Positions 1 through 64,000 of a stretch of DNA of 64,000 nucleotides are shown one piece after another; position 1 is the stretch's first letter, and every line of letters begins with the position of its first letter. The position numbers were made by a program, and so were the translations under genes. Where the stretch lies: contig CAIVEI010000169.1 of assembly GCA_903904835.1 (NCBI GenBank), positions 1 to 64,000 of the forward strand, read 5' to 3'. Source of the DNA: an uncultured Schlesneria sp. (lineage in GTDB: Bacteria; Planctomycetota; Planctomycetia; Planctomycetales; Planctomycetaceae). The notes under the pieces were generated by a model. That model had not been told where the DNA came from. It made no database searches and saw only the letters and a list, made by a program, of their open reading frames with translations.

Positions 1-1307
1 CGAATTTCCATCAAAAGATCCAATTTCCAGTTAGCAATATGGAGAAACTGAAGTTGGACGAGCAACGGAATTCGATCATGTGCGCCGCGCGTTAATAAGC
101 CTTCAACGTACGCATTGAGTAGATCTCTGCAAAGACGTGCAAGCAAGCGGGTTTTTCCAACACCGGAGACGCCATATAAAAGGATCCTCGTGTCTGGTGT
201 AATGCTTGACACGTCGGCCAGAATGCGTTCGTAAAGATCAGCCTGTTGCGGTCGTTCAGGAGTCCCTTTGACGAGGGTCTTTACGCGCCGTTGTTTCTCG
301 GAGCGGTCAATCAGTTTTACGACACTCTGCATCAGGAACACGAGAGCGGCATCGCTCGCGCCGTTCTTTAGAAAGACGCGTACATATTCTGTTAGGCGAG
401 GTCTATCAATCATATCCAGGAAATGTAGACCCCGCAACCGGATACTCGAACGTAGGTCAGATTGTATTAACAGGAAGTCACGTTTCTCGTGAGTTTTAGT
501 GGTATCACAATTAAAACCACTACCTTTCAAGGCGAGTAAGTGTTGGTGCTCATGTTGGTCGTCCGCCGCACGTGCTGAGTTTGCGGCAACGTCGGCATCT
601 GCAATCACATCCACGACCCTTATGTGCGCACAATCAATTTTCGATATTGTCTTATAACTTTGCTCCAATTTCATGAGCTGCCGACCGGGCCAGCTTATTT
701 CCCAGAAGATCCAGTTCATACCCAATTTAACGAATGGTATACCGAAGATGCCGAGTAAGTTTCGAAGGCAAGCACCCATGGGGAGTAGAATGGGGTATAT
801 CAATAAATTTACTACGGTGACGAAATAAGAAACGACCGAAAGGCCAAAGCGGCCACCTGCGTGCGGAACCGCAATATTGAATACACCAATAGTACGCGCC
901 CGTATATCGGTGGATTTCAGCAATAAATTCTTGACTAAAACCCCACCGTTACTATGAACAATAAAGAGGAATCGCCCCGTGCCATCACCACACTTTGGAC
1001 TCGAGGCGCCGTCACCTATAAATACTTGGGTGACGGCGGATTCAAGATTGTCTGCCGCTACCGCATTCGAGATATCAATTCCTGGAAAGCATTCATAACC
1101 GAATGCGAAGCAGTCAACGTCGATCATTGCTTTAGTGAGGTACGAATTGCCGATACTGTCCCATAGTGCTGGACTGCTGAGAATTCCATGCACAAAAATG
1201 ACTGCGACTCCCGGTACAAAATTCGTTCCCGTTCGATTGGCTTTGTGAACCCATCCGTGAGTCGTTGAGTCTTTATCATTCCAGAACGAGGAGTCATTTT
1301 CACTCAC
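1..1307 (-). CDS. Partial lipase-like hydrolase / membrane / P-loop NTPase fusion
   Basis: Runs off the left edge; about 435 N-terminal residues are visible. The frame is open from a GTG at 1307 to position 1. Residues 36-42 read IFVHGIL and residues 117-121 read VHSNG, matching the oxyanion HG turn and nucleophile elbow (S119) of alpha/beta hydrolases of the SERAC1/PGAP1 lipase-like kind; the first glycine of G-x-S-x-G is valine here. A later FNIAVPHAGG resembles the TPHxGS motif of that family. Residues about 154-204 are strongly hydrophobic and probably two membrane passes. Residues 379-386 read GVSGVGKT, a Walker A loop opening an NTPase domain that continues outside the window. The GTG overlaps the stop of the desaturase gene (GTGA, 1304-1307), so the two are probably translationally coupled. 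Inference: a membrane-bound STAND/NACHT-type switch with a hydrolase effector. The exact NTPase class cannot be told from the visible part. Confidence 0.75.
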   Translation of the reverse strand, partial: MSENDSSFWNDKDSTTHGWVHKANRTGTNFVPGVAVIFVHGILSSPALWDSIGNSYLTKAMIDVDCFAFGYECFPGIDISNAVAADNLESAVTQVFIGDGASSPKCGDGTGRFLFIVHSNGGVLVKNLLLKSTDIRARTIGVFNIAVPHAGGRFGLSVVSYFVTVVNLLIYPILLPMGACLRNLLGIFGIPFVKLGMNWIFWEISWPGRQLMKLEQSYKTISKIDCAHIRVVDVIADADVAANSARAADDQHEHQHLLALKGSGFNCDTTKTHEKRDFLLIQSDLRSSIRLRGLHFLDMIDRPRLTEYVRVFLKNGASDAALVFLMQSVVKLIDRSEKQRRVKTLVKGTPERPQQADLYERILADVSSITPDTRILLYGVSGVGKTRLLARLCRDLLNAYVEGLLTRGAHDRIPLLVQLQFLHIANWKLDLLMEI

Positions 1308-2248
1308 GGGTAAACGCCCCCCTTGGGAGAAAAATTTTCAGGGTACGGAAAGCGAGGGGGACGTTGCACATTCTTCGCGAGACCGATCTTCTCTAAAATC
1401 AAGATCGTCAGGAATGCCAAATCAAATTCGAACCAACGATGGCCATGGGCTGCTGACCGAGGAACTGCATGATGGTTATTGTGCCAACCTTCACCAAAAC
1501 ACACTAGTATCGAAATCCAGAGATTATTGCGGCTGTTGTCGTTTGTTTTGTAATTACGGTATCCCCACAAATGATTTACTGCGTTAACAATAAACGTCAA
1601 ATGCCAGATCGCGACAATCCGAACCGCCCCCGCCCATATTACCCACGCTATTGCACCTCGAGTTCCGTCGAGTGATGCTCCGACAATCGCGAGTATGGCA
1701 AACAGGAGCAAATTCGACGCGGCGTGCCAACGCTCAATGAAACGAATAACAGGGTCTCTATTGAGGTCACGTGCGAAGCTGATTTTCGATTTTAAATCAA
1801 GAAAGTTTGGATGATCAAAAAACACCCAAAGGAACTCAGCCCACAAGAAACTTACCGACGGCGTGTGTGGGTCAAGTGCACCGTCAGACTCGCGATGGTG
1901 AAAGCGGTGCATTGAAACCCACGTGATTGGGCCCCCTTGAAGTGAAAGACTTCCTAATGCGGCAAATGTGCGTTTAAGCCAACGAGGTGGTCGAAAACTT
2001 GAATGGGCCAGCAATCGGTGATACCCGACATTAATTCCAAGCTCGCCAGTGAGAATAAATAGCACAATCGCGGCGAAAATCGCTCGCCAATCCACGTACC
2101 AAGGTGCCGCAATAACCGCTAGATGGAGAGCGATTACGAGACAAAATCCCAACGGATGAAAACCGTGAATTGTCGCGTAACTCGCAAGACTAAACACGGA
2201 AGCCCGCTCAGACCCAAACGAATCGACGCCTTCTTTATGGCGACCCAT
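1304..2248 (-). CDS. Acyl-CoA/fatty-acid delta-9-type desaturase
   Basis: Integral-membrane di-iron desaturase that would introduce a double bond in a fatty acyl chain. The three histidine boxes are present: HRLLAHSSF, HRFHHRE and WHNNHHA. Hydrophobic stretches lie before box 1 and between boxes 2 and 3, as in the family. About 314 residues, close to the usual bacterial length. The frame is open up to 2374, but the ATG at 2248 is preferred: it has a GAGGG about eight bases upstream, and the 42 residues before it look like spurious translation. Its stop overlaps the GTG start of the hydrolase-NTPase gene, suggesting one transcript. Substrate (acyl-CoA or acyl-lipid) cannot be read from the sequence. 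Confidence 0.9.
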   Translation of the reverse strand: MGRHKEGVDSFGSERASVFSLASYATIHGFHPLGFCLVIALHLAVIAAPWYVDWRAIFAAIVLFILTGELGINVGYHRLLAHSSFRPPRWLKRTFAALGSLSLQGGPITWVSMHRFHHRESDGALDPHTPSVSFLWAEFLWVFFDHPNFLDLKSKISFARDLNRDPVIRFIERWHAASNLLLFAILAIVGASLDGTRGAIAWVIWAGAVRIVAIWHLTFIVNAVNHLWGYRNYKTNDNSRNNLWISILVCFGEGWHNNHHAVPRSAAHGHRWFEFDLAFLTILILEKIGLAKNVQRPPRFPYPENFSPKGGVYP

Positions 2249-2474
2249 AATCTTTGCCCTCACTCCGAGTCTAGTTACCTCAAATATTTTGCTAGAACAA
2301 ATTGGATGCGGCGTCAAAGTGACGAACACAAAAATAACGTCGTGAGCTCCCCTTGCGGACTTATATGATCGCATTCAGAAATCAGAAAATCAACGCAATT
2401 AGATCAGCCATTGCAACGTTGAACGTTGATGGCAGAAAGTTGGGACCACGGGGACACCACTTTTTTGCGGGCTC

Positions 2475-2767
2475 GAACAGAAGCATCGCCAAATTAGGTG
2501 CTGGAAATCGCCAAAAAAATTCGGCTCGGTTATACCCGAGCGCGATGAGAACGTGCGCGGATCCGAGTGCGGGCGAAACCGGAGAGATTTCAGAGGATTT
2601 GCGACGTATGGGGCGATTTCGAAAGTGGGTGACGCATGAGTTGTGCGGCGTCCTCATTCGTGATCGGTGCTCGGCTTGAGAATGAGTGCGTCGATTCCCG
2701 TCGATTTCGACTTCTTGGGGGATCTGAGAAGCTCAGCATTGATGCCGACGCCCTACCCGGTCGGCAC
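2475..2767. repeat. Long direct repeat, copy 1
   Basis: About 290 bp that recur at 3305-3592 in the same orientation with scattered substitutions and small indels. Shared blocks include GAGAGATTTCAGAGGA, TTCGTGATCGG, GCTCGGCTTGAGAATGAG and CTACCCGGTCGGCAC. Both copies carry an open minus-strand frame of about 80 codons with similar residues (SFSSRAPITNE-x-AAQL), but no start signal or known family supports a gene. Could be a decayed gene duplication or a non-mobile intergenic repeat. Confidence 0.75.
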
Positions 2768-2920
2768 GAGATACCGAGTTTGTTTGGGGATGTGATCGCG
2801 GTGTTGACTGACCCGGTTTCGGGTCGCGTCAATCGTTTGAGGGGGTTCGGCGGCGTTCCAGAACAGGCGATAAAATCCGCCGACTAGTTCGTACCAGACG
2901 CTTGGCCAACAACACCGTCT

Positions 2921-3035
2921 TTTCCCCTGAAGGGGGAGCGGAAACCAGCCTAGGGCAAGCTCGTCCGCGAGCGCCGCCCTAGGTCACGCATAGAAACACG
3001 GATTTGCCCTGTAAGGGCAACGGAACTGGCAATAC
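2921..3035 (+). repeat. Dispersed palindromic repeat, element 1
   Basis: GC-rich element with two small hairpins (CCCCTGAAGGGGG and TTGCCCTGTAAGGGCAA) flanking a central palindromic block CTAGGGCAAGCTCG / CGAGCGCCGCCCTAG. Closely related to the element at about 51775-51895, which lies in the opposite orientation. It pairs head to head with element 2. Such non-coding repeats are common between planctomycete genes; function unknown. Confidence 0.7.
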
Positions 3036-3078
3036 ACTCAATTTCCGCATAAGTTTTTGACCCGAATCGCGATCGTTG

Positions 3079-3192
3079 CCTTCCCGTGCCCCTTCAGGGC
3101 ACCCACAATCCCCTCATCCGCAACCCTGGGCGGCGCTCGAAGACTCGCTTGCCCAGGGCTAGTATCCATATCCCCCTCGGGGAAAAGAGAAT
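3079..3192 (-). repeat. Dispersed palindromic repeat, element 2
   Basis: Inverted relative to element 1. Contains GTGCCCCTTCAGGGCAC, CCTGGGCGGCGCTCG, TTGCCCAGGGCT and a closing CCCCCTCGGGG. The subfamily matches the element at 51417-51530, with a shared GAAGACTCGCTTG variant. The preceding segment GACCCGAATCGCGA is also found, inverted, near 51730. Together with element 1 this forms a locus flanked by the long direct repeats. Confidence 0.7.
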
Positions 3193-3304
3193 ACGTCTGC
3201 ATCGAATACGGTTCCGACGAATTGGTGACCGTGCGATCAATTCTACAGACTGCGGAGATAACCACGGTCCTCACGGAATTCGACTTGAACCAAAAGGTTT
3301 TGTC

Positions 3305-3592
3305 AAACAGACGTATCGTCAAATTGAGTGTTAGAAATCGCCAAACATACGGCTCGGTATTCCCGCGATCAGAGCGTGCGCGGATCTGTGTGCGGGCGAT
3401 ACCGGAGAGATTTCAGAGGACTGGCAACGTTGGGGGCGATTTCGAAAGCGGGTGACGGATGAGTTGCGCGGCCTCCTCGTTCGTGATCGGCGCTCGGCTT
3501 GAGAATGAGCGCGTCGATTCCCTTCGATAGTGCCTTTTTGGGGGATCTGAGAACCTTAGTATTGATGCTGACGTGCTACCCGGTCGGCACAA
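3305..3592. repeat. Long direct repeat, copy 2
   Basis: Second copy of the 2475-2767 unit, same orientation. The copies diverge in about one base in six, with indels, so the duplication is not recent. Together with elements 1 and 2 it fills the gene-free 1.4 kb between the desaturase and the adaptor gene. Confidence 0.75.
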
Positions 3593-3824
3593 GGGCCGAC
3601 GGTGCTCAACGCTGCCGCAAGAAAAATCCCTGAAGCGGGATGCTTCGTGCATTTTTTAGTTCCCAAGACAGGAATACAAACTGCACGTTATTGCTGCCCC
3701 TTTGGCCTTCAACCTGCTTGTTTAGGGTAAAGAATGACGCCTTCATGAGCAATTCGCATCTCTGAAAACTTGCCATACACTGATTTCCGATGTGAAAACG
3801 TCGCAAAACAGGTATATAAACGGC

Positions 3825-5804
3825 ATGTCACAAAACGCTCCTATAACGTCGTCAAGTTCAGCCATGGTTGCCACGCGGCAGCAGATGGAGCACTGCGTCG
3901 ATCGATTGGCGGAATTGGCAAGGACCGACGTTGAGGCCGGACAATTCTTCGCAGAAATCTTGAGTGGAATGCGACAGAACGGTAGTGTCGAGCAGGCTCG
4001 ACTTTGGCGACCAACCACCGAGGGGTCGTGGGAAGTCGTTCGTCAATTGCCAGTCGACTTGCCGAAGACAATTGACGCTGAGCAGGTTTCGTGGCTGACT
4101 GAAGTTGCGAAGTCCCAACAGATTTCCACGCACGCGATTACTCACGGCGGTAATGGAAATACTCGTCTTGCAGCCCGAACGCTTGGTCCGATCGTTCATG
4201 CAGGTCAAACGGTCGGGTTCCTGGACGCCGTTCATCCGGCCGGCCCGAATGGAGGGTTAACCTCCGACGTTGTTCCGTTTCTTCGAGCGATTTGCGAAAT
4301 CACGGCCGATTACCTGTCACAGTCGGAATTACGTCAGTTGCGTCAAGCACAATCTCAATGGCAGCGTTGGGATCAGTTTTTTCAGAGTCTTGTGCAATCG
4401 CCCGATTTGCCCGGTTTGACGGCGACGATTGTCAATGACGGACGATTGCTGGCCGAATGCGACCGAATCACTCTGTTACGTCAAAACAACACGTCCTATG
4501 AAACGCTTGCCGTGACCGGTGTCGATCAGATTGAATCTCGATCGAACACGGTTCGCTCGATGGAACGCCTTGCAAAACTCGTCGCTAGCGGAAACCAGTC
4601 ATTGTGGTTCAACGCGCTGGCGCCAGCAGACGCAGAAGAGGCTCCGCACAGGTTCGAATTCTCTGAACATGCGGGGTTGACTGGCGCCAAAGCCATCGGA
4701 CTTATTCCGCTTCCGTCGGCGACTACGACCGCCACACGGCAGGCAAATCGAGCTGTCATTGCAGTGGAGCAATTCCAGGACGTTCTCGATTTTCCCGCAT
4801 GGAAACATCGAGCCGAAGTTTTGGCACGGCGTAGTGAGCCACTATTGCTATCGGCGCTCGAACGAGACGGAATCCCGTTCGTGAACACGATGCGACGATT
4901 GCGCAATTTGCCGGCCTGGCTGCGTCGTCCGAGTTTTCGGCTGGTGCTTTTAGCGGCATCTGCGGCTGCGGGAATTCTGACATTCGTCCCTGCGGAATTT
5001 ACCGTGTCCGGCCCTGCAGAACTTGTTCCTGACCATCGCCGCGAGGTTTTCGCAAGTAGTTCCGGGATCGTCGAAGAATTACTGGTTCAGCACGGTGACG
5101 ACGTCACCGAGGGTCAGCCGTTGGTGGTCTTGCATGATCCACAACTGGCGTTGGAACTCCCCCGAATCGTCGGTGAGCTTGACGTTGTTCGCGAGCGATT
5201 AAAAGGGGTCCTGTCAGCCAGATTGACCGGCGGATCGACCCCTGATGCAGCGAATCGGGCCCGGTTGCTGGCATCGGAAGAAGAAGAATTAAAAGAACGC
5301 CAACAATCGCTGAATCGGCAGCGAACTTTGATCGAACGACAACAGGCGGCATTAACCTTACGAAGCCCGATTCCTGGTAAAGTGCTGACCTGGGATGTCT
5401 CGACGTTACTTTCTGCTCGACCTGTAGAACGGGGTCAAGCTCTGTTGACAGTCGGTGATACGCACGGTCCGTGGGTGATTGAAATGCGGATTGCCGACAA
5501 GGATTTTGGACACGTCCGCGATGCTCAAAAGCGATTGAAGCCGAATCTCGATGTCGATTTTCTACTCGCCTCAGATCCTTCCCGTTCGTATCGAGGTACG
5601 ATTCGCAACGTTGCCGAAACCACAAACGTGGACGATCAGATCGGCATCAGCGTCATGGTCACTGTCGAGGTCGATTCAAGTCAGTTATCGAATCCGCATG
5701 CAGGAACCACCGCCATTACACGCATTCATTGCGGACGTCAGCCAATAGGCTATGTCTGGTTACACGATTTGATCGATGCTATTCGGACTCGACTTCTGTT
5801 TTAA
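3825..5804 (+). CDS. HlyD/RND-type membrane-fusion (adaptor) protein with long N-terminal region
   Basis: 659 residues from the ATG at 3825; a GTG 33 bases upstream in frame is a possible alternative, and neither has a good ribosome site. Residues about 1-355 are soluble and resemble two sensory GAF-like segments (for example LARTLGPIVHAGQTVGFLDA); this assignment is tentative. A single membrane segment follows (LVLLAASAAAGILTFV, about residue 370), then a barrel-sandwich (biotinyl-lipoyl-like) domain starting ASSSGIVEELLVQHGDDV, a coiled-coil hairpin rich in E, R and Q, the second sandwich half (LRSPIPGKVL) and a beta-barrel. This layout is that of periplasmic adaptors joining an inner-membrane pump to an outer-membrane exit duct. 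No pump or duct gene lies next to it. The last 26 bases overlap the convergent thioredoxin gene. Confidence 0.8.
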   Translation: MSQNAPITSSSSAMVATRQQMEHCVDRLAELARTDVEAGQFFAEILSGMRQNGSVEQARLWRPTTEGSWEVVRQLPVDLPKTIDAEQVSWLTEVAKSQQISTHAITHGGNGNTRLAARTLGPIVHAGQTVGFLDAVHPAGPNGGLTSDVVPFLRAICEITADYLSQSELRQLRQAQSQWQRWDQFFQSLVQSPDLPGLTATIVNDGRLLAECDRITLLRQNNTSYETLAVTGVDQIESRSNTVRSMERLAKLVASGNQSLWFNALAPADAEEAPHRFEFSEHAGLTGAKAIGLIPLPSATTTATRQANRAVIAVEQFQDVLDFPAWKHRAEVLARRSEPLLLSALERDGIPFVNTMRRLRNLPAWLRRPSFRLVLLAASAAAGILTFVPAEFTVSGPAELVPDHRREVFASSSGIVEELLVQHGDDVTEGQPLVVLHDPQLALELPRIVGELDVVRERLKGVLSARLTGGSTPDAANRARLLASEEEELKERQQSLNRQRTLIERQQAALTLRSPIPGKVLTWDVSTLLSARPVERGQALLTVGDTHGPWVIEMRIADKDFGHVRDAQKRLKPNLDVDFLLASDPSRSYRGTIRNVAETTNVDDQIGISVMVTVEVDSSQLSNPHAGTTAITRIHCGRQPIGYVWLHDLIDAIRTRLLF

Positions 5805-6831
5805 ATCCACGACCCGATTTCGTTGAAGTTCCCTCATCAGGACGATCCAGAGCCGCTTGGGCGTCGCGTGCCAGGTCACTCTCTTCGAAGTCCGAAACCA
5901 TCTTTTCCAATTGAGCCTTGAATTTTTTGTTCAACGGCTTGCCGGCGTTGAGAGATTTCACAATTCCGTCGAGTGTCCGACGGGCGGCAGTTCCCGTTTT
6001 CACTTTGGCTTCCTTGATCAGAGTTTTCTTGAACTCTGCAAAATCGGAAGGGAGATCTGCGGGGGTAAAGTGATCAGACAGCCGTTGGCAAATCTCGTAA
6101 GCTCGCCAATGTTGGTCGTCTTCGCTGGCCTTCTTGGCCGCTTCAAAGTCATCTGTAGCGGCGGTTTTGACAACCTCTTGCAACCTTTTGGCAGCCTCCT
6201 GCAGTTCCTTTTTGGGCGAGTTCAGAGATTTTCGCAGCAGCGCACCACTCGCCTTGTAGTTGCCAAACTCGATCGCCGCCCAAGCCTCTCTGAGGGAATC
6301 TGGGACGTTTGCAGGATCAAGTTTCCACGAGGCCCCTTTCAGTGCGTCCTGGATTGTTTCGTCAATCTTGCTCCAGTCTCCCAGATGCATCGATCCGTCA
6401 CTGGAAATGAATCGAGTCTGCACGATGTTGTTCAGGCTGATTTCATTGACGTCGTAGGCCTTTTCCAAGCTTCGATCAACATCAGCGATCATCGGCCAGG
6501 TACACGAGACGTCGCGAGCATATTCTCGAAGGTCCGACGGAGCATTTCCCGAATTCACCGCAATGAAAATAATCGGCTGATTTTTGAACTCTGCGGATTT
6601 CTCCATTAACGCGGGCCACTTCTCACGACAACGCGGGCATGTCTCTTCGAAAAAATATAAGAAAACGGCTTTCCCTCTCAGTTGCTGCACCGAGAGAGGG
6701 GGAGAATTAATCCAGACTCCGGGATCACTTGGAAGTGGAGGAGCTTCAGCGGCGAAACTCGTCCCCATCAATAAGATTGAGGCAAAGAGGGAAATGGACC
6801 AGATTCTCGAAGGAAAACAACGATCGTACAT
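5779..6831 (-). CDS. Secreted TlpA/AhpC-type thioredoxin-fold protein
   Basis: 350 residues. The ATG at 6831 gives a clean signal peptide (RIWSISLFASILLMGTSFAA); the frame is open 27 codons further upstream but that stretch would bury the signal. The thioredoxin domain carries the redox pair in ETCPRCREKW after the strand GKAVFLYFFEE, followed by IIFIAVNSG and a typical WPMIADVD segment. The second half (about residues 190-350) is helical and charged with a repeat-like, possibly TPR-like, character. It would act as a periplasmic disulfide reductase or redox sensor; the partner is unknown. Convergent with the adaptor gene, with a 26-bp overlap of 3' ends. Confidence 0.85.
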   Translation of the reverse strand: MYDRCFPSRIWSISLFASILLMGTSFAAEAPPLPSDPGVWINSPPLSVQQLRGKAVFLYFFEETCPRCREKWPALMEKSAEFKNQPIIFIAVNSGNAPSDLREYARDVSCTWPMIADVDRSLEKAYDVNEISLNNIVQTRFISSDGSMHLGDWSKIDETIQDALKGASWKLDPANVPDSLREAWAAIEFGNYKASGALLRKSLNSPKKELQEAAKRLQEVVKTAATDDFEAAKKASEDDQHWRAYEICQRLSDHFTPADLPSDFAEFKKTLIKEAKVKTGTAARRTLDGIVKSLNAGKPLNKKFKAQLEKMVSDFEESDLARDAQAALDRPDEGTSTKSGRGFKTEVESE

Positions 6832-6939
6832 GGCAGCCTCGCGCTCAAGCTTCCTATAGATTCGCGGAAAAACATCATCCATCAGTATCAGCAACTGTCC
6901 GTTCTTAAACAAGGGAATTATGGACGCGGATTCATTGAG

Positions 6940-6984
6940 GAGGAATTCATACTAAAATTCCTGATTGTTTTTGAAGAATTCCTC
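6940..6984. promoter_or_regulatory. Inverted repeat GAGGAATTC / GAATTCCTC upstream of acnA
   Basis: Perfect 9-bp arms at 6940-6948 and 6976-6984 with a 27-base AT-rich spacer, between the divergent thioredoxin and aconitase genes. Could be an operator or an RNA hairpin. No known regulator site is recognised. Confidence 0.5.
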
Positions 6985-7026
6985 AGCTTCGGTATCCCGT
7001 AATCAATCCGTTGCTTCTCAATGATT

Positions 7027-7065
7027 TCACGGATTGATACGATTTCCTTGTCGGTCAATCCGTGA
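7027..7065. promoter_or_regulatory. Perfect 11-bp inverted repeat upstream of acnA
   Basis: TCACGGATTGA at 7027-7037 and TCAATCCGTGA at 7055-7065, 17-base spacer, 115 bases before the acnA start. A further half-like copy (ATCAATCCG) lies at 7002-7010. The spacing fits either a dimeric regulator operator or a leader hairpin. It is the second inverted repeat in the same 350-bp divergent region, so controlled transcription of acnA or of the thioredoxin gene is plausible. Confidence 0.55.
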
Positions 7066-7179
7066 ATTCTCAAGGATTTCCGACAACTTTGCAGCAGGGC
7101 GATAGACAACAGAAACTCACCGGACGCGAGTATCGCGGACGTACAATAGGTCCAATTTCACGGGCAAGGAAATATCGAC

Positions 7180-9846
7180 ATGGCGGCGACGAATCCCTTT
7201 GGCACTGAATCAGTTCTGAAAACCAGCGGCGGAGAATTCAAATACTTTTCACTTCCGAAGCTGGCTGCCAAGGGTTTTGGCCACATCGATACTCTGCCGT
7301 TTTCGATGCGAGTGCTCCTTGAATCTTGCCTGCGAAATGTCGACGGCTTTATTGTTAATGAAGAACATGTCGCTCAGGTGGCTAACTGGGATGCGAGCAA
7401 GCCGCAGCAGGTCGAAGTCCCATTCATGGTGGGCCGCGTCGTCCTGCAGGACTTTACAGGCGTTCCCGCTGTCGTCGACATGGCCGCTTTACGCGATGCG
7501 ATGATTCGCATGGGTGGCGATCCCAAAAAGATTAATCCGCTTGTTCAATGCGACCTTGTCATCGATCACTCGGTCCAGGTCGACTTTTTCGGAACCGGCG
7601 AATCGTTGCAGAAGAACGTCGATCTCGAATTCGAACGCAATCTGGAACGATATCAATTGCTGCGATGGGCTCAGCAGGGTCTCAGCAACTTCCGCGTTGT
7701 TCCACCTGCCACCGGGATCGTGCATCAGGTGAATCTCGAATACCTGGCCAAAGTGGTACTGACGAAAAATGGGGTCGCTTATCCCGACAGCCTGGTTGGA
7801 ACCGACAGCCATACCACGATGATCAACGGCCTGGGAGTGGTCGGCTGGGGTGTCGGCGGGATCGAAGCCGAGGCTGTCATGCTGGGACAGCCAATCTATA
7901 TGCTGATGCCTGAAGTCGTCGGATTCAAACTGAGCGGTTCGCTCCCCGAAGGGACCACGGCGACAGATCTCGTGTTGATCGTGACCCAGATGCTGCGAAA
8001 GCATGGCGTGGTGAACAAGTTCGTCGAATTCTACGGACCCGGTCTCGATGCGATGACTCTACCAGACCGAGCGACCTTGGCGAATATGGCTCCTGAATAT
8101 GGTGCCACGATGGGCTTCTTCCCGGTCGACGACGAGACACTGCGGTTCCTTCGCAGAACAGGTCGAACTGATGCCGAAGTCGAACTTGTCGAGACGTACT
8201 ACAAGGCGCAGGGAATGTTCCGCACGTCCAGCTCGCCGGAACCACGATTCACTTCGAAGCTGGAACTCGATCTTTCCAGCGTTGTTCCATCGATGGCAGG
8301 ACCAAAACGACCACAGGACCGAGTTCTACTCAAAGACATGAAATCCGCATGGGAAAAAGAACGCAGCACCAGCTTCGCTCATCCAACCCCCGCTACGCCG
8401 GTGAGCGTCAAGGGGACCGATGCGAAGATTGGCGACGGAGCCGTTGTGATCGCGGCCATCACAAGCTGCACCAACACCAGCAATCCTTCGGTGATGCTCG
8501 GCGCTGGTTTGCTCGCTCGTAATGCGGTTGCGAAAGGGCTGACCAGTAAGCCGTGGGTCAAGACCAGTCTGGCACCAGGCAGTCGGGTCGTGACCGAGTA
8601 TCTCGCCAAATCAGGCCTCGACAAATCGTTGAATCAGTTGGGTTTCAATACCGTCGGATATGGTTGTACGACCTGCATCGGAAACAGTGGTCCATTGCCC
8701 GACAACGTTTCGCAGGCCGTTTCCGAAGGTGATCTCGTCGTTTCCGCTGTCCTTTCGGGGAATCGTAATTTTGAAGGACGGATTAATCCCCAGGTGAAGG
8801 CAAATTATCTTGCCAGCCCACCGCTCGTTGTTGCTTACGCTCTCGCAGGAACAACCGACATTGATCTGACGACCGAACCGCTCGGCAAGGACAAAGCTGG
8901 CAAGGATGTCTACCTCAAGGATATCTGGCCGAGTTCGAAGGAGATTGAAGACACGGTTTCGTCTTCGATCACACCCGAGATGTTCACGACCGAATATGGA
9001 CACGCAGCGCTCGGTCCTGTCGAATGGCAGAAGATTACCGGTGCAACCGGCCCTCTGTACAAATGGGACGAGAAGAGCACCTATGTGCAAGAGCCTCCAT
9101 TCTTTATCGATATGCCAGTTACTCCGAAACCCATTCAAGGGATCAGCGGAGCCGTCTGCCTGTTGTCCGTAGGTGACTCGGTCACGACCGACCATATCAG
9201 CCCCGCCGGGTCGATCAAGGCGAGTTCTCCTGCCGGTGTCTTCCTGCAGGCCAACGGTGTCGCACCGCTCGACTTCAACAGTTATGGTGCCCGTCGCGGT
9301 AACGATCGCGTGATGACGCGCGGAACCTTCGCAAATATCCGGCTGCGAAATTTGATTTGTCCGGGTACAGAAGGAGGGGTTTCGAAATACTTCCCTACCG
9401 GCGAACAAATGTCGGTCTACGATGCCGCTGTTAAGTATAAAGCTGACGGGACGCCACTGGTTGTTCTGGCGGGTGCGGAATACGGAACAGGTTCATCCCG
9501 TGACTGGGCCGCCAAGGGAACTTTCCTGCTGGGCATTAAAGTCGTTATCGCCACCAGTTTCGAACGTATCCACCGTTCGAACCTCGTCGGCATGGGCGTG
9601 CTGCCGCTTCAATTCCGTGCTGGAGAAAGCCGCGAATTCCTGGGCCTTGACGGGACCGAGACCTTTGACATTCAGCTCAATGACAATCTCAAGCCGCTGC
9701 AAGCAGTCGAAGTGATGGCCACCAAGCCTGACGGGACTGCAATTCATTTTGTCGCGACCTGCCGTATCGACACGCCAGTCGAAGTTGAGTACTACCGCAA
9801 CGGCGGAATCCTCCACAAAGTCCTCAGAGACCTGGTGAAGGGTTAA
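7180..9846 (+). CDS. acnA: Aconitate hydratase (AcnA/IRP1 type)
   Basis: 888 residues, the full length of AcnA-type aconitases. Converts citrate to isocitrate in the TCA cycle through a [4Fe-4S] cluster. Cluster cysteines are C430 ([11 protein letters not shown]) and C496/C499 ([14 protein letters not shown]). Other family signatures: [41 protein letters not shown], and the C-terminal swivel domain with [13 protein letters not shown] and [13 protein letters not shown] at 7180 is preceded by AAGGAA at good spacing. It stands alone, behind two inverted repeats. AcnA proteins of this class can bind mRNA when the cluster is lost; nothing here shows that directly. Confidence 0.97.
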
Positions 9847-9928
9847 GACATTTCGTTCCCGGCAAAGTTTTGTTTGTCGTATCATGAGATACCTGACGAC
9901 CGTACGGTTTTCACTGTGGGTATTCATG

Positions 9929-10495
9929 ATGCCGATTCACGATTGGACACGACTTGAAGCAGGGGACTTTCACGGTTTCCATCAATGTTGGGTGATTGCA
10001 ATTCGCAATTCGCTCAACGCTGGCTTGCTTCCGCCCGACTATATGGCGATGGCCGAACAGATCACGGGCCGACCGATACCCGACGTTGTTACCTTGAACA
10101 TTCGCGAGCCAAGCGGAGACTCCGGGGGGATCGCCATCGACACGGCGCCGCCATCAGCCCGCGTGATCGCAAAAGCGGAGCAAGCCAATTACGCCAAGCG
10201 AGCCGATCGGGTCGTGATCCGGCACGGACGAGGAAAGGTACAATCACTTGCGTTCAGCTTCGTTGGTTTCACCGCAATTGCAATCATGTCATGGTTTTTC
10301 TCAATACATCCACGACTTTTCACCAAAGTCTTTGTTCGTCGGGAAGAATACCGTTGCGGCATCCATTCCGTAATCCTTGACCCAAACTTTTGCAAAGCGA
10401 TGCGGATTATCGCAGGTCTTCAATTTGCCTTAGGTGCATTGATGGGGATGACAGCGCTCTGGATCTGGTGCGCAAATCGGTCTACTCATCAATAG
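9929..10495 (+). CDS. Chimeric gene: N-terminal MPIHDWTR-family fragment joined to a two-helix membrane segment
   Basis: About 188 residues. Residues 1-105 match the start of a family common in planctomycetes and cyanobacteria (MPIHDWTR, then GLLPPDYMAMAEQ and PDVVTLNI), which I believe is annotated as DUF4058-like. That family is normally about 250 residues and continues with a conserved EIVSPGNK-like core; here the match stops after VVIRHGRGKV. The remaining 80 residues are different in kind: two hydrophobic segments (FVGFTAIAIMSWFF and GLQFALGALMGMTALWIW) separated by a basic loop, like a small membrane protein. This looks like a fusion or deletion junction near 10245. ATGATG at 9926-9931 offers two adjacent starts. 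Possibly non-functional. Confidence 0.55.
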   Translation: MPIHDWTRLEAGDFHGFHQCWVIAIRNSLNAGLLPPDYMAMAEQITGRPIPDVVTLNIREPSGDSGGIAIDTAPPSARVIAKAEQANYAKRADRVVIRHGRGKVQSLAFSFVGFTAIAIMSWFFSIHPRLFTKVFVRREEYRCGIHSVILDPNFCKAMRIIAGLQFALGALMGMTALWIWCANRSTHQ

Positions 10496-10617
10496 GCACT
10501 GATTCGCAAGATTTTTTTAGTAACTCAACAACGAAAGCTCGCCAGGCGGTGCGACTCGCTGGCTTGCTCGTCATGTGCAGTTTATCCTTAATCGATTGTG
10601 TAATTAAGGATGACGTA

Positions 10618-13600
10618 ATGCCTCGACTGCTGGTGGTGGAACGAGATGCCGCACGTCGTGATTCGCTGCAGTTTATTCTGACTCAAGCGGGTTACGAGGT
10701 CTTGATTTGTGGATATCACGATGCGGTATTGCAATCGGCAACTTCAGACCTGTTGATTATCGGCGATGCCGACCTGAGTGTGATCGACGAATTGCCGCGA
10801 TCAGAGTCGGGTCTGGCCGTACCCGTTATGGCACTAATCAATCCTGGAAATTGTGCCGGAATTTTGCGTTGTCTGCGAGCCGGTGTTGCAGGGGTTTTCT
10901 CTCGACAACGGACCAGCGACGAAATTCTTGCGAAAATCCGGTCACTGCTCGATTCGGCGGGTCCTGTGACAGAGAATGCTGTTTCGCATTCAACGAACAC
11001 GACGAATGAAACATCGCCAGGGCATGCCTATCGTCAATCGGATTTGATCGAAGCACTCCAGGCGGCTTGCGAAGATATTGGTCGACTTCAGGACCGTTAT
11101 GAACTGGAACTGGCGCATCGGCGAAAAGTTGAACAGGCGTTGATGGAGTCTGAGGCCTTTTATCAATCTCTGGTCGAAACATTGCCGCTGGCGATGCTTC
11201 GAAAGGATTTGACCGGCCGATTTACCTTCGCTAATCGTTTGTTGTGTGAAGCTTTCAATCGTCCGCTCGAATCAATCATCGGACATAGCGATCATGACTT
11301 TTTCCCGCGCGAACTGGCCGAGAAATATCGGGCGGATGATCGATACGTGCTCGAACACCGAAGTACGTTTGAAACGACCGAAGAATTTCAGACTCCTATT
11401 GGTGACCTGCGGTACACGCACGTCGTCAAAAGTCCGGTCTATGATTCCGCCGGGAATCTGGTCGGTATCCAGGGGATCTTTTCGGATGTGACGGAAAAAG
11501 AGCGAGCCGAACGCGAAGTGGTCCAGACGAAAGCGCGGCTGCAGGCGGTACTCGATGCCGCGACGCAGGTCTCGATCATTTCAACGGACGTTGACGGCGA
11601 GATCAATCTCGTGAACACGGGTGCCGAGCGGATGCTCGGCTACACGAGGGATGAGATGCTTGGGAAGTCGCCCGCGATGTTTCACCTACCATCCGAAGTC
11701 GAGGCCCGTGGCGTTGAGTTGTCGCGAGAATTCGGCCGTCCGATTCAAGGATTTGAAGTCTTTGTCACAAATGCTCGACGGGGCGATCACGAAGAACGGG
11801 AATGGACATACGTCCGCAAGGATGGTCAACATCTTCGCGTTGCATTGTCGGTGACGGCGAAGCGAGACCATGAAGGATATGTGAACGGTTTTCTCGGCAT
11901 TGCCGTAGATATCACGACGCGTCATCAGGCGGAAATCGAGTTGCTGAAAGCAAAAGAGGTTGCCGAGGCGGCCAATCGCGCAAAAAGCGATTTTCTGGCA
12001 AACATGAGCCACGAGATCCGCACTCCGCTGAATGCCATTATCGGCATGACCGAACTGGTTCGCGACACGGAACTCGATGTGACGCAGCGCGAATATCTCT
12101 CGATGGTTCAAGAGTCGGGTGAATCATTACTGTCGGTCATTAACGACATTCTCGATTTTTCGAAGATTGAAGCGGGCAAACTCAGTCTCGAACGGGTCAG
12201 TTTTGATCTTCGCGAATTATTGGGTGATACCATGAAATCGCTTGCTTTAAGAGCTCATCGCAAGCGACTTGAGCTGGCCTGCCATGTGGCGCCTGTTGTC
12301 CCTGTGTCGATTGAGGGTGATCCACATCGATTGCGACAGGTGGTCGTCAATCTCGTGGGAAATGCCATCAAGTTTACCGAACGGGGCGAAGTGGTGCTCG
12401 ATGTGGATGTCGAACATGTCGATGAAGATGAACTAACACTTCATTTTCGAGTCACCGATACGGGAATTGGGATTTCTCCCGATCAACTGCACACAATTTT
12501 TGAAGCGTTCGAACAGGCAGATACTTCCACCACTCGTCGTTACGGCGGTACGGGATTAGGGCTGGCGATCTCGTCGCGACTCATTGACTTGATGGACGGA
12601 AGCGTCTGGGTCGAAAGTGAAGTCGACCATGGTAGTACGTTTCACTTTGTCGCAAGGTTCTGGGCCGCGTCCCCCGACTCTGAGTCGAACGTCTCGAAGA
12701 TTTACCCCCCGATGCTTCAGGGGCTACGTGTTCTTGTTGTCGATGACAACGCGACCAACCGTCGAATCCTGGTCGAAATTCTCACGAACTGGATGATGGA
12801 ACCGACAGCGGTTGCCAGCGTTGCTGAAGCGGTCAAGCAATTGGAGCAAATGGCCAATGCGGGACAACCTTATGCCATGATACTGACCGATGCGAGCATG
12901 CCTGATGTTGATGGGTTCACATTAGCCAGAAAAGTACAAGAAAACCGGGTTCTTTGTCGCTCGATGATCATGATGCTCACTTCTGGCGATCGCCCAGGTG
13001 ACATTCGAAGATGCAAGGAACTGGGTATCGCCGCCTATCTGGTCAAGCCAATCAAGCAATCCGAACTACTCGATGCCATACTGGTCGCCATCGGCGGTCA
13101 ATCGGCGTTAACCGGTGCGCAAGAGGTTTCGTCGATCTCGACACGGAAAACCAATGCGCCCAAGTCGATCTTGCTGGCCGAAGACAGCCTGATCAATCAA
13201 AAGCTGGCGATCGGATTGCTTGAAAAATGGGGACACCGTGTCACTGTTGCCAACGACGGACGCGAGGCCGTGGATCTTTCGGCACAGGGGACTTTCGACT
13301 TGATTCTCATGGACGTGCAGATGCCAGAACTGGATGGCCTTGATGCGACCCGATTGATTCGTCGTCGAGAAGAAACGACCGGGAAACATCTGCCGATCGT
13401 GGCGATGACCGCGCATGCGATGAAGGGAGACCGCGAACTTTGTCTCGAAGCCGGAATGGATGACTACTTAATGAAGCCGATCCGTGCCGAACAACTGTTT
13501 CAAGCCCTGGAGAAGATCAATTTCTCAACGAATGAAAACCAAATGGATGCCAGCGAGCCGACAGCAAGTGATCACGTGGATTGGGATCTGGCTCATCGAG

Positions 13601-13917
13601 CGGTCAATCATGACGAAGAACTTCTTCATCAGGTCGTCGAAGCATTTCTGGAGGAAGGTCCGCAATTGATTGAAACAATGGGCAAGTCAATTCCCGCTGC
13701 GGAATGGAAACAGTTTCAAAGGGCGGCACATACTTTGAAGAGTGGCTTGCGAATGTTTGGGATCGCGGCGCTTGCCGAGGATGTCGAACGGATGGAACTG
13801 GCGGCCAAAGCAGGACCAATCACGGGCGACGCAGCGGACATTATGCGGCCTTTGATCAATCGTTCTCGGGGAATTTTTACTGCGATGACGTCGTTTCTTG
13901 AGTCGAAACAGAAATAA
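10618..13917 (+). CDS. Hybrid sensor histidine kinase with PAS, two C-terminal receivers and HPt
   Basis: 1099 residues from the ATG at 10618 ([10 protein letters not shown]); the frame is open upstream but gives no sensible protein. Order: an N-terminal receiver-like domain (about 1-120), a coiled coil, two PAS domains (about 180-310 and 315-440), HisKA with H465 in SHEIRTPLN, HATPase_c with N box NLVGNAIKF and G boxes DTGIGIS and GGTGLGLAI, receiver 2 ([11 protein letters not shown]), receiver 3 with phospho-acceptor D899 ([12 protein letters not shown]) and an HPt domain with H1038 (AHTLKSG). The chain can run H-D-H internally. No membrane segment is seen, so the signal is likely cytoplasmic, read by PAS. 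It lies in a row with the receiver/anti-sigma kinase and STAS genes, which suggests the HPt passes phosphate to the receiver of the next gene. Confidence 0.95.
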
Positions 13918-14104
13918 GGCCATTTTCCCGGGCAGGGCATTGATTTTGAATCGGAAGATTCTCTTCAGCCTTTCAAATGAATCAGGAAGGCTGTTTCAGG
14001 CGAATTCAAATCGAGCTCAAAATGACAATACACTTGCGATCAGCGTCGCAGGATGGCAGCATCATAGTAAAACGACGACTTCGATTCATTACGGATTTTC
14101 CATC

Positions 14105-15070
14105 ATGCCAACAGTACTGATCGTGGACGATTCGTCGACGGACCGTCGATTCGCAGGTGGGTTGCTGAGTAAAACCGAGGGATTGAACATCGAGTACGCT
14201 GTGGATGGCGGCGATGCACTGACGAAAATGGAACTGCACGTTCCCGATATTGTGGTGACTGATCTTGATATGCCTTCGATCAATGGATTGGAATTGGTCG
14301 AAGTCATTCGCCAGGCGTATCCCATCGTTCCCGTCATTCTGATGACTGCGCGAGGAAGCGAAGAATTTGCGGTCAAAGCTTTAAAAGCAGGTGCTGCGAG
14401 TTACGTTCCGAAACGACAACTGACATTTCAATTGGCAGAAACCGTTAACCAGGTTTTGCAGGCAGCACATCGCGATCGGACTCATTTACGACTGAAACGT
14501 CGAATGACGCGCCATGAAGTTGAATTCAGCATCGAAAACGATCAGGAATTAATTTCGTCAATGGTCCATGTTCTGCAAGAGATGGCGACGGAAATGGGGA
14601 CCTGTAACGAATCTGAACGAGTTCGAATTGGCGTGGCTTTACAGGAAGCGCTGACAAACGCCTGTTTCCACGGGAATTTAGAGCTTTGTTCGTCAATGCG
14701 CGAAAATGACCATCGCGCCTATTACGACCTGGCAATTCAACGGATTAACTCGCTTCCCTGGTCCGGTCGCCGGATTCGAATCATTGGGCGGTTCACCGCA
14801 GACGAAGCGGAATTTACCATCAGGGATGACGGTTTCGGGTTTGATCGTGACTGCCTGTTTGACCCGACTGATCCGGCGAACCTCGAACGTCCGTGCGGAC
14901 GAGGCTTGTTGTTAATGCATACGTTCATGGATGAAGTGCACTACAACGCTGTGGGAAACGAGGTAAAACTGATAAAACGACGTAAAGCTGCGACTCGAGA
15001 AGAGCCTGTGATGTCTGGTTCAACTGTTACGATTTCCGAGCCGGAATTCACACGAATTGAGGAAAATTGA
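14105..15070 (+). CDS. Response-regulator receiver fused to RsbW-like anti-sigma kinase domain
   Basis: 321 residues. Start chosen at the ATG at 14105 because the receiver domain begins there (PTVLIVDDSSTDRR). The receiver has the acidic pair D8/D9, phospho-acceptor D53 (VVTDLDMPS), T in LMTARGSE and lysine in YVPKRQL. The C-terminal half is a GHKL ATPase of the HATPase_c_2 type: N box EALTNACFHGNLEL and G box IRDDGFGFD, then GRGLLLMHTFMD, as in RsbW/SpoIIAB anti-sigma kinases. Phosphorylation of the receiver would switch the kinase. The gene sits 187 bases after the hybrid kinase and one base before the STAS gene, giving a natural input and a natural substrate. Confidence 0.92.
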   Translation: MPTVLIVDDSSTDRRFAGGLLSKTEGLNIEYAVDGGDALTKMELHVPDIVVTDLDMPSINGLELVEVIRQAYPIVPVILMTARGSEEFAVKALKAGAASYVPKRQLTFQLAETVNQVLQAAHRDRTHLRLKRRMTRHEVEFSIENDQELISSMVHVLQEMATEMGTCNESERVRIGVALQEALTNACFHGNLELCSSMRENDHRAYYDLAIQRINSLPWSGRRIRIIGRFTADEAEFTIRDDGFGFDRDCLFDPTDPANLERPCGRGLLLMHTFMDEVHYNAVGNEVKLIKRRKAATREEPVMSGSTVTISEPEFTRIEEN

Positions 15071-15071
15071 G

Positions 15072-15941
15072 ATGAGTTTCTGTCAAACGATTCATACAGA
15101 AGCCGTCGAGGACATCATGCTGCTGGAGTTGCGCCCGGGGGTCAGCAGCCTGGCTGATCAAAACGTCTTGAATGAGTTGGAAGCCATTCGGAATTTGCGG
15201 CGAAAGATCGGTTGCCACAAGCTGATTATCGATCTGAAAGAGGCACCGTTTTTTGGTTCCAGCCTGTTAGAGTTAATCCGCGTTTTATGGAACGACGTTT
15301 CGTCAGATGGAGGGCGGCTGGTTTTATGCAATACTTCACCCGTCGGTCTCGAAGTATTAGCTGTTTCAAGGTTTGACCGCTTGTGGCCAATGACCGACTC
15401 GCGAGTCAAAGCTCTCGCACTATTAGGTTCAGCGTCAAACGTCGCCGCCTGGCCGATGAATTTGCGGGAATTGATTGCGAAATACGATCACGGACCCACC
15501 CAGCTTCGCGACGCGATTTCGGGACTTTCTTCGATTCAGCTCCGAATCCCAGCGCCACCTGGGGCTTGGAGTGTTTTCCAGATTGTCTGTCATATCGCCG
15601 ACTTTGAATTGGTGTATGCCGATCGGATGAAGCGAGTTGTGGCCGAGGATCGTCCAACCCTGTTTGGTGGCGATCCCGATGTCTTCGCCGCGAAACTTGC
15701 CTACTCGCAGCGAAATCTGGAAGAAGAACTGGATGTGATCATGTCCGTTCGTCGCGAAGTGTCGCGGTTCCTTAAGACGTTATCTCCCAATGACTTTGAG
15801 CGGACTGGACAGCATTCTGCGGACGGACCATTGTCGCTGATGCGTCTGCTCGAACGAATTGCAGGGCATATTCCGCATCACGTTGACTTTATCGAACGCA
15901 AAAAGGAGACGCTTTTTAAGCCTCAAGTCGATTCAAAATAA
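15072..15941 (+). CDS. STAS anti-anti-sigma domain fused to a DinB-like domain
   Basis: 289 residues. The ATG at 15072 starts one base after the previous stop and has a GAGGA nearby. Residues 1-115 are a STAS domain: strand KLIIDLKEAPFFGSSLLELI carries S63/S64 at the position of the serine phosphorylated in SpoIIAA/RsbV, although the usual aspartate before it is glycine. Residues about 130-285 match the DinB four-helix family: GAWSVFQIVCHIADFE, then LMRLLERIAGHIPHHVDFI, giving the histidines expected of the metal site. STAS plus DinB in one chain is unusual. As the last gene of a kinase / anti-sigma-kinase / anti-anti-sigma run, the DinB part could be an enzyme or sensor whose availability depends on the phosphorylation of the STAS part (inference). 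Confidence 0.88.
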   Translation: MSFCQTIHTEAVEDIMLLELRPGVSSLADQNVLNELEAIRNLRRKIGCHKLIIDLKEAPFFGSSLLELIRVLWNDVSSDGGRLVLCNTSPVGLEVLAVSRFDRLWPMTDSRVKALALLGSASNVAAWPMNLRELIAKYDHGPTQLRDAISGLSSIQLRIPAPPGAWSVFQIVCHIADFELVYADRMKRVVAEDRPTLFGGDPDVFAAKLAYSQRNLEEELDVIMSVRREVSRFLKTLSPNDFERTGQHSADGPLSLMRLLERIAGHIPHHVDFIERKKETLFKPQVDSK

Positions 15942-16120
15942 ATGACCTTCTACGGGCGATTCAATTCGTTTGGCGGGTGATCGGGTTGAGAGTTTACCGA
16001 GACCTCCGTAGAATTCGTCCGTATTTGTGAATTGTCCGACAGTTCATTGGAAACTGGCGTGGTTGTTTTGAACGTGGATTACAAACCCAAAAGCGTCTTT
16101 GATCGGAGTTACGAAGCGAG

Positions 16121-17266
16121 ATGACGAATTATTTGTTTACCAGTGAATCTGTCAGCATGGGCCATCCTGACAAAGTGGCGGATCAAGTTTCTGATGGTGT
16201 GCTCGACGCGATCCTGGCTCAAGATCCTCGTTCCCGTGTTGCGTGCGAAACGCTTTGTACAACAGATCTTGTCGTATTGTCTGGTGAAATCACCACTCAA
16301 GCGAAACTCGACTACGTCCAGGTTGCACGAGATGTCATCAAAGACATTGGTTATATTAGCGATGACATCGGATTTTCTTACGAATCTTGCAAAGTATTCG
16401 TCGCACTGCACAGCCAGAGCCCCGATATTGCAATGGGTGTCGACCGTGAAGGAGCCGGCGATCAGGGACTGATGTTCGGTTACGCCTGCGACCAGACGCC
16501 CGAGCTCATGCCATTGCCAATTGCCTTGTCTCATCGAATCATTAACCGGTTGACCGAAGCCCGGCAGAAGAACGAAGTCGACTGGCTGCGACCCGACGCC
16601 AAAAGCCAGGTGACAGTTGAATATGATTCCCACAATAAGCCAATCGGAATCTCGGCCGTTGTTGTTTCCACACAACACCATCAAAAAGTCAGTCAGGATG
16701 ACATCACGAACTTCGTGATTTCAGAAGTTGTAAAAAAATCGGTTTCGCCAGAACTTCTCTCGAAAGAGACGAAATACCACATCAATCCGACAGGCCGGTT
16801 CGTTGTCGGCGGTCCTCACGGTGATACAGGCCTGACGGGCCGAAAAATCATCGTCGATACCTACGGAGGCTGGGGTCGCCACGGTGGTGGTGCGTTCAGT
16901 GGCAAGGATCCGACGAAAGTTGACCGATCGGCTGCCTATATGGCTCGCCACGTGGCTAAGAATATTGTTGCCGCCGGGTTGGCTCGCGAATGTGAAGTCC
17001 AATTAGCCTATGCAATCGGTGTCGCAGAACCTGTCAGTATTCGGGTCAATACGAACGGTACCAACGCGATTCCAGACGAGAAGATCGTCGCTTTGGTGCG
17101 TGAACATTTCAAGATGACCCCATTGGCGATCATCGAGTACCTGAAGCTGCGACGGCCAATTTATCGTAAAACCGCCAGCGGTGGTCACTTCGGTCGAAAC
17201 GAAGCCGAATTCACCTGGGAAGCCACCAACAAGGCTGCCGACCTGAAAAAGGCCGCCGGTCTCTAA
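16121..17266 (+). CDS. metK: S-adenosylmethionine synthetase
   Basis: 381 residues, normal length. Makes S-adenosylmethionine from methionine and ATP. Signatures: [16 protein letters not shown] at the N-terminus (catalytic H of GHPDK), [12 protein letters not shown], and the phosphate loop [16 protein letters not shown]. The ATG at 16121 follows GAAGCGAG. About 180 bases upstream hold no gene; I see no SAM riboswitch fold there. A strong terminator follows. ahcY at the right edge supplies the next step after methyl transfer. Confidence 0.98.
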
Positions 17267-17303
17267 CAGTCAACCTTGGCTGTGTGATCCAGTCGAAAAT
17301 ACG

Positions 17304-17339
17304 AAAAACCCGTCGAGACGCGATCTCGGCGGGTTTTTT
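17304..17339 (+). terminator. Rho-independent terminator after metK
   Basis: Stem CCCGTCGAGA / TCTCGGCGGG with one G-T pair, a short loop, then six T; the A run before the stem pairs with the T run. Sits 38 bases after the metK stop. Confidence 0.9.
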
Positions 17340-17594
17340 CATTGGCATCGAATTTCGAATCGAGGTTTATTGGGTGTTAGAAGCTTCCTGACCGGTATCC
17401 CCGGTTCAGAGCGTTACGTTGAGCGATAAATTCCGGCTAACCGAACAAAGTCGTTCGGCTCACATTGAAAAACAAGTGCTAGATTTCACTCATTCACAGG
17501 ATCGGTTGTCGATCTTGGCCAGCGTGAAAACACCGTCTGGATTCACTGCACTTCGTTGTCGTTGATCCAAACCCTAAGCCGAGAGGGGACTGCC

Positions 17595-18278
17595 ATGGGG
17601 TTCTTGAAACCCTTTTTCAAGAACACGTATCGCGACGGCGAGACGAAACAGGGGCGAAGCAGTTTCGAGAATCTTAGCGAAGATCAGCTCGAATCCCACC
17701 TGAAAATCGCTCGCTACGGCGACTTCATGCTGACCGATGCGGTTCGTCCGTCTTACGACTTACAAGTCGTTCCAAAGGCAGGGTATCGGCACGATTTTTA
17801 CCAGGATAAAGAATCGGGAATTAAGATTCCTGTCATCATGGCGTCGGCGAGTCGCGAAATTCTGCTCGATGTTTTTCTGGACCTTCTGGAACCGCTTGGA
17901 CACGAGGTCGATGTCGTTCTTGAGACGAGCCATGATCGTCGGGGAAGTCATCAGGACTTGTACCGCGAAGATATTGATTTACCAATTCTGAAAAGCAGTA
18001 TTTTTGAATTCGAAGAGATGTTGCTCGGTGATGGCTGCACGGGAATTGCCGTTCTGAACCCCGATATCCCTCAGGAAATTCAGCTCGACGAACATAAGCT
18101 TCTGATTGTTTACGGTCAGGAACTGGCGGATTTCGAGGACATCCTCGACGACTATGGTCTGCCGCGTCTGGAAAAGATGAGATTCATTACCGAAGCAGAA
18201 CACATTCATTCCTCCACCGACGCGTTTGCCCGTCAATTTGAAGAAATGAGATTTCGCCTTGGTATTGATGATGAGTAA
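17595..18278 (+). CDS. Conserved protein of unknown function, acidic
   Basis: 227 residues, rich in D and E. The ATG at 17595 has an excellent ribosome site (GAGAGGGG). No signal peptide or membrane segment. The sequence alternates strands and helices (for example IPVIMASASREILLDVFLDLL, then HKLLIVYGQELADFEDIL) and looks like a compact alpha/beta cytoplasmic protein. Not assigned to a named family here. It stands alone between the metK terminator and a palindromic repeat. Confidence 0.8.
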   Translation: MGFLKPFFKNTYRDGETKQGRSSFENLSEDQLESHLKIARYGDFMLTDAVRPSYDLQVVPKAGYRHDFYQDKESGIKIPVIMASASREILLDVFLDLLEPLGHEVDVVLETSHDRRGSHQDLYREDIDLPILKSSIFEFEEMLLGDGCTGIAVLNPDIPQEIQLDEHKLLIVYGQELADFEDILDDYGLPRLEKMRFITEAEHIHSSTDAFARQFEEMRFRLGIDDE

Positions 18279-18287
18279 GAACTGAAA

Positions 18288-18414
18288 ATCGCTCGGTCTG
18301 GAGATGACTTTCAGAAACCGTAGCATGGGCTTCAGCCCGTGCGACAAGATATCTTGTGCGGGCTGAAGCCCACACGACAAAAACCGAAGATCGCTCGGTC
18401 TGGAGATGACTTTC
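18288..18414. repeat. Hairpin element bracketed by an identical 25-bp direct repeat
   Basis: The same 25 bases (ATCGCTCGGTCTGGAG...) occur at 18288-18312 and 18390-18414. Between them lies a long hairpin: TGGGCTTCAGCCCG (18326-18339) pairs with CGGGCTGAAGCCCA (18359-18372), and the centre is the palindrome ACAAGATATCTTGT (18344-18357). The right-hand direct repeat supplies the start codon region of the next gene, so the insertion or duplication created or moved that gene's 5' end. Confidence 0.85.
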
Positions 18415-19833
18415 GTGCGCACGGTAATGATCTTAATGACGCTTTCTTCTGCTGGCGCCGGATACATGTATCTCCAGCGGTCTCCCGCAGTAAGCGAACC
18501 GCTTCGGGGTGCATTGAGTTCACAGCGCCTGAATGATGGAACTGTCGAAAAGTCACAGAACGATGGCGTAGGAGCGACTGCCAAAAGTCTTGTCAGCCGG
18601 GTTCACCAGAGTACCAAGACAATTCTCGATGATTTTGCGAGCTTACACGGCGGACATTCTGACGCACCAACGGAAAATGCTTTCCAGCGATTGAAGCAGG
18701 CGACTCAATCAACATCCAATCCGTTTTCCAATCGGGCCGGTGAGTCACCGCGTGACATCCAGGGTTCAAATAACGCTCGTCTGCCACTGGCAAAACTCAG
18801 CGAATTGCGGCCGATTGCCTTTGATCCTGCCGATGAGGTCACGCCTCAGTCTGATCCCATTGCCGCTAAAGGGGCGGAACTTCGCAATCACGATGGACAA
18901 GATCCTGCCAGTAAAGTCGAACCGAATTCGAACGCGAGCGAGCGTGATTCGGCCAATCCCGATCGAAAAAAGGTCTTAAAACTTCAGCCGACATCAACAG
19001 TCAAACGAACCTCTTCAGCGACGGCCACAGAATCAACGAATTCGGGGGCTGAATGGAAGGTGATTGGGAAAACGACAGAAGGACGAAAGATGCATTCGAT
19101 GCATCTTGGTACTAGTGGCGTCAGGACTCTGGTGATCGCTGGACTGGACGGCGAGGATCGAGTTGCTGTCAGGTGGCTTGAGCAATTGGCCCAGGGATTG
19201 GCCAGTCGGCCAAATCTGATCGAGAACAACGAAGTCGTCTTCCTCCGGGCCGGTAACCCGGATGGACTCGTTCACCAGTACAAGGGTAATGCTCGCGGAG
19301 TTCCGTTGAATCGCAATTTTCCCAGCCGAAGGTTTCGTCAGCCAGTCGGCATGCCTCAGTTTGCCGCTCCCGCAAGCGAAGTCGAGACGCGAGTGATCCT
19401 CGACACCCTTTACTCGTTTCGTCCACGTCGAGTGATTCATTTGTCGTCGACCTCCGGACGTACACAAGTCCTTTACAATCGTTTATCAAAGCCTGCTGCG
19501 ACGGACCTTGAGAGATCGGCACAGTTGAATCTGTTTCCCTTCGATCCCGAACAAAATCCTGGCTCAATCGAAGACTTCGCCGACGGAACTCTCGAAGCGG
19601 CCGTATTGTCCGTGAAAGTGAATGCGGGTCGTGATTGGCAGCAAACATGGACCAGACTTCAACCAAATATGATGGCGGCCGTGATCGGTCGGCCCATCGA
19701 CACGGAACAGCCCCGGCTGAACCTTCCGCAAGATCCCGACAAGACGCCTATCCCTTCGACGTCTGTCGAACCAATCTCGCGCAATCCCCGCCGACGCGGC
19801 TACGAAGAACTGCCAGCCCCACCCGGATATTAA
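18406..19833 (+). CDS. Membrane-anchored M14 carboxypeptidase-like protein with altered zinc site
   Basis: 475 residues: an N-terminal signal or anchor (VMILMTLSSAGAGYMYL), a long low-complexity linker to about residue 210, then an M14 fold. Recognised by VIGKTTEGRKMHSMHLG, AGNPDGLVHQYKGNARGVPLNRNFP and the late VIHLSS (H345). In active M14 enzymes the first zinc motif reads G-x-H-G-x-E; here it is GLDGED, with D248 in place of histidine and aspartate 251 in place of glutamate. Only one of the two zinc histidines remains, so catalysis is doubtful; it may bind peptide or cell-wall stems without cutting. The start lies inside a duplicated 25-mer; ATGs at 18427 and 18436 are alternatives. Confidence 0.75.
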   Translation: MTFVRTVMILMTLSSAGAGYMYLQRSPAVSEPLRGALSSQRLNDGTVEKSQNDGVGATAKSLVSRVHQSTKTILDDFASLHGGHSDAPTENAFQRLKQATQSTSNPFSNRAGESPRDIQGSNNARLPLAKLSELRPIAFDPADEVTPQSDPIAAKGAELRNHDGQDPASKVEPNSNASERDSANPDRKKVLKLQPTSTVKRTSSATATESTNSGAEWKVIGKTTEGRKMHSMHLGTSGVRTLVIAGLDGEDRVAVRWLEQLAQGLASRPNLIENNEVVFLRAGNPDGLVHQYKGNARGVPLNRNFPSRRFRQPVGMPQFAAPASEVETRVILDTLYSFRPRRVIHLSSTSGRTQVLYNRLSKPAATDLERSAQLNLFPFDPEQNPGSIEDFADGTLEAAVLSVKVNAGRDWQQTWTRLQPNMMAAVIGRPIDTEQPRLNLPQDPDKTPIPSTSVEPISRNPRRRGYEELPAPPGY

Positions 19834-19861
19834 GTTTGCGCAAGATATCGTGCGACGGTCT

Positions 19862-19882
19862 CCCGACGCTGCTAGCGTCGGG
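19862..19882 (+). terminator. Stem-loop after the M14-like gene
   Basis: Perfect 9-bp stem CCCGACGCT / AGCGTCGGG with a GCT loop, 29 bases past the stop. It has no T run, so it may be an RNA-stabilising hairpin rather than an intrinsic terminator. Confidence 0.55.
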
Positions 19883-20653
19883 CACGAACTGCAAAACAGT
19901 CCGCGTTTCCGATACACAGTTTTTATCGATGTCGGTGGCATAGCATCTCGGACTTCCTGAATGAAAACAAAGGGGACCCCTTTTCTTCGCGAAGAAGTGG
20001 AAGTTCATCTGGCGAAACTCAAACTCGGCGACGTGGCCGCCAAAAACATCTGAGCGACTGTCGAGCTCGGTTGCGTCTCTCGCAACCCGAGCCCCTTAAC
20101 GCCGTGTGATTGACATCGCGGACACGCGTCCGATGACGTCGGACCTTATCACACATTTATCATCAATTGCGACAGGAAATCCCGCATTCTCTCCAACGAC
20201 AAAAGCACATAACGACACCAACAGTGCAACCGAGTGCCGAACAGTATTGGACCTGTCCCCGCATGGCAGCTTTTCTTCGTCCAACTTGGATGCTTTGCGC
20301 CTTGGGGAAATCTCCTAAAATCCACGAAGGTGCTCAACGACCACGAAGGCAGAATGGGACTTATGGGACCAATTGTTGAGGAGTCCATTCGTCGCGAAAG
20401 TGCTCAACGGTCGCGAAGGTGCTCGGCAACGGTTGAAGAGATCGGCTGAACGCCGATCGGCCTGCGCCGCTGGCTGCGGGTTAAACGATATACTTATCGC
20501 CAGTCCTTGGTGCCAGTGTGTTTGGTATCCAAAAGGAGATGCGCGATCCATCGAACGAATCGACTTCTGTTAGTTTTTAAGGCACAAACGTGTATCATCC
20601 AATGATCGCGTTTGTCGACGTCATCCGCATTGGCGAGCCGAGGAATCTATTCA
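19883..20653. other. Intergenic 770 bp, no gene recognised
   Basis: Holds a second stem-loop near 20070-20090 (GGTTGCG ... CGCAACC) and two related short direct repeats near 20328 and 20399 (GTGCTCAACG followed by CGAAGG). A 30-codon frame at 19961-20053 has no support. The segment before 20654 contains GAGGAA as ribosome site for the TIR-STAND gene. Confidence 0.5.
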
Positions 20654-23600
20654 ATGTCATTCGCAAGTTTTCATGTATTCCTGTCCCACAATAGCGCCGA
20701 TAAACCGGCGGTTGAAGAACTTGCGCGGCGGTTGAAAGCAGACGGGATTGAACCCTGGCTCGACAAGTGGCATCTTGTTCCAGGCAAGCCGTGGCAAGCT
20801 GCGCTGGAACAGGCACTGGCAGATTCCTTGTCGGTCGCCGTCTTCGTCGGTCCGAGTGGAATCAGTCCGTGGCAAGACGAAGAAATGCGGGCAGCCATCT
20901 CGAAACGCGTTCGTCAGAGGGATAATGAATTTCGAGTCATTCCCATTTTACTTCCGGGAGGGACGCGGGAAGAACGAAGCCGATTACCTGAGTTTCTACT
21001 CGCTTCGACCTGGGTGGAATTCCGCAAATCACTCGACGAAGAAGAGGCGTATCATCGCTTGAAAAGCGGTGTTCTCGGCGTGGCTCCCGGGTTGCCGCCG
21101 GGTGCGGCGATCTTTGAAGGGGAATGTCCGTACCGAGGACTCCAGGCGTTTCAGCCGGAACACTCAGCTTTCTTTTTCGGCCGCGAAGCACGAATCGAAT
21201 GGCTGCTGAACGCATTGCGTCCCGCACAGTCTTTCGACAGATCGGGGACCCCACGAGAAAATCGCTTCCTGGCGATTGTCGGTGCCTCAGGCAGCGGAAA
21301 GTCGTCGCTCGCGCGGGCTGGGTTAGTTCCCGCCCTGCGAAATGGAAAGCTTGACGGCAGTGCCAATTGGCCAATCCTCATCTGCCGGCCAGGACATGAT
21401 CCATTGGAAAGTCTGGCCGTCGCGCTTGCGGGTGATTCTCTGATCGGATCGCGGGTTGGCGATGTCGGTCATCTGATTTCGCAAATGGCCACAGACGAGA
21501 CACGATTGCATCTGGCTGTTCGCGTTGCACTTGCAGGTGTTGAGGAATCTCAACGAGTCGTCGTGCTCGTCGATCAGTTCGAAGAGGTGTTCACTCTGCA
21601 TTCCGACGACGCGTCCAAGTCTCGATCCAGCCGTTCTTTCGTTAACTTTTCCCAGATGAACGCAGCAGACGATCATCGGAAGGCGTTTATCGATAACCTG
21701 ATTTACGCTGCGGGCATACCGGGGGGAAAAGTCATCGTTGTACTGACGATGCGAGCAGATTTTTACGGGAAATGCGCGCTGCATCGCCATCTGGCCGCAG
21801 CCATCACCGACCACCAGGAACTGGTTGGCCCCATGTCATCGGACGAACTGCGCGAGGTGATCGAGCGTCCGGCTCAATTGGTCGGGCTGGAACTCGAGCC
21901 CGGTCTGACAGAAATGCTGTTGAACGAAATGGAAGATCAAGCTGGGGCGTTGCCCCTTTTGCAACATGCGTTATGGGAACTGTGGCAACGGCGTGAAGGA
22001 CGACGATTGACGATCGGGGCCTACAAGGCGATTGGGGGACTGGAAGGGGCGCTCGAACAACAGGCAAATTCGATCTACGAACAAATGAATAGCGCCGAGA
22101 AAGAGACCTGCCGTCGAGTCTTTCTTCGATTGACGCAACCGGGAGAAGGCAGCGAAGACACCAAACGACGAGTGCCGATGAACCAGTTGGGTGATCCCGT
22201 GTTAATCTCGTCCGTGATTAACCGGCTAACGAACGTCAGGTTGATCACGACCGAGAAGGATTCGTTTGTCGAAGTTTCGCATGAAGCGCTAATTCGATCC
22301 TGGACCAAACTACGAAGCTGGATCGAAGGTGATCGAGAAGCGCTCAGAACTCAACATCGTCTGACGGAAGCGGCTGCTGAATGGATCGGGTCTGGTCATA
22401 ATCAAGGATATCTTTATCAAGGGGCAAGACTGGCAGAGGCCGATGAATGGTCCAACACACCGGAAGCCGACTTAACGTATGATGAGCGCCAGTTCCTTGA
22501 CGCGAGCCTGGAGCAACGCGACCGAGTCAAACGTGAAGAAGCGGAGCGTCAGGCTCGCGAAGTCCAAACCTTGAAGAAGCTTGCCGAAAGTGAAACAGAG
22601 CGGGCGAGCGAACAGGCGCGCGCCGCGCAGCGTTCGAAATGGCAATCGCTGGCGGCGATGGCGCTGGCCGCTATGGCACTGGCCGCCTTCGTCTGGGCCG
22701 CCAAAGCCCAGCGTGAAGCCGTTGCAAATGCCAGTAAGGCAGAAGCAAACGCCCGTCAGACGGAAGAGGCTCGACAAAAAATCGAAGAGACTCTTGCTGA
22801 CAACCTGATCGAACGAATTCACGATTTTCCAGGGGACTTTGGCCACAACGAATCTGAGGCTCTCTGGCAGATCGCCGGGTTAACTTCGGAACACGAGCCG
22901 CTACGTCGAGAAATCCTGTCCTTAGCATTTTCGAATGACGGTCATGCGGTGCGGCTGATTAATCGGGGAGGCTTAGTGGCTCGGGCGCTCATTGGCTTTG
23001 ATGAAAAACGACGCCAGTTTGCACTGGACGACTCAATCATGCCGATACTGAAAAACCCTTCTGCTACATCGAACGAGCGACTGGCTGCGGTCCGGATGGG
23101 GTTGGCGCTCAACGTTGAAGGAATCGAGTTTGCTGAGTTCGCTGTTCGTACACTATCAAGTGAAATAATTCGGTATCGCGACAATGAATTGCTGGATAAG
23201 TTGTCCGCTGATTTGAACACAGCGATTCGCTCAATCCCATTCTCGGAATCGCAGCGGGCCGTCGATCCAATCATCAATGCCATCCAGCAAACCCGTGATC
23301 CACGAATTTTACAGAAGCTTTGCGACGCTGTCGGCGAATTGCCAGGTCAAATGACTCCAGCCGACGTGCTGCGCGTTTCCGATCAATTGCTTCACGTGAT
23401 GGAACACGAGAAGCGACCGGATTTGATTCGCGAATTAAGTGAAAGTCTTGTCTCGCTTCCTAAAAATCTGAATGTCATTAACCCCGCGCGCGGAATCAAA
23501 TACATCGTTCAGGCGATCGAAAACACGAAACGGACCGAGGTCCGTAATAGCCTTGTTGAGACGATTAGATCCTGGTGCGCGCGATTAGTGCCAGATGACT

Positions 23601-25498
23601 TTAAAGTGACTGAAGTCGAAATTCTGCAAGCCGTTAAGGGAGCCCAGGATTCGGAAACCATGAGTGTTTTTGCTCGATGTCTGACGGTCGTAGCCGTCCA
23701 TCATTCTCAGTCAGACAGTCAACAGGCGACCAACGTGCTCCTCGAAGCCATGCAGTTGGTAGAAGAGTCAGATCCGCTTTACGAATTGAGTAAGGGCCTG
23801 GGTCAATTGAATGGCAAGATCTCTGAAAACGCCGGTCACTCGGCGATCGCCAGGATCTTAAAGGTGATGGCGAACGAGGATTCCAGCAGGGGTTTACGTC
23901 TCTTCGCTGAAAGTCTTTGTGCTATACCAGTCCAGATGACTGATATGGAAAATGCCGAAGCCACCAGGATTCTACTGTCCTGTATCGGAAATAGTGCAAC
24001 GCTTCCTCTCGATCTTTACCAGTTATCGAACGGGCTTTCGACTTTACCGAAACCGTTTTCGACGACTGACGGCCAGCAAGTATTCGATTCACTATTTAGT
24101 TCGCTCGATCGATTTGAACGAGCCTACATGATTCATAAAATTCAAGAAAGTATGCAGGCAGTCGGAGGCAAGTTGGATGCACCAGCCGCCGATGTGGTCG
24201 CCGAAGAAATCTGTAAAAGGATGGAGTCTTGCACAGACGCAGAAAAAGTACGGGCCTTAGCTTACGGACTTCGGGGGATGGAAAGAGTTGTTGACTCGGC
24301 TAAGATCAAAAAAGCGTATGAGATTGTCAGGGACAAAATCCATCACGAGGCGTTTGAAGCGCCCATTGAGCTGAGTCTCCTCGCGGAAACTCTCTCCATC
24401 ATTCCCGAAAACATTCCTGAAAGTATTGCCGAGGACGTCCTCGAACGAATGCTCGCGGTTCTCGTCTCGACCGAAAATTCCGAGATCGTTCAACTGATCG
24501 TCGAAAAAATCGGATTTGTCGGTGGAGATATCTCGAAAGAGGTTGGGCAAAAAGCGGTACAGCGAATTCTTAACAAAATTAAAAGCACCAAAGAATCGTC
24601 CTTGTTGCGAGTCCTCAGTCTCGGACTGGCGTCGGTCGTGATCGAGTTAGATCGTAAAAATAAGTTCACAGAAAATGATGCCGCAGAAGTGGCCCATTAT
24701 CTTGCCATGACGATGGATGTTTCAGACAGTCCCGATGTCCTGATCCCCCTTGGACAAGCGATGGAAAAGGTCGCTCCGAAACTGTCAAAAAACGGTGATC
24801 AAGCCATTGTCAGACAGGTCATTGAACAAAATCTGAGATCGATTCAGGGGACCCAGTCACCTCGGGTTATTGGACAATTGGCGCGAATCTGGCAAGTGAT
24901 GGCGCCGCAGATGACCGGACAAGAAACACAAGAAGCGTTCGAGCAAATCCTGACATCAAACAGGGCTTTGGCAAACGTTGTCGCCCGGCCCGCCCTATGT
25001 CAGGCCGCCGTTGCCCTGGCCATGGCTTCCGATAAATCTCAGGCGAATCAGGCACTTGAGTATCTTCTCTCGGCGCTGGATAGAGATCATGATCCGGAAG
25101 TGTTGAAAATCATGCTGGATGGCGTCGAAGAACTTGCTAACCGCGTTCCAGCAAGCGATGTCAAACGGGCCAAATCAGCGATCCTGGCCACGACGGGCGA
25201 TCAGGTCCGAACCAATGAACAGATTTTGAATCGATTGATTAAAGCGCTTGGAAAGTTGCCCGGCGGTTTTGATGTGGCCGAGTCGGTAGAACTGCTGAAG
25301 TCACCGTTCTGTATTGGCTCGGCCCAACAGACACTATTGAGGATGATCGAGACTAAGACCAAACTCAGTTTCAATGGCAACCCTTGGAAGCTAGTCACTT
25401 CCGCAGAAAAAGCGGGAATTGATCCGAAGACCTTCAAACAGCCAGCAATTTGTCCGCAAAAATTAAAACTGAATCTGCCGCGTGTTGCGGCTCCGTAA
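20654..25498 (+). CDS. TIR-STAND (nSTAND1-type) NTPase with membrane segment and C-terminal helical repeats
   Basis: 1614 residues. The ATG at 20654 (SFASFHVFLSHNSADK) has GAGGAA upstream. Residues 1-150 form a TIR domain (FLSHNSADK, EPWLDKWHLVPGKPW, SPWQDEEM). Residues about 165-640 form a STAND NTPase: entry motif CPYRGLQAFQPEHSAFFFGRE, Walker A GASGSGKSS (G210-S218), Walker B VVVLVDQFEEVF and a winged-helix part ending VSHEALIRSWTKLRSWI. A coiled coil, one membrane helix (MALAAMALAAFVWAA, about 662-684) and another coiled coil follow. Residues about 800-1590 are helical repeats of roughly 45-55 residues, HEAT-like, instead of the WD40 or TPR sensors often found. Such proteins act as threshold switches in immunity or signalling. 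The acidic residues common in NADase TIRs near D-E-W-E are K-W-H here, so NAD cleavage is uncertain. No partner gene is adjacent. Confidence 0.92.
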   Translation: MSFASFHVFLSHNSADKPAVEELARRLKADGIEPWLDKWHLVPGKPWQAALEQALADSLSVAVFVGPSGISPWQDEEMRAAISKRVRQRDNEFRVIPILLPGGTREERSRLPEFLLASTWVEFRKSLDEEEAYHRLKSGVLGVAPGLPPGAAIFEGECPYRGLQAFQPEHSAFFFGREARIEWLLNALRPAQSFDRSGTPRENRFLAIVGASGSGKSSLARAGLVPALRNGKLDGSANWPILICRPGHDPLESLAVALAGDSLIGSRVGDVGHLISQMATDETRLHLAVRVALAGVEESQRVVVLVDQFEEVFTLHSDDASKSRSSRSFVNFSQMNAADDHRKAFIDNLIYAAGIPGGKVIVVLTMRADFYGKCALHRHLAAAITDHQELVGPMSSDELREVIERPAQLVGLELEPGLTEMLLNEMEDQAGALPLLQHALWELWQRREGRRLTIGAYKAIGGLEGALEQQANSIYEQMNSAEKETCRRVFLRLTQPGEGSEDTKRRVPMNQLGDPVLISSVINRLTNVRLITTEKDSFVEVSHEALIRSWTKLRSWIEGDREALRTQHRLTEAAAEWIGSGHNQGYLYQGARLAEADEWSNTPEADLTYDERQFLDASLEQRDRVKREEAERQAREVQTLKKLAESETERASEQARAAQRSKWQSLAAMALAAMALAAFVWAAKAQREAVANASKAEANARQTEEARQKIEETLADNLIERIHDFPGDFGHNESEALWQIAGLTSEHEPLRREILSLAFSNDGHAVRLINRGGLVARALIGFDEKRRQFALDDSIMPILKNPSATSNERLAAVRMGLALNVEGIEFAEFAVRTLSSEIIRYRDNELLDKLSADLNTAIRSIPFSESQRAVDPIINAIQQTRDPRILQKLCDAVGELPGQMTPADVLRVSDQLLHVMEHEKRPDLIRELSESLVSLPKNLNVINPARGIKYIVQAIENTKRTEVRNSLVETIRSWCARLVPDDFKVTEVEILQAVKGAQDSETMSVFARCLTVVAVHHSQSDSQQATNVLLEAMQLVEESDPLYELSKGLGQLNGKISENAGHSAIARILKVMANEDSSRGLRLFAESLCAIPVQMTDMENAEATRILLSCIGNSATLPLDLYQLSNGLSTLPKPFSTTDGQQVFDSLFSSLDRFERAYMIHKIQESMQAVGGKLDAPAADVVAEEICKRMESCTDAEKVRALAYGLRGMERVVDSAKIKKAYEIVRDKIHHEAFEAPIELSLLAETLSIIPENIPESIAEDVLERMLAVLVSTENSEIVQLIVEKIGFVGGDISKEVGQKAVQRILNKIKSTKESSLLRVLSLGLASVVIELDRKNKFTENDAAEVAHYLAMTMDVSDSPDVLIPLGQAMEKVAPKLSKNGDQAIVRQVIEQNLRSIQGTQSPRVIGQLARIWQVMAPQMTGQETQEAFEQILTSNRALANVVARPALCQAAVALAMASDKSQANQALEYLLSALDRDHDPEVLKIMLDGVEELANRVPASDVKRAKSAILATTGDQVRTNEQILNRLIKALGKLPGGFDVAESVELLKSPFCIGSAQQTLLRMIETKTKLSFNGNPWKLVTSAEKAGIDPKTFKQPAICPQKLKLNLPRVAAP

Positions 25499-25563
25499 AT
25501 CGCACCTTGAGCCGCCAGTAGAGTGTGCGGCGTCTTCTGAAGAGACTTTCTGCATTTCTCCGT

Positions 25564-26868
25564 TCAAAATGAGGCGGTCAGTCCTAACGAAATGGCATGT
25601 GCAGTCACTCGGTAGGAAACATTCGATCCTGGGACCGGACCAGAAGGTGACTCAAACGGACCACTGACCCGGCTTTCCGGAGCATAGTAATAAGCCAGAT
25701 GAGCCGCGAGACTCTTGCTCAGTTGCATTGTCGTACCAAGGTTGAGTGATTGTTGCAGGATCAAGGGGGCTTGGACATTGTATCCCGCAGTTGAATTCGT
25801 AATCGGGCTTTCGGAATAAGCATAGCCCGCTCGTAGTGACATTGTGTCGGTCATCTGATATTGCGTTCCGAGTGAGACCGACCATGTGCTTCGCCACCCC
25901 AGTCCCGTTAGCGTTCCGTCAGGTGAGAATTGAGCCGAGTCACCGGGGACGCCGCTGTTCTTCCAATCGAAATAACGGACGTCTGTGGCGAATAACCACC
26001 GTTCGATTCCAGTATATCCTGCACCGAGTGACACAATTTGTGGATAATTGAATTGGAAACTGTAGTCACGCGGTAATCCCGTGGCTGTGGTGCCGTGGTA
26101 GTCGATCGGCAAGAACCATTGGGGACTTTTGTAGGACGCACCCAGATTGATGTCGTTTTCGCCCTTCCAGTAAACGCCTAATTGAAAACCCATCCCCCAT
26201 GTGTACTCGGTTCCCGATCCGACGGGATAGGAAGCGCCACCGTTGCCTGTCGGATTCGGCGAGGCGAACGCGAACGGCGTTGCGATGATTCGAGCACTAG
26301 AAATCGTAGGTCCGGCCGAGACCGAAAGCTGGTCTGTGACTTTCAACGCAACGCTCGGGATAATCTGAAGGATGCTCACATCGGCAAAGACATTTCCGAG
26401 GCCAGCCGTGGGCGTTTGCGGGGTTGGTGTCTGAGGGAACAGGATCGGATTTGTCGTACTAGAAGGATAATTGAGAGAATACCCCGCGATACCAAAGAGC
26501 CCAAAACCATAGGTAATCGGCGATTCGGGAGTTGGACGCCAGGACAAACCGACCGTCGGAACGGTCAGCCAGCCTGAATCACTTTTCGTTTGACCGGAAT
26601 TGCCAGCAAATGACGAGTTCACTTCAATGAGCGGCGTGACGAATTCAGCGCCAACGCTTAACTGATTTTTAAGATCCGTCGTCGTCGCCGGGTTGTAAGC
26701 CAATGCTCCAACGGCTTCGATCGGAGCTGCGGTTGCCGCACCCCCCATGGAACGATTGACCGGACCAATTCCGAAGAATTGCAAGCCTTGCGCATGGACC
26801 GATTCCGGCGTTGCAAAGGCCGTCGAAAAAACGATGAAAACAAAGCCAAATAATCGTAACTTTGTCAT
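25564..26868 (-). CDS. OmpP1/FadL-type outer-membrane fatty-acid porin
   Basis: 434 residues from the ATG at 26868, which has GGAGAG just upstream (the ATG at 26880 is a weaker choice). Signal peptide KLRLFGFVFIVFSTAFATPESVHA. Family features: an early GPVNRSMGGAATAAP with AYNPA, many alternating beta strands ending in aromatic residues, and a C-terminal phenylalanine (LGLTASF). FadL proteins carry long-chain fatty acids or other hydrophobic compounds across the outer membrane. It is divergent from the lipoxygenase gene with a shared 534-bp upstream region, which fits uptake of unsaturated fatty acids followed by oxidation (inference). Confidence 0.9.
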   Translation of the reverse strand: MTKLRLFGFVFIVFSTAFATPESVHAQGLQFFGIGPVNRSMGGAATAAPIEAVGALAYNPATTTDLKNQLSVGAEFVTPLIEVNSSFAGNSGQTKSDSGWLTVPTVGLSWRPTPESPITYGFGLFGIAGYSLNYPSSTTNPILFPQTPTPQTPTAGLGNVFADVSILQIIPSVALKVTDQLSVSAGPTISSARIIATPFAFASPNPTGNGGASYPVGSGTEYTWGMGFQLGVYWKGENDINLGASYKSPQWFLPIDYHGTTATGLPRDYSFQFNYPQIVSLGAGYTGIERWLFATDVRYFDWKNSGVPGDSAQFSPDGTLTGLGWRSTWSVSLGTQYQMTDTMSLRAGYAYSESPITNSTAGYNVQAPLILQQSLNLGTTMQLSKSLAAHLAYYYAPESRVSGPFESPSGPVPGSNVSYRVTAHAISLGLTASF

Positions 26869-27402
26869 CAAACTCTCCACGCTTCAATACGCCTGCAAAC
26901 CAAAGGGGGATTTGGAAATTCGGACCTGCCGCAGATCCGAAACATTTGATCGGAACGGAATAGCAAGCAACTCTCACAAATCACGCAAAATCACTTCATA
27001 CCACGCAAGTTACCCAGAGTTACGGAGTGGGAGTTGACTCAATAAGTCACGTTTCCTTTTCGCTTCGCCGAGAAGTTGTGCCGAATTGCCATTTTCCGAG
27101 TGATCCAACGGGGCTTTCAAGTTCCATCCGAGGTCTGTTTCAATTCGGCAATCCTCTTGGCGGAGCGAAATGGCGACATTGTCTGATGCGAAGCCTCCTT
27201 GGGCTACTTCGACAAGGACGCGTATTCTGGCTTGATTGCATGAAATGTCTCAACATCGTTAACCATCAACGTTTTCAGATCGATTGGACGCGTCGATTGA
27301 AACGCACTGTGATTCGGGTTATGAATTAAAACACGTTTGTGGTCGACGTTTTGCCAGCGACCATCCGCGATTTCGATACTACAGCCGACCGAGGGGCCAA
27401 TC
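26869..27402. promoter_or_regulatory. Shared upstream region of the FadL and lipoxygenase genes
   Basis: 534 bp between divergent starts. No gene is supported. The ribosome sites of both genes lie at its ends (GGAGAG on the minus side, GAGGGG on the plus side). No operator or strong promoter is obvious by eye. Confidence 0.4.
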
Positions 27403-29193
27403 ATGTCTGCGTTCTTGCCACAGCCTGCGCCGCGATTACCTCAGGGAGAATCTTTTTGGGGCGGACTGTACCGCAGTTCCAAATTGTACGTAGACCGTAG
27501 GCTTTATCAGTACGATTACACGCATGTTTCGCCGCTGGCCATCATGAAACATGTGCCAATCACAGACGATTTCTCGCTCAGTTGGTTGAAGGTTTGCGGT
27601 AAGCAAGTGCTCGAAGTGCTTGAAAATCGCGCGAAATTAGACTTGAGTGAACTCCGTACGGTGGAAGCGACGACCGTCCTCAACAAGATTCGTAATGTAT
27701 TTGAGAACGATATCCATGCGATTGCGGATATTCGCAGCCACATCACTGAAATATTGAAATTTGAATCACGAATCGGGGCTGATCCCAATCCAGCTCAATC
27801 GTTGGCGGATTACGCCGACCTTTTCCGCTCGTATGGGTTACCCCCTATTGCCAAAGATTTTGCAGAAGATCGGGTCTTTGCCGCGATGCGGACTGCCGGT
27901 CCGAACCCTGTCATGCTCAAACGCTTGAAGACGCTCGACGAGCGATTGCCGATTACGAACGAAATTTTCTGTGAAGGGATTGCGAACGATTCGCTCGACG
28001 CGGCGCTGGCTGAGGGCCGATTGTATCTGGCCGATTATGCACTGTTAGACGGAGCGGAACTGGGGAACTTTCCAAACGGACAGAAGTATCTTTACGCGCC
28101 GCTGGCCCTGTTCGTCATCACGGGACCATCGAAAGAATTGCTGCCAGTCGCAATTCAATGTCAGCAGAAACCTGATCCTCACTTCAATCCGATCTTCACA
28201 CCGAAAGACGGATACAACTGGTTGATCGCAAAAACGATTGTCGAAACGGCCGACGGTAATATTCACGAAGCGTCAACCCATCTGGGACGAACGCATTTGA
28301 CAATGGAAGCGTTCGTTGTTTCCTCGTATCGCCATCTGGCGGATCGACATCCGCTGGCATTGTTATTGTGGCCTCACTTCGAAGGAACGCTGGCGATCAA
28401 CAAAGCGTCATGGCAACACCTGATCGCCGACAAAGGGGGTGTCGACAAATTAATGGGTGGATCGATTCAGACTTCTCGAAAAGTGGCCGTTCACGGCGTT
28501 CAAAGTACCCGTGTTATGAACGATTTGCTGCCGCTGACGTTCGCACAACGGGGCGTCGATGACCACGATGCATTTCCTGTTTACCCATACCGTGACGACG
28601 CTTCGATGTATTGGGAAGCGATCCACGAGTGGGTCAGTTCTTACCTGAAATTGTATTACCCGAATAATACCGAGATTCAGAAAGACAAAGAATTGCAGGC
28701 ATGGTGCCGCGAACTGGCATCTGACAACGGCGGTCGAGTCAAGGGCCTGCCCAACGATGGTCAAATCCAGACAATCGAAGAACTGATCGAAGTCGCGACG
28801 TTTATCGTCTATACCTGCAGTGTCCAGCATGCGGCAGTGAATTTCCCTCAGTACGACTTGATGAGCTATGCTCCGAACATGCCATTGGCAGGGTATCGAC
28901 CAGCTCCCACGAAAAAGTCCGGTGGGACTGAAGCCGATTTCATTGCGATGCTTCCAACGCTCGATATGGCCGAACTGCAAATGGAACTGGGCTGTCTTCT
29001 CGGGAACGTTCACTATACTCAGCTTGGAGAGTATGCCTCAAATCAGTTCGTTGATGGCCGTGTTGCTGCCCCGCTGAAACAGTTTCAGAACCGGATCGCA
29101 GACATAGGCAAGAAAATCGCTGAACGCAATACAAAACGTCGTCCTTATGAGACGCTTGCGCCTGGTGGTATCCCTCAAAGTATCAATATCTGA
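27403..29193 (+). CDS. Lipoxygenase
   Basis: 596 residues. The ATG at 27403 has GAGGGG at good spacing. Non-heme iron dioxygenase that adds O2 to polyunsaturated fatty acids. All iron ligands are visible: H293 and H298 in THLGRTHLTMEAF, H476 and N480 in CSVQHAAVNFPQYD, and the C-terminal isoleucine (GGIPQSINI, I596). HPLALLLWPHFEGTLAIN is the usual helix that follows. There is no signal peptide and no N-terminal PLAT domain, as in several bacterial members. Bacterial lipoxygenases are uncommon, and one next to a FadL porin suggests use of imported or membrane-derived unsaturated lipid. Confidence 0.95.
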   Translation: MSAFLPQPAPRLPQGESFWGGLYRSSKLYVDRRLYQYDYTHVSPLAIMKHVPITDDFSLSWLKVCGKQVLEVLENRAKLDLSELRTVEATTVLNKIRNVFENDIHAIADIRSHITEILKFESRIGADPNPAQSLADYADLFRSYGLPPIAKDFAEDRVFAAMRTAGPNPVMLKRLKTLDERLPITNEIFCEGIANDSLDAALAEGRLYLADYALLDGAELGNFPNGQKYLYAPLALFVITGPSKELLPVAIQCQQKPDPHFNPIFTPKDGYNWLIAKTIVETADGNIHEASTHLGRTHLTMEAFVVSSYRHLADRHPLALLLWPHFEGTLAINKASWQHLIADKGGVDKLMGGSIQTSRKVAVHGVQSTRVMNDLLPLTFAQRGVDDHDAFPVYPYRDDASMYWEAIHEWVSSYLKLYYPNNTEIQKDKELQAWCRELASDNGGRVKGLPNDGQIQTIEELIEVATFIVYTCSVQHAAVNFPQYDLMSYAPNMPLAGYRPAPTKKSGGTEADFIAMLPTLDMAELQMELGCLLGNVHYTQLGEYASNQFVDGRVAAPLKQFQNRIADIGKKIAERNTKRRPYETLAPGGIPQSINI

Positions 29194-29237
29194 TTCTTCG
29201 CCCTCGAAAACATAACACGACTCAAACATGACGCGAA

Positions 29238-30617
29238 TCAGAAGCGGAGTTCGAGGGCAAAATTAAGACCTTGAGCCCAGAAATCGGTGTTGTGCACATT
29301 CAGTCCAGGGAGGGCGGGGCCTGTCGGATTGGCTGGGAAATTATTGCTGATTGCTGACGATTGCGACGGGTTAATCACGTGATTGATCTGGTCTCCAGGA
29401 CGAGCCACCGAACTGATATACAGGAACGAATATCCGACAATGATGCTCGCCCAGGGACGCAGGCGAAATCCCATGTTCAGGTTCATTTCGGGGACAACCG
29501 CAAATTGATTTCGCGTGGCTGTTCCCATGTTAGACGGTTGTGAAAGGTACGCACCGGGTGCGCTCGCGTAGCCTCCTGAATTTGTTGCGGTGCCCCCGTC
29601 GACAGAGACGGTTTCAAACGTACTTCCGATTGCCAGCTTTCCTGTCGTATTGAAGTAAAAGCGAGCTACGTCATAACTGGCGCGGAGACCAAGTTGTCCA
29701 CCGTAAAAATTGTTCGTCACATTAAACTGGTCGTAGGTTTGGAAGAACGCCGGCGGGTTGGGCGAAACATTGGGACTGTCGGTTGAAAAATTGAGGTTTT
29801 CTTGAAAATTCACGTATCGAAAGCCACCCAGCAGATCGACACGAATGTTATTGGAATAGTGGATGTTATGCAGGACGTTGACGTCGGTTCCCTGGAGGAG
29901 TGTCTGGAGCGTCACAACCGCATTTCCCGCGAAAGACCCAGGGTATGCGATCGGTGACGCACTTTCGGTTCCGTTAAGTGGGTTATAGTAAGGAAAGGCC
30001 AACAGTGCGGAACCCTGTCCTCCATTCGAGTACACTCCTTGCGTCACAGTCGGGTTCGAAAGATAGAAGTATGTCCCTTCAATTCCCCATGACTGTTCTG
30101 CATCAAACGTGAAACCGAACGTGATCCTTCCACCACCCTGTGAAGGCAAGCCGATATTTTGATTTCCGAGCAGCACCGATGTTCCTGGCTGACCAAGTGC
30201 ACCAGGTATCGGATCATTGAGATTGCCAGCCGTTACGATCGGTATCGGCAAAGGGCTGCTTTTGGACCACCAGAGCAGTGCCTCGGGTCGAAACCAGACC
30301 CTGGGAAGTGGTGGTTCCGCTTCAGCAGCAAGGATCGGAGAGATCGATGTAATAGGGTTGCCACGACGAGGACTTCGTGGGTACAGCCGTTCCCGATCGG
30401 GGTAACCCCCGGAACTGGAACCGTTGAAAACATCAGACGCGTCTCCAGAACCTGAAAAGATTCGCGGCTCAGGTGGGGCAATGGGTTCGGGGCTGGATAT
30501 CGAATCATCTACGCCGCCTGGTACAAAACCGGGCGGAGGGACAACATTTTGTGCCAAGGCATTCATGCTGCCAGTCAGGATAATTCCGACGCAGGCGACA
30601 ATAGTGAAGTACCGCAT
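29238..30617 (-). CDS. BBP7-type planctomycete outer-membrane beta-barrel protein
   Basis: 459 residues. Start at the ATG at 30617 gives a signal peptide (YFTIVACVGIILTGSMNALA). A proline- and serine-rich linker follows, then RVWFRPEALLWWSKSSPLP, the typical opening of the planctomycete BBP7 barrel family, and FTFDAEQSWGIEGTYFYL. Alternating strands lead to a C-terminal LELRF, the aromatic end expected for barrel assembly. Lies 68 bases after the glycine-rich TPR gene on the same strand, probably one transcript. Confidence 0.88.
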   Translation of the reverse strand: MRYFTIVACVGIILTGSMNALAQNVVPPPGFVPGGVDDSISSPEPIAPPEPRIFSGSGDASDVFNGSSSGGYPDRERLYPRSPRRGNPITSISPILAAEAEPPLPRVWFRPEALLWWSKSSPLPIPIVTAGNLNDPIPGALGQPGTSVLLGNQNIGLPSQGGGRITFGFTFDAEQSWGIEGTYFYLSNPTVTQGVYSNGGQGSALLAFPYYNPLNGTESASPIAYPGSFAGNAVVTLQTLLQGTDVNVLHNIHYSNNIRVDLLGGFRYVNFQENLNFSTDSPNVSPNPPAFFQTYDQFNVTNNFYGGQLGLRASYDVARFYFNTTGKLAIGSTFETVSVDGGTATNSGGYASAPGAYLSQPSNMGTATRNQFAVVPEMNLNMGFRLRPWASIIVGYSFLYISSVARPGDQINHVINPSQSSAISNNFPANPTGPALPGLNVHNTDFWAQGLNFALELRF

Positions 30618-30685
30618 GGTATCTCTTTTAAACTCGACAACTTCTTTGACTTTTGTCGATTTTGCGAAAGGAGGTTCTTCCTGGA

Positions 30686-31720
30686 TTATCGATTGTCTGT
30701 TCGTGTTTTTGACCATGTTATCTCCTTCGCCGGAGTCGGTGCTGGTGACGGTGAGTCGTTCCCTCGGAACTTGGCTTTGATTTCCTCCAGCAATTGTTTG
30801 GCGACTTCGTCTCGTGATTCAATTTGGATGACTCGTTCGAGTTGTTCCATTGATTGCTTGTAAAAGCCAAGGTATCCGTAGTGGTAACCTGCGAGAAACC
30901 GCAGGCCAGCATCGTTGGGCTTCGCGTTGACAGCTTTCTCCAGCGCTCGAAGCTGTTTGGTATAGTCCTGCTGGTTTCCGTACAGATCGTGGTAGCGGTT
31001 GATGACCGCACCCCAATGTTCTTTCGGCAAAATTCGCATAGCGGCCTGCGTTGCACCAGCAGCCTCTTCATAATGACCGGTTGCAAACAACCCCTGGCTT
31101 AACAGCAAGACCAAAACAGCGTTTTGCGGATCATCTACGATGGCATGCCGCCACGCATAGACCGCTCCCTCATAATCACGTTTCTTGAACGCGGATTCAC
31201 CACGATCTGAAAATTCGCGGGCTCTGCCTGCCGCTGTATTATCCGAAACGGTTGTATTCGAGGTTGTTACAACAGGGCTTGAGGCGGTATTTGAACCATC
31301 AACGTAATAGGCCGAACTGGAATACGCTCCAGGGCTATAGACGTAAACAGGATAGCCATACCCATAGCCGCCGTATCCGTAACCCGACGAAAGGCCGTAC
31401 CCAAGTCCTAATCCAAGTCCAAGACCGAGTCCATATCCATAATAGGGGTATCCCCAGCCATAACCTCGATAACCAATAGGACCACGAAATCCACCTCCGT
31501 AGCCTCGCCCCCCGTAGCCAAAACCGCGGCCCGCCCCGACGCCAGCATAATGTCCGACGCCTCCAACCCGTCCTCCTCCCATTCCCGCTCCGCGAAAACC
31601 GCCCCCGCCGCCCCCGCCCCCGCCGCCGCCTCCACCGCCTCGAGCGAAAGTCGAAATGGGTAGGCCCAGAAGGATCGCTGAAACAATCATGACACGGATA
31701 AAGCCAAATTGACGCGGCAC
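30686..31720 (-). CDS. Secreted glycine-rich protein with TPR repeats
   Basis: 344 residues from a GTG at 31720, chosen because AAAGGAG sits eight bases upstream and the product then starts with a signal peptide (FIRVMIVSAILLGLPISTFA). The mature part opens with a run of about 14 glycines and a G/Y/F-rich segment of about 100 residues, then an S/T linker, then three TPR-like helix pairs (ESAFKKRDYEGAVYAWRHAI, AGATQAAMRILP, LEKAVNAKPNDAG). Probably a cell-surface or periplasmic protein. It precedes the BBP7 gene on the same strand; the role is unknown. Confidence 0.8.
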   Translation of the reverse strand: MPRQFGFIRVMIVSAILLGLPISTFARGGGGGGGGGGGGGGFRGAGMGGGRVGGVGHYAGVGAGRGFGYGGRGYGGGFRGPIGYRGYGWGYPYYGYGLGLGLGLGLGYGLSSGYGYGGYGYGYPVYVYSPGAYSSSAYYVDGSNTASSPVVTTSNTTVSDNTAAGRAREFSDRGESAFKKRDYEGAVYAWRHAIVDDPQNAVLVLLLSQGLFATGHYEEAAGATQAAMRILPKEHWGAVINRYHDLYGNQQDYTKQLRALEKAVNAKPNDAGLRFLAGYHYGYLGFYKQSMEQLERVIQIESRDEVAKQLLEEIKAKFRGNDSPSPAPTPAKEITWSKTRTDNR

Positions 31721-32061
31721 GTTGTGCACTCCTTTTGTCACCACGAATGAACGTGAGCATCCCTGTGTCATGTTGACGATCGAGTGCCGCATTGATTGAA
31801 AAGGAATCTGTTGTCGTCTGCCAATCGTCGGCCATGTTGCGATCATTACTTATATGATCGGCAAATTAACCCCAGCTTGACGATGAACAACACTGAAAGC
31901 GTAGACAGGAAGATCCAGAAGGCTTGAAGCGTCGAGATTTCTAGCGTTTTCAAGGACTTGCGGAAATGCGAAATTGCTTTAAAGAGGCCAAAAGGGATCG
32001 ATTCTTAAGGTTTCTGAAGGTTTGCGTCGGCTTTCGATCCGACGCAAATTACCCACAGTCT
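31721..32061. other. Intergenic 340 bp with a stem-loop
   Basis: No gene is supported. Contains a 10-bp stem, TTTGCGTCGG (32021-32030) and CCGACGCAAA (32039-32048), just past the stop of the small minus-strand gene; it may act as its 3' hairpin but has no T run. Confidence 0.5.
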
Positions 32062-32301
32062 TCAGTCTGTCTGCGGAAGCGTCCGGCGAGATGAATTTCG
32101 TCGGATTGGCTTCTTTTTTCCTGAAGTCAATTGTGTCGATTCCTGAAAGCCATGTTTGATGACTTCAAATGCAGACTCTGCAGCGGATTGGTTTCCTGAC
32201 TGCAAGGCCGCCAGAAATTCCTCAAATTCGTGCTTAAATCCTTGATCATCGGAATTAGGGAAGGAAGTCGTACCCGACGTGAATGTGGAAATCGACGACA
32301 T
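32062..32301 (-). CDS. Small conserved-looking protein of unknown function
   Basis: 79 residues. The ATG at 32301 has CAGGAGT eight bases upstream, a good site. Central segment FKHEFEEFLAALQSGNQSAAESAFEVI is a clear amphipathic helical pair; the C-terminus is basic (GKKKPIRRNSSRR). No signal peptide or known domain. Stands alone with a stem-loop behind it. Confidence 0.55.
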   Translation of the reverse strand: MSSISTFTSGTTSFPNSDDQGFKHEFEEFLAALQSGNQSAAESAFEVIKHGFQESTQLTSGKKKPIRRNSSRRTLPQTD

Positions 32302-32861
32302 GGTCAGGGACTCCTGAAGATTGTTGGCAGTCGACAGTGTTTGGACGTCTCGTCAGGAGACGTACGTCGGAAACGGCCAAGACCGTTGGTTGATCCGTCA
32401 TTGTCATCTGCCGAGGCTCGTTTCTATTGATTTACATCGGACGGGCGTGGCAACGGCTGTCAACGTAATCGAGCCCCTAACGAAGAATTCACGATACAGG
32501 CAATGACGTTGTGATTCTGGTTAGTGATGGGATCAAGCGGTCATTGGCGTTGCTTTTTTGCACCCCATCGAAGAATGGGAAAATTCGTAGAAGATGCTTG
32601 TTTTTACGGTGAAATATCAGAAACGTAATGTGAAAAACGCGTTATTATGAAATCGCGATGAATTTGACTGATATCGTCTATGAGATTGTGTTGGAACGTG
32701 TGTATTGTCCGCCGCGACGGAGCGTTTCGCTTGTCAAAATTCGTGGAAACCATCTGCAATTCAGATGTGTGTGCGAATGGTGAATCGCTTCGCAAATTGA
32801 CGACGGGTACACGTCGCGTACCGTCAAACTGAAGCTCAATCCGCGTTAAAGGTTTCATGCA
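32302..32861. other. Intergenic 560 bp, no clear gene
   Basis: A 41-codon plus-strand frame begins at 32657 but has no ribosome site or recognisable family. The 3' end carries AAAGG as the ribosome site of the HPr-like gene. Confidence 0.4.
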
Positions 32862-33185
32862 ATGATGATCAATTCGTCGCCATCTGAAGCTTCCAGATCT
32901 TGCAACTCGAACAGATTCATGGGGTCAACGGTCAGACGAGATTTTCAGGTTATCGGCAAGAGTGGGTTGACCATGTTGCTGTGTACTCGACTGATCGAAC
33001 AAATTGCTGATTTCACGGGACGGATCACAATTTCAAACGGTGCGATTTCTGTCGACGGGCGATCGATGATCGATCTGCTTCAACTGGCGGCGGTGTCCGG
33101 AACCGTCCTGACAATAGAAATTTCAGGCCGCGATGCCGGTCAATTGATGCAACGGATCGAGCGGCTCATGACGACTTCCAATTGA
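32862..33185 (+). CDS. HPr-like protein lacking the phosphorylated histidine
   Basis: 107 residues; the ATG at 32862 has AAAGG eight bases upstream, and M20 is a possible shorter start. The pattern of a PTS phosphocarrier HPr is plain: a G-K-S-G-L opening, helix, strand GRITISNGAISVDGRSMIDL, LLQLAAVSGTVLTIEI, SGRDAGQLMQRIERLM. In HPr the active histidine follows GL (GLHARPA); here the residue is T37 in GLTMLLC. The serine matching regulatory Ser46 is kept as S68, exactly 31 residues later as in HPr. It therefore cannot carry phosphohistidine but could still be a target of an HPr-kinase-like enzyme, like Crh in Bacillus. No other PTS gene is near. Confidence 0.75.
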   Translation: MMINSSPSEASRSCNSNRFMGSTVRRDFQVIGKSGLTMLLCTRLIEQIADFTGRITISNGAISVDGRSMIDLLQLAAVSGTVLTIEISGRDAGQLMQRIERLMTTSN

Positions 33186-33427
33186 AGTTTTTTTTCCGAT
33201 TCAACTGTTCCGAAAAAAACTCGATACGGACGGTCAGATTTCACTTTTGAATTCTGCTTTCAATAATCGCAGGAGAAAAAATGAATCTTGCTCCCCGACC
33301 GCTGAAATGTTGTCTTCTGTATTTGTTTCACTAACTTTTATTGCACGGCGATTTTCTCCAGAAATTTCTTGCAAAACACGATCCCGGTGTCGTATGATCG
33401 AGCGTTACCCGATTCTCGGAGCTTCTC

Positions 33428-33895
33428 TTGCAGCGATCCCACACGAGTTTTGAGCCGCTTTTTCATCGTCGAAATCGACGATTGCCGCTCTGCGTGTTGT
33501 CACTTGTCGCTGTTTTTGGGCTGTTCTCGCTGATTCCCACCCGAGTCGAGGCGACATGCGGTGACTACCTTCTGCATGGTCACGGAATGTCGCATTCCGA
33601 GATGATCGAGCACGATTTGGGCACGGTCGGTCGCGGCCAGTCCGACCCGATTGGCGTTGTTCCGTTCAGCAAAGTTCCTCATCGGAAGCCCTGCCATGGT
33701 CCTTCCTGTCAACAACGTCCGCTACAGAATCCGCTTCCCGCGCCCGTGATCAGTGTTGAACCACAGGATCGGTGGGGTTGGATGGCCGATGTCATGATTC
33801 CAGCACCGACACTCGTTTCATTGATGGCTCATTTTTCAGAGCCAGTGGTGCTCCCCACGATCGCCTATCGGCTGGATCGTCCGCCCAAAGTGTGA
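33428..33895 (+). CDS. Secreted cysteine/proline-containing protein of unknown function
   Basis: 155 residues from a TTG at 33428 with GGAG seven bases upstream. Signal peptide RRLPLCVLSLVAVFGLFSLIP followed by EATCGDYLLHGHGMSH. The mature part has a CHGPSC motif and a proline-rich stretch (PLQNPLPAPVISVEPQ). Similar small proteins with CGDYL and PCHGPxC seem to occur in planctomycetes, from memory only. Histidine and cysteine content suggests metal or redox binding, unproven. Confidence 0.6.
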   Translation: MQRSHTSFEPLFHRRNRRLPLCVLSLVAVFGLFSLIPTRVEATCGDYLLHGHGMSHSEMIEHDLGTVGRGQSDPIGVVPFSKVPHRKPCHGPSCQQRPLQNPLPAPVISVEPQDRWGWMADVMIPAPTLVSLMAHFSEPVVLPTIAYRLDRPPKV

Positions 33896-34285
33896 CCTCT
33901 TCACGAGAGGTTCGGTTTTCTTTGGTGAAGTTTCTTTCTGTGATGATTCCCCGCTTATCCGTGTGGAATATTTGAAAGAATTGATCAGGTTCAGGGCTGC
34001 CCGGTTTTGCCTTAACCTATTCAAATCATCAAATAAAAAGTGGTGTTTTTGGCGATCTCGGCAGAGATTTCGTGCATTCAACGATGTCTGCTTGCAGAAC
34101 GACATACACCGGAATGCGACGCTCATCGTGTCGCGCCTCTCGGTCGTTGATGATCCCAGTGCCGACTTCATGGTTGGGCTGGTCTTCGTTTGACTTTCGA
34201 CCCCGTTTCATTGTGTGTCAGCAGTTGCTGACCGCTGGCGTCTTCTATTTTGTTTTCTCTTTCGTTTCTGCTTTTGGAGGATTTC

Positions 34286-35239
34286 ATGTTTCGTACTCGT
34301 TCGCGCCGTTCTGGTTTTACACTGATTGAATTGCTGGTCGTTATTGCCATCATTGCGGTTTTGATCGCACTGTTGTTGCCTGCCGTGCAGCAGGCTCGGG
34401 AGTCTGCCCGGCGGACCCAATGTAAGAATAATCTCAAACAATTAGGCCTGGCGATTCATAACTATCACGATACTTATCTCTGCATTCCGCTTGCCGATGT
34501 GAACGGGACGGTCAACCCGGTTTCGGCCCATGCACGGCTTCTCCCCTATTGTGACCAGGCAAACCTTTACAATCTGATCAACTTCAACGTCGGGTATGAC
34601 GACGTCAGCAACATTATTCCCCGCAACACCGAATTGCCTCTTTTCCGTTGTCCATCAGATCCCACCAGACTGCCTGCGACAATCGGAGGAAGAAACAACT
34701 ATTACTGGAACGCTGGTTCCGGAGTGGTCATGTATGTGTCGGGAGCAGCGGGTCAACCGACACCCAACGGAATCATCTTCCACAACACGATCGTCAGGTT
34801 CTCAGACGTGATGGATGGTCTCAGCAATACCGCAGCGATGTCTGAAAAGATGACTGGCGATGGCAGCAACGCTGTTTCAACTCCGCGAGTCGATACCTTC
34901 CAGCCGGGAACATATCCCACAACTGCGGACGAAGCCCTCCAGCAGTGCAACGCAACAAATCTGAGTGATTTGACTAAACAAGGTTACTCAAACGTTGGTG
35001 CACCGTGGCTACAACAATACCACTCGACGAATCAGTACAATCATATCCTTCAACCGAATGGTCTTTCGTGCATGTTTCCACCGGGACGTATCGCCACAAC
35101 CGCGAACAGCCAGCACGTTGGTGGCGTTCATCTGCTTTTATGTGATGGATCGGTCAGGTTCATCTCGCAGAATCTTGATCTGACGACCTGGCGAAATCTG
35201 GGAACCCGTAATGGTGGTGAAGTCGTGGGGGAGTTCTAA
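34286..35239 (+). CDS. DUF1559 prepilin-type N-methylated protein
   Basis: 317 residues. The ATG at 34286 follows GGAGGA, an ideal site. The N-terminus [20 protein letters not shown] is a type IV pilin/pseudopilin signal cleaved after G with methylation of F. It continues [20 protein letters not shown], the DUF1559 hallmark, and ends with [18 protein letters not shown]. Planctomycetes carry many such proteins and their function is unsettled. A lipoprotein follows 114 bases later, a common pairing in these genomes. Confidence 0.95.
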
Positions 35240-35353
35240 CCCTCCGACGTTTCAATGATTTCCAGGTTTGAGGCAATTCTTCTTCGCGGACCTGGTGAAG
35301 TTCTCTTCATCAGGTCTTCGTAGATTCACTCTCTTTTGATTGGATTACAAATC

Positions 35354-35731
35354 ATGAACCGAATTCATTTACGGCGTATTGCCCTGTTGTCTGTCATATC
35401 AGTGGGCGGAATTGTGGGATGTGGTCAAGCGAGAAGCTATGCACTGAATACCGACCTGGCTCAAGCGTCTGTGGAAGAAGCGATGCAGGCCTGGGTTGAT
35501 GGGGCGAAGCCAGAAGACCTGAAGCCAAATATCATTGTGGGCGATACCGAATGGAGTCAAGGCAAGAAATTAGCCTCGTTTGAGATACTTGAGGATGACG
35601 CCACAACAGATGGTTCAAATCTTCACATCCGAGTGAAACGCAAGTTTCGCGGCGAACGAGGGGCATCCGAATCGACAATGAAATACATCGTCAGTACATC
35701 ACCTGCCATTACCATTTTCCCTCAACAATAG
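35354..35731 (+). CDS. Small lipoprotein following DUF1559
   Basis: 125 residues. Signal peptide with lipobox VGGIVGCG, lipidation expected on the cysteine. The mature part is a compact alpha/beta domain (ASVEEAMQAWVDGAKPEDL, then KLASFEILEDD, HIRVKRKFRG) ending in a beta strand. Such lipoproteins often accompany DUF1559 genes. Its stop is only nine bases from the next start, so it is also likely co-transcribed with the CMD-like gene. Confidence 0.85.
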   Translation: MNRIHLRRIALLSVISVGGIVGCGQARSYALNTDLAQASVEEAMQAWVDGAKPEDLKPNIIVGDTEWSQGKKLASFEILEDDATTDGSNLHIRVKRKFRGERGASESTMKYIVSTSPAITIFPQQ

Positions 35732-35740
35732 AGGTCTTTC

Positions 35741-37069
35741 ATGTTTAAAAATTACTGGAATCTTTGTCTTTTATTCTCGCTTGTCTGTCTGTCGAATTTG
35801 TATTCCCAGACTGGTCCAGCCTCGACGCGACCAGAAATGAAGCAGCGAATTGAAGCGTTAAAACAGCGAATATCGCGATTGCCGCTCCCCGCACCGACCG
35901 AACAGGAAATTGCGTCCGGCCGATCGCTCGTCAACAATGGTCGATTGCGATCGATCTACCTGCCGTCCTCATGGCAGTCGTTTGTCATTTCCGGTTGGGG
36001 AGGTGGTTCTTCAAAACGCCCGGCTGGTGGGACGGCGGCAACGCTCAAGGGACTCGAGGCCGATCCGAGCTATGGGTTCAAAACGCGGCTGTTCTGGATC
36101 GTTTCTCGCGCGAATGATTGTCAGTATTGTCTGGGTCATCAGGAGCTGAAGCTGAAGCGAGTCGGTATGACCGACGACCAGATCGCGTCGTTAGATTCCC
36201 GCTGGAATTTGTTCCCGCCTAATGAGCAGGCCGCGATGAAAGCCACTCGCAAGCTGACCGTGACACCGCAGCAGTTTTCTGAACAGGACATCGCCGAACT
36301 GAAACAGTATTACAGCGATGCCGAGATCATCGATATCATCTATACCGTCAGTCGATATAACGCCGTCAACCGCTGGACCTCGTCCACCGGAATACCTCAG
36401 GATCAGTCGTTCGGTGGAACGGAACACAGCGTACTGAACACTCCGACCTCAGCCGAATTCGCAAGTGTTCCGTCAAAAGTGATTCCCATCGACAGCAAGC
36501 CAAGATCCGAATGGGAGAAACGGGAACAGTTCGAAGCCGCACTCCAGGCCGCTCGTATGCGATCCCCGGTTGTTGAACTTCCCTCGGTTGAAGTTGCCAC
36601 AAGCATTCTCGCCAGGGATTGTCCCGGTGTCACGCCACCCGTGTGGTTTCAAGCGATGTCCAACCTGTCTGTTGCGCTGGATGCGTGGGGACAAAGGCAA
36701 GCCATGGCTCGTGAGGGGAAGACAACGCCGGACCTGCGAATCTTGATCGCGTGGGTCAGTGCTCGTGAAAACCGAGCCTGGTATGCAGCAGGACACGCAC
36801 GAACGCGATACAGAGCCTCTGGCGGTGATGATGCCGTCTTGTATTCGTTTGCTGATCTCGAAAATGCGGCTACCACTCCCGGGCAGGCCGAAGCATTACG
36901 ATTTGCTCGTAAGCTGACCTCGGCACCGCATACGATCATCGATGAAGACATTACTCGTCTTAAGCAGCACTTCACCGATTTCGAAGTGGCCGAGATCATC
37001 CAATTGACCTGTGATGCGAACGCTTTTGATCGTTTCACGGAAGCCCTTCGGTTACCACTTGAGATTTAG
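35741..37069 (+). CDS. Secreted two-domain AhpD/carboxymuconolactone-decarboxylase-like protein (A)
   Basis: 442 residues with a signal peptide (LCLLFSLVCLSNLYS). Domain 1 carries the AhpD motif C-x2-C-x2-H: C127, C130 and H133 in NDCQYCLGHQELKL, preceded by FKTRLFWIVSRA. Domain 2 (about 250-440) has the same layout, but the motif reads ENRAWYAAGHARTRY, with both cysteines lost. AhpD-type domains reduce peroxides or disulfides through the cysteine pair. Here one active and one degenerate copy alternate. Paralogue of the gene at 41225. Probably periplasmic or extracytoplasmic. Confidence 0.85.
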   Translation: MFKNYWNLCLLFSLVCLSNLYSQTGPASTRPEMKQRIEALKQRISRLPLPAPTEQEIASGRSLVNNGRLRSIYLPSSWQSFVISGWGGGSSKRPAGGTAATLKGLEADPSYGFKTRLFWIVSRANDCQYCLGHQELKLKRVGMTDDQIASLDSRWNLFPPNEQAAMKATRKLTVTPQQFSEQDIAELKQYYSDAEIIDIIYTVSRYNAVNRWTSSTGIPQDQSFGGTEHSVLNTPTSAEFASVPSKVIPIDSKPRSEWEKREQFEAALQAARMRSPVVELPSVEVATSILARDCPGVTPPVWFQAMSNLSVALDAWGQRQAMAREGKTTPDLRILIAWVSARENRAWYAAGHARTRYRASGGDDAVLYSFADLENAATTPGQAEALRFARKLTSAPHTIIDEDITRLKQHFTDFEVAEIIQLTCDANAFDRFTEALRLPLEI

Positions 37070-37109
37070 CACCTTTAAGGACTTTACCGTCCGTTCTAAG
37101 GATTCATCG

Positions 37110-38324
37110 ATGAAGATTAATCGATCTCTCTTAATTGGGTGTCTCGCTATGGTTTCCACGTTCGCCACTTCGAGCCTTTCTGCGGACGACAATGTTCAGG
37201 CCAAAAGTCACGATGAAAAGAAGGCTGCCGTTGAGTATTCAGTGGGGCCGGAACTCGAAAACGTTCCCGTCGAGGATATCGAAAAAGCCTACGAAGGAAG
37301 GACCCCGCCTGAAGCAATTCGAATGTATTTGGCGATTGTGAAGGGATCGATGATGGGGGCCGGTGATGGATGGTTCGGTCCGGCTGAGTCGAGATACGAC
37401 TGGGATTGGCTGGCGAAGCGACATGAGATTGATCCAGGCGGTGAAATCGAATCAAAAAAGTTCCAGGGAACCGCTGCATTGTTTGAGCAACTCGATCGCA
37501 ATCGAGACGGAAAAATCACGGCCGACGACCTGAATTGGTCTGAACGCAATCCGTGGGTTCAGCAGTCATCGATGGTAAACAGGCTGTTTCGCAGAATCGA
37601 CCCGAATGGGGATGGAAGACTGGCTCGTGAAGAGTGGCTTGCATTTTTCGACAGGGCTTCGGGTGGTAAGGATGAATTGACTGCTGAAGAACTGCGAAAC
37701 GCCTTGCTGGGAGGGCCTTCGGGCTTTACTCCGGGCGACGCACCATCGAAAGAGATCCTTTTACAGGGGTTGTTCGCAGGCGAGGTTGGATCGTTGCAAG
37801 AAGGCCCCAAGGTCAATGATCCGGCACCCGGCTTCACGCTCAAGACACAGGATGGCAAGCAAACAATTCGACTGGCCGATGTCATCGGTACGAAACCTGT
37901 CGTGGTCGTGTTCGGCAACTTTACTTGTGGACCATTTCGTTCGATGTACCAGGGTGTCGAAGACGTGTATCGTAGATTCAAGGACGATGCTGTCTTCCTC
38001 GGCGTTTACGTCCGCGAGGCCCATCCGACCGACGGCTGGAAAATGGACTCGAACGCAAAAGTTGGCGTGAGTGTTGTCCAACCCAAAACTTATGACCAGC
38101 GGACTGCCGTCGCAAGTCAATGTCACGCGCTCTTAAAGCCGTCGATCCCGTTGCTGGTGGACGAGATCGACGATCCTACAGGTAACGCTTACAGCGGTAT
38201 GCCCGCCCGCTTATACGTGATTGATCGTGCGGGCCGCGTGGTTTACAAGAGTGGCCGTGGTCCATTTGGCTTTAAAACGGGCGAAATGGAACAAGCCTTA
38301 GTCATGACGTTAATCGACAAATAA
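37110..38324 (+). CDS. Secreted EF-hand / deiodinase-like thioredoxin-fold protein
   Basis: 404 residues; the ATG at 37110 follows AAGGA and opens a signal peptide (LLIGCLAMVSTFATSSLSA). Two EF-hand loops are visible: DRNRDGKITADD (about 128-139) and DPNGDGRLAREE (about 164-175), so calcium binding is expected. The C-terminal domain (from about 235) is thioredoxin-like of the iodothyronine-deiodinase kind: VVVVFGNFTCGPFRSMYQ, then VFLGVYVREAHPTDGW and PLLVDEIDDPTGNAYSGMPAR. C273 stands where deiodinases carry selenocysteine. Bacterial relatives likely act on peroxides or thiols, not thyroid hormone. It sits 40 bases after one CMD gene and before two others. Confidence 0.88.
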   Translation: MKINRSLLIGCLAMVSTFATSSLSADDNVQAKSHDEKKAAVEYSVGPELENVPVEDIEKAYEGRTPPEAIRMYLAIVKGSMMGAGDGWFGPAESRYDWDWLAKRHEIDPGGEIESKKFQGTAALFEQLDRNRDGKITADDLNWSERNPWVQQSSMVNRLFRRIDPNGDGRLAREEWLAFFDRASGGKDELTAEELRNALLGGPSGFTPGDAPSKEILLQGLFAGEVGSLQEGPKVNDPAPGFTLKTQDGKQTIRLADVIGTKPVVVVFGNFTCGPFRSMYQGVEDVYRRFKDDAVFLGVYVREAHPTDGWKMDSNAKVGVSVVQPKTYDQRTAVASQCHALLKPSIPLLVDEIDDPTGNAYSGMPARLYVIDRAGRVVYKSGRGPFGFKTGEMEQALVMTLIDK

Positions 38325-38457
38325 CCGAATGGCGATCCCTTGAATTCGAAGACGACCGCGAGTTCTGAGAAGTAGCGGAGTGAAACCTCGGCGCCAACCA
38401 AGATATCGCCCTGATGTTACGATCGCGATTACTAATCGTTTTGGAGTTTTTAACTCG

Positions 38458-41133
38458 ATGAAAGACAATGCTGCTACCTCAGGAATCAAGATTGGCACTG
38501 CGGCAACGGCTGTATTCGATGAAGCAGAAGCGAGGTTTCCCGTGCCGACTGATGCCGAAGCATGGCAACGTCTGCGGACGGCAACCAAAGGAAGCGGTCA
38601 GCCATTGCCAACCTGGGCGAAAATGCTCGCTTTCGAATTACCAAAGAGCGCCGCAGCGTTTCTTGAACTTGACCTTGCACAGAGGACAAAAAGCCCGGTT
38701 GCACCAGGTCTGCGGGCGGCCATGCGTTGGGTTTCGGCACACGCCAATCGTTGTGGTTATGCCGAAGCCTACGCCGCAGCCGACGCACGACGTGCAGGAG
38801 TCGACGAGGTTCATATCACTGCACTGGGGCGTGACGGCTACCCGGGATGGTCGAATGATGACCGGGCCGCGCTGGAGTTTGCACGCAAAATGTCGGTCGA
38901 TTCGGATTCGGTTACCGACGACGAGTTCGCTGGTTTGGTCAAGCATTTTGGCCAGAAACAGGCGGCTTCAATGGTTCTGTTATTGGCCTATTCGAATTTT
39001 CAGGATCGATTTCTGCTTTGCTTAAACGCACCGTTAGAACCGGGTGGTCCGCTGCCACCGATCGATGTGGCGTTTGCTCCCGAATCGTACGTGACGAAAA
39101 CAACTCCGCCACCTCCGTTAAAAAAGTCTCCCCTCCCCAAGCCAACCGGCACGGACCTGATTGAGGACGATCCAGAATGGAAATTACTCTCATACGAGAA
39201 ACTCCAGGACCGGCTCGAAGCTCAACGACAAAAGCCGACTCGCTTGCCGATTCCGTCTTGGGACGAGGTGAGTCGAAATCTTCCTGAAGGGTTGATCAAA
39301 AAACCAAGCGACATCATCTGGTATCGAATCGTTTTCGGTTATGCACCAGAGTTGGCGGTTCCATTCGAAGTCTTCATGAGAACCGCTGGTGCTGAGGCGA
39401 GTCCGAAATGGGATCGAATCTTTGGACAAAGCTTGTTCTGGGTCACGACGCGCGCAGTGCAGTGTCCGTATTGTATGGGGCATTGCGAGATGAACTGGGA
39501 AGTGGCAGGCCTGACCAAGTCAGAAATTGCGGAACGAAGCAGCCTGCTTGCGAGTGATGACTGGTCCAGCTTCACCCCCGCCGAGCAGCATGCGTTCGCA
39601 TTCGCTCGCAAGTTGACTCGCACCCCTTGGCAGGTTTCGAACGCAGACGTCGCGGAACTCAACCACGATTTCGGTACGGACAAAGCAATCATCGTCATGC
39701 TCAATGCCTGTCGATACCACTACATGACGCGGATCTCGAATGGGTTCCAGTTGACACTCGAACGAGAAAACGTGTTTTACGACTACTACAACGTCAAAAC
39801 GCCGATCGCAGCGCCGTCGTTAACACCGACCGACACCGCGGTGGCGTTGTTGACTAACGCGGAAACCTGGAAGCGGTTGCCTGAGACCATCTCAGGAGGC
39901 GGCGTAGAACTTCCCAATTGGGTTCGCGCTGTCGCTTCACAGCTACCAAGGACGGCTGCTGCCATGCTGCAGCTCGACTTTGCCCAACGGACTCAAAGCC
40001 CGCTCGACCCAATTTTGCGAGGCAAGATGCGATGGGTCGTCGCTCATGCCAATCGTTGTGCCTATTCGGAAGCATACGCCCTCGCGGATCTCGAACGAGC
40101 AGGGCTCGACGCGGCTTCCCGTCAGAAGCTGGTCGGCGATCCATCCTCGTGGCCAACTGAAGATCGAGATCCGTTAGAATTTGCGAGACTCCTGACGGTC
40201 GCTGCTCCAACGATTCGCGATGAACTCTTTGAGTCATTGAAAAATCGATTCGGCGACAAACGAGTTGCGGCGATGGTCCTGCTGGCGGCGTATGGCAACT
40301 TTCAAGATCGGATTGTCCTGGGATTGAATCTTCCTATCGAAGAGCATGGTCCTCTTGCGCCGCTTCCCGTGACGTTCGTTGAATCGGCATTTCAAATCGC
40401 GTCAATAATGCCAGCGCAGACCAATACCACGGCCCTTGTCGAATCGGGCAAGAAGGTCGTTGATGACGATCAGGAATGGTCCCGACTCACTTATGACGAA
40501 CTCCAATCGCGCCTGGAAAAACAGCGCCACCGGAAACCACGGCTTCCGATACCTGTCTGGGACGATGTGAAGAAAAATCTTCCTGCAGCAATGGCCGCCC
40601 GGCCCACTCGCATCGTCTGGAACCTGGTTTGTTCGGGATATGTCCCGGAACTTGCCGTCCCCTGGGGTATTTCTACGAGGACAATGTGGGCTGAAACAAA
40701 GCCCGATCGAATCTTCGAAGAAAGTCTGTTCTGGATTCAGACGCGCAGCATCGAATGTAATTACTGTATGGGGCATTGCGAGATGCTGCTGGAAGTCGCA
40801 GGACTCAACAAGAATGCCGTGGCAGACCGGACCCGACGACTGGCCAGTTCCGACTGGTCCTCGTTTCCACCGGATGAGCAACGTGCTTACGCTTATGCTC
40901 GAAAGTTGAGTAAGACACCGTGGGAACTGACTTCTGCTGATTACCATACGCTTGAAAAGGATCTTGGTCCTGACAAAGCCATGGCCACATTCTGGTGGCT
41001 CTGTCGAGGCCTCTATATGACTCGCATCTCTGACGGATTTCAGTTGCCTCTGGAAACAGAAAACGTCTTTCAAAGTCCTCCGACACCCGCCGCAAACGGG
41101 GAAGCTTCCGCAGCGGAAACGAAGTCGAAATAG
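38458..41133 (+). CDS. Four-domain AhpD/CMD-like protein with internal duplication
   Basis: 891 residues from the ATG at 38458 (GGAG twelve bases upstream); no signal peptide is seen. The chain is a duplicated pair of AhpD-like domains. Domains 2 and 4 carry the full motif: CPYCMGHCEM (C336) and CNYCMGHCEM (C767). Domains 1 and 3 keep a single cysteine in AHANRCGYAEAY and AHANRCAYSEAY. The halves are about 430 residues each and align throughout (LPKSAAAFLELDLAQRT and LPRTAAAMLQLDFAQRT). Each half also repeats a linker ending LPIPxWDxVxxNLP. Possibly the cytoplasmic partner of the secreted paralogues, unless the upstream frame from 38380 provides an unrecognised export signal. Confidence 0.85.
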   Translation: MKDNAATSGIKIGTAATAVFDEAEARFPVPTDAEAWQRLRTATKGSGQPLPTWAKMLAFELPKSAAAFLELDLAQRTKSPVAPGLRAAMRWVSAHANRCGYAEAYAAADARRAGVDEVHITALGRDGYPGWSNDDRAALEFARKMSVDSDSVTDDEFAGLVKHFGQKQAASMVLLLAYSNFQDRFLLCLNAPLEPGGPLPPIDVAFAPESYVTKTTPPPPLKKSPLPKPTGTDLIEDDPEWKLLSYEKLQDRLEAQRQKPTRLPIPSWDEVSRNLPEGLIKKPSDIIWYRIVFGYAPELAVPFEVFMRTAGAEASPKWDRIFGQSLFWVTTRAVQCPYCMGHCEMNWEVAGLTKSEIAERSSLLASDDWSSFTPAEQHAFAFARKLTRTPWQVSNADVAELNHDFGTDKAIIVMLNACRYHYMTRISNGFQLTLERENVFYDYYNVKTPIAAPSLTPTDTAVALLTNAETWKRLPETISGGGVELPNWVRAVASQLPRTAAAMLQLDFAQRTQSPLDPILRGKMRWVVAHANRCAYSEAYALADLERAGLDAASRQKLVGDPSSWPTEDRDPLEFARLLTVAAPTIRDELFESLKNRFGDKRVAAMVLLAAYGNFQDRIVLGLNLPIEEHGPLAPLPVTFVESAFQIASIMPAQTNTTALVESGKKVVDDDQEWSRLTYDELQSRLEKQRHRKPRLPIPVWDDVKKNLPAAMAARPTRIVWNLVCSGYVPELAVPWGISTRTMWAETKPDRIFEESLFWIQTRSIECNYCMGHCEMLLEVAGLNKNAVADRTRRLASSDWSSFPPDEQRAYAYARKLSKTPWELTSADYHTLEKDLGPDKAMATFWWLCRGLYMTRISDGFQLPLETENVFQSPPTPAANGEASAAETKSK

Positions 41134-41224
41134 ATAACGAGGCTTTATCTCATACTGTTCCCTGAATCCGGAACTGCGGGTATCAGGGATACTGGTTCTA
41201 GTTCAATTCTCAAGGAACTCTCAA

Positions 41225-42676
41225 ATGAAACAACCACTCCCACTGTTCTCGATCGGCCTCTTTTTAGCGTCAGCAGGCATTGCGCTGGGTATTGATTCCA
41301 AATCCACGCCGAGGCCGGTACCTCTGACTCGGCCGGAAATGAAAGAGTATTTAGAGGACATGAAGGTTCGTAAACCTCGCATACCTCTTCCCGAGTTAAC
41401 AGCAGAAGACAAAGAGAAACTTGGTGAACGGGGATCGGGCTACGAGGCCCGCCTGCGATATCATTATCTTCCCGCAGGTGAAGCGCGGGCAGGGGGTGGA
41501 GCGACGCCGGGAACCGCTCGGGCAGGGGGTGGTGGAGGTGGCTTTGGCGGAGGTCGTGATAACGATCCTGATATGACATTGAGCTACAAATTCAAAGTCG
41601 AATTATTCTGGATCGTCTCCCGAACCAATAACTGTCAGTACTGCCTGGGACATCAGGAATCCAAACTGCTTGCTGCTGGAATGGTCGAAGATGAAATTGC
41701 CGCGCTGGACAGCGATTGGTCCGCATTTCCTCAAGCAGAACAAGCCGCGTTTGCCTTCGCCAGAAAATTCACGTTTGAACCGCATCAATTATGTGATGCC
41801 GACATTGATCAACTTCGCAAAGACTACACCGATCTGCAGATCCTTGAGATGATCCTGTCAATGGCCGGGAACAACTCGATCAATCGTTGGAAAGAGGGAG
41901 CGGGGATCCCCCAGTCGCAAAACGGTGGCGGGTTTGGTCGACGACCTGAGGTCGGACAAACCGCGACGTCTCAACCTGCTTCAACGCCACAAGTGCCCGA
42001 ATCCTACCTGACACCGACTGCCGACCGATTTCAAACCCGAGTGACACGCGTTGCACCATTGGCCATCGATCAAAAGTCCGGCGAGCCGACTCGGCGAACG
42101 GTCTTTCAGCGTCCGGCGCTGGAATCCCGCGAAGAAGTCAAACGGACACTTCTTGCAGCACATCAGCGAACGCCCCGACTGCCGCTAGTCGATGAAACAA
42201 AGGCTCGCGAAGTCTTGCCGGACAACTGGCCTCAGGGATCGCTGCCTCAATGGGTGCGATTGCTTGCCAATTTCCCGAGTAGTGCCAAGGCTCGCATCTC
42301 CAGCATTCGTTCTGCCGAAGAACGAGGTGATCTTTCCCGGCTGCTGAAAGCCCAGGTCAGTTGGATCATCGCTCGTCAGGACCGCGCATGGTACGCCGCA
42401 GGTCGTGCACAACAGCGATTGCGAGAACTTGGTCAATCAGACGATCAGATTTATCAATTGGACGGTGATTGGAAAGAGTTCACAGCGACAGAACGCTCAT
42501 TGTTCACCGTCGCGCAACGACTTGCGGCCACTCCCGTGATCCTGACGGATGACGACGTGGACGACGCGGTCAAGCTCGCCGGTCCTCGGGACGTCGTCCA
42601 GTTGATCAGCTATATCACAAACTGCGCTTCCTTCGATCGAATCACGGAAGCAACCGGTCTGGCCTTGGAAAATTGA
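41225..42676 (+). CDS. Secreted two-domain AhpD/CMD-like protein (B)
   Basis: 483 residues; the ATG at 41225 follows AAGGAAC. Signal peptide LPLFSIGLFLASAGIALG. A glycine-rich insert (about 87-113) is absent from paralogue A. Domain 1 has C137, C140 and H143 in NNCQYCLGHQESKL after FKVELFWIVSR; domain 2 has DRAWYAAGRAQQRL with both cysteines and the histidine replaced. Same active-then-degenerate order as paralogue A. Last gene of the run; the next gene is convergent. Confidence 0.85.
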   Translation: MKQPLPLFSIGLFLASAGIALGIDSKSTPRPVPLTRPEMKEYLEDMKVRKPRIPLPELTAEDKEKLGERGSGYEARLRYHYLPAGEARAGGGATPGTARAGGGGGGFGGGRDNDPDMTLSYKFKVELFWIVSRTNNCQYCLGHQESKLLAAGMVEDEIAALDSDWSAFPQAEQAAFAFARKFTFEPHQLCDADIDQLRKDYTDLQILEMILSMAGNNSINRWKEGAGIPQSQNGGGFGRRPEVGQTATSQPASTPQVPESYLTPTADRFQTRVTRVAPLAIDQKSGEPTRRTVFQRPALESREEVKRTLLAAHQRTPRLPLVDETKAREVLPDNWPQGSLPQWVRLLANFPSSAKARISSIRSAEERGDLSRLLKAQVSWIIARQDRAWYAAGRAQQRLRELGQSDDQIYQLDGDWKEFTATERSLFTVAQRLAATPVILTDDDVDDAVKLAGPRDVVQLISYITNCASFDRITEATGLALEN

Positions 42677-42791
42677 AGGCTTGTTCAAGTCTGAAGCCAT
42701 CATTGGGCGATGCCGGATTGTTTGCTCGGCAGCGAATGCGTTCGCAAAACACCGACGCCTTCGCATGCCGAAGCAAATAACCTGGCATTTA

Positions 42792-44078
42792 TCAATGGGC
42801 GGCATCGAGAATCAGCACTGCATCGCACCAGTCGGCGTAGTCTGACACGTCTGCCAGTTCACCAAAATCGACCAGCAACGTCAGACGCTTACCACCGCTT
42901 AGATCAATCTTCCCGATGGTCGTTGCCGGAGATTGACCGGTTAATTCTGGACTGGTCCAGATTCGCCGACCGTCAAGTTCGACCGCGAAGATGACGCTTC
43001 CCGCTCCTTTAGCAACGTCATCAATACCAACCGTTGCCTGGAACTCGCGCTCGATTCCTCGCAATTCATATGTCACGGCCATTCGACTATGCATGCCGAG
43101 ACCGGTGACGAATTCGGTTGCTCGCAACGTCAAAGGGCCGTGTTGCACGTTGGCGTTTCGTACGAGGGGCCATTTGGCCGAAAAATAGGGAGTGTATTCG
43201 ACTTTGGCTGGTTCGTAATCGGTGAGCGGAATCAATCGCTCACCGAACAGGTGGCAAGACACGACGGCAGTGACTGGCAAGGCCACGTTCCCTAAACCGG
43301 ATGACTTGAACTTCAAAACATCCGTATCCGCATTCGATTCGATTTGACTTGCCGTCACACGACTGCCATCGGTCAATGATAAGACTGCACGGTTGGCCGT
43401 CGGACGCTTGACCGTGATCAGTTCGGGATTAAGCCGAATCGCGCGAACCCGGCTACGATCGACCTTAAGAGGCTTGCCGCCAACTTTGAGCTCGACGAAT
43501 GCTGCATCAAGTCGGTCAACTTCCCCCAATAGCCGATCACCATTTTTGAGCATGACCAGATCGCTTCCTGCGGGTAGCGTCTCGAAATCCTTAATCAACC
43601 GTAGCCGATCGGTCATCGTTGCCGGCCAGTCAAGAATCATCGCCACAACTTCTTCCAGCGGGATTTTGGTAATCGCCGCCTCCCCCAGAACAGGCCATGA
43701 AACAGATAAAAGGTCGTTTCCAACGCCAACCGAACGAGCGTTAATTCGATCGCCATTGGACAACCAGACGGTCGGTTCGCCCTTAATTGGCTTCGAAGTT
43801 TCATGCTCAAATGTGATCAAACGCAAGTCGGCTTGACGAAATTTGAGTTCGGCAGTCGACATGATGACCAACTGTTCCTCCGCCCACTCGCGAAGTTTGC
43901 CCGTGTTTTTTGTTCCTGAGATGTCAGTCAAGGTCACGGTTTCAGATGCGTTGACGTTCGAAGCCAATCCCGCTGACAACGATAACAGGATCAGAAACGA
44001 ACGCAGTGATGGTACTCCAAGGCGTGCCGAGCGGCGTAAGCGCACGGATTCCTGGTCTGCCGGGCACGAAATCGACAT
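42792..44078 (-). CDS. Secreted protein with C-terminal NPCBM-like domain
   Basis: 428 residues. Signal peptide SLRSFLILLSLSAGLASNVNA. The middle is repeats of short beta units (LSNGDRINARSVGVGNDLLSV, then LKNGDRLLGEVDRLDAAFVE). The C-terminal 130 residues match the NPCBM carbohydrate-binding-like fold: LTLRATEFVTGLGMHSRMAV, FQATVGIDDVAKGAGSVIFA, LDGRRIWTS and AVLILDAA. Such modules are frequent in planctomycete surface proteins. It begins four bases after the stop of the cyclase-fold gene, so the two are co-transcribed. Confidence 0.85.
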   Translation of the reverse strand: MSISCPADQESVRLRRSARLGVPSLRSFLILLSLSAGLASNVNASETVTLTDISGTKNTGKLREWAEEQLVIMSTAELKFRQADLRLITFEHETSKPIKGEPTVWLSNGDRINARSVGVGNDLLSVSWPVLGEAAITKIPLEEVVAMILDWPATMTDRLRLIKDFETLPAGSDLVMLKNGDRLLGEVDRLDAAFVELKVGGKPLKVDRSRVRAIRLNPELITVKRPTANRAVLSLTDGSRVTASQIESNADTDVLKFKSSGLGNVALPVTAVVSCHLFGERLIPLTDYEPAKVEYTPYFSAKWPLVRNANVQHGPLTLRATEFVTGLGMHSRMAVTYELRGIEREFQATVGIDDVAKGAGSVIFAVELDGRRIWTSPELTGQSPATTIGKIDLSGGKRLTLLVDFGELADVSDYADWCDAVLILDAAH

Positions 44079-44082
44079 TGAG

Positions 44083-45189
44083 TTATCTCTGAAAAATCGG
44101 CAAAAGGTTGTTCGGCATTTGAAGGATTAAACACGACATCGCAGTACCATAAACGTCGTTGATTGAATCATTCCACCCGCCATCGGGCGATTGGCGAACA
44201 ATCAATTCATCACGGATCGCCGGATACCATTGTCGCCAATGGTCATCACCCGCGTGCCACATCGCCTGGACTGCATAGTATTGCCCGTAGAAATAATGCG
44301 GGTCGTGATGAAGGAGATCGCCTCGTGGCGGAGTTCTCAGCAAAAAAGCGAGTCCACGTTCCAGATCGCGTCCGTCGGTGACACCTGCGTTGTAAAGAAC
44401 GACAACGCCTGCCGCCGATCGCGGAAAGTCGCTGATGGGCCGATCGCCCAGCCGGTAACGAAAACCTCCGTCGCCGTTCTGGCACTTCCGAACATACTCG
44501 ACGCAATTATCGACGGTGGTCTTCGGAACGGCGATGCCGCAGTTTCGTGCCGCTCGCAAGGCCATCATCTGGCAAACTGTCACCGAAACGTCAGCGTCTC
44601 GACCATCCGGCTTATAGCGCCAGCCACCCTCTTTATTCTGAGAATTGATGATCAATTGGGTTGCCGATTTCAGTGCCTCGCGTATTTCGTGTTTCGGACT
44701 CATTCCATAGACTTCGGCCAGGAATAAGGTGGCGAATCCGTGGCCGTACATCGGTCCATGCTCGGGGCTGTCGTCACGTTTGATGAACCCTGACGGACTC
44801 ACGCACGTCAATATGTAATCGACTGACTTATCAACGTTCTTACCATACGGACCTCGACCAGGAACATTTCCCGACGAAAGGAATGCCATCCCGGACAGGG
44901 CGGTGACGGCGACGTTCCGTTTGTAGTTATTGGCGGTGTACCATCCATCGTCGTGTTGGCGTCTTTGCAGGAATACCAGGCCTCGATCGATCGCCTTTTG
45001 TGTTTCGGCAGTGACAAACTCGCCACTCCGTGATTCAAACGAACGAGCATTCTGTTGTTTCTGTGTTTGACCTAACACGACGGCCGTGTTCGAACACGCG
45101 ATCAACAGAAACATCAGGGTTGCAAACGCGACTCGCCGGCCTGAGAACTCAGGGTTGCCAGGCTGGTGCCGCCGCGATTGGAGCCGCAC
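44083..45189 (-). CDS. Secreted terpene-cyclase/prenyltransferase-fold protein
   Basis: About 368 residues if the GTG at 45189 is used; this gives an RR-containing signal peptide ending VAFATLMFLLIACSNTAVVLG. The ATG at 45114 would leave the signal without a basic start. Repeated QW-type motifs of the squalene-cyclase toroid are present: VFLQRRQHDDGWY, INSQNKEGGWRY, RKCQNGDGGFRY and VRQSPDGGWND. The acidic DxDD motif of true squalene/hopene cyclases is not seen, so it may bind lipid or act otherwise. With the GTG start it overlaps the upstream lipoprotein gene by 41 bases. Confidence 0.8.
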   Translation of the reverse strand: MRLQSRRHQPGNPEFSGRRVAFATLMFLLIACSNTAVVLGQTQKQQNARSFESRSGEFVTAETQKAIDRGLVFLQRRQHDDGWYTANNYKRNVAVTALSGMAFLSSGNVPGRGPYGKNVDKSVDYILTCVSPSGFIKRDDSPEHGPMYGHGFATLFLAEVYGMSPKHEIREALKSATQLIINSQNKEGGWRYKPDGRDADVSVTVCQMMALRAARNCGIAVPKTTVDNCVEYVRKCQNGDGGFRYRLGDRPISDFPRSAAGVVVLYNAGVTDGRDLERGLAFLLRTPPRGDLLHHDPHYFYGQYYAVQAMWHAGDDHWRQWYPAIRDELIVRQSPDGGWNDSINDVYGTAMSCLILQMPNNLLPIFQR

Positions 45190-45529
45190 CTTGGGGCGTT
45201 CGCCACAGCGGTTGAACCGGATACTGAGCCGATCCAATGGTCTGGTTATTCCATAACGCATAACGTTGTTGAGGGAAACCATACGCCGCCTTGAGGTATC
45301 GCAGGTCAAAATCTTTTCGAGCGTCCGTCCGTGGCACGATGAAAGCCCGCGGACGTGTAAATGTGTTCGGACCGGCCCGTTCATCCGGAAACGGATCATG
45401 TATGTTATACGATTGAGCCTCGGTTTGAGCAGGACGAGGCGCACATTTCAGGAACTGAGTCTCTTGCGTGCCACGACATCCCGCCAAAATAAGCAGTAGT
45501 AGAAGCAGTAATCGTGTCGAGCGTTCCAT
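45149..45529 (-). CDS. Small lipoprotein, first gene of the cyclase run
   Basis: 126 residues from the ATG at 45529. Signal peptide STRLLLLLLLILAGC with lipobox LAGC. The mature part is short, proline-rich and without a known domain (CAPRPAQTEAQ, then LKAAYGFPQQRYALWNN). Its 3' end overlaps the start of the cyclase-fold gene, suggesting coupling. Upstream lies a 65-bp tandem repeat. Confidence 0.75.
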   Translation of the reverse strand: MERSTRLLLLLLLILAGCRGTQETQFLKCAPRPAQTEAQSYNIHDPFPDERAGPNTFTRPRAFIVPRTDARKDFDLRYLKAAYGFPQQRYALWNNQTIGSAQYPVQPLWRTPQGAAPIAAAPAWQP

Positions 45530-45638
45530 CGCGCGGCCCAAATCCGTCGATTCTCATTCACCGAAACCCGCCGATCCATCGGCAGTCTTCGCCGAAACTC
45601 ATTATAGGCAAGAATGCTTTTCAACGCATAGGCCAACC

Positions 45639-45768
45639 GGCGCAGCCGGATGATGCGCGTCGGACGACGGGAATAGAATAGGATGATCGTTCGCGCGTTG
45701 ACTGGCGCAGCCAAAGAGTGCGCGTCAGTTGATGGGGTTAGAAGAGGATGACTGTTCCCCCGTTGACC
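45639..45768. repeat. Two imperfect 65-bp tandem repeats
   Basis: Units 45639-45703 and 45704-45768. Both begin GGCGCAGCC, contain TGCGCGTC and GAGGATGA/TAGGATGA, and end CGTTGAC. They lie just upstream of the lipoprotein/cyclase/NPCBM genes and could carry repeated regulator sites. Confidence 0.65.
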
Positions 45769-45860
45769 AGATTGGTGGTGCTGGACCGATGAAACGAGCT
45801 GAAGATGGGATGTTTGCTTTGCTTGGGATGACGTGCTGTTGAAAAAGTGATTCGCGAAAA

Positions 45861-45962
45861 GGGTGCCACGGTTTTACCGTCTTCGGTTAAGCCGTGCTCT
45901 TCGGGCACAGTATCGAAGCGTGAAGACACGGCCTTGTCGAAGACTCCAAAACCGTGCCACCC
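45861..45962. repeat. Inverted repeat with 15-bp perfect arms
   Basis: GGGTGCCACGGTTTT at 45861-45875 and AAAACCGTGCCACCC at 45948-45962, with about 72 bases between that contain a further CCGTGCTCTTCGG / ACGGCC structure. Typical of dispersed non-coding planctomycete elements; no gene inside. Confidence 0.8.
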
Positions 45963-46191
45963 CGTGTTTCGGCCCTTTCCGTTCTAAGCAGGGTGCGGTC
46001 GAGTCTGCGAGGCTCACCATTCCCTCAAGATTTTATTAGGCGTGGTAGACTCGACCACAAATACTTTGAATCAACGAGGGGTTTGATTCTTTCCTGAAAT
46101 TCCCAAACTCACACGCGGTTCGACGAAACGATGGATAAGATGTCGACACGATGTATCAGAACCTGATCCCGGGAAAGAATACTCAAAAAAC

Positions 46192-47097
46192 ATGCCCGAT
46201 TCGTCGCCACTCAACACGATTCAACGCTGGTTACAGGCGGTCATAACGCACCCGGAGGGGGTCCGTGCGGGTGTCGATTCACCCACCGCCAGAGATCTGG
46301 TCCAGGTCACTCAAGCTGATGTCGAGCGAATCATCCTCCCATCCCGCGAAATGACCAGCCTCGACCGATTGCAGATTTATGGTCGAGCGTACTTCGGGAG
46401 ATTGCTCGAATGCCTGGCGGCTCAATTTCCTGCCGTGCAACACGTCGTTGGCGAAGACGCATTCAACGGACTCGCGTTCGGTTATCTGGTCGATCATCCG
46501 TCAAAATCATACTCCCTTTCCACGCTTGGCAATTCTTTTGACCAGTATCTGACTGTGACAAGACCCCCGCGATCTGACGAAGCTGATTCTGATCAGCCAG
46601 ATTTTGCCGACTTTCTGATCGAACTGGCTCGGTTGGAACGGGTCTATGCTGAAGTCTTCGACGGACCAGGACCAGAGCGTTTACCCACACTGAATGTCAG
46701 TGAATTAGCTGGACTGTCACCCCAGCAGTTTGCCAACTCACGCATGGGATTTCATTCGTGTGTCAGACTGCTGGAACTTCGATTTCCGGTCCACGAATAT
46801 GCGACGTCTATCCGTCGCGGGTTAGAGCCAACCCCTCCCGTCTCACGTCCGATTTACCTGGTGGTCACTCGCCGAGACTACATCGTCCGTCGGTTCGAAG
46901 TCACCAAACCACAGTTTCGGCTGCTGACATCGCTGATGAATAGCGAAACCGTCGGCGCAGCACTGATACAAGTGCTCACTGAACCGACGGCCGACGTAGC
47001 AACGTTGCAGACGGACCTGCAATCATGGTTTCGCGACTGGTCAGCGGCACCGTTGTTCGCTGAGTTGATTCACGACTTTCCAGATATGACGAAGTAG
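46192..47097 (+). CDS. DUF2063 (HvfC/BufC-type) protein
   Basis: 301 residues. The N-terminal domain matches the DUF2063 DNA-binding-like family: IQRWLQAVITHPEGV, then RLQIYGRAYFGRLLECLAAQFPAVQHVVG and LSTLGNSFDQYL. These proteins are the usual partners of DUF692 enzymes (MbnB/BufB) in making copper-binding or other oxazolone/thioamide peptides, where they help bind the precursor. A DUF692 gene is in this window but 14.7 kb away (61775-62704). No short Cys-rich precursor peptide gene was recognised near either. Confidence 0.85.
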   Translation: MPDSSPLNTIQRWLQAVITHPEGVRAGVDSPTARDLVQVTQADVERIILPSREMTSLDRLQIYGRAYFGRLLECLAAQFPAVQHVVGEDAFNGLAFGYLVDHPSKSYSLSTLGNSFDQYLTVTRPPRSDEADSDQPDFADFLIELARLERVYAEVFDGPGPERLPTLNVSELAGLSPQQFANSRMGFHSCVRLLELRFPVHEYATSIRRGLEPTPPVSRPIYLVVTRRDYIVRRFEVTKPQFRLLTSLMNSETVGAALIQVLTEPTADVATLQTDLQSWFRDWSAAPLFAELIHDFPDMTK

Positions 47098-47144
47098 CGG
47101 CTTTTTAATCGTCGCCGGGGACGAAGCAAAACTTCGAAGATTTG

Positions 47145-47170
47145 CGTTCCCAAGCATGAGCTTGGGAACG
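47145..47170. repeat. Stem-loop repeat CGTTCCCAAGC / GCTTGGGAACG
   Basis: Perfect 11-bp stem with an ATGA loop, 48 bases after the DUF2063 stop. This is a common dispersed palindrome in planctomycetes and may also act as a transcription end. The flank ACGAAGCAAAACTTCG is a second small hairpin. Confidence 0.75.
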
Positions 47171-47370
47171 AGGAACGCTGCCTTCAGACCGCAACTACAG
47201 TCCCATAAGTCCGATCCGTCGCATCTGTCCCATTTTCTTCAACGAGTTTCAGCGCCCTGCGCTTCACGACGCAATTGCAACCGCTTATCGGATCGGTCAT
47301 GATAAAACTTCTCGACCGGGCTGATTTCATGATTGGCCTGATACCCCGCCGATTGTCAGGAGTCCTACCA

Positions 47371-49845
47371 ATGTCGCTCCGAGTTTCTTCGATTTTGCTC
47401 GTCGCCGCTCTCAGCCTGACGAACAATCTATTCGGCGCGGACCCGTTCACGATTGCCCCTGCGGAAATCGCTTTGAAAGGGAAGTTCGAGCAGACTCAAC
47501 TTCTCGTGACAGCAGCAGCGGGTGAACGTGGTCCCTCATCGGCCGAGGATTTCACGCTCAAAGCCAGTTTTACTTCTTCGAACGATCAGGTTGCTGTTGT
47601 CTCGGCAACAGGTCGAGTTTTCCCGCGTGGTGACGGAACTGCGGAAATCGCAGTCAAAGTCGGCGATGCTGTACAAACGGTGAAAGTTGCGGTGACGGGA
47701 GTTGTCGCGGAACCGACGATTAGTTACCTCGAACAGGTTCGCCCGGTTCTCTACAAAGCCGGATGTAATATGGGGGCCTGTCATGCCGCGCAGCATGGTC
47801 AAGGTGGCTTCAAACTCAGCGTGTTCGGTTTCGATCCCGGTGCCGACCGAACCGCGATGGTGCGCGAAGGGCTAGGCCGACGAATCAATCAAATCAATCC
47901 GACCGAAAGCCTTTTGCTTCGTAAACCGACGATGCAGGTTCCACACAGCGGTGGACGTCGGCTTGAAGTCGGGTCGCCCGATTACGAATTGCTTTCCGCC
48001 TGGATTCGTAGTGGTGCTCCCGGCCCGGCCACGGAGCGTCCGATTTCCAAACTGGTCGTCACCCCGAATCACAGGCTTGGCGAACCGGGCCTGACACAGC
48101 AGTTGCGAGTCGACGTCGTCTACGCCGACGGAACTTCACGGGATGTCACCGCCTGGGCGAAATTCGATTCGATGGACGAGGGACTGGTCAGTGTCTCACG
48201 CGAAGGACATTGCACGGTCTCGGGTCGGGGTCAGGCGGCAGTCATGGTTCGATTTGAAGGCCAGGCCGATATCGCCATGTTTGTCATTCCTTACGGACCG
48301 CCAGCTCGCCTCGACGGTTGGGTCGACAACAACTTTATCGATACCCTCGCCGCGACAAAATTTCGAGAACTCGGTATTGAACCTTCACCGCTTTGCGATG
48401 ACGCCACGTTCTTACGACGAGTCTTCCTCGATTCCACCGGAACCTTGCCGACTCGTGACGAAGTCAATGAATTTCTGGCCAGTGCTCAGACCGGTGCTTC
48501 CGTTGCCGACCGACGAACGGCCTCTATCGACCGAGTGCTCGGGCTGGCGGATTCGCCCAGCAAAGGACTTTACAACGAACGTTACGCTGCTTACTGGACG
48601 CTGAAGTGGTCGGACCTGATTCGCAACAACAGTCGCGATCTGCAGGAAACTGGCATGTGGGCCTTGCATAACTGGATCAAAGGAGCCTTTCGCGAGAACC
48701 TGTCGTTCGACAAATTCGTTTCTCAACTGGTGCAGGGGAAGGGTTCAAGTTTTTCCAACGGCCCCGCCAACTATTTCATCGTCAACAACACTCCTCAGAT
48801 TCTCGCTGAATCGACATCGCAGCTCTTCCTTGGAACGCGTCTGACGTGTGCACAGTGTCACCATCATCCGTTTGAGAAATACAGTCAGGACGACTACTAC
48901 AGTTTCGCTGCGTTTTTCGCCCGAACCGGACTCAAGTCGAGTCAGGAATTCGGCCTGTTCGGCGGTGAGCGTGTCGTCATCATTCGCACGGGAGGCGAAG
49001 TCTCTCAACCACGAACTGGCAAAATCATGCCCCCGAAACCGCTCGATGCCGATCCTGTCGACCATCCGCTCGACCGCCGCATCGCACTCGCCCAATGGAT
49101 CACTTCACCGACCAATCCGGCCTTCGCCCGAGCAACCGCCAATCGCTATGTGGGCTTTCTGCTGGGGCGAGGTCTCGTCGAACCGGTCGATGACCTGCGT
49201 CCTACAAACCCACCGACGAACCCCGCGATGCTTCAGGCGTTGGCTGATGACTTCGTCAAAAATGGGTTTAATCTGAAGCAACTGGTTCGGACGATCATGG
49301 TGTCCCGTCTGTACCAGCTTGATTCTCAACCCACATCGCAAAACGTGGCTGACTCGCGGTTCTACAGTCATTTTGAAGTCAAAAGACTGGCAGCCGAACC
49401 GCTGCTCGACGCGATCGACTTCGCTGCGGGAACCCAGACCAAGTTCAATAACCTGCCATTGGGAACGCGAGCCATCGAAATCCCTGACGCCGAATATCCC
49501 GACTATTTCCTCAACACGTTCGCCAAGCCACGTCGGATGAGTGTCTGTGAATGCGAACGATCGCCAGACGCCAATCTGGCTCAAGCACTGCACACACTGA
49601 ACGGCGACATCCTTTCCACAAAAATCGCGTTAAGCACAGGCCGAGTGGAAAAATTGCTGGCTGAAAAGAAGCCGCACGCCGAGATCGTCACCGACCTCTA
49701 TTTCGCAACTCTCTCACGAGCACCCTCGTCCGCCGAACTGACTGCATCGGAGCGATTACTGACAGAGTACACATCGCCGAAAGAGTGCTATGAAGATTTG
49801 CTCTGGGCACTTATTAATTCCAAGTCGTTCTTGTTTGTGCATTGA
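47371..49845 (+). CDS. Secreted DUF1549/DUF1553 protein with a C-x4-C-H motif
   Basis: 824 residues. The ATG at 47371 follows CAGGAGT; signal peptide LRVSSILLVAALSLTNNLFG. A Big-like/Ig-like domain comes first (residues about 25-110), then a cytochrome-c-like segment with CNMGACHAAQHG (C132, C137, H138; C-x4-C-H, longer than the normal C-x2-C-H). A second Big-like domain follows, then DUF1549 (ARLDGWVDNNFIDTLAATKF, then LRRVFLDSTGTLPT) and DUF1553 (LAQWITSPTNPAFARATANR, ending DLLWALINSKSFLFVH). Planctomycetes carry many such proteins, usually beside a DUF1501 gene; no DUF1501 gene is here. The function of the family is not established. Confidence 0.93.
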   Translation: MSLRVSSILLVAALSLTNNLFGADPFTIAPAEIALKGKFEQTQLLVTAAAGERGPSSAEDFTLKASFTSSNDQVAVVSATGRVFPRGDGTAEIAVKVGDAVQTVKVAVTGVVAEPTISYLEQVRPVLYKAGCNMGACHAAQHGQGGFKLSVFGFDPGADRTAMVREGLGRRINQINPTESLLLRKPTMQVPHSGGRRLEVGSPDYELLSAWIRSGAPGPATERPISKLVVTPNHRLGEPGLTQQLRVDVVYADGTSRDVTAWAKFDSMDEGLVSVSREGHCTVSGRGQAAVMVRFEGQADIAMFVIPYGPPARLDGWVDNNFIDTLAATKFRELGIEPSPLCDDATFLRRVFLDSTGTLPTRDEVNEFLASAQTGASVADRRTASIDRVLGLADSPSKGLYNERYAAYWTLKWSDLIRNNSRDLQETGMWALHNWIKGAFRENLSFDKFVSQLVQGKGSSFSNGPANYFIVNNTPQILAESTSQLFLGTRLTCAQCHHHPFEKYSQDDYYSFAAFFARTGLKSSQEFGLFGGERVVIIRTGGEVSQPRTGKIMPPKPLDADPVDHPLDRRIALAQWITSPTNPAFARATANRYVGFLLGRGLVEPVDDLRPTNPPTNPAMLQALADDFVKNGFNLKQLVRTIMVSRLYQLDSQPTSQNVADSRFYSHFEVKRLAAEPLLDAIDFAAGTQTKFNNLPLGTRAIEIPDAEYPDYFLNTFAKPRRMSVCECERSPDANLAQALHTLNGDILSTKIALSTGRVEKLLAEKKPHAEIVTDLYFATLSRAPSSAELTASERLLTEYTSPKECYEDLLWALINSKSFLFVH

Positions 49846-49853
49846 TCAAAGAG

Positions 49854-49950
49854 GGGGTCGGGCGTTCAAATTTCAAAATTGGCCAACAAGGCGATCTCCC
49901 TATTCCGAGGCAACCCAATGGCCAATTTTGAAATTTGAACACCCGACCCC
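49854..49950. repeat. Long inverted repeat with 32-bp arms
   Basis: Arms at 49854-49885 and 49919-49950 (GGGGTCGGGCGTTCAAA... and its complement) match at 31 of 32 positions, with a 33-base loop. They contain TTTCAAAATTGGCC. The element sits nine bases after the DUF1549/1553 stop and 42 before the aldo-keto reductase start. It could be a miniature transposon-like element or a strong bidirectional stop structure. Confidence 0.9.
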
Positions 49951-49992
49951 AGAACATGACGCCCGCTGTTTCACACAAAGGTTGCAATCGAA

Positions 49993-51027
49993 ATGGAATA
50001 CCGTCAACTCGGTGGCTCAGGTTTCAAAGTCCCAGTCCTCAGTCTCGGCACAGGGACATTTGGCGGGGGCGGACCACTCTTCAAAGCCTGGGGTTCGACC
50101 GACGTGGCCGAGGCGACGCGGCTGGTCGACATCTGTCTGGAGTCAGGGCTGAATATGTTCGACACAGCCGATGTCTATTCGCAGGGAATGGCCGAAGAAA
50201 TCCTGGGAGAAGCGATCAAAGGCCGACGCCATAAAGTGATCATTTCCACTAAGGGAACATTCCGAACAGGGCCAGGTCCTAATGATGTCGGCTCGTCGCG
50301 GCAATATTTAATCCGAGCCGTTGATGCCAGTCTCAGTCGGCTCGGTACGGATTACATCGACCTGTATCAACTGCATGGCTTCGACGCGATCACCCCCGTC
50401 GAAGAGGTTCTCAGCACGTTGAATGAACTCGTTCGCGCAGGCAAGATCCGCTACATCGGCTGTTCAAACTTCTCGGGCTGGCATCTGATGAAATCGCTCT
50501 CGGTTTCCGAGCGATACGGCCTGACAAAGTACGTCGCACATCAGGCGTACTATTCGCTGGTTGGCCGCGAATACGAATGGGAACTAATGCCGCTAGCTCT
50601 GGACCAGAAGGTCGGTGCCGTCGTCTGGAGTCCATTAGGTTGGGGCCGACTGACAGGCAAAATCCGTCGAGACCAGCCACTGCCGTCATCCAGCCGCCTG
50701 ACCAGCAAAGTCGCATTCGACGCTGGTCCCCAGATCGCAGACGACCTGTTATTCAAAGTGATCGATGCTCTGGAAGAAGTCGCGAAAGAGACGGGAAAGA
50801 CGATCCCCCAGATCGCGCTCAATTGGCTGCTTCAGCGACCAACGGTTTCCAACATCATCATCGGTGCCCGCAACGAAACACAGTTACGAGAAAACCTTGG
50901 TGCGGTTGGCTGGAACCTTTCCAAAGAACAAGTGGCAAAACTCGACGCCGCCAGCGCGACCCAGTTAACGTACCCCTATTGGCATCAACGCGGATTCGCC
51001 GAACGAAACCCACCGCCAGTTAGTTGA
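49993..51027 (+). CDS. Aldo/keto reductase
   Basis: 344 residues. NADPH-dependent carbonyl reductase of the AKR superfamily. Signatures: MEYRQLGGSGFKVPVLSLGT, the catalytic D and Y in NMFDTADVYSQG, the catalytic K in VIISTKGTF, the catalytic H in LYQLHGFD, GKIRYIGCSNFSGW, and the cofactor-binding end IIIGARNETQLRENLGAVGW. Full length, no signal peptide. Substrate unknown. Preceded by the long inverted repeat, so probably transcribed on its own. Confidence 0.95.
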   Translation: MEYRQLGGSGFKVPVLSLGTGTFGGGGPLFKAWGSTDVAEATRLVDICLESGLNMFDTADVYSQGMAEEILGEAIKGRRHKVIISTKGTFRTGPGPNDVGSSRQYLIRAVDASLSRLGTDYIDLYQLHGFDAITPVEEVLSTLNELVRAGKIRYIGCSNFSGWHLMKSLSVSERYGLTKYVAHQAYYSLVGREYEWELMPLALDQKVGAVVWSPLGWGRLTGKIRRDQPLPSSSRLTSKVAFDAGPQIADDLLFKVIDALEEVAKETGKTIPQIALNWLLQRPTVSNIIIGARNETQLRENLGAVGWNLSKEQVAKLDAASATQLTYPYWHQRGFAERNPPPVS

Positions 51028-51416
51028 TGATTTCACACGAAAACTTTAGCCCGACGCGCAAGCGAGGGATCTTATTCCCGGTGAAAACGAAGAGAAGACG
51101 CCAAACAGTCCGTGCGAGATGGCAACCCGGCGCTGAGTCCAGACCATTAACAACCGTTGGATGTTTCCTTTGTTCAGTCTCCTTATCCCCCTGCGAACGC
51201 TTCGATGAGTGGATTGCCCCACACAACGCATGATTCGTAGCCAAGGCGATTGGCGAATTCTTACCTTGTACGAAACGTGCATTCGCTACAATCCCTCGGC
51301 TTGCCCTGGCGCACGAAGTCCCCGAGGTCGGACTTGAATCGGTGACACGCAATCGAGTTCGACAGCGAGTCCGCCGTGTACGGGTTGTCGCCCCATGATT
51401 TTTCCCGGGTTGCCAT
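51028..51416. other. Intergenic segment without a supported gene
   Basis: The frames here have no start signals or families. Nothing beyond scattered short repeats was seen. Confidence 0.4.
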
Positions 51417-51530
51417 CGTCTTTTCCCCGAAGGAGATACGGATACCAGCCCAGCGGCAAGCGAGTCTTCGAGCGCCGCCCTGGGTTGTGGTTGAGGGAAT
51501 AGCAGGTGCCCTGAAGGGGCACGGGAACGA
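51417..51530 (+). repeat. Dispersed palindromic repeat, element 3
   Basis: Same subfamily as element 2 (3079-3192) but opposite in orientation: TTTTCCCCGAAGGAG, AGCGAGTCTTCGAGCGCC, GCCCTGGGTTGTGG and GGTGCCCTGAAGGGGCAC. It is followed head to head by element 4. Confidence 0.7.
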
Positions 51531-51689
51531 TTTTTCAAAACGATATGCGTGACGTGCCACTGCATCGGAGTCTTCTCCGACGCAGTGCTCTTCGCAATTT
51601 TCGTTGGCTTCAAAGAGCACTGAGTGACCGAAGACGGTCATTCAGTGGCACAAGATGTCGTTCGAACCCTTGTTTTACCCAGAAAACAT

Positions 51690-51895
51690 CCTTCACGGCG
51701 TTGCCTGAAGGGGCACAGGAACGCAATGTTCGCGATTCGGGTCAAACAATTGATGCCGGAAATTGTGTGTCGCCGGTTCCGTTGCCCTTACAGGGCAAAT
51801 CCGTTGTTTTTGATTGTGACCCAGGGCGGCGCTCGCGGACGAGCTTGCCCTGGGCTGATATCCGTTCCCCCTTCAGGGGAAAGAGACGGAAGGGA
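51690..51895 (-). repeat. Dispersed palindromic repeat, element 4 plus half element
   Basis: 51775-51895 matches element 1 inverted (TTGCCCTTACAGGGCAA, GGCGGCGCTCGCGGACGAGC, TTGCCCTGGGCT, CCCCCTTCAGGGG). 51690-51760 is a half element sharing TCGCGATTCGGGTC with the region before element 2. The locus mirrors the one at 2.9-3.2 kb. Confidence 0.7.
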
Positions 51896-51940
51896 TACCC
51901 GATAGAATCGATTGAGGTTCTTACAGCAGGAGTTAATTCC

Positions 51941-52252
51941 ATGGCCGCGACCGCCAGGCCTTTCATTGACGTCGACGACGCCGGATGCTTGACCATTCAC
52001 GCCAAAGGTTCAAAATTATTGCACCTGGTTCGCGAGCATTTGACGTTCGATTGGGATGCTGAACAGTTGCGTCGACAGCATCCGCATTTGTCTCTCGTCG
52101 AAATCCACGCTGCACTCGGTTACTACTACGAGCATCGCGACGAATGCGACGCGACTCTGGAACGCGATGAAGAGCGGATTGAGCAATTGAAACATCAGTT
52201 GGTAAATCCAACGCTTCAAGATCTGCTGAGGGCAGCCCGGGACTCGAGATGA
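51941..52252 (+). CDS. DUF433-type antitoxin-like protein
   Basis: 103 residues. The ATG at 51941 follows GCAGGAG at good spacing. A winged-helix DUF433 core is visible: DAEQLRRQHPHLSLVEIHAALGYYYEHRDE, followed by a helical tail with ERDEERIEQLKHQL. In toxin-antitoxin pairs this family is the DNA-binding antitoxin for a DUF5615/PIN-like toxin. The next gene starts within its stop (ATGA at 52249), as in such pairs. Confidence 0.85.
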   Translation: MAATARPFIDVDDAGCLTIHAKGSKLLHLVREHLTFDWDAEQLRRQHPHLSLVEIHAALGYYYEHRDECDATLERDEERIEQLKHQLVNPTLQDLLRAARDSR

Positions 52253-52572
52253 GCGTTCCGTTCTATTTTGACCACAACATGCAACTTGCAGTGGCGACTG
52301 CGCTGCGTGATCGAGGTTTCAATGTCCTGAAGAAGGCGCGTCAGCAGCGAGACCAGTCCGTGATAGTTTTATCACCACTCGAACTTGCCAATGACGTGCC
52401 CTCGTCACGACCAGAATCCCAATCGTTGCCGAAATTACTTCGAAGGCAAATTCACTCCTCTGTCAGGAAATTGGTCCCGCCAACACCGCGAGATTCCTAC
52501 ACCAATTCTCAATGGGCTCAGGCGACTATACCGCAGAACGGGACGTTGGTGATCCTACCGTCAACGATTTAG
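52249..52572 (+). pseudogene. Truncated DUF5615 PIN-like toxin
   Basis: Starts in the ATGA overlap with the antitoxin. The first 30 residues fit the DUF5615 opening (FYFDHNMQLAVATALRDRGFNVL, with the acidic D8 of the PIN site), but the expected middle with the second acidic cluster and the QDDDLL-like segment is missing. After about residue 30 the frame encodes an unrelated S/P/R-rich stretch. The frame overlaps, out of phase, the fragment at 52395-52616. The toxin is therefore probably inactive, leaving an orphan antitoxin. Confidence 0.7.
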
Positions 52573-52616
52573 TCCAGCAAATCAAACAACGACGGTCCGA
52601 TGCGGCTCGATCGTAA
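52395..52616 (+). pseudogene. C-terminal fragment of a small RFLxQF...GDYTxER protein
   Basis: A frame without a start codon reads EITSKANSLLCQEIGP, then ARFLHQFSMGSGDYTAERD and VNDLVQQIKQRRSDAARS before a stop at 52614-52616. I recall short conserved bacterial proteins with the pattern RFLxQF-x4-GDYTxER; the family name is not certain. It is fused out of frame into the toxin gene, so a deletion probably joined two genes. Confidence 0.6.
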
Positions 52617-53400
52617 GGTGTAAAGAAAACAGGACAAATAGCGCCAATTCAGGAAACGCGTTATACACTTGGCGACATCAGCGTTTCGCCTGCGGGAGGG
52701 AAACGAAATGTCTCCCCGGCCACCTCTGGCGAGGTGGCTGAAAAACGGCTCGCGTTTTTGATTTCATGAACACCTTCCAAAGGTTAAGAACATACGTCGC
52801 TTTTTCTATTGACGCGCACAAACGGTCTTGTATATTTATGTCGCGTGGTGTGTTTTTATGGCAGCATGCGTTTCGTCGTCGTTATAACCCGAAGCCCAGC
52901 CGAAGTGGCTAGAAAGTCGAGCGGCGAAGCGCCGAGAGAGTAGAAAGTTGAGAGCCGCTATAAGCGGTTCGCCAGGAGCTACCGCTCCATGAACCCAAGG
53001 AACTTTTTTGACACTTCCGACGTCAAGTTCCTCAAGAGTAGAAAAGTCAGGAAATCGAAAACGCAAACGAAATCGATTTCGTTTCTTAGACTGGTCTACT
53101 TACCCCTTTCGTCTCATCTACTTTCTGGCCGTTTCGGCCCGGCTCGCCTGGGGGGGAATGATGGGATTCGAACTCGGTCGAACTGCGTCGAACTCGAACA
53201 CCTCGAAAATTCGGGAAAACAATCGCGAAAACACTATGAATTACAAGGAATGGTCGAAGTCGATCGAACTTGATCGAACTTTGACACCCAATTCGTGGGG
53301 TCTGATTTCGGCCGAACATCAGAAAAGATTTTGAACAGAAGGGAACGAAGGAAACGAAGGGAAGCAAAGACGGTTCTGGATAGAACCTTGCCGTTCAGGA
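52617..53400. other. Gene-free structured region
   Basis: Several hairpins follow one another: GCGGCGAAGCGCCG, GCCGCTATAAGCGG and GGAGCTACCGCTCC between about 52918 and 52988. The arm near 52887-52915 (CAGCCGAAGTGGCTAGAAAGT) pairs imperfectly with its complement near 53117-53143. A perfect 20-base palindrome, AAACGAAATCGATTTCGTTT, lies at 53065-53084. At 52809-52836 TTGACG, 16 bases, TATATT resembles a sigma-70-type promoter pointing into the region. May encode a structured RNA or be a non-autonomous element. Confidence 0.5.
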
Positions 53401-53420
53401 GACAAGGCGAGAACAGATCG

Positions 53421-53490
53421 AAGTTGGCCAACTTCAAACCTTCAAAAAGCCTATGAAATAGGGAACTTGGCCAACTTTGCCAACTTTTTT
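53421..53490. repeat. AAGTTGGCCAACTT repeat, copy 1
   Basis: Begins with the perfect 14-base palindrome AAGTTGGCCAACTT, then CAAACCTTCAAAAAGCC, and ends AACTTGGCCAACTTTGCC with a T run. Two more copies lie at 53755 and 54077, all in the same orientation. Confidence 0.85.
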
Positions 53491-53535
53491 TATGAACTCT
53501 GGCGAGACGGGAATTTCTGAAATGTGAAGAGTTTT

Positions 53536-53679
53536 GGAACACTCATCTACGCTAATCTGCACTAATTGAAGAGAAGAGAAGAGAAGAGGAGACCGTCGGT
53601 CGAACACTTATGCTGGGTCGGGAGACCGCGCACAACGGCTTTTCTCTGATTAGTGAAAATTAGCGTAGATAAGTGTTCC
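53536..53679. repeat. Inverted repeat with 31-bp arms
   Basis: Arms 53536-53566 (GGAACACTCATCTACGCTAA...) and 53649-53679 match at 28 of 31 positions when inverted. The 82-base interior starts with a GAAGA purine run. It sits between copies 1 and 2 of the GGCCAACTT repeat and looks like a small MITE-type element. Confidence 0.8.
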
Positions 53680-53754
53680 GAATCCTCTTTCGACTTTGCC
53701 TGCGTTCAACGCGATCGTCGGAAGCATGTTGACAACTGTGAAAGAAACTTGGTC

Positions 53755-53826
53755 AAGTTGGCCAACTTCAAACCTTCAAAAAAGCCTATGAAAATAGGAA
53801 CTTGGCCAACTTTGCCAACTTTTTTT
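53755..53826. repeat. AAGTTGGCCAACTT repeat, copy 2
   Basis: Same unit as at 53421 with the intact palindrome, two extra A bases in the A-rich parts, and the same ending with a T run. Confidence 0.85.
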
Positions 53827-53996
53827 CGCACGTTGCGAAGAGTGTTTTGTTTCGGTTCTGGATTGCGGCCCGAAGCGACAATGAGGATTTTTGAACAGAA
53901 GGACACGAAGTTAACGATGTGAAGAAAATCAGCCGCAGGCAGGATGCTGTAGTAACTGTCCGATCAACTCGGAGTGAATGCTTCACTCTGTATTCC

Positions 53997-54038
53997 TTCG
54001 TTCCCTTCGTTCCCTTCGTTCCCTTCGTTCCCTTCGTT
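53997..54038. repeat. 9-bp microsatellite TTCGTTCCC, nearly five units
   Basis: Perfect tandem array. A related purine-strand form (GGGAACGAAGG) occurs near 53340-53360. Copy number likely varies between strains. Confidence 0.9.
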
Positions 54039-54076
54039 AACTTCTGTTCAAAGTTCTTTAGATTTCTTAGTTGATC

Positions 54077-54147
54077 AAGTCGGCCAACTTCAATCCTGCG
54101 AAAAAGCCTATGAAATAGGGAACTTGGCCAACTTTGCCAACTTTTTT
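54077..54147. repeat. AAGTTGGCCAACTT repeat, copy 3
   Basis: Third copy; one change in the palindrome (AAGTCGGCCAACTT). Ends with the same AACTTGGCCAACTTTGCC and T run, about 80 bases before the hypF stop on the other strand. Confidence 0.85.
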
Positions 54148-54228
54148 GTCGACGTTTCGGCCGGACTTCGAAGACGTGTCCCATGCTACTGCTACATCAC
54201 GACTAAATAAAAAGGTGGGGTCGAACTT

Positions 54229-56490
54229 TTAAAAAACTCCGAGAGCGGCCTGCCCGACGCAAATGCCGCCGTCGTTGGTCGGAACCTGCTCGTTAATCAA
54301 GATGCGAATCTCGGGATATTGCTTCAACTCATGCAGTAGCGAATCGAGCAATAATCGGTTCTGAAAGACACCTCCTGAAAATACGACCGTGTTCACGGTT
54401 CTTTTTCCAAGTAAGTGTAGGACTTGTTGCATCGTTGCTGTGACTACTGCAGCATGGAATGCAGAGGCGATTTCAGAGACCGGGCGGCCTGCGAGGCGAT
54501 CCGAAATGATGTGCTTCAACAGCGGGCGATAGTCGAGTTCAGGGAATGGGTACGGTGCTTGTGGCGGACATCGTTCCGCCTGGTGTTCCAGCCAGATGGC
54601 CGCCTGACCTTCGTATGTCGATTCATGCAGAAAACCAACAAGAGCAGCAACGGTGTCGAACAGCCGACCCATGGATGTCGAAACGAAACAGCGCAGGTTC
54701 TTTTCGACTAATTTCATGGCGTCGGTAAAACGCTTTGGAAAATGAAAAGGAGGGTTGGTCAAATTGGGAAGATCTGTCAGTTCGGCCAAAAATCCTGCTG
54801 CTGCTTGGACGGGGTACCGGGCAGCGGCATCGCCTCCTGGGATTCTGGCGGGTCGCAACGAATGACAGCGTTCGAAGCCGTCGCAAACGCTGCCGACAAA
54901 GAATTCACCGCCCCAGATGGTTCCGTCGGTCCCCAGTCCTGTTCCATCAAACGCAACACCGACGACTCGTTCGTTCAAGAGATTGTGTTCGGCCAGAACG
55001 CTGGCGATGTGTGCGTGATGATGTTGAACGGCGATGTGTCGTCGGGCGGGCAAACTGAGCGCAAACCTGGTTGAAGTGAATTGCGGGTGAAGATCATGAA
55101 TGATGGTGAGTTCGGAGGAGTTGATTTCGTACATGGCAAGCAGATCATGCACGGTATTCTGGAATGATTCGTCGGTGTCGCAGTCTCCAAGATCGCCAAT
55201 ATGCTGACTGACGAACACCTGGCCACGGACGACGAGCGCGATGGCATTTTTGAGATCGCTTCCTAAGGCGAGAATCGGATCGACAATCGGTAGTTCACTA
55301 ACAGCTCCGGGAGAATAACCCCGAGCACGACGGATCATGAATGGTTTTTCAGATCGAACGGCGACAACGGAGTCATCCACACGTCGGGCGATCGGGCGAT
55401 CGCCGATTAAAATCGCATCGGCGATTCCAGTCAGCCGACGGATTGCATCTTCGTCGCGGTAGGCAATCGGTTCGCTCGATCGATTGCCACTCGTCAGGAC
55501 TAAAGGACTGGGTGCCCCGTAGTCAAACAGCAGATGGTGAATCGGAGCATAAGGGAGCATCACTCCGAGCGTTGAATTATCGGGTGAAACACCTGGCAAC
55601 TTGACTTTCGCAGGTGCCAGCACGATTGGTCTGACGACACTTTGAAGCAACTGTTCGTGACATTGAGAAAGGAGGACGTAATTTCGGGCTTCTTGCAGGT
55701 TGCGAACCAGTAGAGCGAACGGGCGTTCCTTGCGGAATTTCCGTTCGCGTAAAGCAGCGATGGCGACGGGATTGTTTGCATTACAGGCCAGGTGATGTCC
55801 ACCCAACCCCTTCACCGCGACGATGCTTCCAGCGACGAGTAATTCCGCCGCTCGACGGATGGCCCGTTCGCTTCCATCGGTTGTGAGATGAGCCTCGAGC
55901 AATCGGTAGCCTGGCCCGCAGGAATCGCAGGCAGTGGGCTGAGCATGATGGCGGCGGTCGAGTGGATTGTCATAGTCTTGCTGGCAAGACGGACACAACT
56001 TCCAGTCAGCCATCGTCGTACCGGAGCGATCGTACGGAAGTCTATTGATGATCGAATAACGGGGTCCGCAATTGGTACAATTGATGTACGGATATTGGTT
56101 TCGTCGATCGAATGGGTTTCGCAGTTCCCGTAAACACTCGTCGCAGATGCAGAGGTCTGGCGAGATGCGAACCGACGGAGCCGCATCGCGGCGGCTGTCC
56201 AGAATTTGAAAATCAGAGAATCCCTCGGAAACAACGACTTGAACAATGATCTTTTTGACGTGTGCTGTGGCAGGTGCTTGTGCATCAACGGTCATCAAAA
56301 AGGCCTCGAAATCCGTTTTTTTTCCTTCCGCATGAATTTCTACTCCGTCGTCACCGTTAAGTACCCAGCCCTTAATTTGATGAATCTGGGCTATGCGAAA
56401 CACGAACGGACGAAAACCAACACCTTGAACGACACCTTGGATCGTGACTCGGCGAGCGATGGCAGTGTCGTGTCGGGAGGGATCAGTCAT
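54229..56490 (-). CDS. hypF: Carbamoyltransferase HypF
   Basis: 753 residues from the ATG at 56490 (an upstream TTG is also possible). Makes the thiocarboxamide that becomes the CN ligands of [NiFe]-hydrogenase. Order: acylphosphatase domain (GVVQGVGFRPFVFRIA), two zinc-finger pairs (CDECLREL with NCTNCGPRY, CPSCQQDY with ACDSCGPGY), a YrdC-like domain (VAVKGLGGHHLACNA, LVLTSGNRSSEP) and a Kae1-like carbamoyltransferase domain (HHAHIASVL, GVAFDGTGLGTDGTIWGGEF, VVFSGGVFQNRLL). All parts look intact. No hydrogenase or other hyp gene is in the window, so it either serves a distant locus or has another role. Confidence 0.95.
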   Translation of the reverse strand: MTDPSRHDTAIARRVTIQGVVQGVGFRPFVFRIAQIHQIKGWVLNGDDGVEIHAEGKKTDFEAFLMTVDAQAPATAHVKKIIVQVVVSEGFSDFQILDSRRDAAPSVRISPDLCICDECLRELRNPFDRRNQYPYINCTNCGPRYSIINRLPYDRSGTTMADWKLCPSCQQDYDNPLDRRHHAQPTACDSCGPGYRLLEAHLTTDGSERAIRRAAELLVAGSIVAVKGLGGHHLACNANNPVAIAALRERKFRKERPFALLVRNLQEARNYVLLSQCHEQLLQSVVRPIVLAPAKVKLPGVSPDNSTLGVMLPYAPIHHLLFDYGAPSPLVLTSGNRSSEPIAYRDEDAIRRLTGIADAILIGDRPIARRVDDSVVAVRSEKPFMIRRARGYSPGAVSELPIVDPILALGSDLKNAIALVVRGQVFVSQHIGDLGDCDTDESFQNTVHDLLAMYEINSSELTIIHDLHPQFTSTRFALSLPARRHIAVQHHHAHIASVLAEHNLLNERVVGVAFDGTGLGTDGTIWGGEFFVGSVCDGFERCHSLRPARIPGGDAAARYPVQAAAGFLAELTDLPNLTNPPFHFPKRFTDAMKLVEKNLRCFVSTSMGRLFDTVAALVGFLHESTYEGQAAIWLEHQAERCPPQAPYPFPELDYRPLLKHIISDRLAGRPVSEIASAFHAAVVTATMQQVLHLLGKRTVNTVVFSGGVFQNRLLLDSLLHELKQYPEIRILINEQVPTNDGGICVGQAALGVF

Positions 56491-56780
56491 TTGTTTTTTT
56501 GGTATCAATCGATCCGATATTCGGAATCATTGAAAAGTATTCTTACGGGAATTGGGGGTAAAGTGAACGATCGATTGACCGGCGTGACGGTGCGTCTTAC
56601 CCTATTTGTAACAAAATGAGGAAATCTCACGTGGGGATGAGAACTTCGAAATTCATTTCGAGTGTTCCGTGATATCAGAGGCTCTGGTGTTGCGTCTGTT
56701 ACGATTGAATGCCGTTCGTTGCCGAAGTGCATGGAACGGCGGGTTGGTATGGGAAAGGAATTGATCGGTTGATCGCAGTT

Positions 56781-58019
56781 ATGGAGCAGGCTCCCTCCCG
56801 GTTTGATGATTTGGGGCTCAGTCAGGATTCGTTGTTCTCGGTAAAGAGAGCAGGCTTTACTGACCCGAGTGCCATACAGGCCGCGTTTATTCCCGTCGCT
56901 CTCTCCGGTCGCGATTGTATCGGCCAGGCTCGCACCGGCACCGGCAAGACCGCCGCTTTTGTGCTGCCGATCCTTGATCGGATCGATCTCGACGACCCAC
57001 GAACTCAAGCACTCGTGCTGACCCCAACACGAGAACTCAGCCAGCAGGTGGCTGACGAGGTGGATCGACTCGCGTTCAAATGCGAAGTCACGACCGCATG
57101 TTGCGTCGGTGGACGACCGATTCATCAGCAGATTCGCAAGCTGGAACAAGGTGCTCAGATCGTGATCGGCACTCCCGGTCGAGTGATTGATCTGATGGCC
57201 AGGCAATTGCTGAAGATGGCCGATTTGAAAATCGTCGTCATGGACGAAGCTGACCGAATGCTGGATATTGGCTTCCGTCCGGATATCGAAAAGATCTTGC
57301 GGCAATGTCCGGAAGATCGCCAGACGTTACTGCTGTCAGCGACTCTGCCACCACCGGTCGAACGACTGGCTCGGCGGTACATGCGCGACCCTGAACGGAT
57401 TGACGTATCTGCCTCGAACGTCGCACATGCGTCAATCGACCAGTACTACATTACTGTGGATCATCATCGAAAGTTTGGCACGCTGGTCCGATTGCTGGTG
57501 CAAGAGCGACCGCAACAAGCGATCGTGTTTACTCGAACAAAGCGTGGTGCCGAAGAGGTGCATCGACGGTTTGTCGGTCGCCTGCCAAAGATGGCATTCA
57601 TTCATGGTGATCTGGCGCAAAGCGCCAGGGATCGCGTGATGCGGCAGTTCCGGGATGGCCAGATCCGGCTATTGATCGCTACAGATGTGATGGGCCGAGG
57701 AATCGACGTGAGCGGTATCTCGCACATCATCAATTACGACATCCCTCAAGATTGCGACGACTACGTGCATCGAGTCGGCCGCACAGGACGGTTGTCGTCG
57801 ACTGAAGGGCAGGGGGCAGCGATTACATTTGTTGCCCCGGATGAAGGCCAGCAACTGACGAATATCGAAATCCGCATTAACAAGATCCTGGAGGCATATC
57901 CGCTGACAGGGATTGATCCGGTGGAAACTCGACGCAAGGTGAAGCACATCGACGAGATGCCGCCGCCGATCTCACGCACGCACGAAGTTGACGACGACGA
58001 CTTCTGGTCCGTCGCTTGA
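56781..58019 (+). CDS. DEAD-box RNA helicase
   Basis: 412 residues from the ATG at 56781; an ATG at 56709 is possible but adds 24 residues of doubtful sense. Motifs in order: Q motif FDDLGLS with F upstream of GFTDPSAIQ, I ARTGTGKT, Ia PTRELSQQ, Ib TPGR, II DEAD, III SAT, IV IVFTRTK, V ATDVMGRGIDVSGIS and VI HRVGRTGR. It is a minimal core helicase of the RhlE/CshA kind with a short acidic tail. It would unwind short RNA duplexes in ribosome assembly or mRNA decay. Confidence 0.95.
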   Translation: MEQAPSRFDDLGLSQDSLFSVKRAGFTDPSAIQAAFIPVALSGRDCIGQARTGTGKTAAFVLPILDRIDLDDPRTQALVLTPTRELSQQVADEVDRLAFKCEVTTACCVGGRPIHQQIRKLEQGAQIVIGTPGRVIDLMARQLLKMADLKIVVMDEADRMLDIGFRPDIEKILRQCPEDRQTLLLSATLPPPVERLARRYMRDPERIDVSASNVAHASIDQYYITVDHHRKFGTLVRLLVQERPQQAIVFTRTKRGAEEVHRRFVGRLPKMAFIHGDLAQSARDRVMRQFRDGQIRLLIATDVMGRGIDVSGISHIINYDIPQDCDDYVHRVGRTGRLSSTEGQGAAITFVAPDEGQQLTNIEIRINKILEAYPLTGIDPVETRRKVKHIDEMPPPISRTHEVDDDDFWSVA

Positions 58020-58164
58020 TCTGCACAATTGGATGATGTCGAGATTTTGCCAGCAACCAGCAAGGGCTTAAACGACACCCGGTTGAAGGGATGCGTTCCC
58101 ATTACAGGAACGCATACGACTGCTGTCCGCGAATTGCTTCGCCACGCTGTAGCGCATGACTTGT

Positions 58165-59007
58165 TTAGTCCTCTGATGGACGGGCTCTGTTCATCCAATG
58201 TCCTGACGAATCAGTTCCGCTGACCCAGACACCCTTCTGGTTCCAGCCGAGATGTGCATGCACATCCGCAGGCGCGTAACGCAAGGTCAGGCCGCATCGA
58301 CGGCGGTTGGAATCGTTCGCTTCGGAACCGTGTAGCAGGAGATCTGAGTGAAATGAGACTTCGCCAGCTTTCAGGCAATCATCCACGAAGTGTCCGTACT
58401 GTTCGACGTTATCGATGGTTTGATTGAGGACATTGTGTTCGGCAGGATCGCTGGGCCGGAACGTCATTGCACCATGGTGATGTGAGCCAGCGACGAATCG
58501 CATACAGGCATTTTCAACATCGGCATCGTCTACGGCGAGCCACACGGTGACCGCTTTTGACGGCGTCAGAGGCCAGTAGCTTGAGTCCTGATGCCAGGCG
58601 ACTTTTTTCCCGTCGTGAGGCATTTTGCAGAAGAAATGAGATCCCCATCCGATGATGTTTTCGCCCAGCAAATCTCGCAGACAGGCAACGATTTTAGCGT
58701 TTGTGACAATGTCCCAGACGCGACCATACTTCAAATGGGCCGAGCTGATCGAATAGCTGTCGCCTCCTGCCGCCACGACTTTCGCGAGCAAATTATCAAA
58801 GTAACTTCGGATACTTTTGATCTCGTCATCGGAATAGATCCGAATTCCCGCGATGTAACCATCACGATTAAACTGTTCAATCTGTGCGCTGGTGAGTACG
58901 CGCGGTGACGTGTTCTTTACCGGATGGAAGCTCAAGTCACGAGGAATATCGGCAAGGTCGGTTTGGTCTAAAACGGCTTTGAATTCGGTTGGTGCATTAG
59001 TTGACAT
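58165..59007 (-). CDS. Phytanoyl-CoA dioxygenase (PhyH) family protein
   Basis: 280 residues. The ATG at 59007 has TAGGAA eight bases upstream; the longer open frame to 59220 is not supported. Fe(II)/2-oxoglutarate oxygenase: iron ligands in WHQDSSYWPL (H-x-D) and the distal histidine in LLLHGSEAND, followed by the arginine of RCGLTLRYAP that binds 2-oxoglutarate. The N-terminus has the usual FNRDGYIAGIRIYSDDEI. Substrate unknown; the family hydroxylates small molecules. Confidence 0.92.
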   Translation of the reverse strand: MSTNAPTEFKAVLDQTDLADIPRDLSFHPVKNTSPRVLTSAQIEQFNRDGYIAGIRIYSDDEIKSIRSYFDNLLAKVVAAGGDSYSISSAHLKYGRVWDIVTNAKIVACLRDLLGENIIGWGSHFFCKMPHDGKKVAWHQDSSYWPLTPSKAVTVWLAVDDADVENACMRFVAGSHHHGAMTFRPSDPAEHNVLNQTIDNVEQYGHFVDDCLKAGEVSFHSDLLLHGSEANDSNRRRCGLTLRYAPADVHAHLGWNQKGVWVSGTDSSGHWMNRARPSED

Positions 59008-59216
59008 ATTGGCGATTCCTACGGGTGTAAAATGACTTGTGCAAAAATCAGAGTATATTCTGCAAGTCCTGCAACCAGAAGTGCGGTTTGTTTCGATCTC
59101 GTTTGATTTCAGGCGAGCGCATTCTTCACTGAGACGGCTTTGTGTTTTCTGCGACGCGAGTGGCGAAGGAGTCGTCACTATGGCAGAAAACTGGATGCAC
59201 ATTTTCTCGTTCGTGC

Positions 59217-60281
59217 TCAATGCGACTTTGAAGCCAGTTGAGCAACTGCATAGGCACAGGCCGCCTCGGCGATTTCAGGCGAGAATTGATCCGCCAACGA
59301 TATCACGGTTGCGTCCTTCGTTTTTCGATTCTCATGGATTAATTGACGAGCGAGAAATGATCCAGAACCAGACACGATGATCGTTGAGCAGTCAGAAGAA
59401 AGTCGATTAAGCACTCGTTCAAGCGAACCTGCAAGTCGCTGTCGCTGGACGTCGGCAAGGAACATGGCGATTTGAACGGCTTGTTCGAAAGAGATCTCAT
59501 CACGATCGCAGCACAGCATCCTCGCGATGCGATCGTGGGCGGCCTGCTTCGTAGCGGGCTTTCCATTCGCGGTATCGCGGTCTTGAGCATCCTCTGCAAT
59601 GTCATCTAGCAGCAGATTAACATCCAGAGTCGTGGCAAAGACCTCTGCGGCAAGTGAACAATATCCATTTTCCACGGGAACGCTATGGGCCACGGCACAA
59701 AGCGGAGTTCGTCTAACACCAGAATAGGACAATTCTCCACTTTGCAGACGACTCGCATCCGTTAACCCAAGGGGAACTGGTTTGCCATCCTCGAACGGAA
59801 TGATATCTGTGGTCGTCGTGCCGATATCAATGAGTACTCCACAGCCTTTTGGAGCGAACTTCATTGACCACGTAGCAAGCGCATGCCAATTTGCCGCAGC
59901 GACGTGCATAGGTGACTCAAGCGCTTCGTCGGGACTTAAAAATCGACCGTCAGTTGTCCAAGTCATCAAATTGGATCGTTGGGGCTGTTCCAATGAGTTA
60001 AGAGCCACTGCTCCGCTGGATAAAGAAGCATTAAAGCTGTTCTCGACTGCATTAACGATGAAACGGACCCCTTCGGACTTCGTTGAAAAGCAATCGGCCA
60101 GCTCTGCAGTCATCGTCAACGCAAGTCGATCAGTTTGGGGGAACTTATTAAGAATTGAAGTGATCTGGTTCTCAAGCTGTTCTGGCTGACGCCAGATTGC
60201 AAACGGGCGACTGACGGCGCGACCAGCTTCGTTTGCGGCTTTAATATTTGCTCCACCGATATCAAGGCCGAGAATCGTCAT
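59217..60281 (-). CDS. H4MPT-linked C1-transfer pathway protein (hydantoinase/oxoprolinase-like)
   Basis: 354 residues from the ATG at 60281 (the product starts TILGLDIGGANIKAA). An ASKHA-type ATP-binding fold: GLDIGGANIKAA at the N-terminus, MTAELADCF, GVLIDIGTTTTDIIPFEDG in the middle, and SGSGSFLARQLI near the C-terminus. This matches the protein of unsettled role found in tetrahydromethanopterin-linked formaldehyde oxidation gene sets (TIGR03123 type, related to MfnF). Planctomycetes are known to carry this archaeal-like C1 pathway. No other C1 gene is adjacent. Confidence 0.85.
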   Translation of the reverse strand: MTILGLDIGGANIKAANEAGRAVSRPFAIWRQPEQLENQITSILNKFPQTDRLALTMTAELADCFSTKSEGVRFIVNAVENSFNASLSSGAVALNSLEQPQRSNLMTWTTDGRFLSPDEALESPMHVAAANWHALATWSMKFAPKGCGVLIDIGTTTTDIIPFEDGKPVPLGLTDASRLQSGELSYSGVRRTPLCAVAHSVPVENGYCSLAAEVFATTLDVNLLLDDIAEDAQDRDTANGKPATKQAAHDRIARMLCCDRDEISFEQAVQIAMFLADVQRQRLAGSLERVLNRLSSDCSTIIVSGSGSFLARQLIHENRKTKDATVISLADQFSPEIAEAACAYAVAQLASKSH

Positions 60282-60530
60282 CTGTTCGATCGCCTCAGTT
60301 TCAGGGTTCGAAGAAAAACGTCGAACCACCGCCGCATGGTGGAATCATGCGACTGGAATCAGGTTGGACTGGTCGTAATTCAATGTGGTTGACTACGAAT
60401 AACACAGTTCAAGCGATTCCCGCAACCCATTGGTATTGATCACCGTGATCCGACTTCGTCTTGTGATCGTTGATACATCTCCCATACGATGTTTGATACT
60501 TGTGAGTTCCTTTTATTGCAGGAAGCAGCC

Positions 60531-61778
60531 ATGCAGTGTCTGATCGTAAAGCCATACCGCTTTTGCAAAAGCAGGGATCGGCAGCCGGATCGTGAATCTT
60601 CATGCAAAGGCGATTTGAATACGTTAAAGGTCGTTTCTGTCGTCCCTTCTGCATTGAAGTTCAGCATTGTGCTTGGGTCGTTGCTGGTCAGCAATCTCGC
60701 CGTGGGACAGGTTCCGACAAGGCCAGTGCGACCGGGTGATTCTTCTCAGATGAAAGAGAAGACTGCATCAACTAAGAAAACGACGACGATCAATACGGTG
60801 ATCGAGTTTGAATTGTTGCAGGCCGAAGGCGGTGGGGGAATGTACGGACAGCAATGGTTAAAAGTCCTGGAGCCTCTGGACGTTTCACTTCGAGTTCGCA
60901 AGCCCATATTGGGTGACAAGCCAGAAATGAAGGAACGAGAAGCAGGCAAAACTCGATACGTGACAGCAATTGGTACGTTGGATCGCTCTGGAAATCTCGT
61001 GTTCCCTGATCGATCCTTCGCCCTCAGTGATGCGACGAAACTCAAAGAGTGGGTCAACGAATTACGGACTTTCGGGATCAAGGGAACGCCAGTCGGAAAA
61101 TCGTTATGGGGATTAAGTGAAGATCAATTCGCCACCCTGTTCGATGGCTTACTCAAAAAAGTGGACTTTGAAACGGAAAATCTGCCGTTGAAGCAGGTCG
61201 TGACGAAGCTACCTCTTCCGACAGAGTTTCCAGTACGTTGGAATTCCGACGCGGTTGAGCAACTCGCTAAGCTCGGGGATAAGGCTCGTGTCAGACAGAA
61301 GCTGAAAGGATTCAGTGCGGCGATAGCGCTTGCGTTATCATTGAGCGACAACGGTTTCGGTTTTCGGCCAAACAGAACTCCTTCGGGAGTCATCGAGCTT
61401 TTAATCGAGCCACGAAATACGAAGCTCGACCAATGGCCAATTGGTTGGCCTGTACAGAGAGCCACTTTTAAAGCAGCACCGAAGCTGTACGCCATGGTTC
61501 CGATCGAACTATCGGATGTCGAACTGTCGGATGTTCTGACGGCCATATCGGAACTGGCAGAAACCCCGATCCTGATCGACTATGCGGAATTGGAAGCGAA
61601 GAAAATCGATCTGGAAAAAATCAAAGTTTCATTCCCTCTTAAAATGACCACATGGAGCCTTGCGCTTCGCCAGCTTGTTGTTCCCAAGCGATTGACTCGT
61701 GAGCTTTGGCAGGACGAAGCAGGGCGAGTATTTGTCTGGATTACAACAACGCGAGCCGGTCGCGCGAAGGATGAATGA
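60531..61778 (+). CDS. Secreted or membrane-anchored protein of unknown function, upstream of DUF692
   Basis: 415 residues from the ATG at 60531 (AGGAAG upstream). A signal or anchor lies unusually far in, at about residues 25-50 ([18 protein letters not shown]). Near the C-terminus [26 protein letters not shown] followed by [20 protein letters not shown] resembles the short N-terminal domain of secretins and TonB receptors. The centre is helical and has no recognised domain. Its stop overlaps the DUF692 start (ATGA), so the two are co-translated. Confidence 0.7.
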
Positions 61779-62704
61779 TGCGCAGTCGACTTGGGTATGA
61801 GAATCTCGGTCTTGGCGTTGGCCTAAGGTCCGTTCACTTCGATCATGTTCTAAAACAGAACCCATCCGTCGATTGGTTTGAAGTGATTTCCGAAAATTAC
61901 ATGGACTCACAAGGGCGTCCAAGATACGTACTTGAACAGATTGCCGAGCGATACCCGATTGTCATGCACGGAGTGTCGCTGTCTATTGGCAGCACTGAAC
62001 CGTTAGACTTTGATTACTTGAGAAAGCTGAAACGACTGGCAAGTGCCGTTGATGCCCGGTGGATTTCCGACCATCTCTGTTGGACCGGGATTGCAGGGAT
62101 TAATACACATGATCTTTTACCACTCCCCTACAATGAGGAATCGCTGCGTCACGTCATAGACCGAGTTTCAATCGTCCAAGATGTTCTCGAGCGGCCGCTT
62201 GTCCTGGAAAATCCAAGCAGTTATGTGACGTTTGTTGCGTCGACGATGAGTGAAGCCGAATTTATCGCCCGTTTGGCGGATGAAGCTGACTGCGGATTAC
62301 TTCTTGACGTCAATAACGTTTTTGTTTCCGCTAGAAACCATGATTTCGATCCGGTTGAATATTTGCGATCGGTGCCGCATGAACGGGTCGTACAGATGCA
62401 TCTTGCGGGACACACCAATTGCGGCACGCATTTGATCGATACGCACGACGGACCCGTGATCGATCCGGTCTGGGAACTGTTTCGGCTTGCTCATCTGTCA
62501 ACAGGCGGGGTTTCAACACTTCTCGAATGGGACGCAAACATCCCTGACTTCCCAATCGTTCACCAGGAGGTGCTGAAAGCCAAACGAGTTGTCACAGACA
62601 TCCTGACCGGCTCGGTTGAATCTTCAGGTTTTACAGTGGCCTCAAAACAACGACAGAGCATCGTACCCCACCCTTCAGTTATGACAGCAGCAGCGGTCGA
62701 GTAA
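61775..62704 (+). CDS. DUF692 (MbnB/BufB/TglH-like) enzyme
   Basis: 309 residues, TIM-barrel, multinuclear-iron family. Motifs: [73 protein letters not shown] and MHLAGHTNC. The metal-binding histidines and glutamates of the family (H in MHGVSL, E in LEN, D-N in DVNN, H in HLAGH) are all present. Characterised relatives modify cysteines in peptides, for example to oxazolone-thioamide in methanobactin. The start overlaps the preceding stop. The usual DUF2063 partner lies at 46192-47097, not next door; no precursor peptide was recognised. Confidence 0.93.
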
Positions 62705-62739
62705 CATTGTGGCTGTTTTTAGCGTTTAAAATGAAGCAA

Positions 62740-62762
62740 AGCCCGACTGAATCAGTCGGGCT
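62740..62762. terminator. Stem-loop between convergent DUF692 and ahcY genes
   Basis: AGCCCGACT (62740-62748) and AGTCGGGCT (62754-62762), five-base loop. A weak T-rich tail (TCGTTATC) follows. Likely ends transcription from the plus side. Confidence 0.7.
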
Positions 62763-62889
62763 TCGTTATCAAGAATCTCGCGTTTGAGTCAATTGACCCT
62801 AACCTGCTGGAACCATTAATTGTTCATTTCGAGATCCCTGAGTCACGAGGCTAACCTTATAAATTTAGGTCAGCCTCATACACTCGTGC

Positions 62890-64000
62890 TTAGTAGCGGT
62901 AGTGGTCTGGCTTGAACGGACCACTGATCGGCAACCCCAGATATTGGGCCTGCTTTTCCGTGAGCTTTGACAGCTTGACACCAATCTTTTCAAGGTGGAG
63001 TCGAGCAACTTCTTCATCCAGCTCTTTCGGAAGACGGTGAACACCGACTGCGTACTGGCTGGCATTATCCCAAAGTGCTAGCTGAGCGAGAACCTGGTTC
63101 GTGAAGCTGTTGGACATCACAAACGAGGGATGGCCAGTTGCACAACCGAGGTTGACGAGACGTCCTTGAGCCAACAGGATCACGCTTCGACCGGTATCTT
63201 TGAACGTATATCGATCAACAGCACCGACTTCACTTGGCTTGACGTTCACCTTGGTAGCTTTGCCGTTCTTCACTTGTGCTTCGAGCCACGCGACATCGAT
63301 TTCGAGGTCAAAGTGTCCGATGTTACAGATGATCGCGTCGTTCGGCATCTTGACGATGTGCTCTCCGAGAACAATGTCACAGCAGCCGGTCGTTGTTACG
63401 AAGATATTGCCTTGGGCTGCGGCATCTTCCATCGTCGTGACTTCAAAACCTTCCATCGCGGCTTGAAGAGCACAAATCGGATCGATTTCAGTGACGATGA
63501 CTCGAGCACCGTAACGCTGCATGGAAATTGCGCAACCTTTACCGACGTCGCCGTAACCAGCAACGACACAGACCTTACCTGCGAGCATAACGTCTGTGGC
63601 TCGCTTAATACCGTCGGCCAAAGACTCGCGACATCCATAGAGATTGTCGAATTTGCTCTTCGTTACGGAGTCATTGACGTTGATCGCAGGGACCTTGAGT
63701 TCGCCTCGCTCATGCATTTGAACCAGACGATGTACACCCGTTGTCGTTTCTTCGCTTAGTCCCTTGATCTCCTTGAGCAACTCAGGAAATTTCTGATGCA
63801 CCATCGACGTCAAATCGCCCCCGTCGTCGAGGATCATATTCAGCGGTTTACCGTCGGCGAAGAAGAGTGTCTGCTCGATACACCAATCGAATTCTTCGTT
63901 GGTCATTCCCTTCCACGCATAGACTGGAATGCCAGCCGCAGCAATGGCCGCAGCGGCGTGGTCTTGGGTAGAGAAAATATTGCAGCTGCTCCAAGTGACT
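62890..64000 (-). CDS. ahcY: Adenosylhomocysteinase (S-adenosyl-L-homocysteine hydrolase), partial
   Basis: Runs off the right edge; about 370 C-terminal residues are visible, including [17 protein letters not shown] and [17 protein letters not shown] before 63906, so the true start lies beyond the window. Hydrolyses S-adenosylhomocysteine to homocysteine and adenosine with bound NAD. NAD fold: [17 protein letters not shown]; substrate lysine and aspartate in [29 protein letters not shown] near the end; C-terminal KPDHYRY with the lysine and tyrosine that contact NAD of the neighbouring subunit. Convergent with DUF692. With metK at 16 kb it completes two steps of the SAM cycle. Confidence 0.97.

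Follow-up and report, generated by a model that had tools for sequence, protein, structure and literature searches.

Deiodinases are represented by PF00837 (Dio1-3; PDB 4tr3, 9h48) and by the bacterial family NF038285; knowledge of bacterial deiodinase-like forms with selenocysteine (Sec) dates from the Sargasso Sea survey (PMC1088965). The CMD fold with a CxxC dyad is shared by AhpD (M. tuberculosis; 1gu9, 1knc) and the TIGR01926 enzymes (2ijc, 2prr, 6k40), the same fold is found in the debrominase Bmp8 (6ohi, 6ohj), and human Sestrin2 (5dj4, 5t0n, 5cuf) joins an active and a degenerate AhpD-like domain in a tandem with pseudo-twofold symmetry. To our knowledge, neither a function nor a partner has been assigned to the bacterial deiodinase-like selenoproteins in the twenty years since their recognition, and the origin of the two-domain AhpD architecture of sestrins is unclear. 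The mechanism of Bmp8 is said to have been likened to that of thyroid deiodinase by Chekan et al. 2019. In the selenoprotein operons reviewed in PMC13188914, Prx-like genes accompany AhpD-like ones, giving a Trx-fold/AhpD-like pairing with Sec in both members; the partners named there are Prx-like instead of deiodinase, and the review mentions neither fusions nor EF-hands nor sestrin-like tandems. The component families are known, but no description of the deiodinase and CMD combination was found in the literature searched, as the first-pass annotation had surmised when it named no pathway of such composition.

The window analysed here, 64,000 nucleotides from a Schlesneria-like, peat-bog-type planctomycete, harbours a run of five plus-strand genes (A to E) with eight AhpD/CMD domains in total. 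The run is opened by A (35354..35731), a small lipoprotein of 125 aa with the lipobox VGCG, which had no family match in the Pfam/NCBIfam scan; a homologue occurs at 26 of 80 named planctomycete deiodinase loci and one paralogue elsewhere in its own genome. It is followed after 9 nt by B (35741..37069), an exported tandem CMD protein in active-degenerate order (TIGR01926, predicted structure), and by C (37110..38324), an exported protein with an EF-hand pair and a deiodinase-type Trx-fold domain (NF038285, PF00837, PDB matches). Four CMD domains in two degenerate-active pairs are encoded by D (38380..41133, starting at GTG 38380 or ATG 38458; ORF, domain alignment and half model), and E (41225..42676; ORF, NCBIfam and domain alignment) is an exported active-degenerate tandem of the close family of B. 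This composition, including the lipoprotein nine bases upstream, had been read from the sequence in the first-pass annotation and was confirmed by the ORFs and the Pfam/NCBIfam scan. Export of D was not supported in this genome: no convincing signal peptide was seen in the D of the window, though its orthologues have one, so that inspection assigns B, C and E to the secreted set and D belongs there by homology only. Elsewhere in the 8.18 Mb genome the tandem CMD family gave one weak single-domain match only. Promoter and terminator scans of the run stayed at shuffle level and yielded no operon evidence, and a reductant dedicated to the CMD dithiols did not turn up near the run.

In the Pfam/NCBIfam scan B, D and E matched CMD/TIGR01926, B scoring 83.6 bits, over the cut-off, against TIGR01926 ("peroxidase-related"). 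All eight CMD domains align mutually and every pair is significant. The sites of B1 and E1 read CQYCLGH (C127-Q-Y129-C130-L-G-H133 in B, C137-Q-Y-C140-L-G-H143 in E), and those of B2 and E2 read RAWYAAG, with no cysteine at the site. Counting residues of D from ATG 38458, its first and third domains hold a single cysteine each (CGYAEAY and CAYSEAY), and its second and fourth read CPYCMGHC (C336-P-Y-C339-M-G-H-C343) and CNYCMGHC (C767-N-Y-C770-M-G-H-C774), exactly the distribution claimed earlier from the sequence. The domain order is opposite in the two types, being active-degenerate in B and E and twice degenerate-active in D. With reference to the relay residues of 2PRR (PMC4674687), an AhpD-type site has Glu at C-12 and His at C+4 of the second cysteine; here each of the four active domains has its His at C+3, and Glu is found in D domain 4 only. 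The active site CxYCxxH fits Bmp8, which has the same C-x-Y-C-x-x-H spacing, better than AhpD (CxYCxxxH). Among PDB sequences, Bmp8 was also the closest to the active domain of D (E 3.8e-8, the site aligning gaplessly with 6ohi), although the similarity is weak; Bmp8 is single-domain and reductively debrominates a pyrrole, tetrabromopyrrole. In the Bmp8 entry that holds substrate the first cysteine is mutated (C82A), whereas the Sec of the relatives lies at the second position.

The predicted models of B (pLDDT 89.7) and of one half of D (pLDDT 91.2) matched Sestrin2 with Z 24.7 and 25.3, respectively, i.e. Z of about 25 over about 290 residues at a sequence identity of about 13%. The AhpD helical core was predicted for intact and degenerate domains alike, as had been anticipated, and both tandem types are predicted to form one sestrin-like pseudo-dimer per domain pair. 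The proposed pairing of catalytic and non-catalytic units is thus upheld at the level of domain pairs, and the proposed pseudo-trimeric assembly gives way to two-domain pseudo-dimers. The planctomycete tandems differ from Sestrin2 in being bacterial and exported and in keeping the full CxYC dyad in place of its one cysteine, D additionally having the reverse domain order. No match to the sestrin sequence family of Pfam was obtained, only to CMD, and the second cysteine is not replaced by Leu.

Protein C matched T4_deiodinase, EF-hands and NF038285 in the Pfam/NCBIfam scan, scoring 536 bits against NF038285 (curated cut-off 250) and 3e-26 against PF00837; among PDB sequences it matched Dio3 at 7e-29 and Dio2 at 7e-27. 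Its EF-hand loops lie at about residues 129-140 and 164-175. The putative nucleophile C273, in FGNFTCGPF, fits FGxxT(U/C)xPF, occupies an invariant column and coincides with the deiodinase nucleophile position, and C likewise shares the YxxEAHPxDGW loop (here YVREAHPTDGW) and the YKxGRGP end with deiodinases and NF038285. The distal cysteine, C338, is kept in 97 of 98 deiodinase domains. Column conservation extends to the Thr, Tyr, Glu, His and Trp residues of Dio, whose relay and substrate roles were taken from PMC11592359; the counterparts of Dio2 Tyr157, Glu160, His162 and Trp167 are Y300, E303, H305 and W310. Unlike Dio, C is exported, fused to EF-hands, coupled or fused to CMD domains, and carries Cys for Sec, and the relay Ser127 and His182 are replaced by Asn270 and Pro325, the former being Ser in Sec relatives and the latter invariant in the family. 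The proximal cysteine of Dio1 is absent. On sequence grounds, C is placed in the deiodinase family and is not classed as a deiodinase enzyme.

Selenocysteine codons in relatives coincide with the catalytic positions of both protein families. The codons of C273 in C (37926..37928), of C339 in D domain 2 (39472..39474) and of C770 in D domain 4 (40765..40767), all on the plus strand, correspond to TGA (Sec) in relatives. TGA stood at the catalytic codon in 15 of 125 active CMD domains and 15 of 101 deiodinase domains, against just one non-catalytic TGA in about 40,000 domain codons, and four fusions (L147, L167, L172 and L199) carry it at both catalytic sites. Among Sec genes, 14/14 of the deiodinase and 14/15 of the CMD type had a fixed SECIS-like hairpin after the TGA, compared with 0/86 and 1/110 of the respective Cys genes, and compensatory changes in the hairpin were seen in L094 and L095; this fixed-stem test was the informative one, a general minimum-free-energy comparison after TGA giving a weak difference (p 0.02). 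Every first-set genome whose catalytic TGA was verified also had SelA, which in the second set occurred in 30 of 32 TGA-bearing against 3 of 17 TGA-free genomes. The placement at catalytic codons, the hairpin and the distribution of SelA led us to reject a chance or assembly origin of these codons. The non-catalytic TGA of L105 is either a normal stop or an error, not Sec, because its genome (G142) has no SelA. The combination of in-frame TGA, SECIS and SelA/SelB is found in relatives, whereas the window has Cys codons and its own genome gave no match to SelA. The run therefore encodes, with cysteines alone, a planctomycete redox module that elsewhere uses Sec in both protein families.

The linkage of the two families is borne out across Planctomycetota. 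CMD genes were found at 47 of the 80 named deiodinase loci, all within 3 kb of the deiodinase, and at 46 of these 47 every CMD domain shares its strand. Among 198 genomes of the class, the deiodinase occurred in 49 of 55 genomes with degenerate-active CMD proteins against 24 of 143 others (Fisher p 1.4e-21), the two being adjacent within 3 kb in 32 of the 49. The partnership is not obligatory, since about 40% of deiodinase loci, some of them on short contigs, have no CMD gene within 3 kb and 6 of the 55 CMD genomes lack the deiodinase. At least 24 records encode EF-DIO-deg-act as a single open frame, and such one-chain fusion argues for direct cooperation, lending support to the thiol-redox partnership suggested in the first-pass annotation. 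A reverse-order CMD-deiodinase fusion (L070/L133) was rejected on account of two non-catalytic TGA stops between the domains, and the apparent fusions of L098/L130 and L069/L148 are interrupted by stops. Taken together, the neighbourhood, the fusions and the frequent catalytic Sec point to an undescribed redox enzyme system shared by the two families.

We consider the chances about even that the deiodinase-type Trx-fold protein with its Ca-binding EF-hand pair works with the sestrin-like CMD tandems as an extracytoplasmic thiol/selenol relay. We infer the substrate and the electron flow as follows. The thiolate of C273 (Sec in relatives) would attack an electrophilic atom of an organic substrate outside the cytoplasm, either a halogen or, in a hydroperoxide, the peroxide oxygen, and the resulting sulfenyl intermediate would be resolved by the distal C338. 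From there the active CMD domain could take over the disulfide with its CxYCxxH dithiol, or directly reduce the same class of substrate, while the degenerate domain of each pair may hold the pseudo-dimer together and shape the pocket, and the EF-hands may stabilise or gate the secreted enzyme in a calcium-dependent manner. Within this relay, halogenated aromatics and organic hydroperoxides are about equally probable substrates, with a slight lean of the active-site details towards reductive dehalogenation; detoxification of peroxides or halogenated compounds had been put forward as a possibility in the first-pass annotation. Weighing against the relay are the incomplete co-occurrence of the two families, the two altered Dio relay residues and missing proximal cysteine of C, the apparent lack of an export signal in D, the position of the C82A mutation in Bmp8 and the absence of a dedicated reductant gene near the run. 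It is a more speculative and rather unlikely proposition that the EF-DIO-deg-act proteins, whose chains hold as many as two selenocysteines, are extracytoplasmic reductive dehalogenases of a new, cobalamin-free class in Planctomycetota, in which the sestrin-like CMD pair passes electrons to the deiodinase-type domain and of which the window holds an all-cysteine, unfused relative.

Also on the unlikely side is hydroperoxide defence, whereby both protein types, as AhpC/AhpD homologues with overlapping substrates, would be co-regulated alkyl hydroperoxide reductases of the envelope with no electron transfer between them. The TIGR01926 score of B and the fold common to both tandem types and Sestrin2, a proven alkylhydroperoxidase (PMC4674687), are consistent with it, as is a gene for lipoxygenase, an enzyme that yields lipid hydroperoxides, 6 kb upstream of the run in the window and its closest relatives. 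However, the lipoxygenase is a weak clue to function, being present in just 4 of 8 same-genus genomes tested against 8 of 8 for the D family, and the one-chain fusions, the shift of the relay His from C+4 to C+3, and a site (VFGNFTCGPF) that keeps the Dio loop and lacks the peroxiredoxin (AhpC/TSA) motif PxxxTxxC all speak against it. Improbable in our estimation is a Dsb-like system repairing or isomerising oxidised thiols of secreted proteins with no small-molecule substrate: exported Trx-fold and CxYC proteins would suit it, and bacteria commonly have Sec-containing proteins of the Trx-like and Dsb-like kinds (PMC13188914), but the Trx-fold domain of C has no CxxC, and the Dio proton-relay loop with a Sec nucleophile suggests chemistry on an electrophilic small molecule. 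Ordinary duplication beside an unrelated redoxin, with a functionally meaningless neighbourhood, is very improbable, for despite the duplicated CMD proteins here and the many deiodinase loci lacking CMD it is largely refuted by the locus survey and co-occurrence counts, in which several families of the class show conserved linkage together with fusions and a parallel use of Sec.

For the thiol/selenol relay, the repeated fusion, the Sec or Cys at both catalytic residues and the SECIS hairpins would provide bacterial deiodinases with a physical partner and a testable reaction. Should the substrate be a halogenated organic, a new dehalogenation route in planctomycetes of peat, groundwater and lakes would follow; should it be a hydroperoxide, a new sestrin-like antioxidant system of the envelope. 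Beyond the lipoprotein, no conserved partner gene stood out at the deiodinase loci. ASPIC/UnbV-like and DUF1501-like ORFs, absent from the window, were identified by eye at about 10 of the 80 loci.

Five consecutive plus-strand genes make up the run in this planctomycete genome (8.18 Mb, completeness 99.97%): lipoprotein A (35354-35731), CMD protein B (35741-37069), protein C with two EF-hands and a T4_deiodinase domain (37110-38324), protein D with four CMD (AhpD-type) domains (38380 or 38458 to 41133, two starts being possible) and CMD protein E (41225-42676). C matches NF038285 with 536 bits, and its gene is about 90% identical to its nearest named relatives, which come from MAGs of uncultured Schlesneria. 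The eight CMD domains, spread over B, D and E, each retrieve the others in sequence searches, and these mutual searches together with the family matches bear out the first-pass annotation of eight AhpD-like domains beside an EF-hand/deiodinase gene on the plus strand. Its pattern of intact and degenerate sites was likewise recovered by domain comparison: B1, E1, D2 and D4 (the numeral giving the domain within the protein) are of the active kind and B2, E2, D1 and D3 of the degenerate kind, the order being active-degenerate in B and E and degenerate-active twice in D. Within its own genome the CMD family of B, D and E is confined to the cluster, except for one weak single-domain match.

The suggested export of the run's proteins is supported for B, C and E, in which signal peptides are recognised by inspection, and not for D of the window, where, as in its nearest relatives, the signal peptide is poor or lost. 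Clear signal peptides precede the D orthologues at four other loci (L087, L102, L104 and L109), and D orthologues and fused forms appear to be exported. Within the window's Schlesneria sub-clade, the N-terminus of D (38380-38520 here) no longer shows a recognisable signal peptide.

B and the second half of D were modelled confidently by AlphaFold2 (pLDDT 89.7 and 91.2), and human Sestrin2 is the best PDB match of either model, spanning both domains (Z 24.7, about 285 residues, about 3 Å; and Z 25.3, 296 residues, 3.7 Å), followed by single-domain AhpD-like proteins and the debrominase Bmp8. Sestrin2 is described as a pseudo-twofold pair in which the N-domain is an alkylhydroperoxidase and the C-domain is non-catalytic (PMC4674687). 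Like AhpD, the active window domains retain both dyad cysteines, but their His lies three residues past the second Cys (CxYCxxH) and that of 2PRR-type AhpD four (Cys86, Tyr88, Cys89, His93; PMC4674687). By sequence, the active domain of D finds Bmp8 as its best PDB match (E 3.8e-8), the Bmp8 segment GCMYCKSH aligning gap-free with the active CMD site of the window. Entry 6ohj shows the C82A mutant of Bmp8 in complex with tribromopyrrole. The mechanism of Bmp8 has reportedly been likened to that of thyroid deiodinase.

Some 20 kb around the deiodinase genes of other genomes was searched with profiles derived from the window. CMD domains of the window's family were present at 47 of 80 named planctomycete deiodinase loci, within 3 kb of the deiodinase in all 47 and entirely on its strand in 46, and a homologue of lipoprotein A was found at 26 of the 80. 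Among 198 genomes drawn evenly from the class, a deiodinase occurred in 49 of 55 genomes with a degenerate-then-active (deg-act) CMD protein vs 24 of 143 without one (Fisher p 1.4e-21), the two lying within 3 kb in 32 of the 49 genomes having both. Two expectations of the first-pass annotation, an AhpD-type fold on structure prediction and conserved synteny of deiodinase-like and multi-CMD genes in Planctomycetota, are thus both upheld. In at least 24 records, moreover, a single stop-free ORF encodes the EF-hands and the deiodinase domain followed by a degenerate and an active CMD domain (EF-DIO-deg-act). Apparent fusions needing readthrough of a non-catalytic TGA were removed from this set. 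Deg-act CMD genes, many with TGA, were also seen where no deiodinase was found (locus L102 of genome G130; genomes G185, G201, G252 and G262), and the CMD pair must therefore have at least one role apart from the deiodinase.

In relatives, TGA, the codon for selenocysteine (Sec, U), stands exactly at the window's catalytic Cys position in both the deiodinase domain (FGSFT-U-GPF; 15 of 101 domains) and the active CMD domain (CFY-U-MGH; 15 of 125 distinct domains), other TGA amounting to one in about 40,000 domain codons. Both sites carry TGA within one chain at L147, L167, L172 and L199. L147 and L172 are dense selenoprotein clusters with three TGA-Sec sites in series, in the order EF-DIO(U)-deg-act(U), lipoprotein, deg-act(U). 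At a fixed place past the deiodinase TGA, a hairpin with a perfect seven-pair stem occurs in 14/14 Sec vs 0/86 Cys genes, with compensatory changes preserving the stem in L094 and L095; past the CMD TGA, likewise at a fixed place, a six-pair stem with a GGUC loop occurs in 14/15 Sec vs 1/110 Cys genes. SelA is encoded in every first-set genome with a verified catalytic TGA, and SelB above cut-off is distributed similarly. A second genome set gave SelA in 30 of 32 genomes bearing a putatively catalytic TGA vs 3 of 17 TGA-free genomes; the assemblies of the two SelA-less TGA-bearing genomes are not fully complete. Three state changes suffice for the Sec deiodinases on the tree. Since Sec occupies the window's catalytic Cys positions in relatives and a genome search returned no SelA match in the window genome, the window genes are the cysteine version of a pair using Sec in other planctomycetes.

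Against the PDB, C matches the iodothyronine deiodinases (Dio) Dio3 (7e-29) and Dio2 (7e-27). The catalytic thiol/selenol position is conserved in it, as are five residues of the Dio loop network, Thr, Tyr, Glu, His and Trp (PMC11592359), but it has Asn in place of Ser and an invariant Pro in place of the second His, and it is without the proximal Cys that is the resolving residue of Dio1 (PMC9141512). A Cys in a later segment, C338 in C, is present in 97 of 98 family members, and the peroxiredoxin motif PxxxTxxC is absent from the active site of C.

From the observed linkage and fusion of the genes, their parallel use of Sec, and the folds and active-site residues of the proteins, we infer a reaction in which the deiodinase-type thiolate of C would attack an electrophilic substrate atom, C338 would resolve the resulting intermediate, and the CMD CxYC dithiol would re-reduce C or take part in its chemistry, the degenerate CMD domain probably completing a pseudo-dimer. 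Re-reduction would resemble that of AhpC by AhpD in mycobacteria. Halogenated organics and organic hydroperoxides remain the candidate substrates. The former are favoured by the Dio loop and by site spacing like that of Bmp8, the latter by the sestrin fold, a TIGR01926 match and general base rates.

Deiodinase-like, AhpD-like and CMD proteins are listed in their Sec forms by surveys (PMC1088965, PMC2398784, PMC13188914), and operons encoding Prx-like and AhpD-like selenoproteins are noted in one review (PMC13188914). No report of the deiodinase-like/CMD link, of the EF-DIO-deg-act fusion or of planctomycete sestrin-like tandems was found in the open-access papers searched. As enzymes, the proteins of the run are not placed here among deiodinases, AhpD or sestrins.

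Other genes of the window include a plus-strand lipoxygenase (27337-29193; PF00305, 1.7e-56) 6 kb upstream of the cluster. Lipoxygenases are rare in bacteria. Of eight genomes of the genus that were tested, four have this one, three of them on the cluster's contig, so its proximity is probably local synteny. A 1628-aa TIR + nSTAND1 protein (20612-25498, plus strand) is a STAND protein with a candidate role in signalling or phage defence. Within the plus-strand region 60489-62704, an MbnB/TglH/ChrH-type RiPP-modifying enzyme (61775-62704; 5e-109) shares 4 nt with a 429-aa ORF that has no Pfam match, and 13 kb from that region is a gene for a DUF2063 protein (46192-47097).
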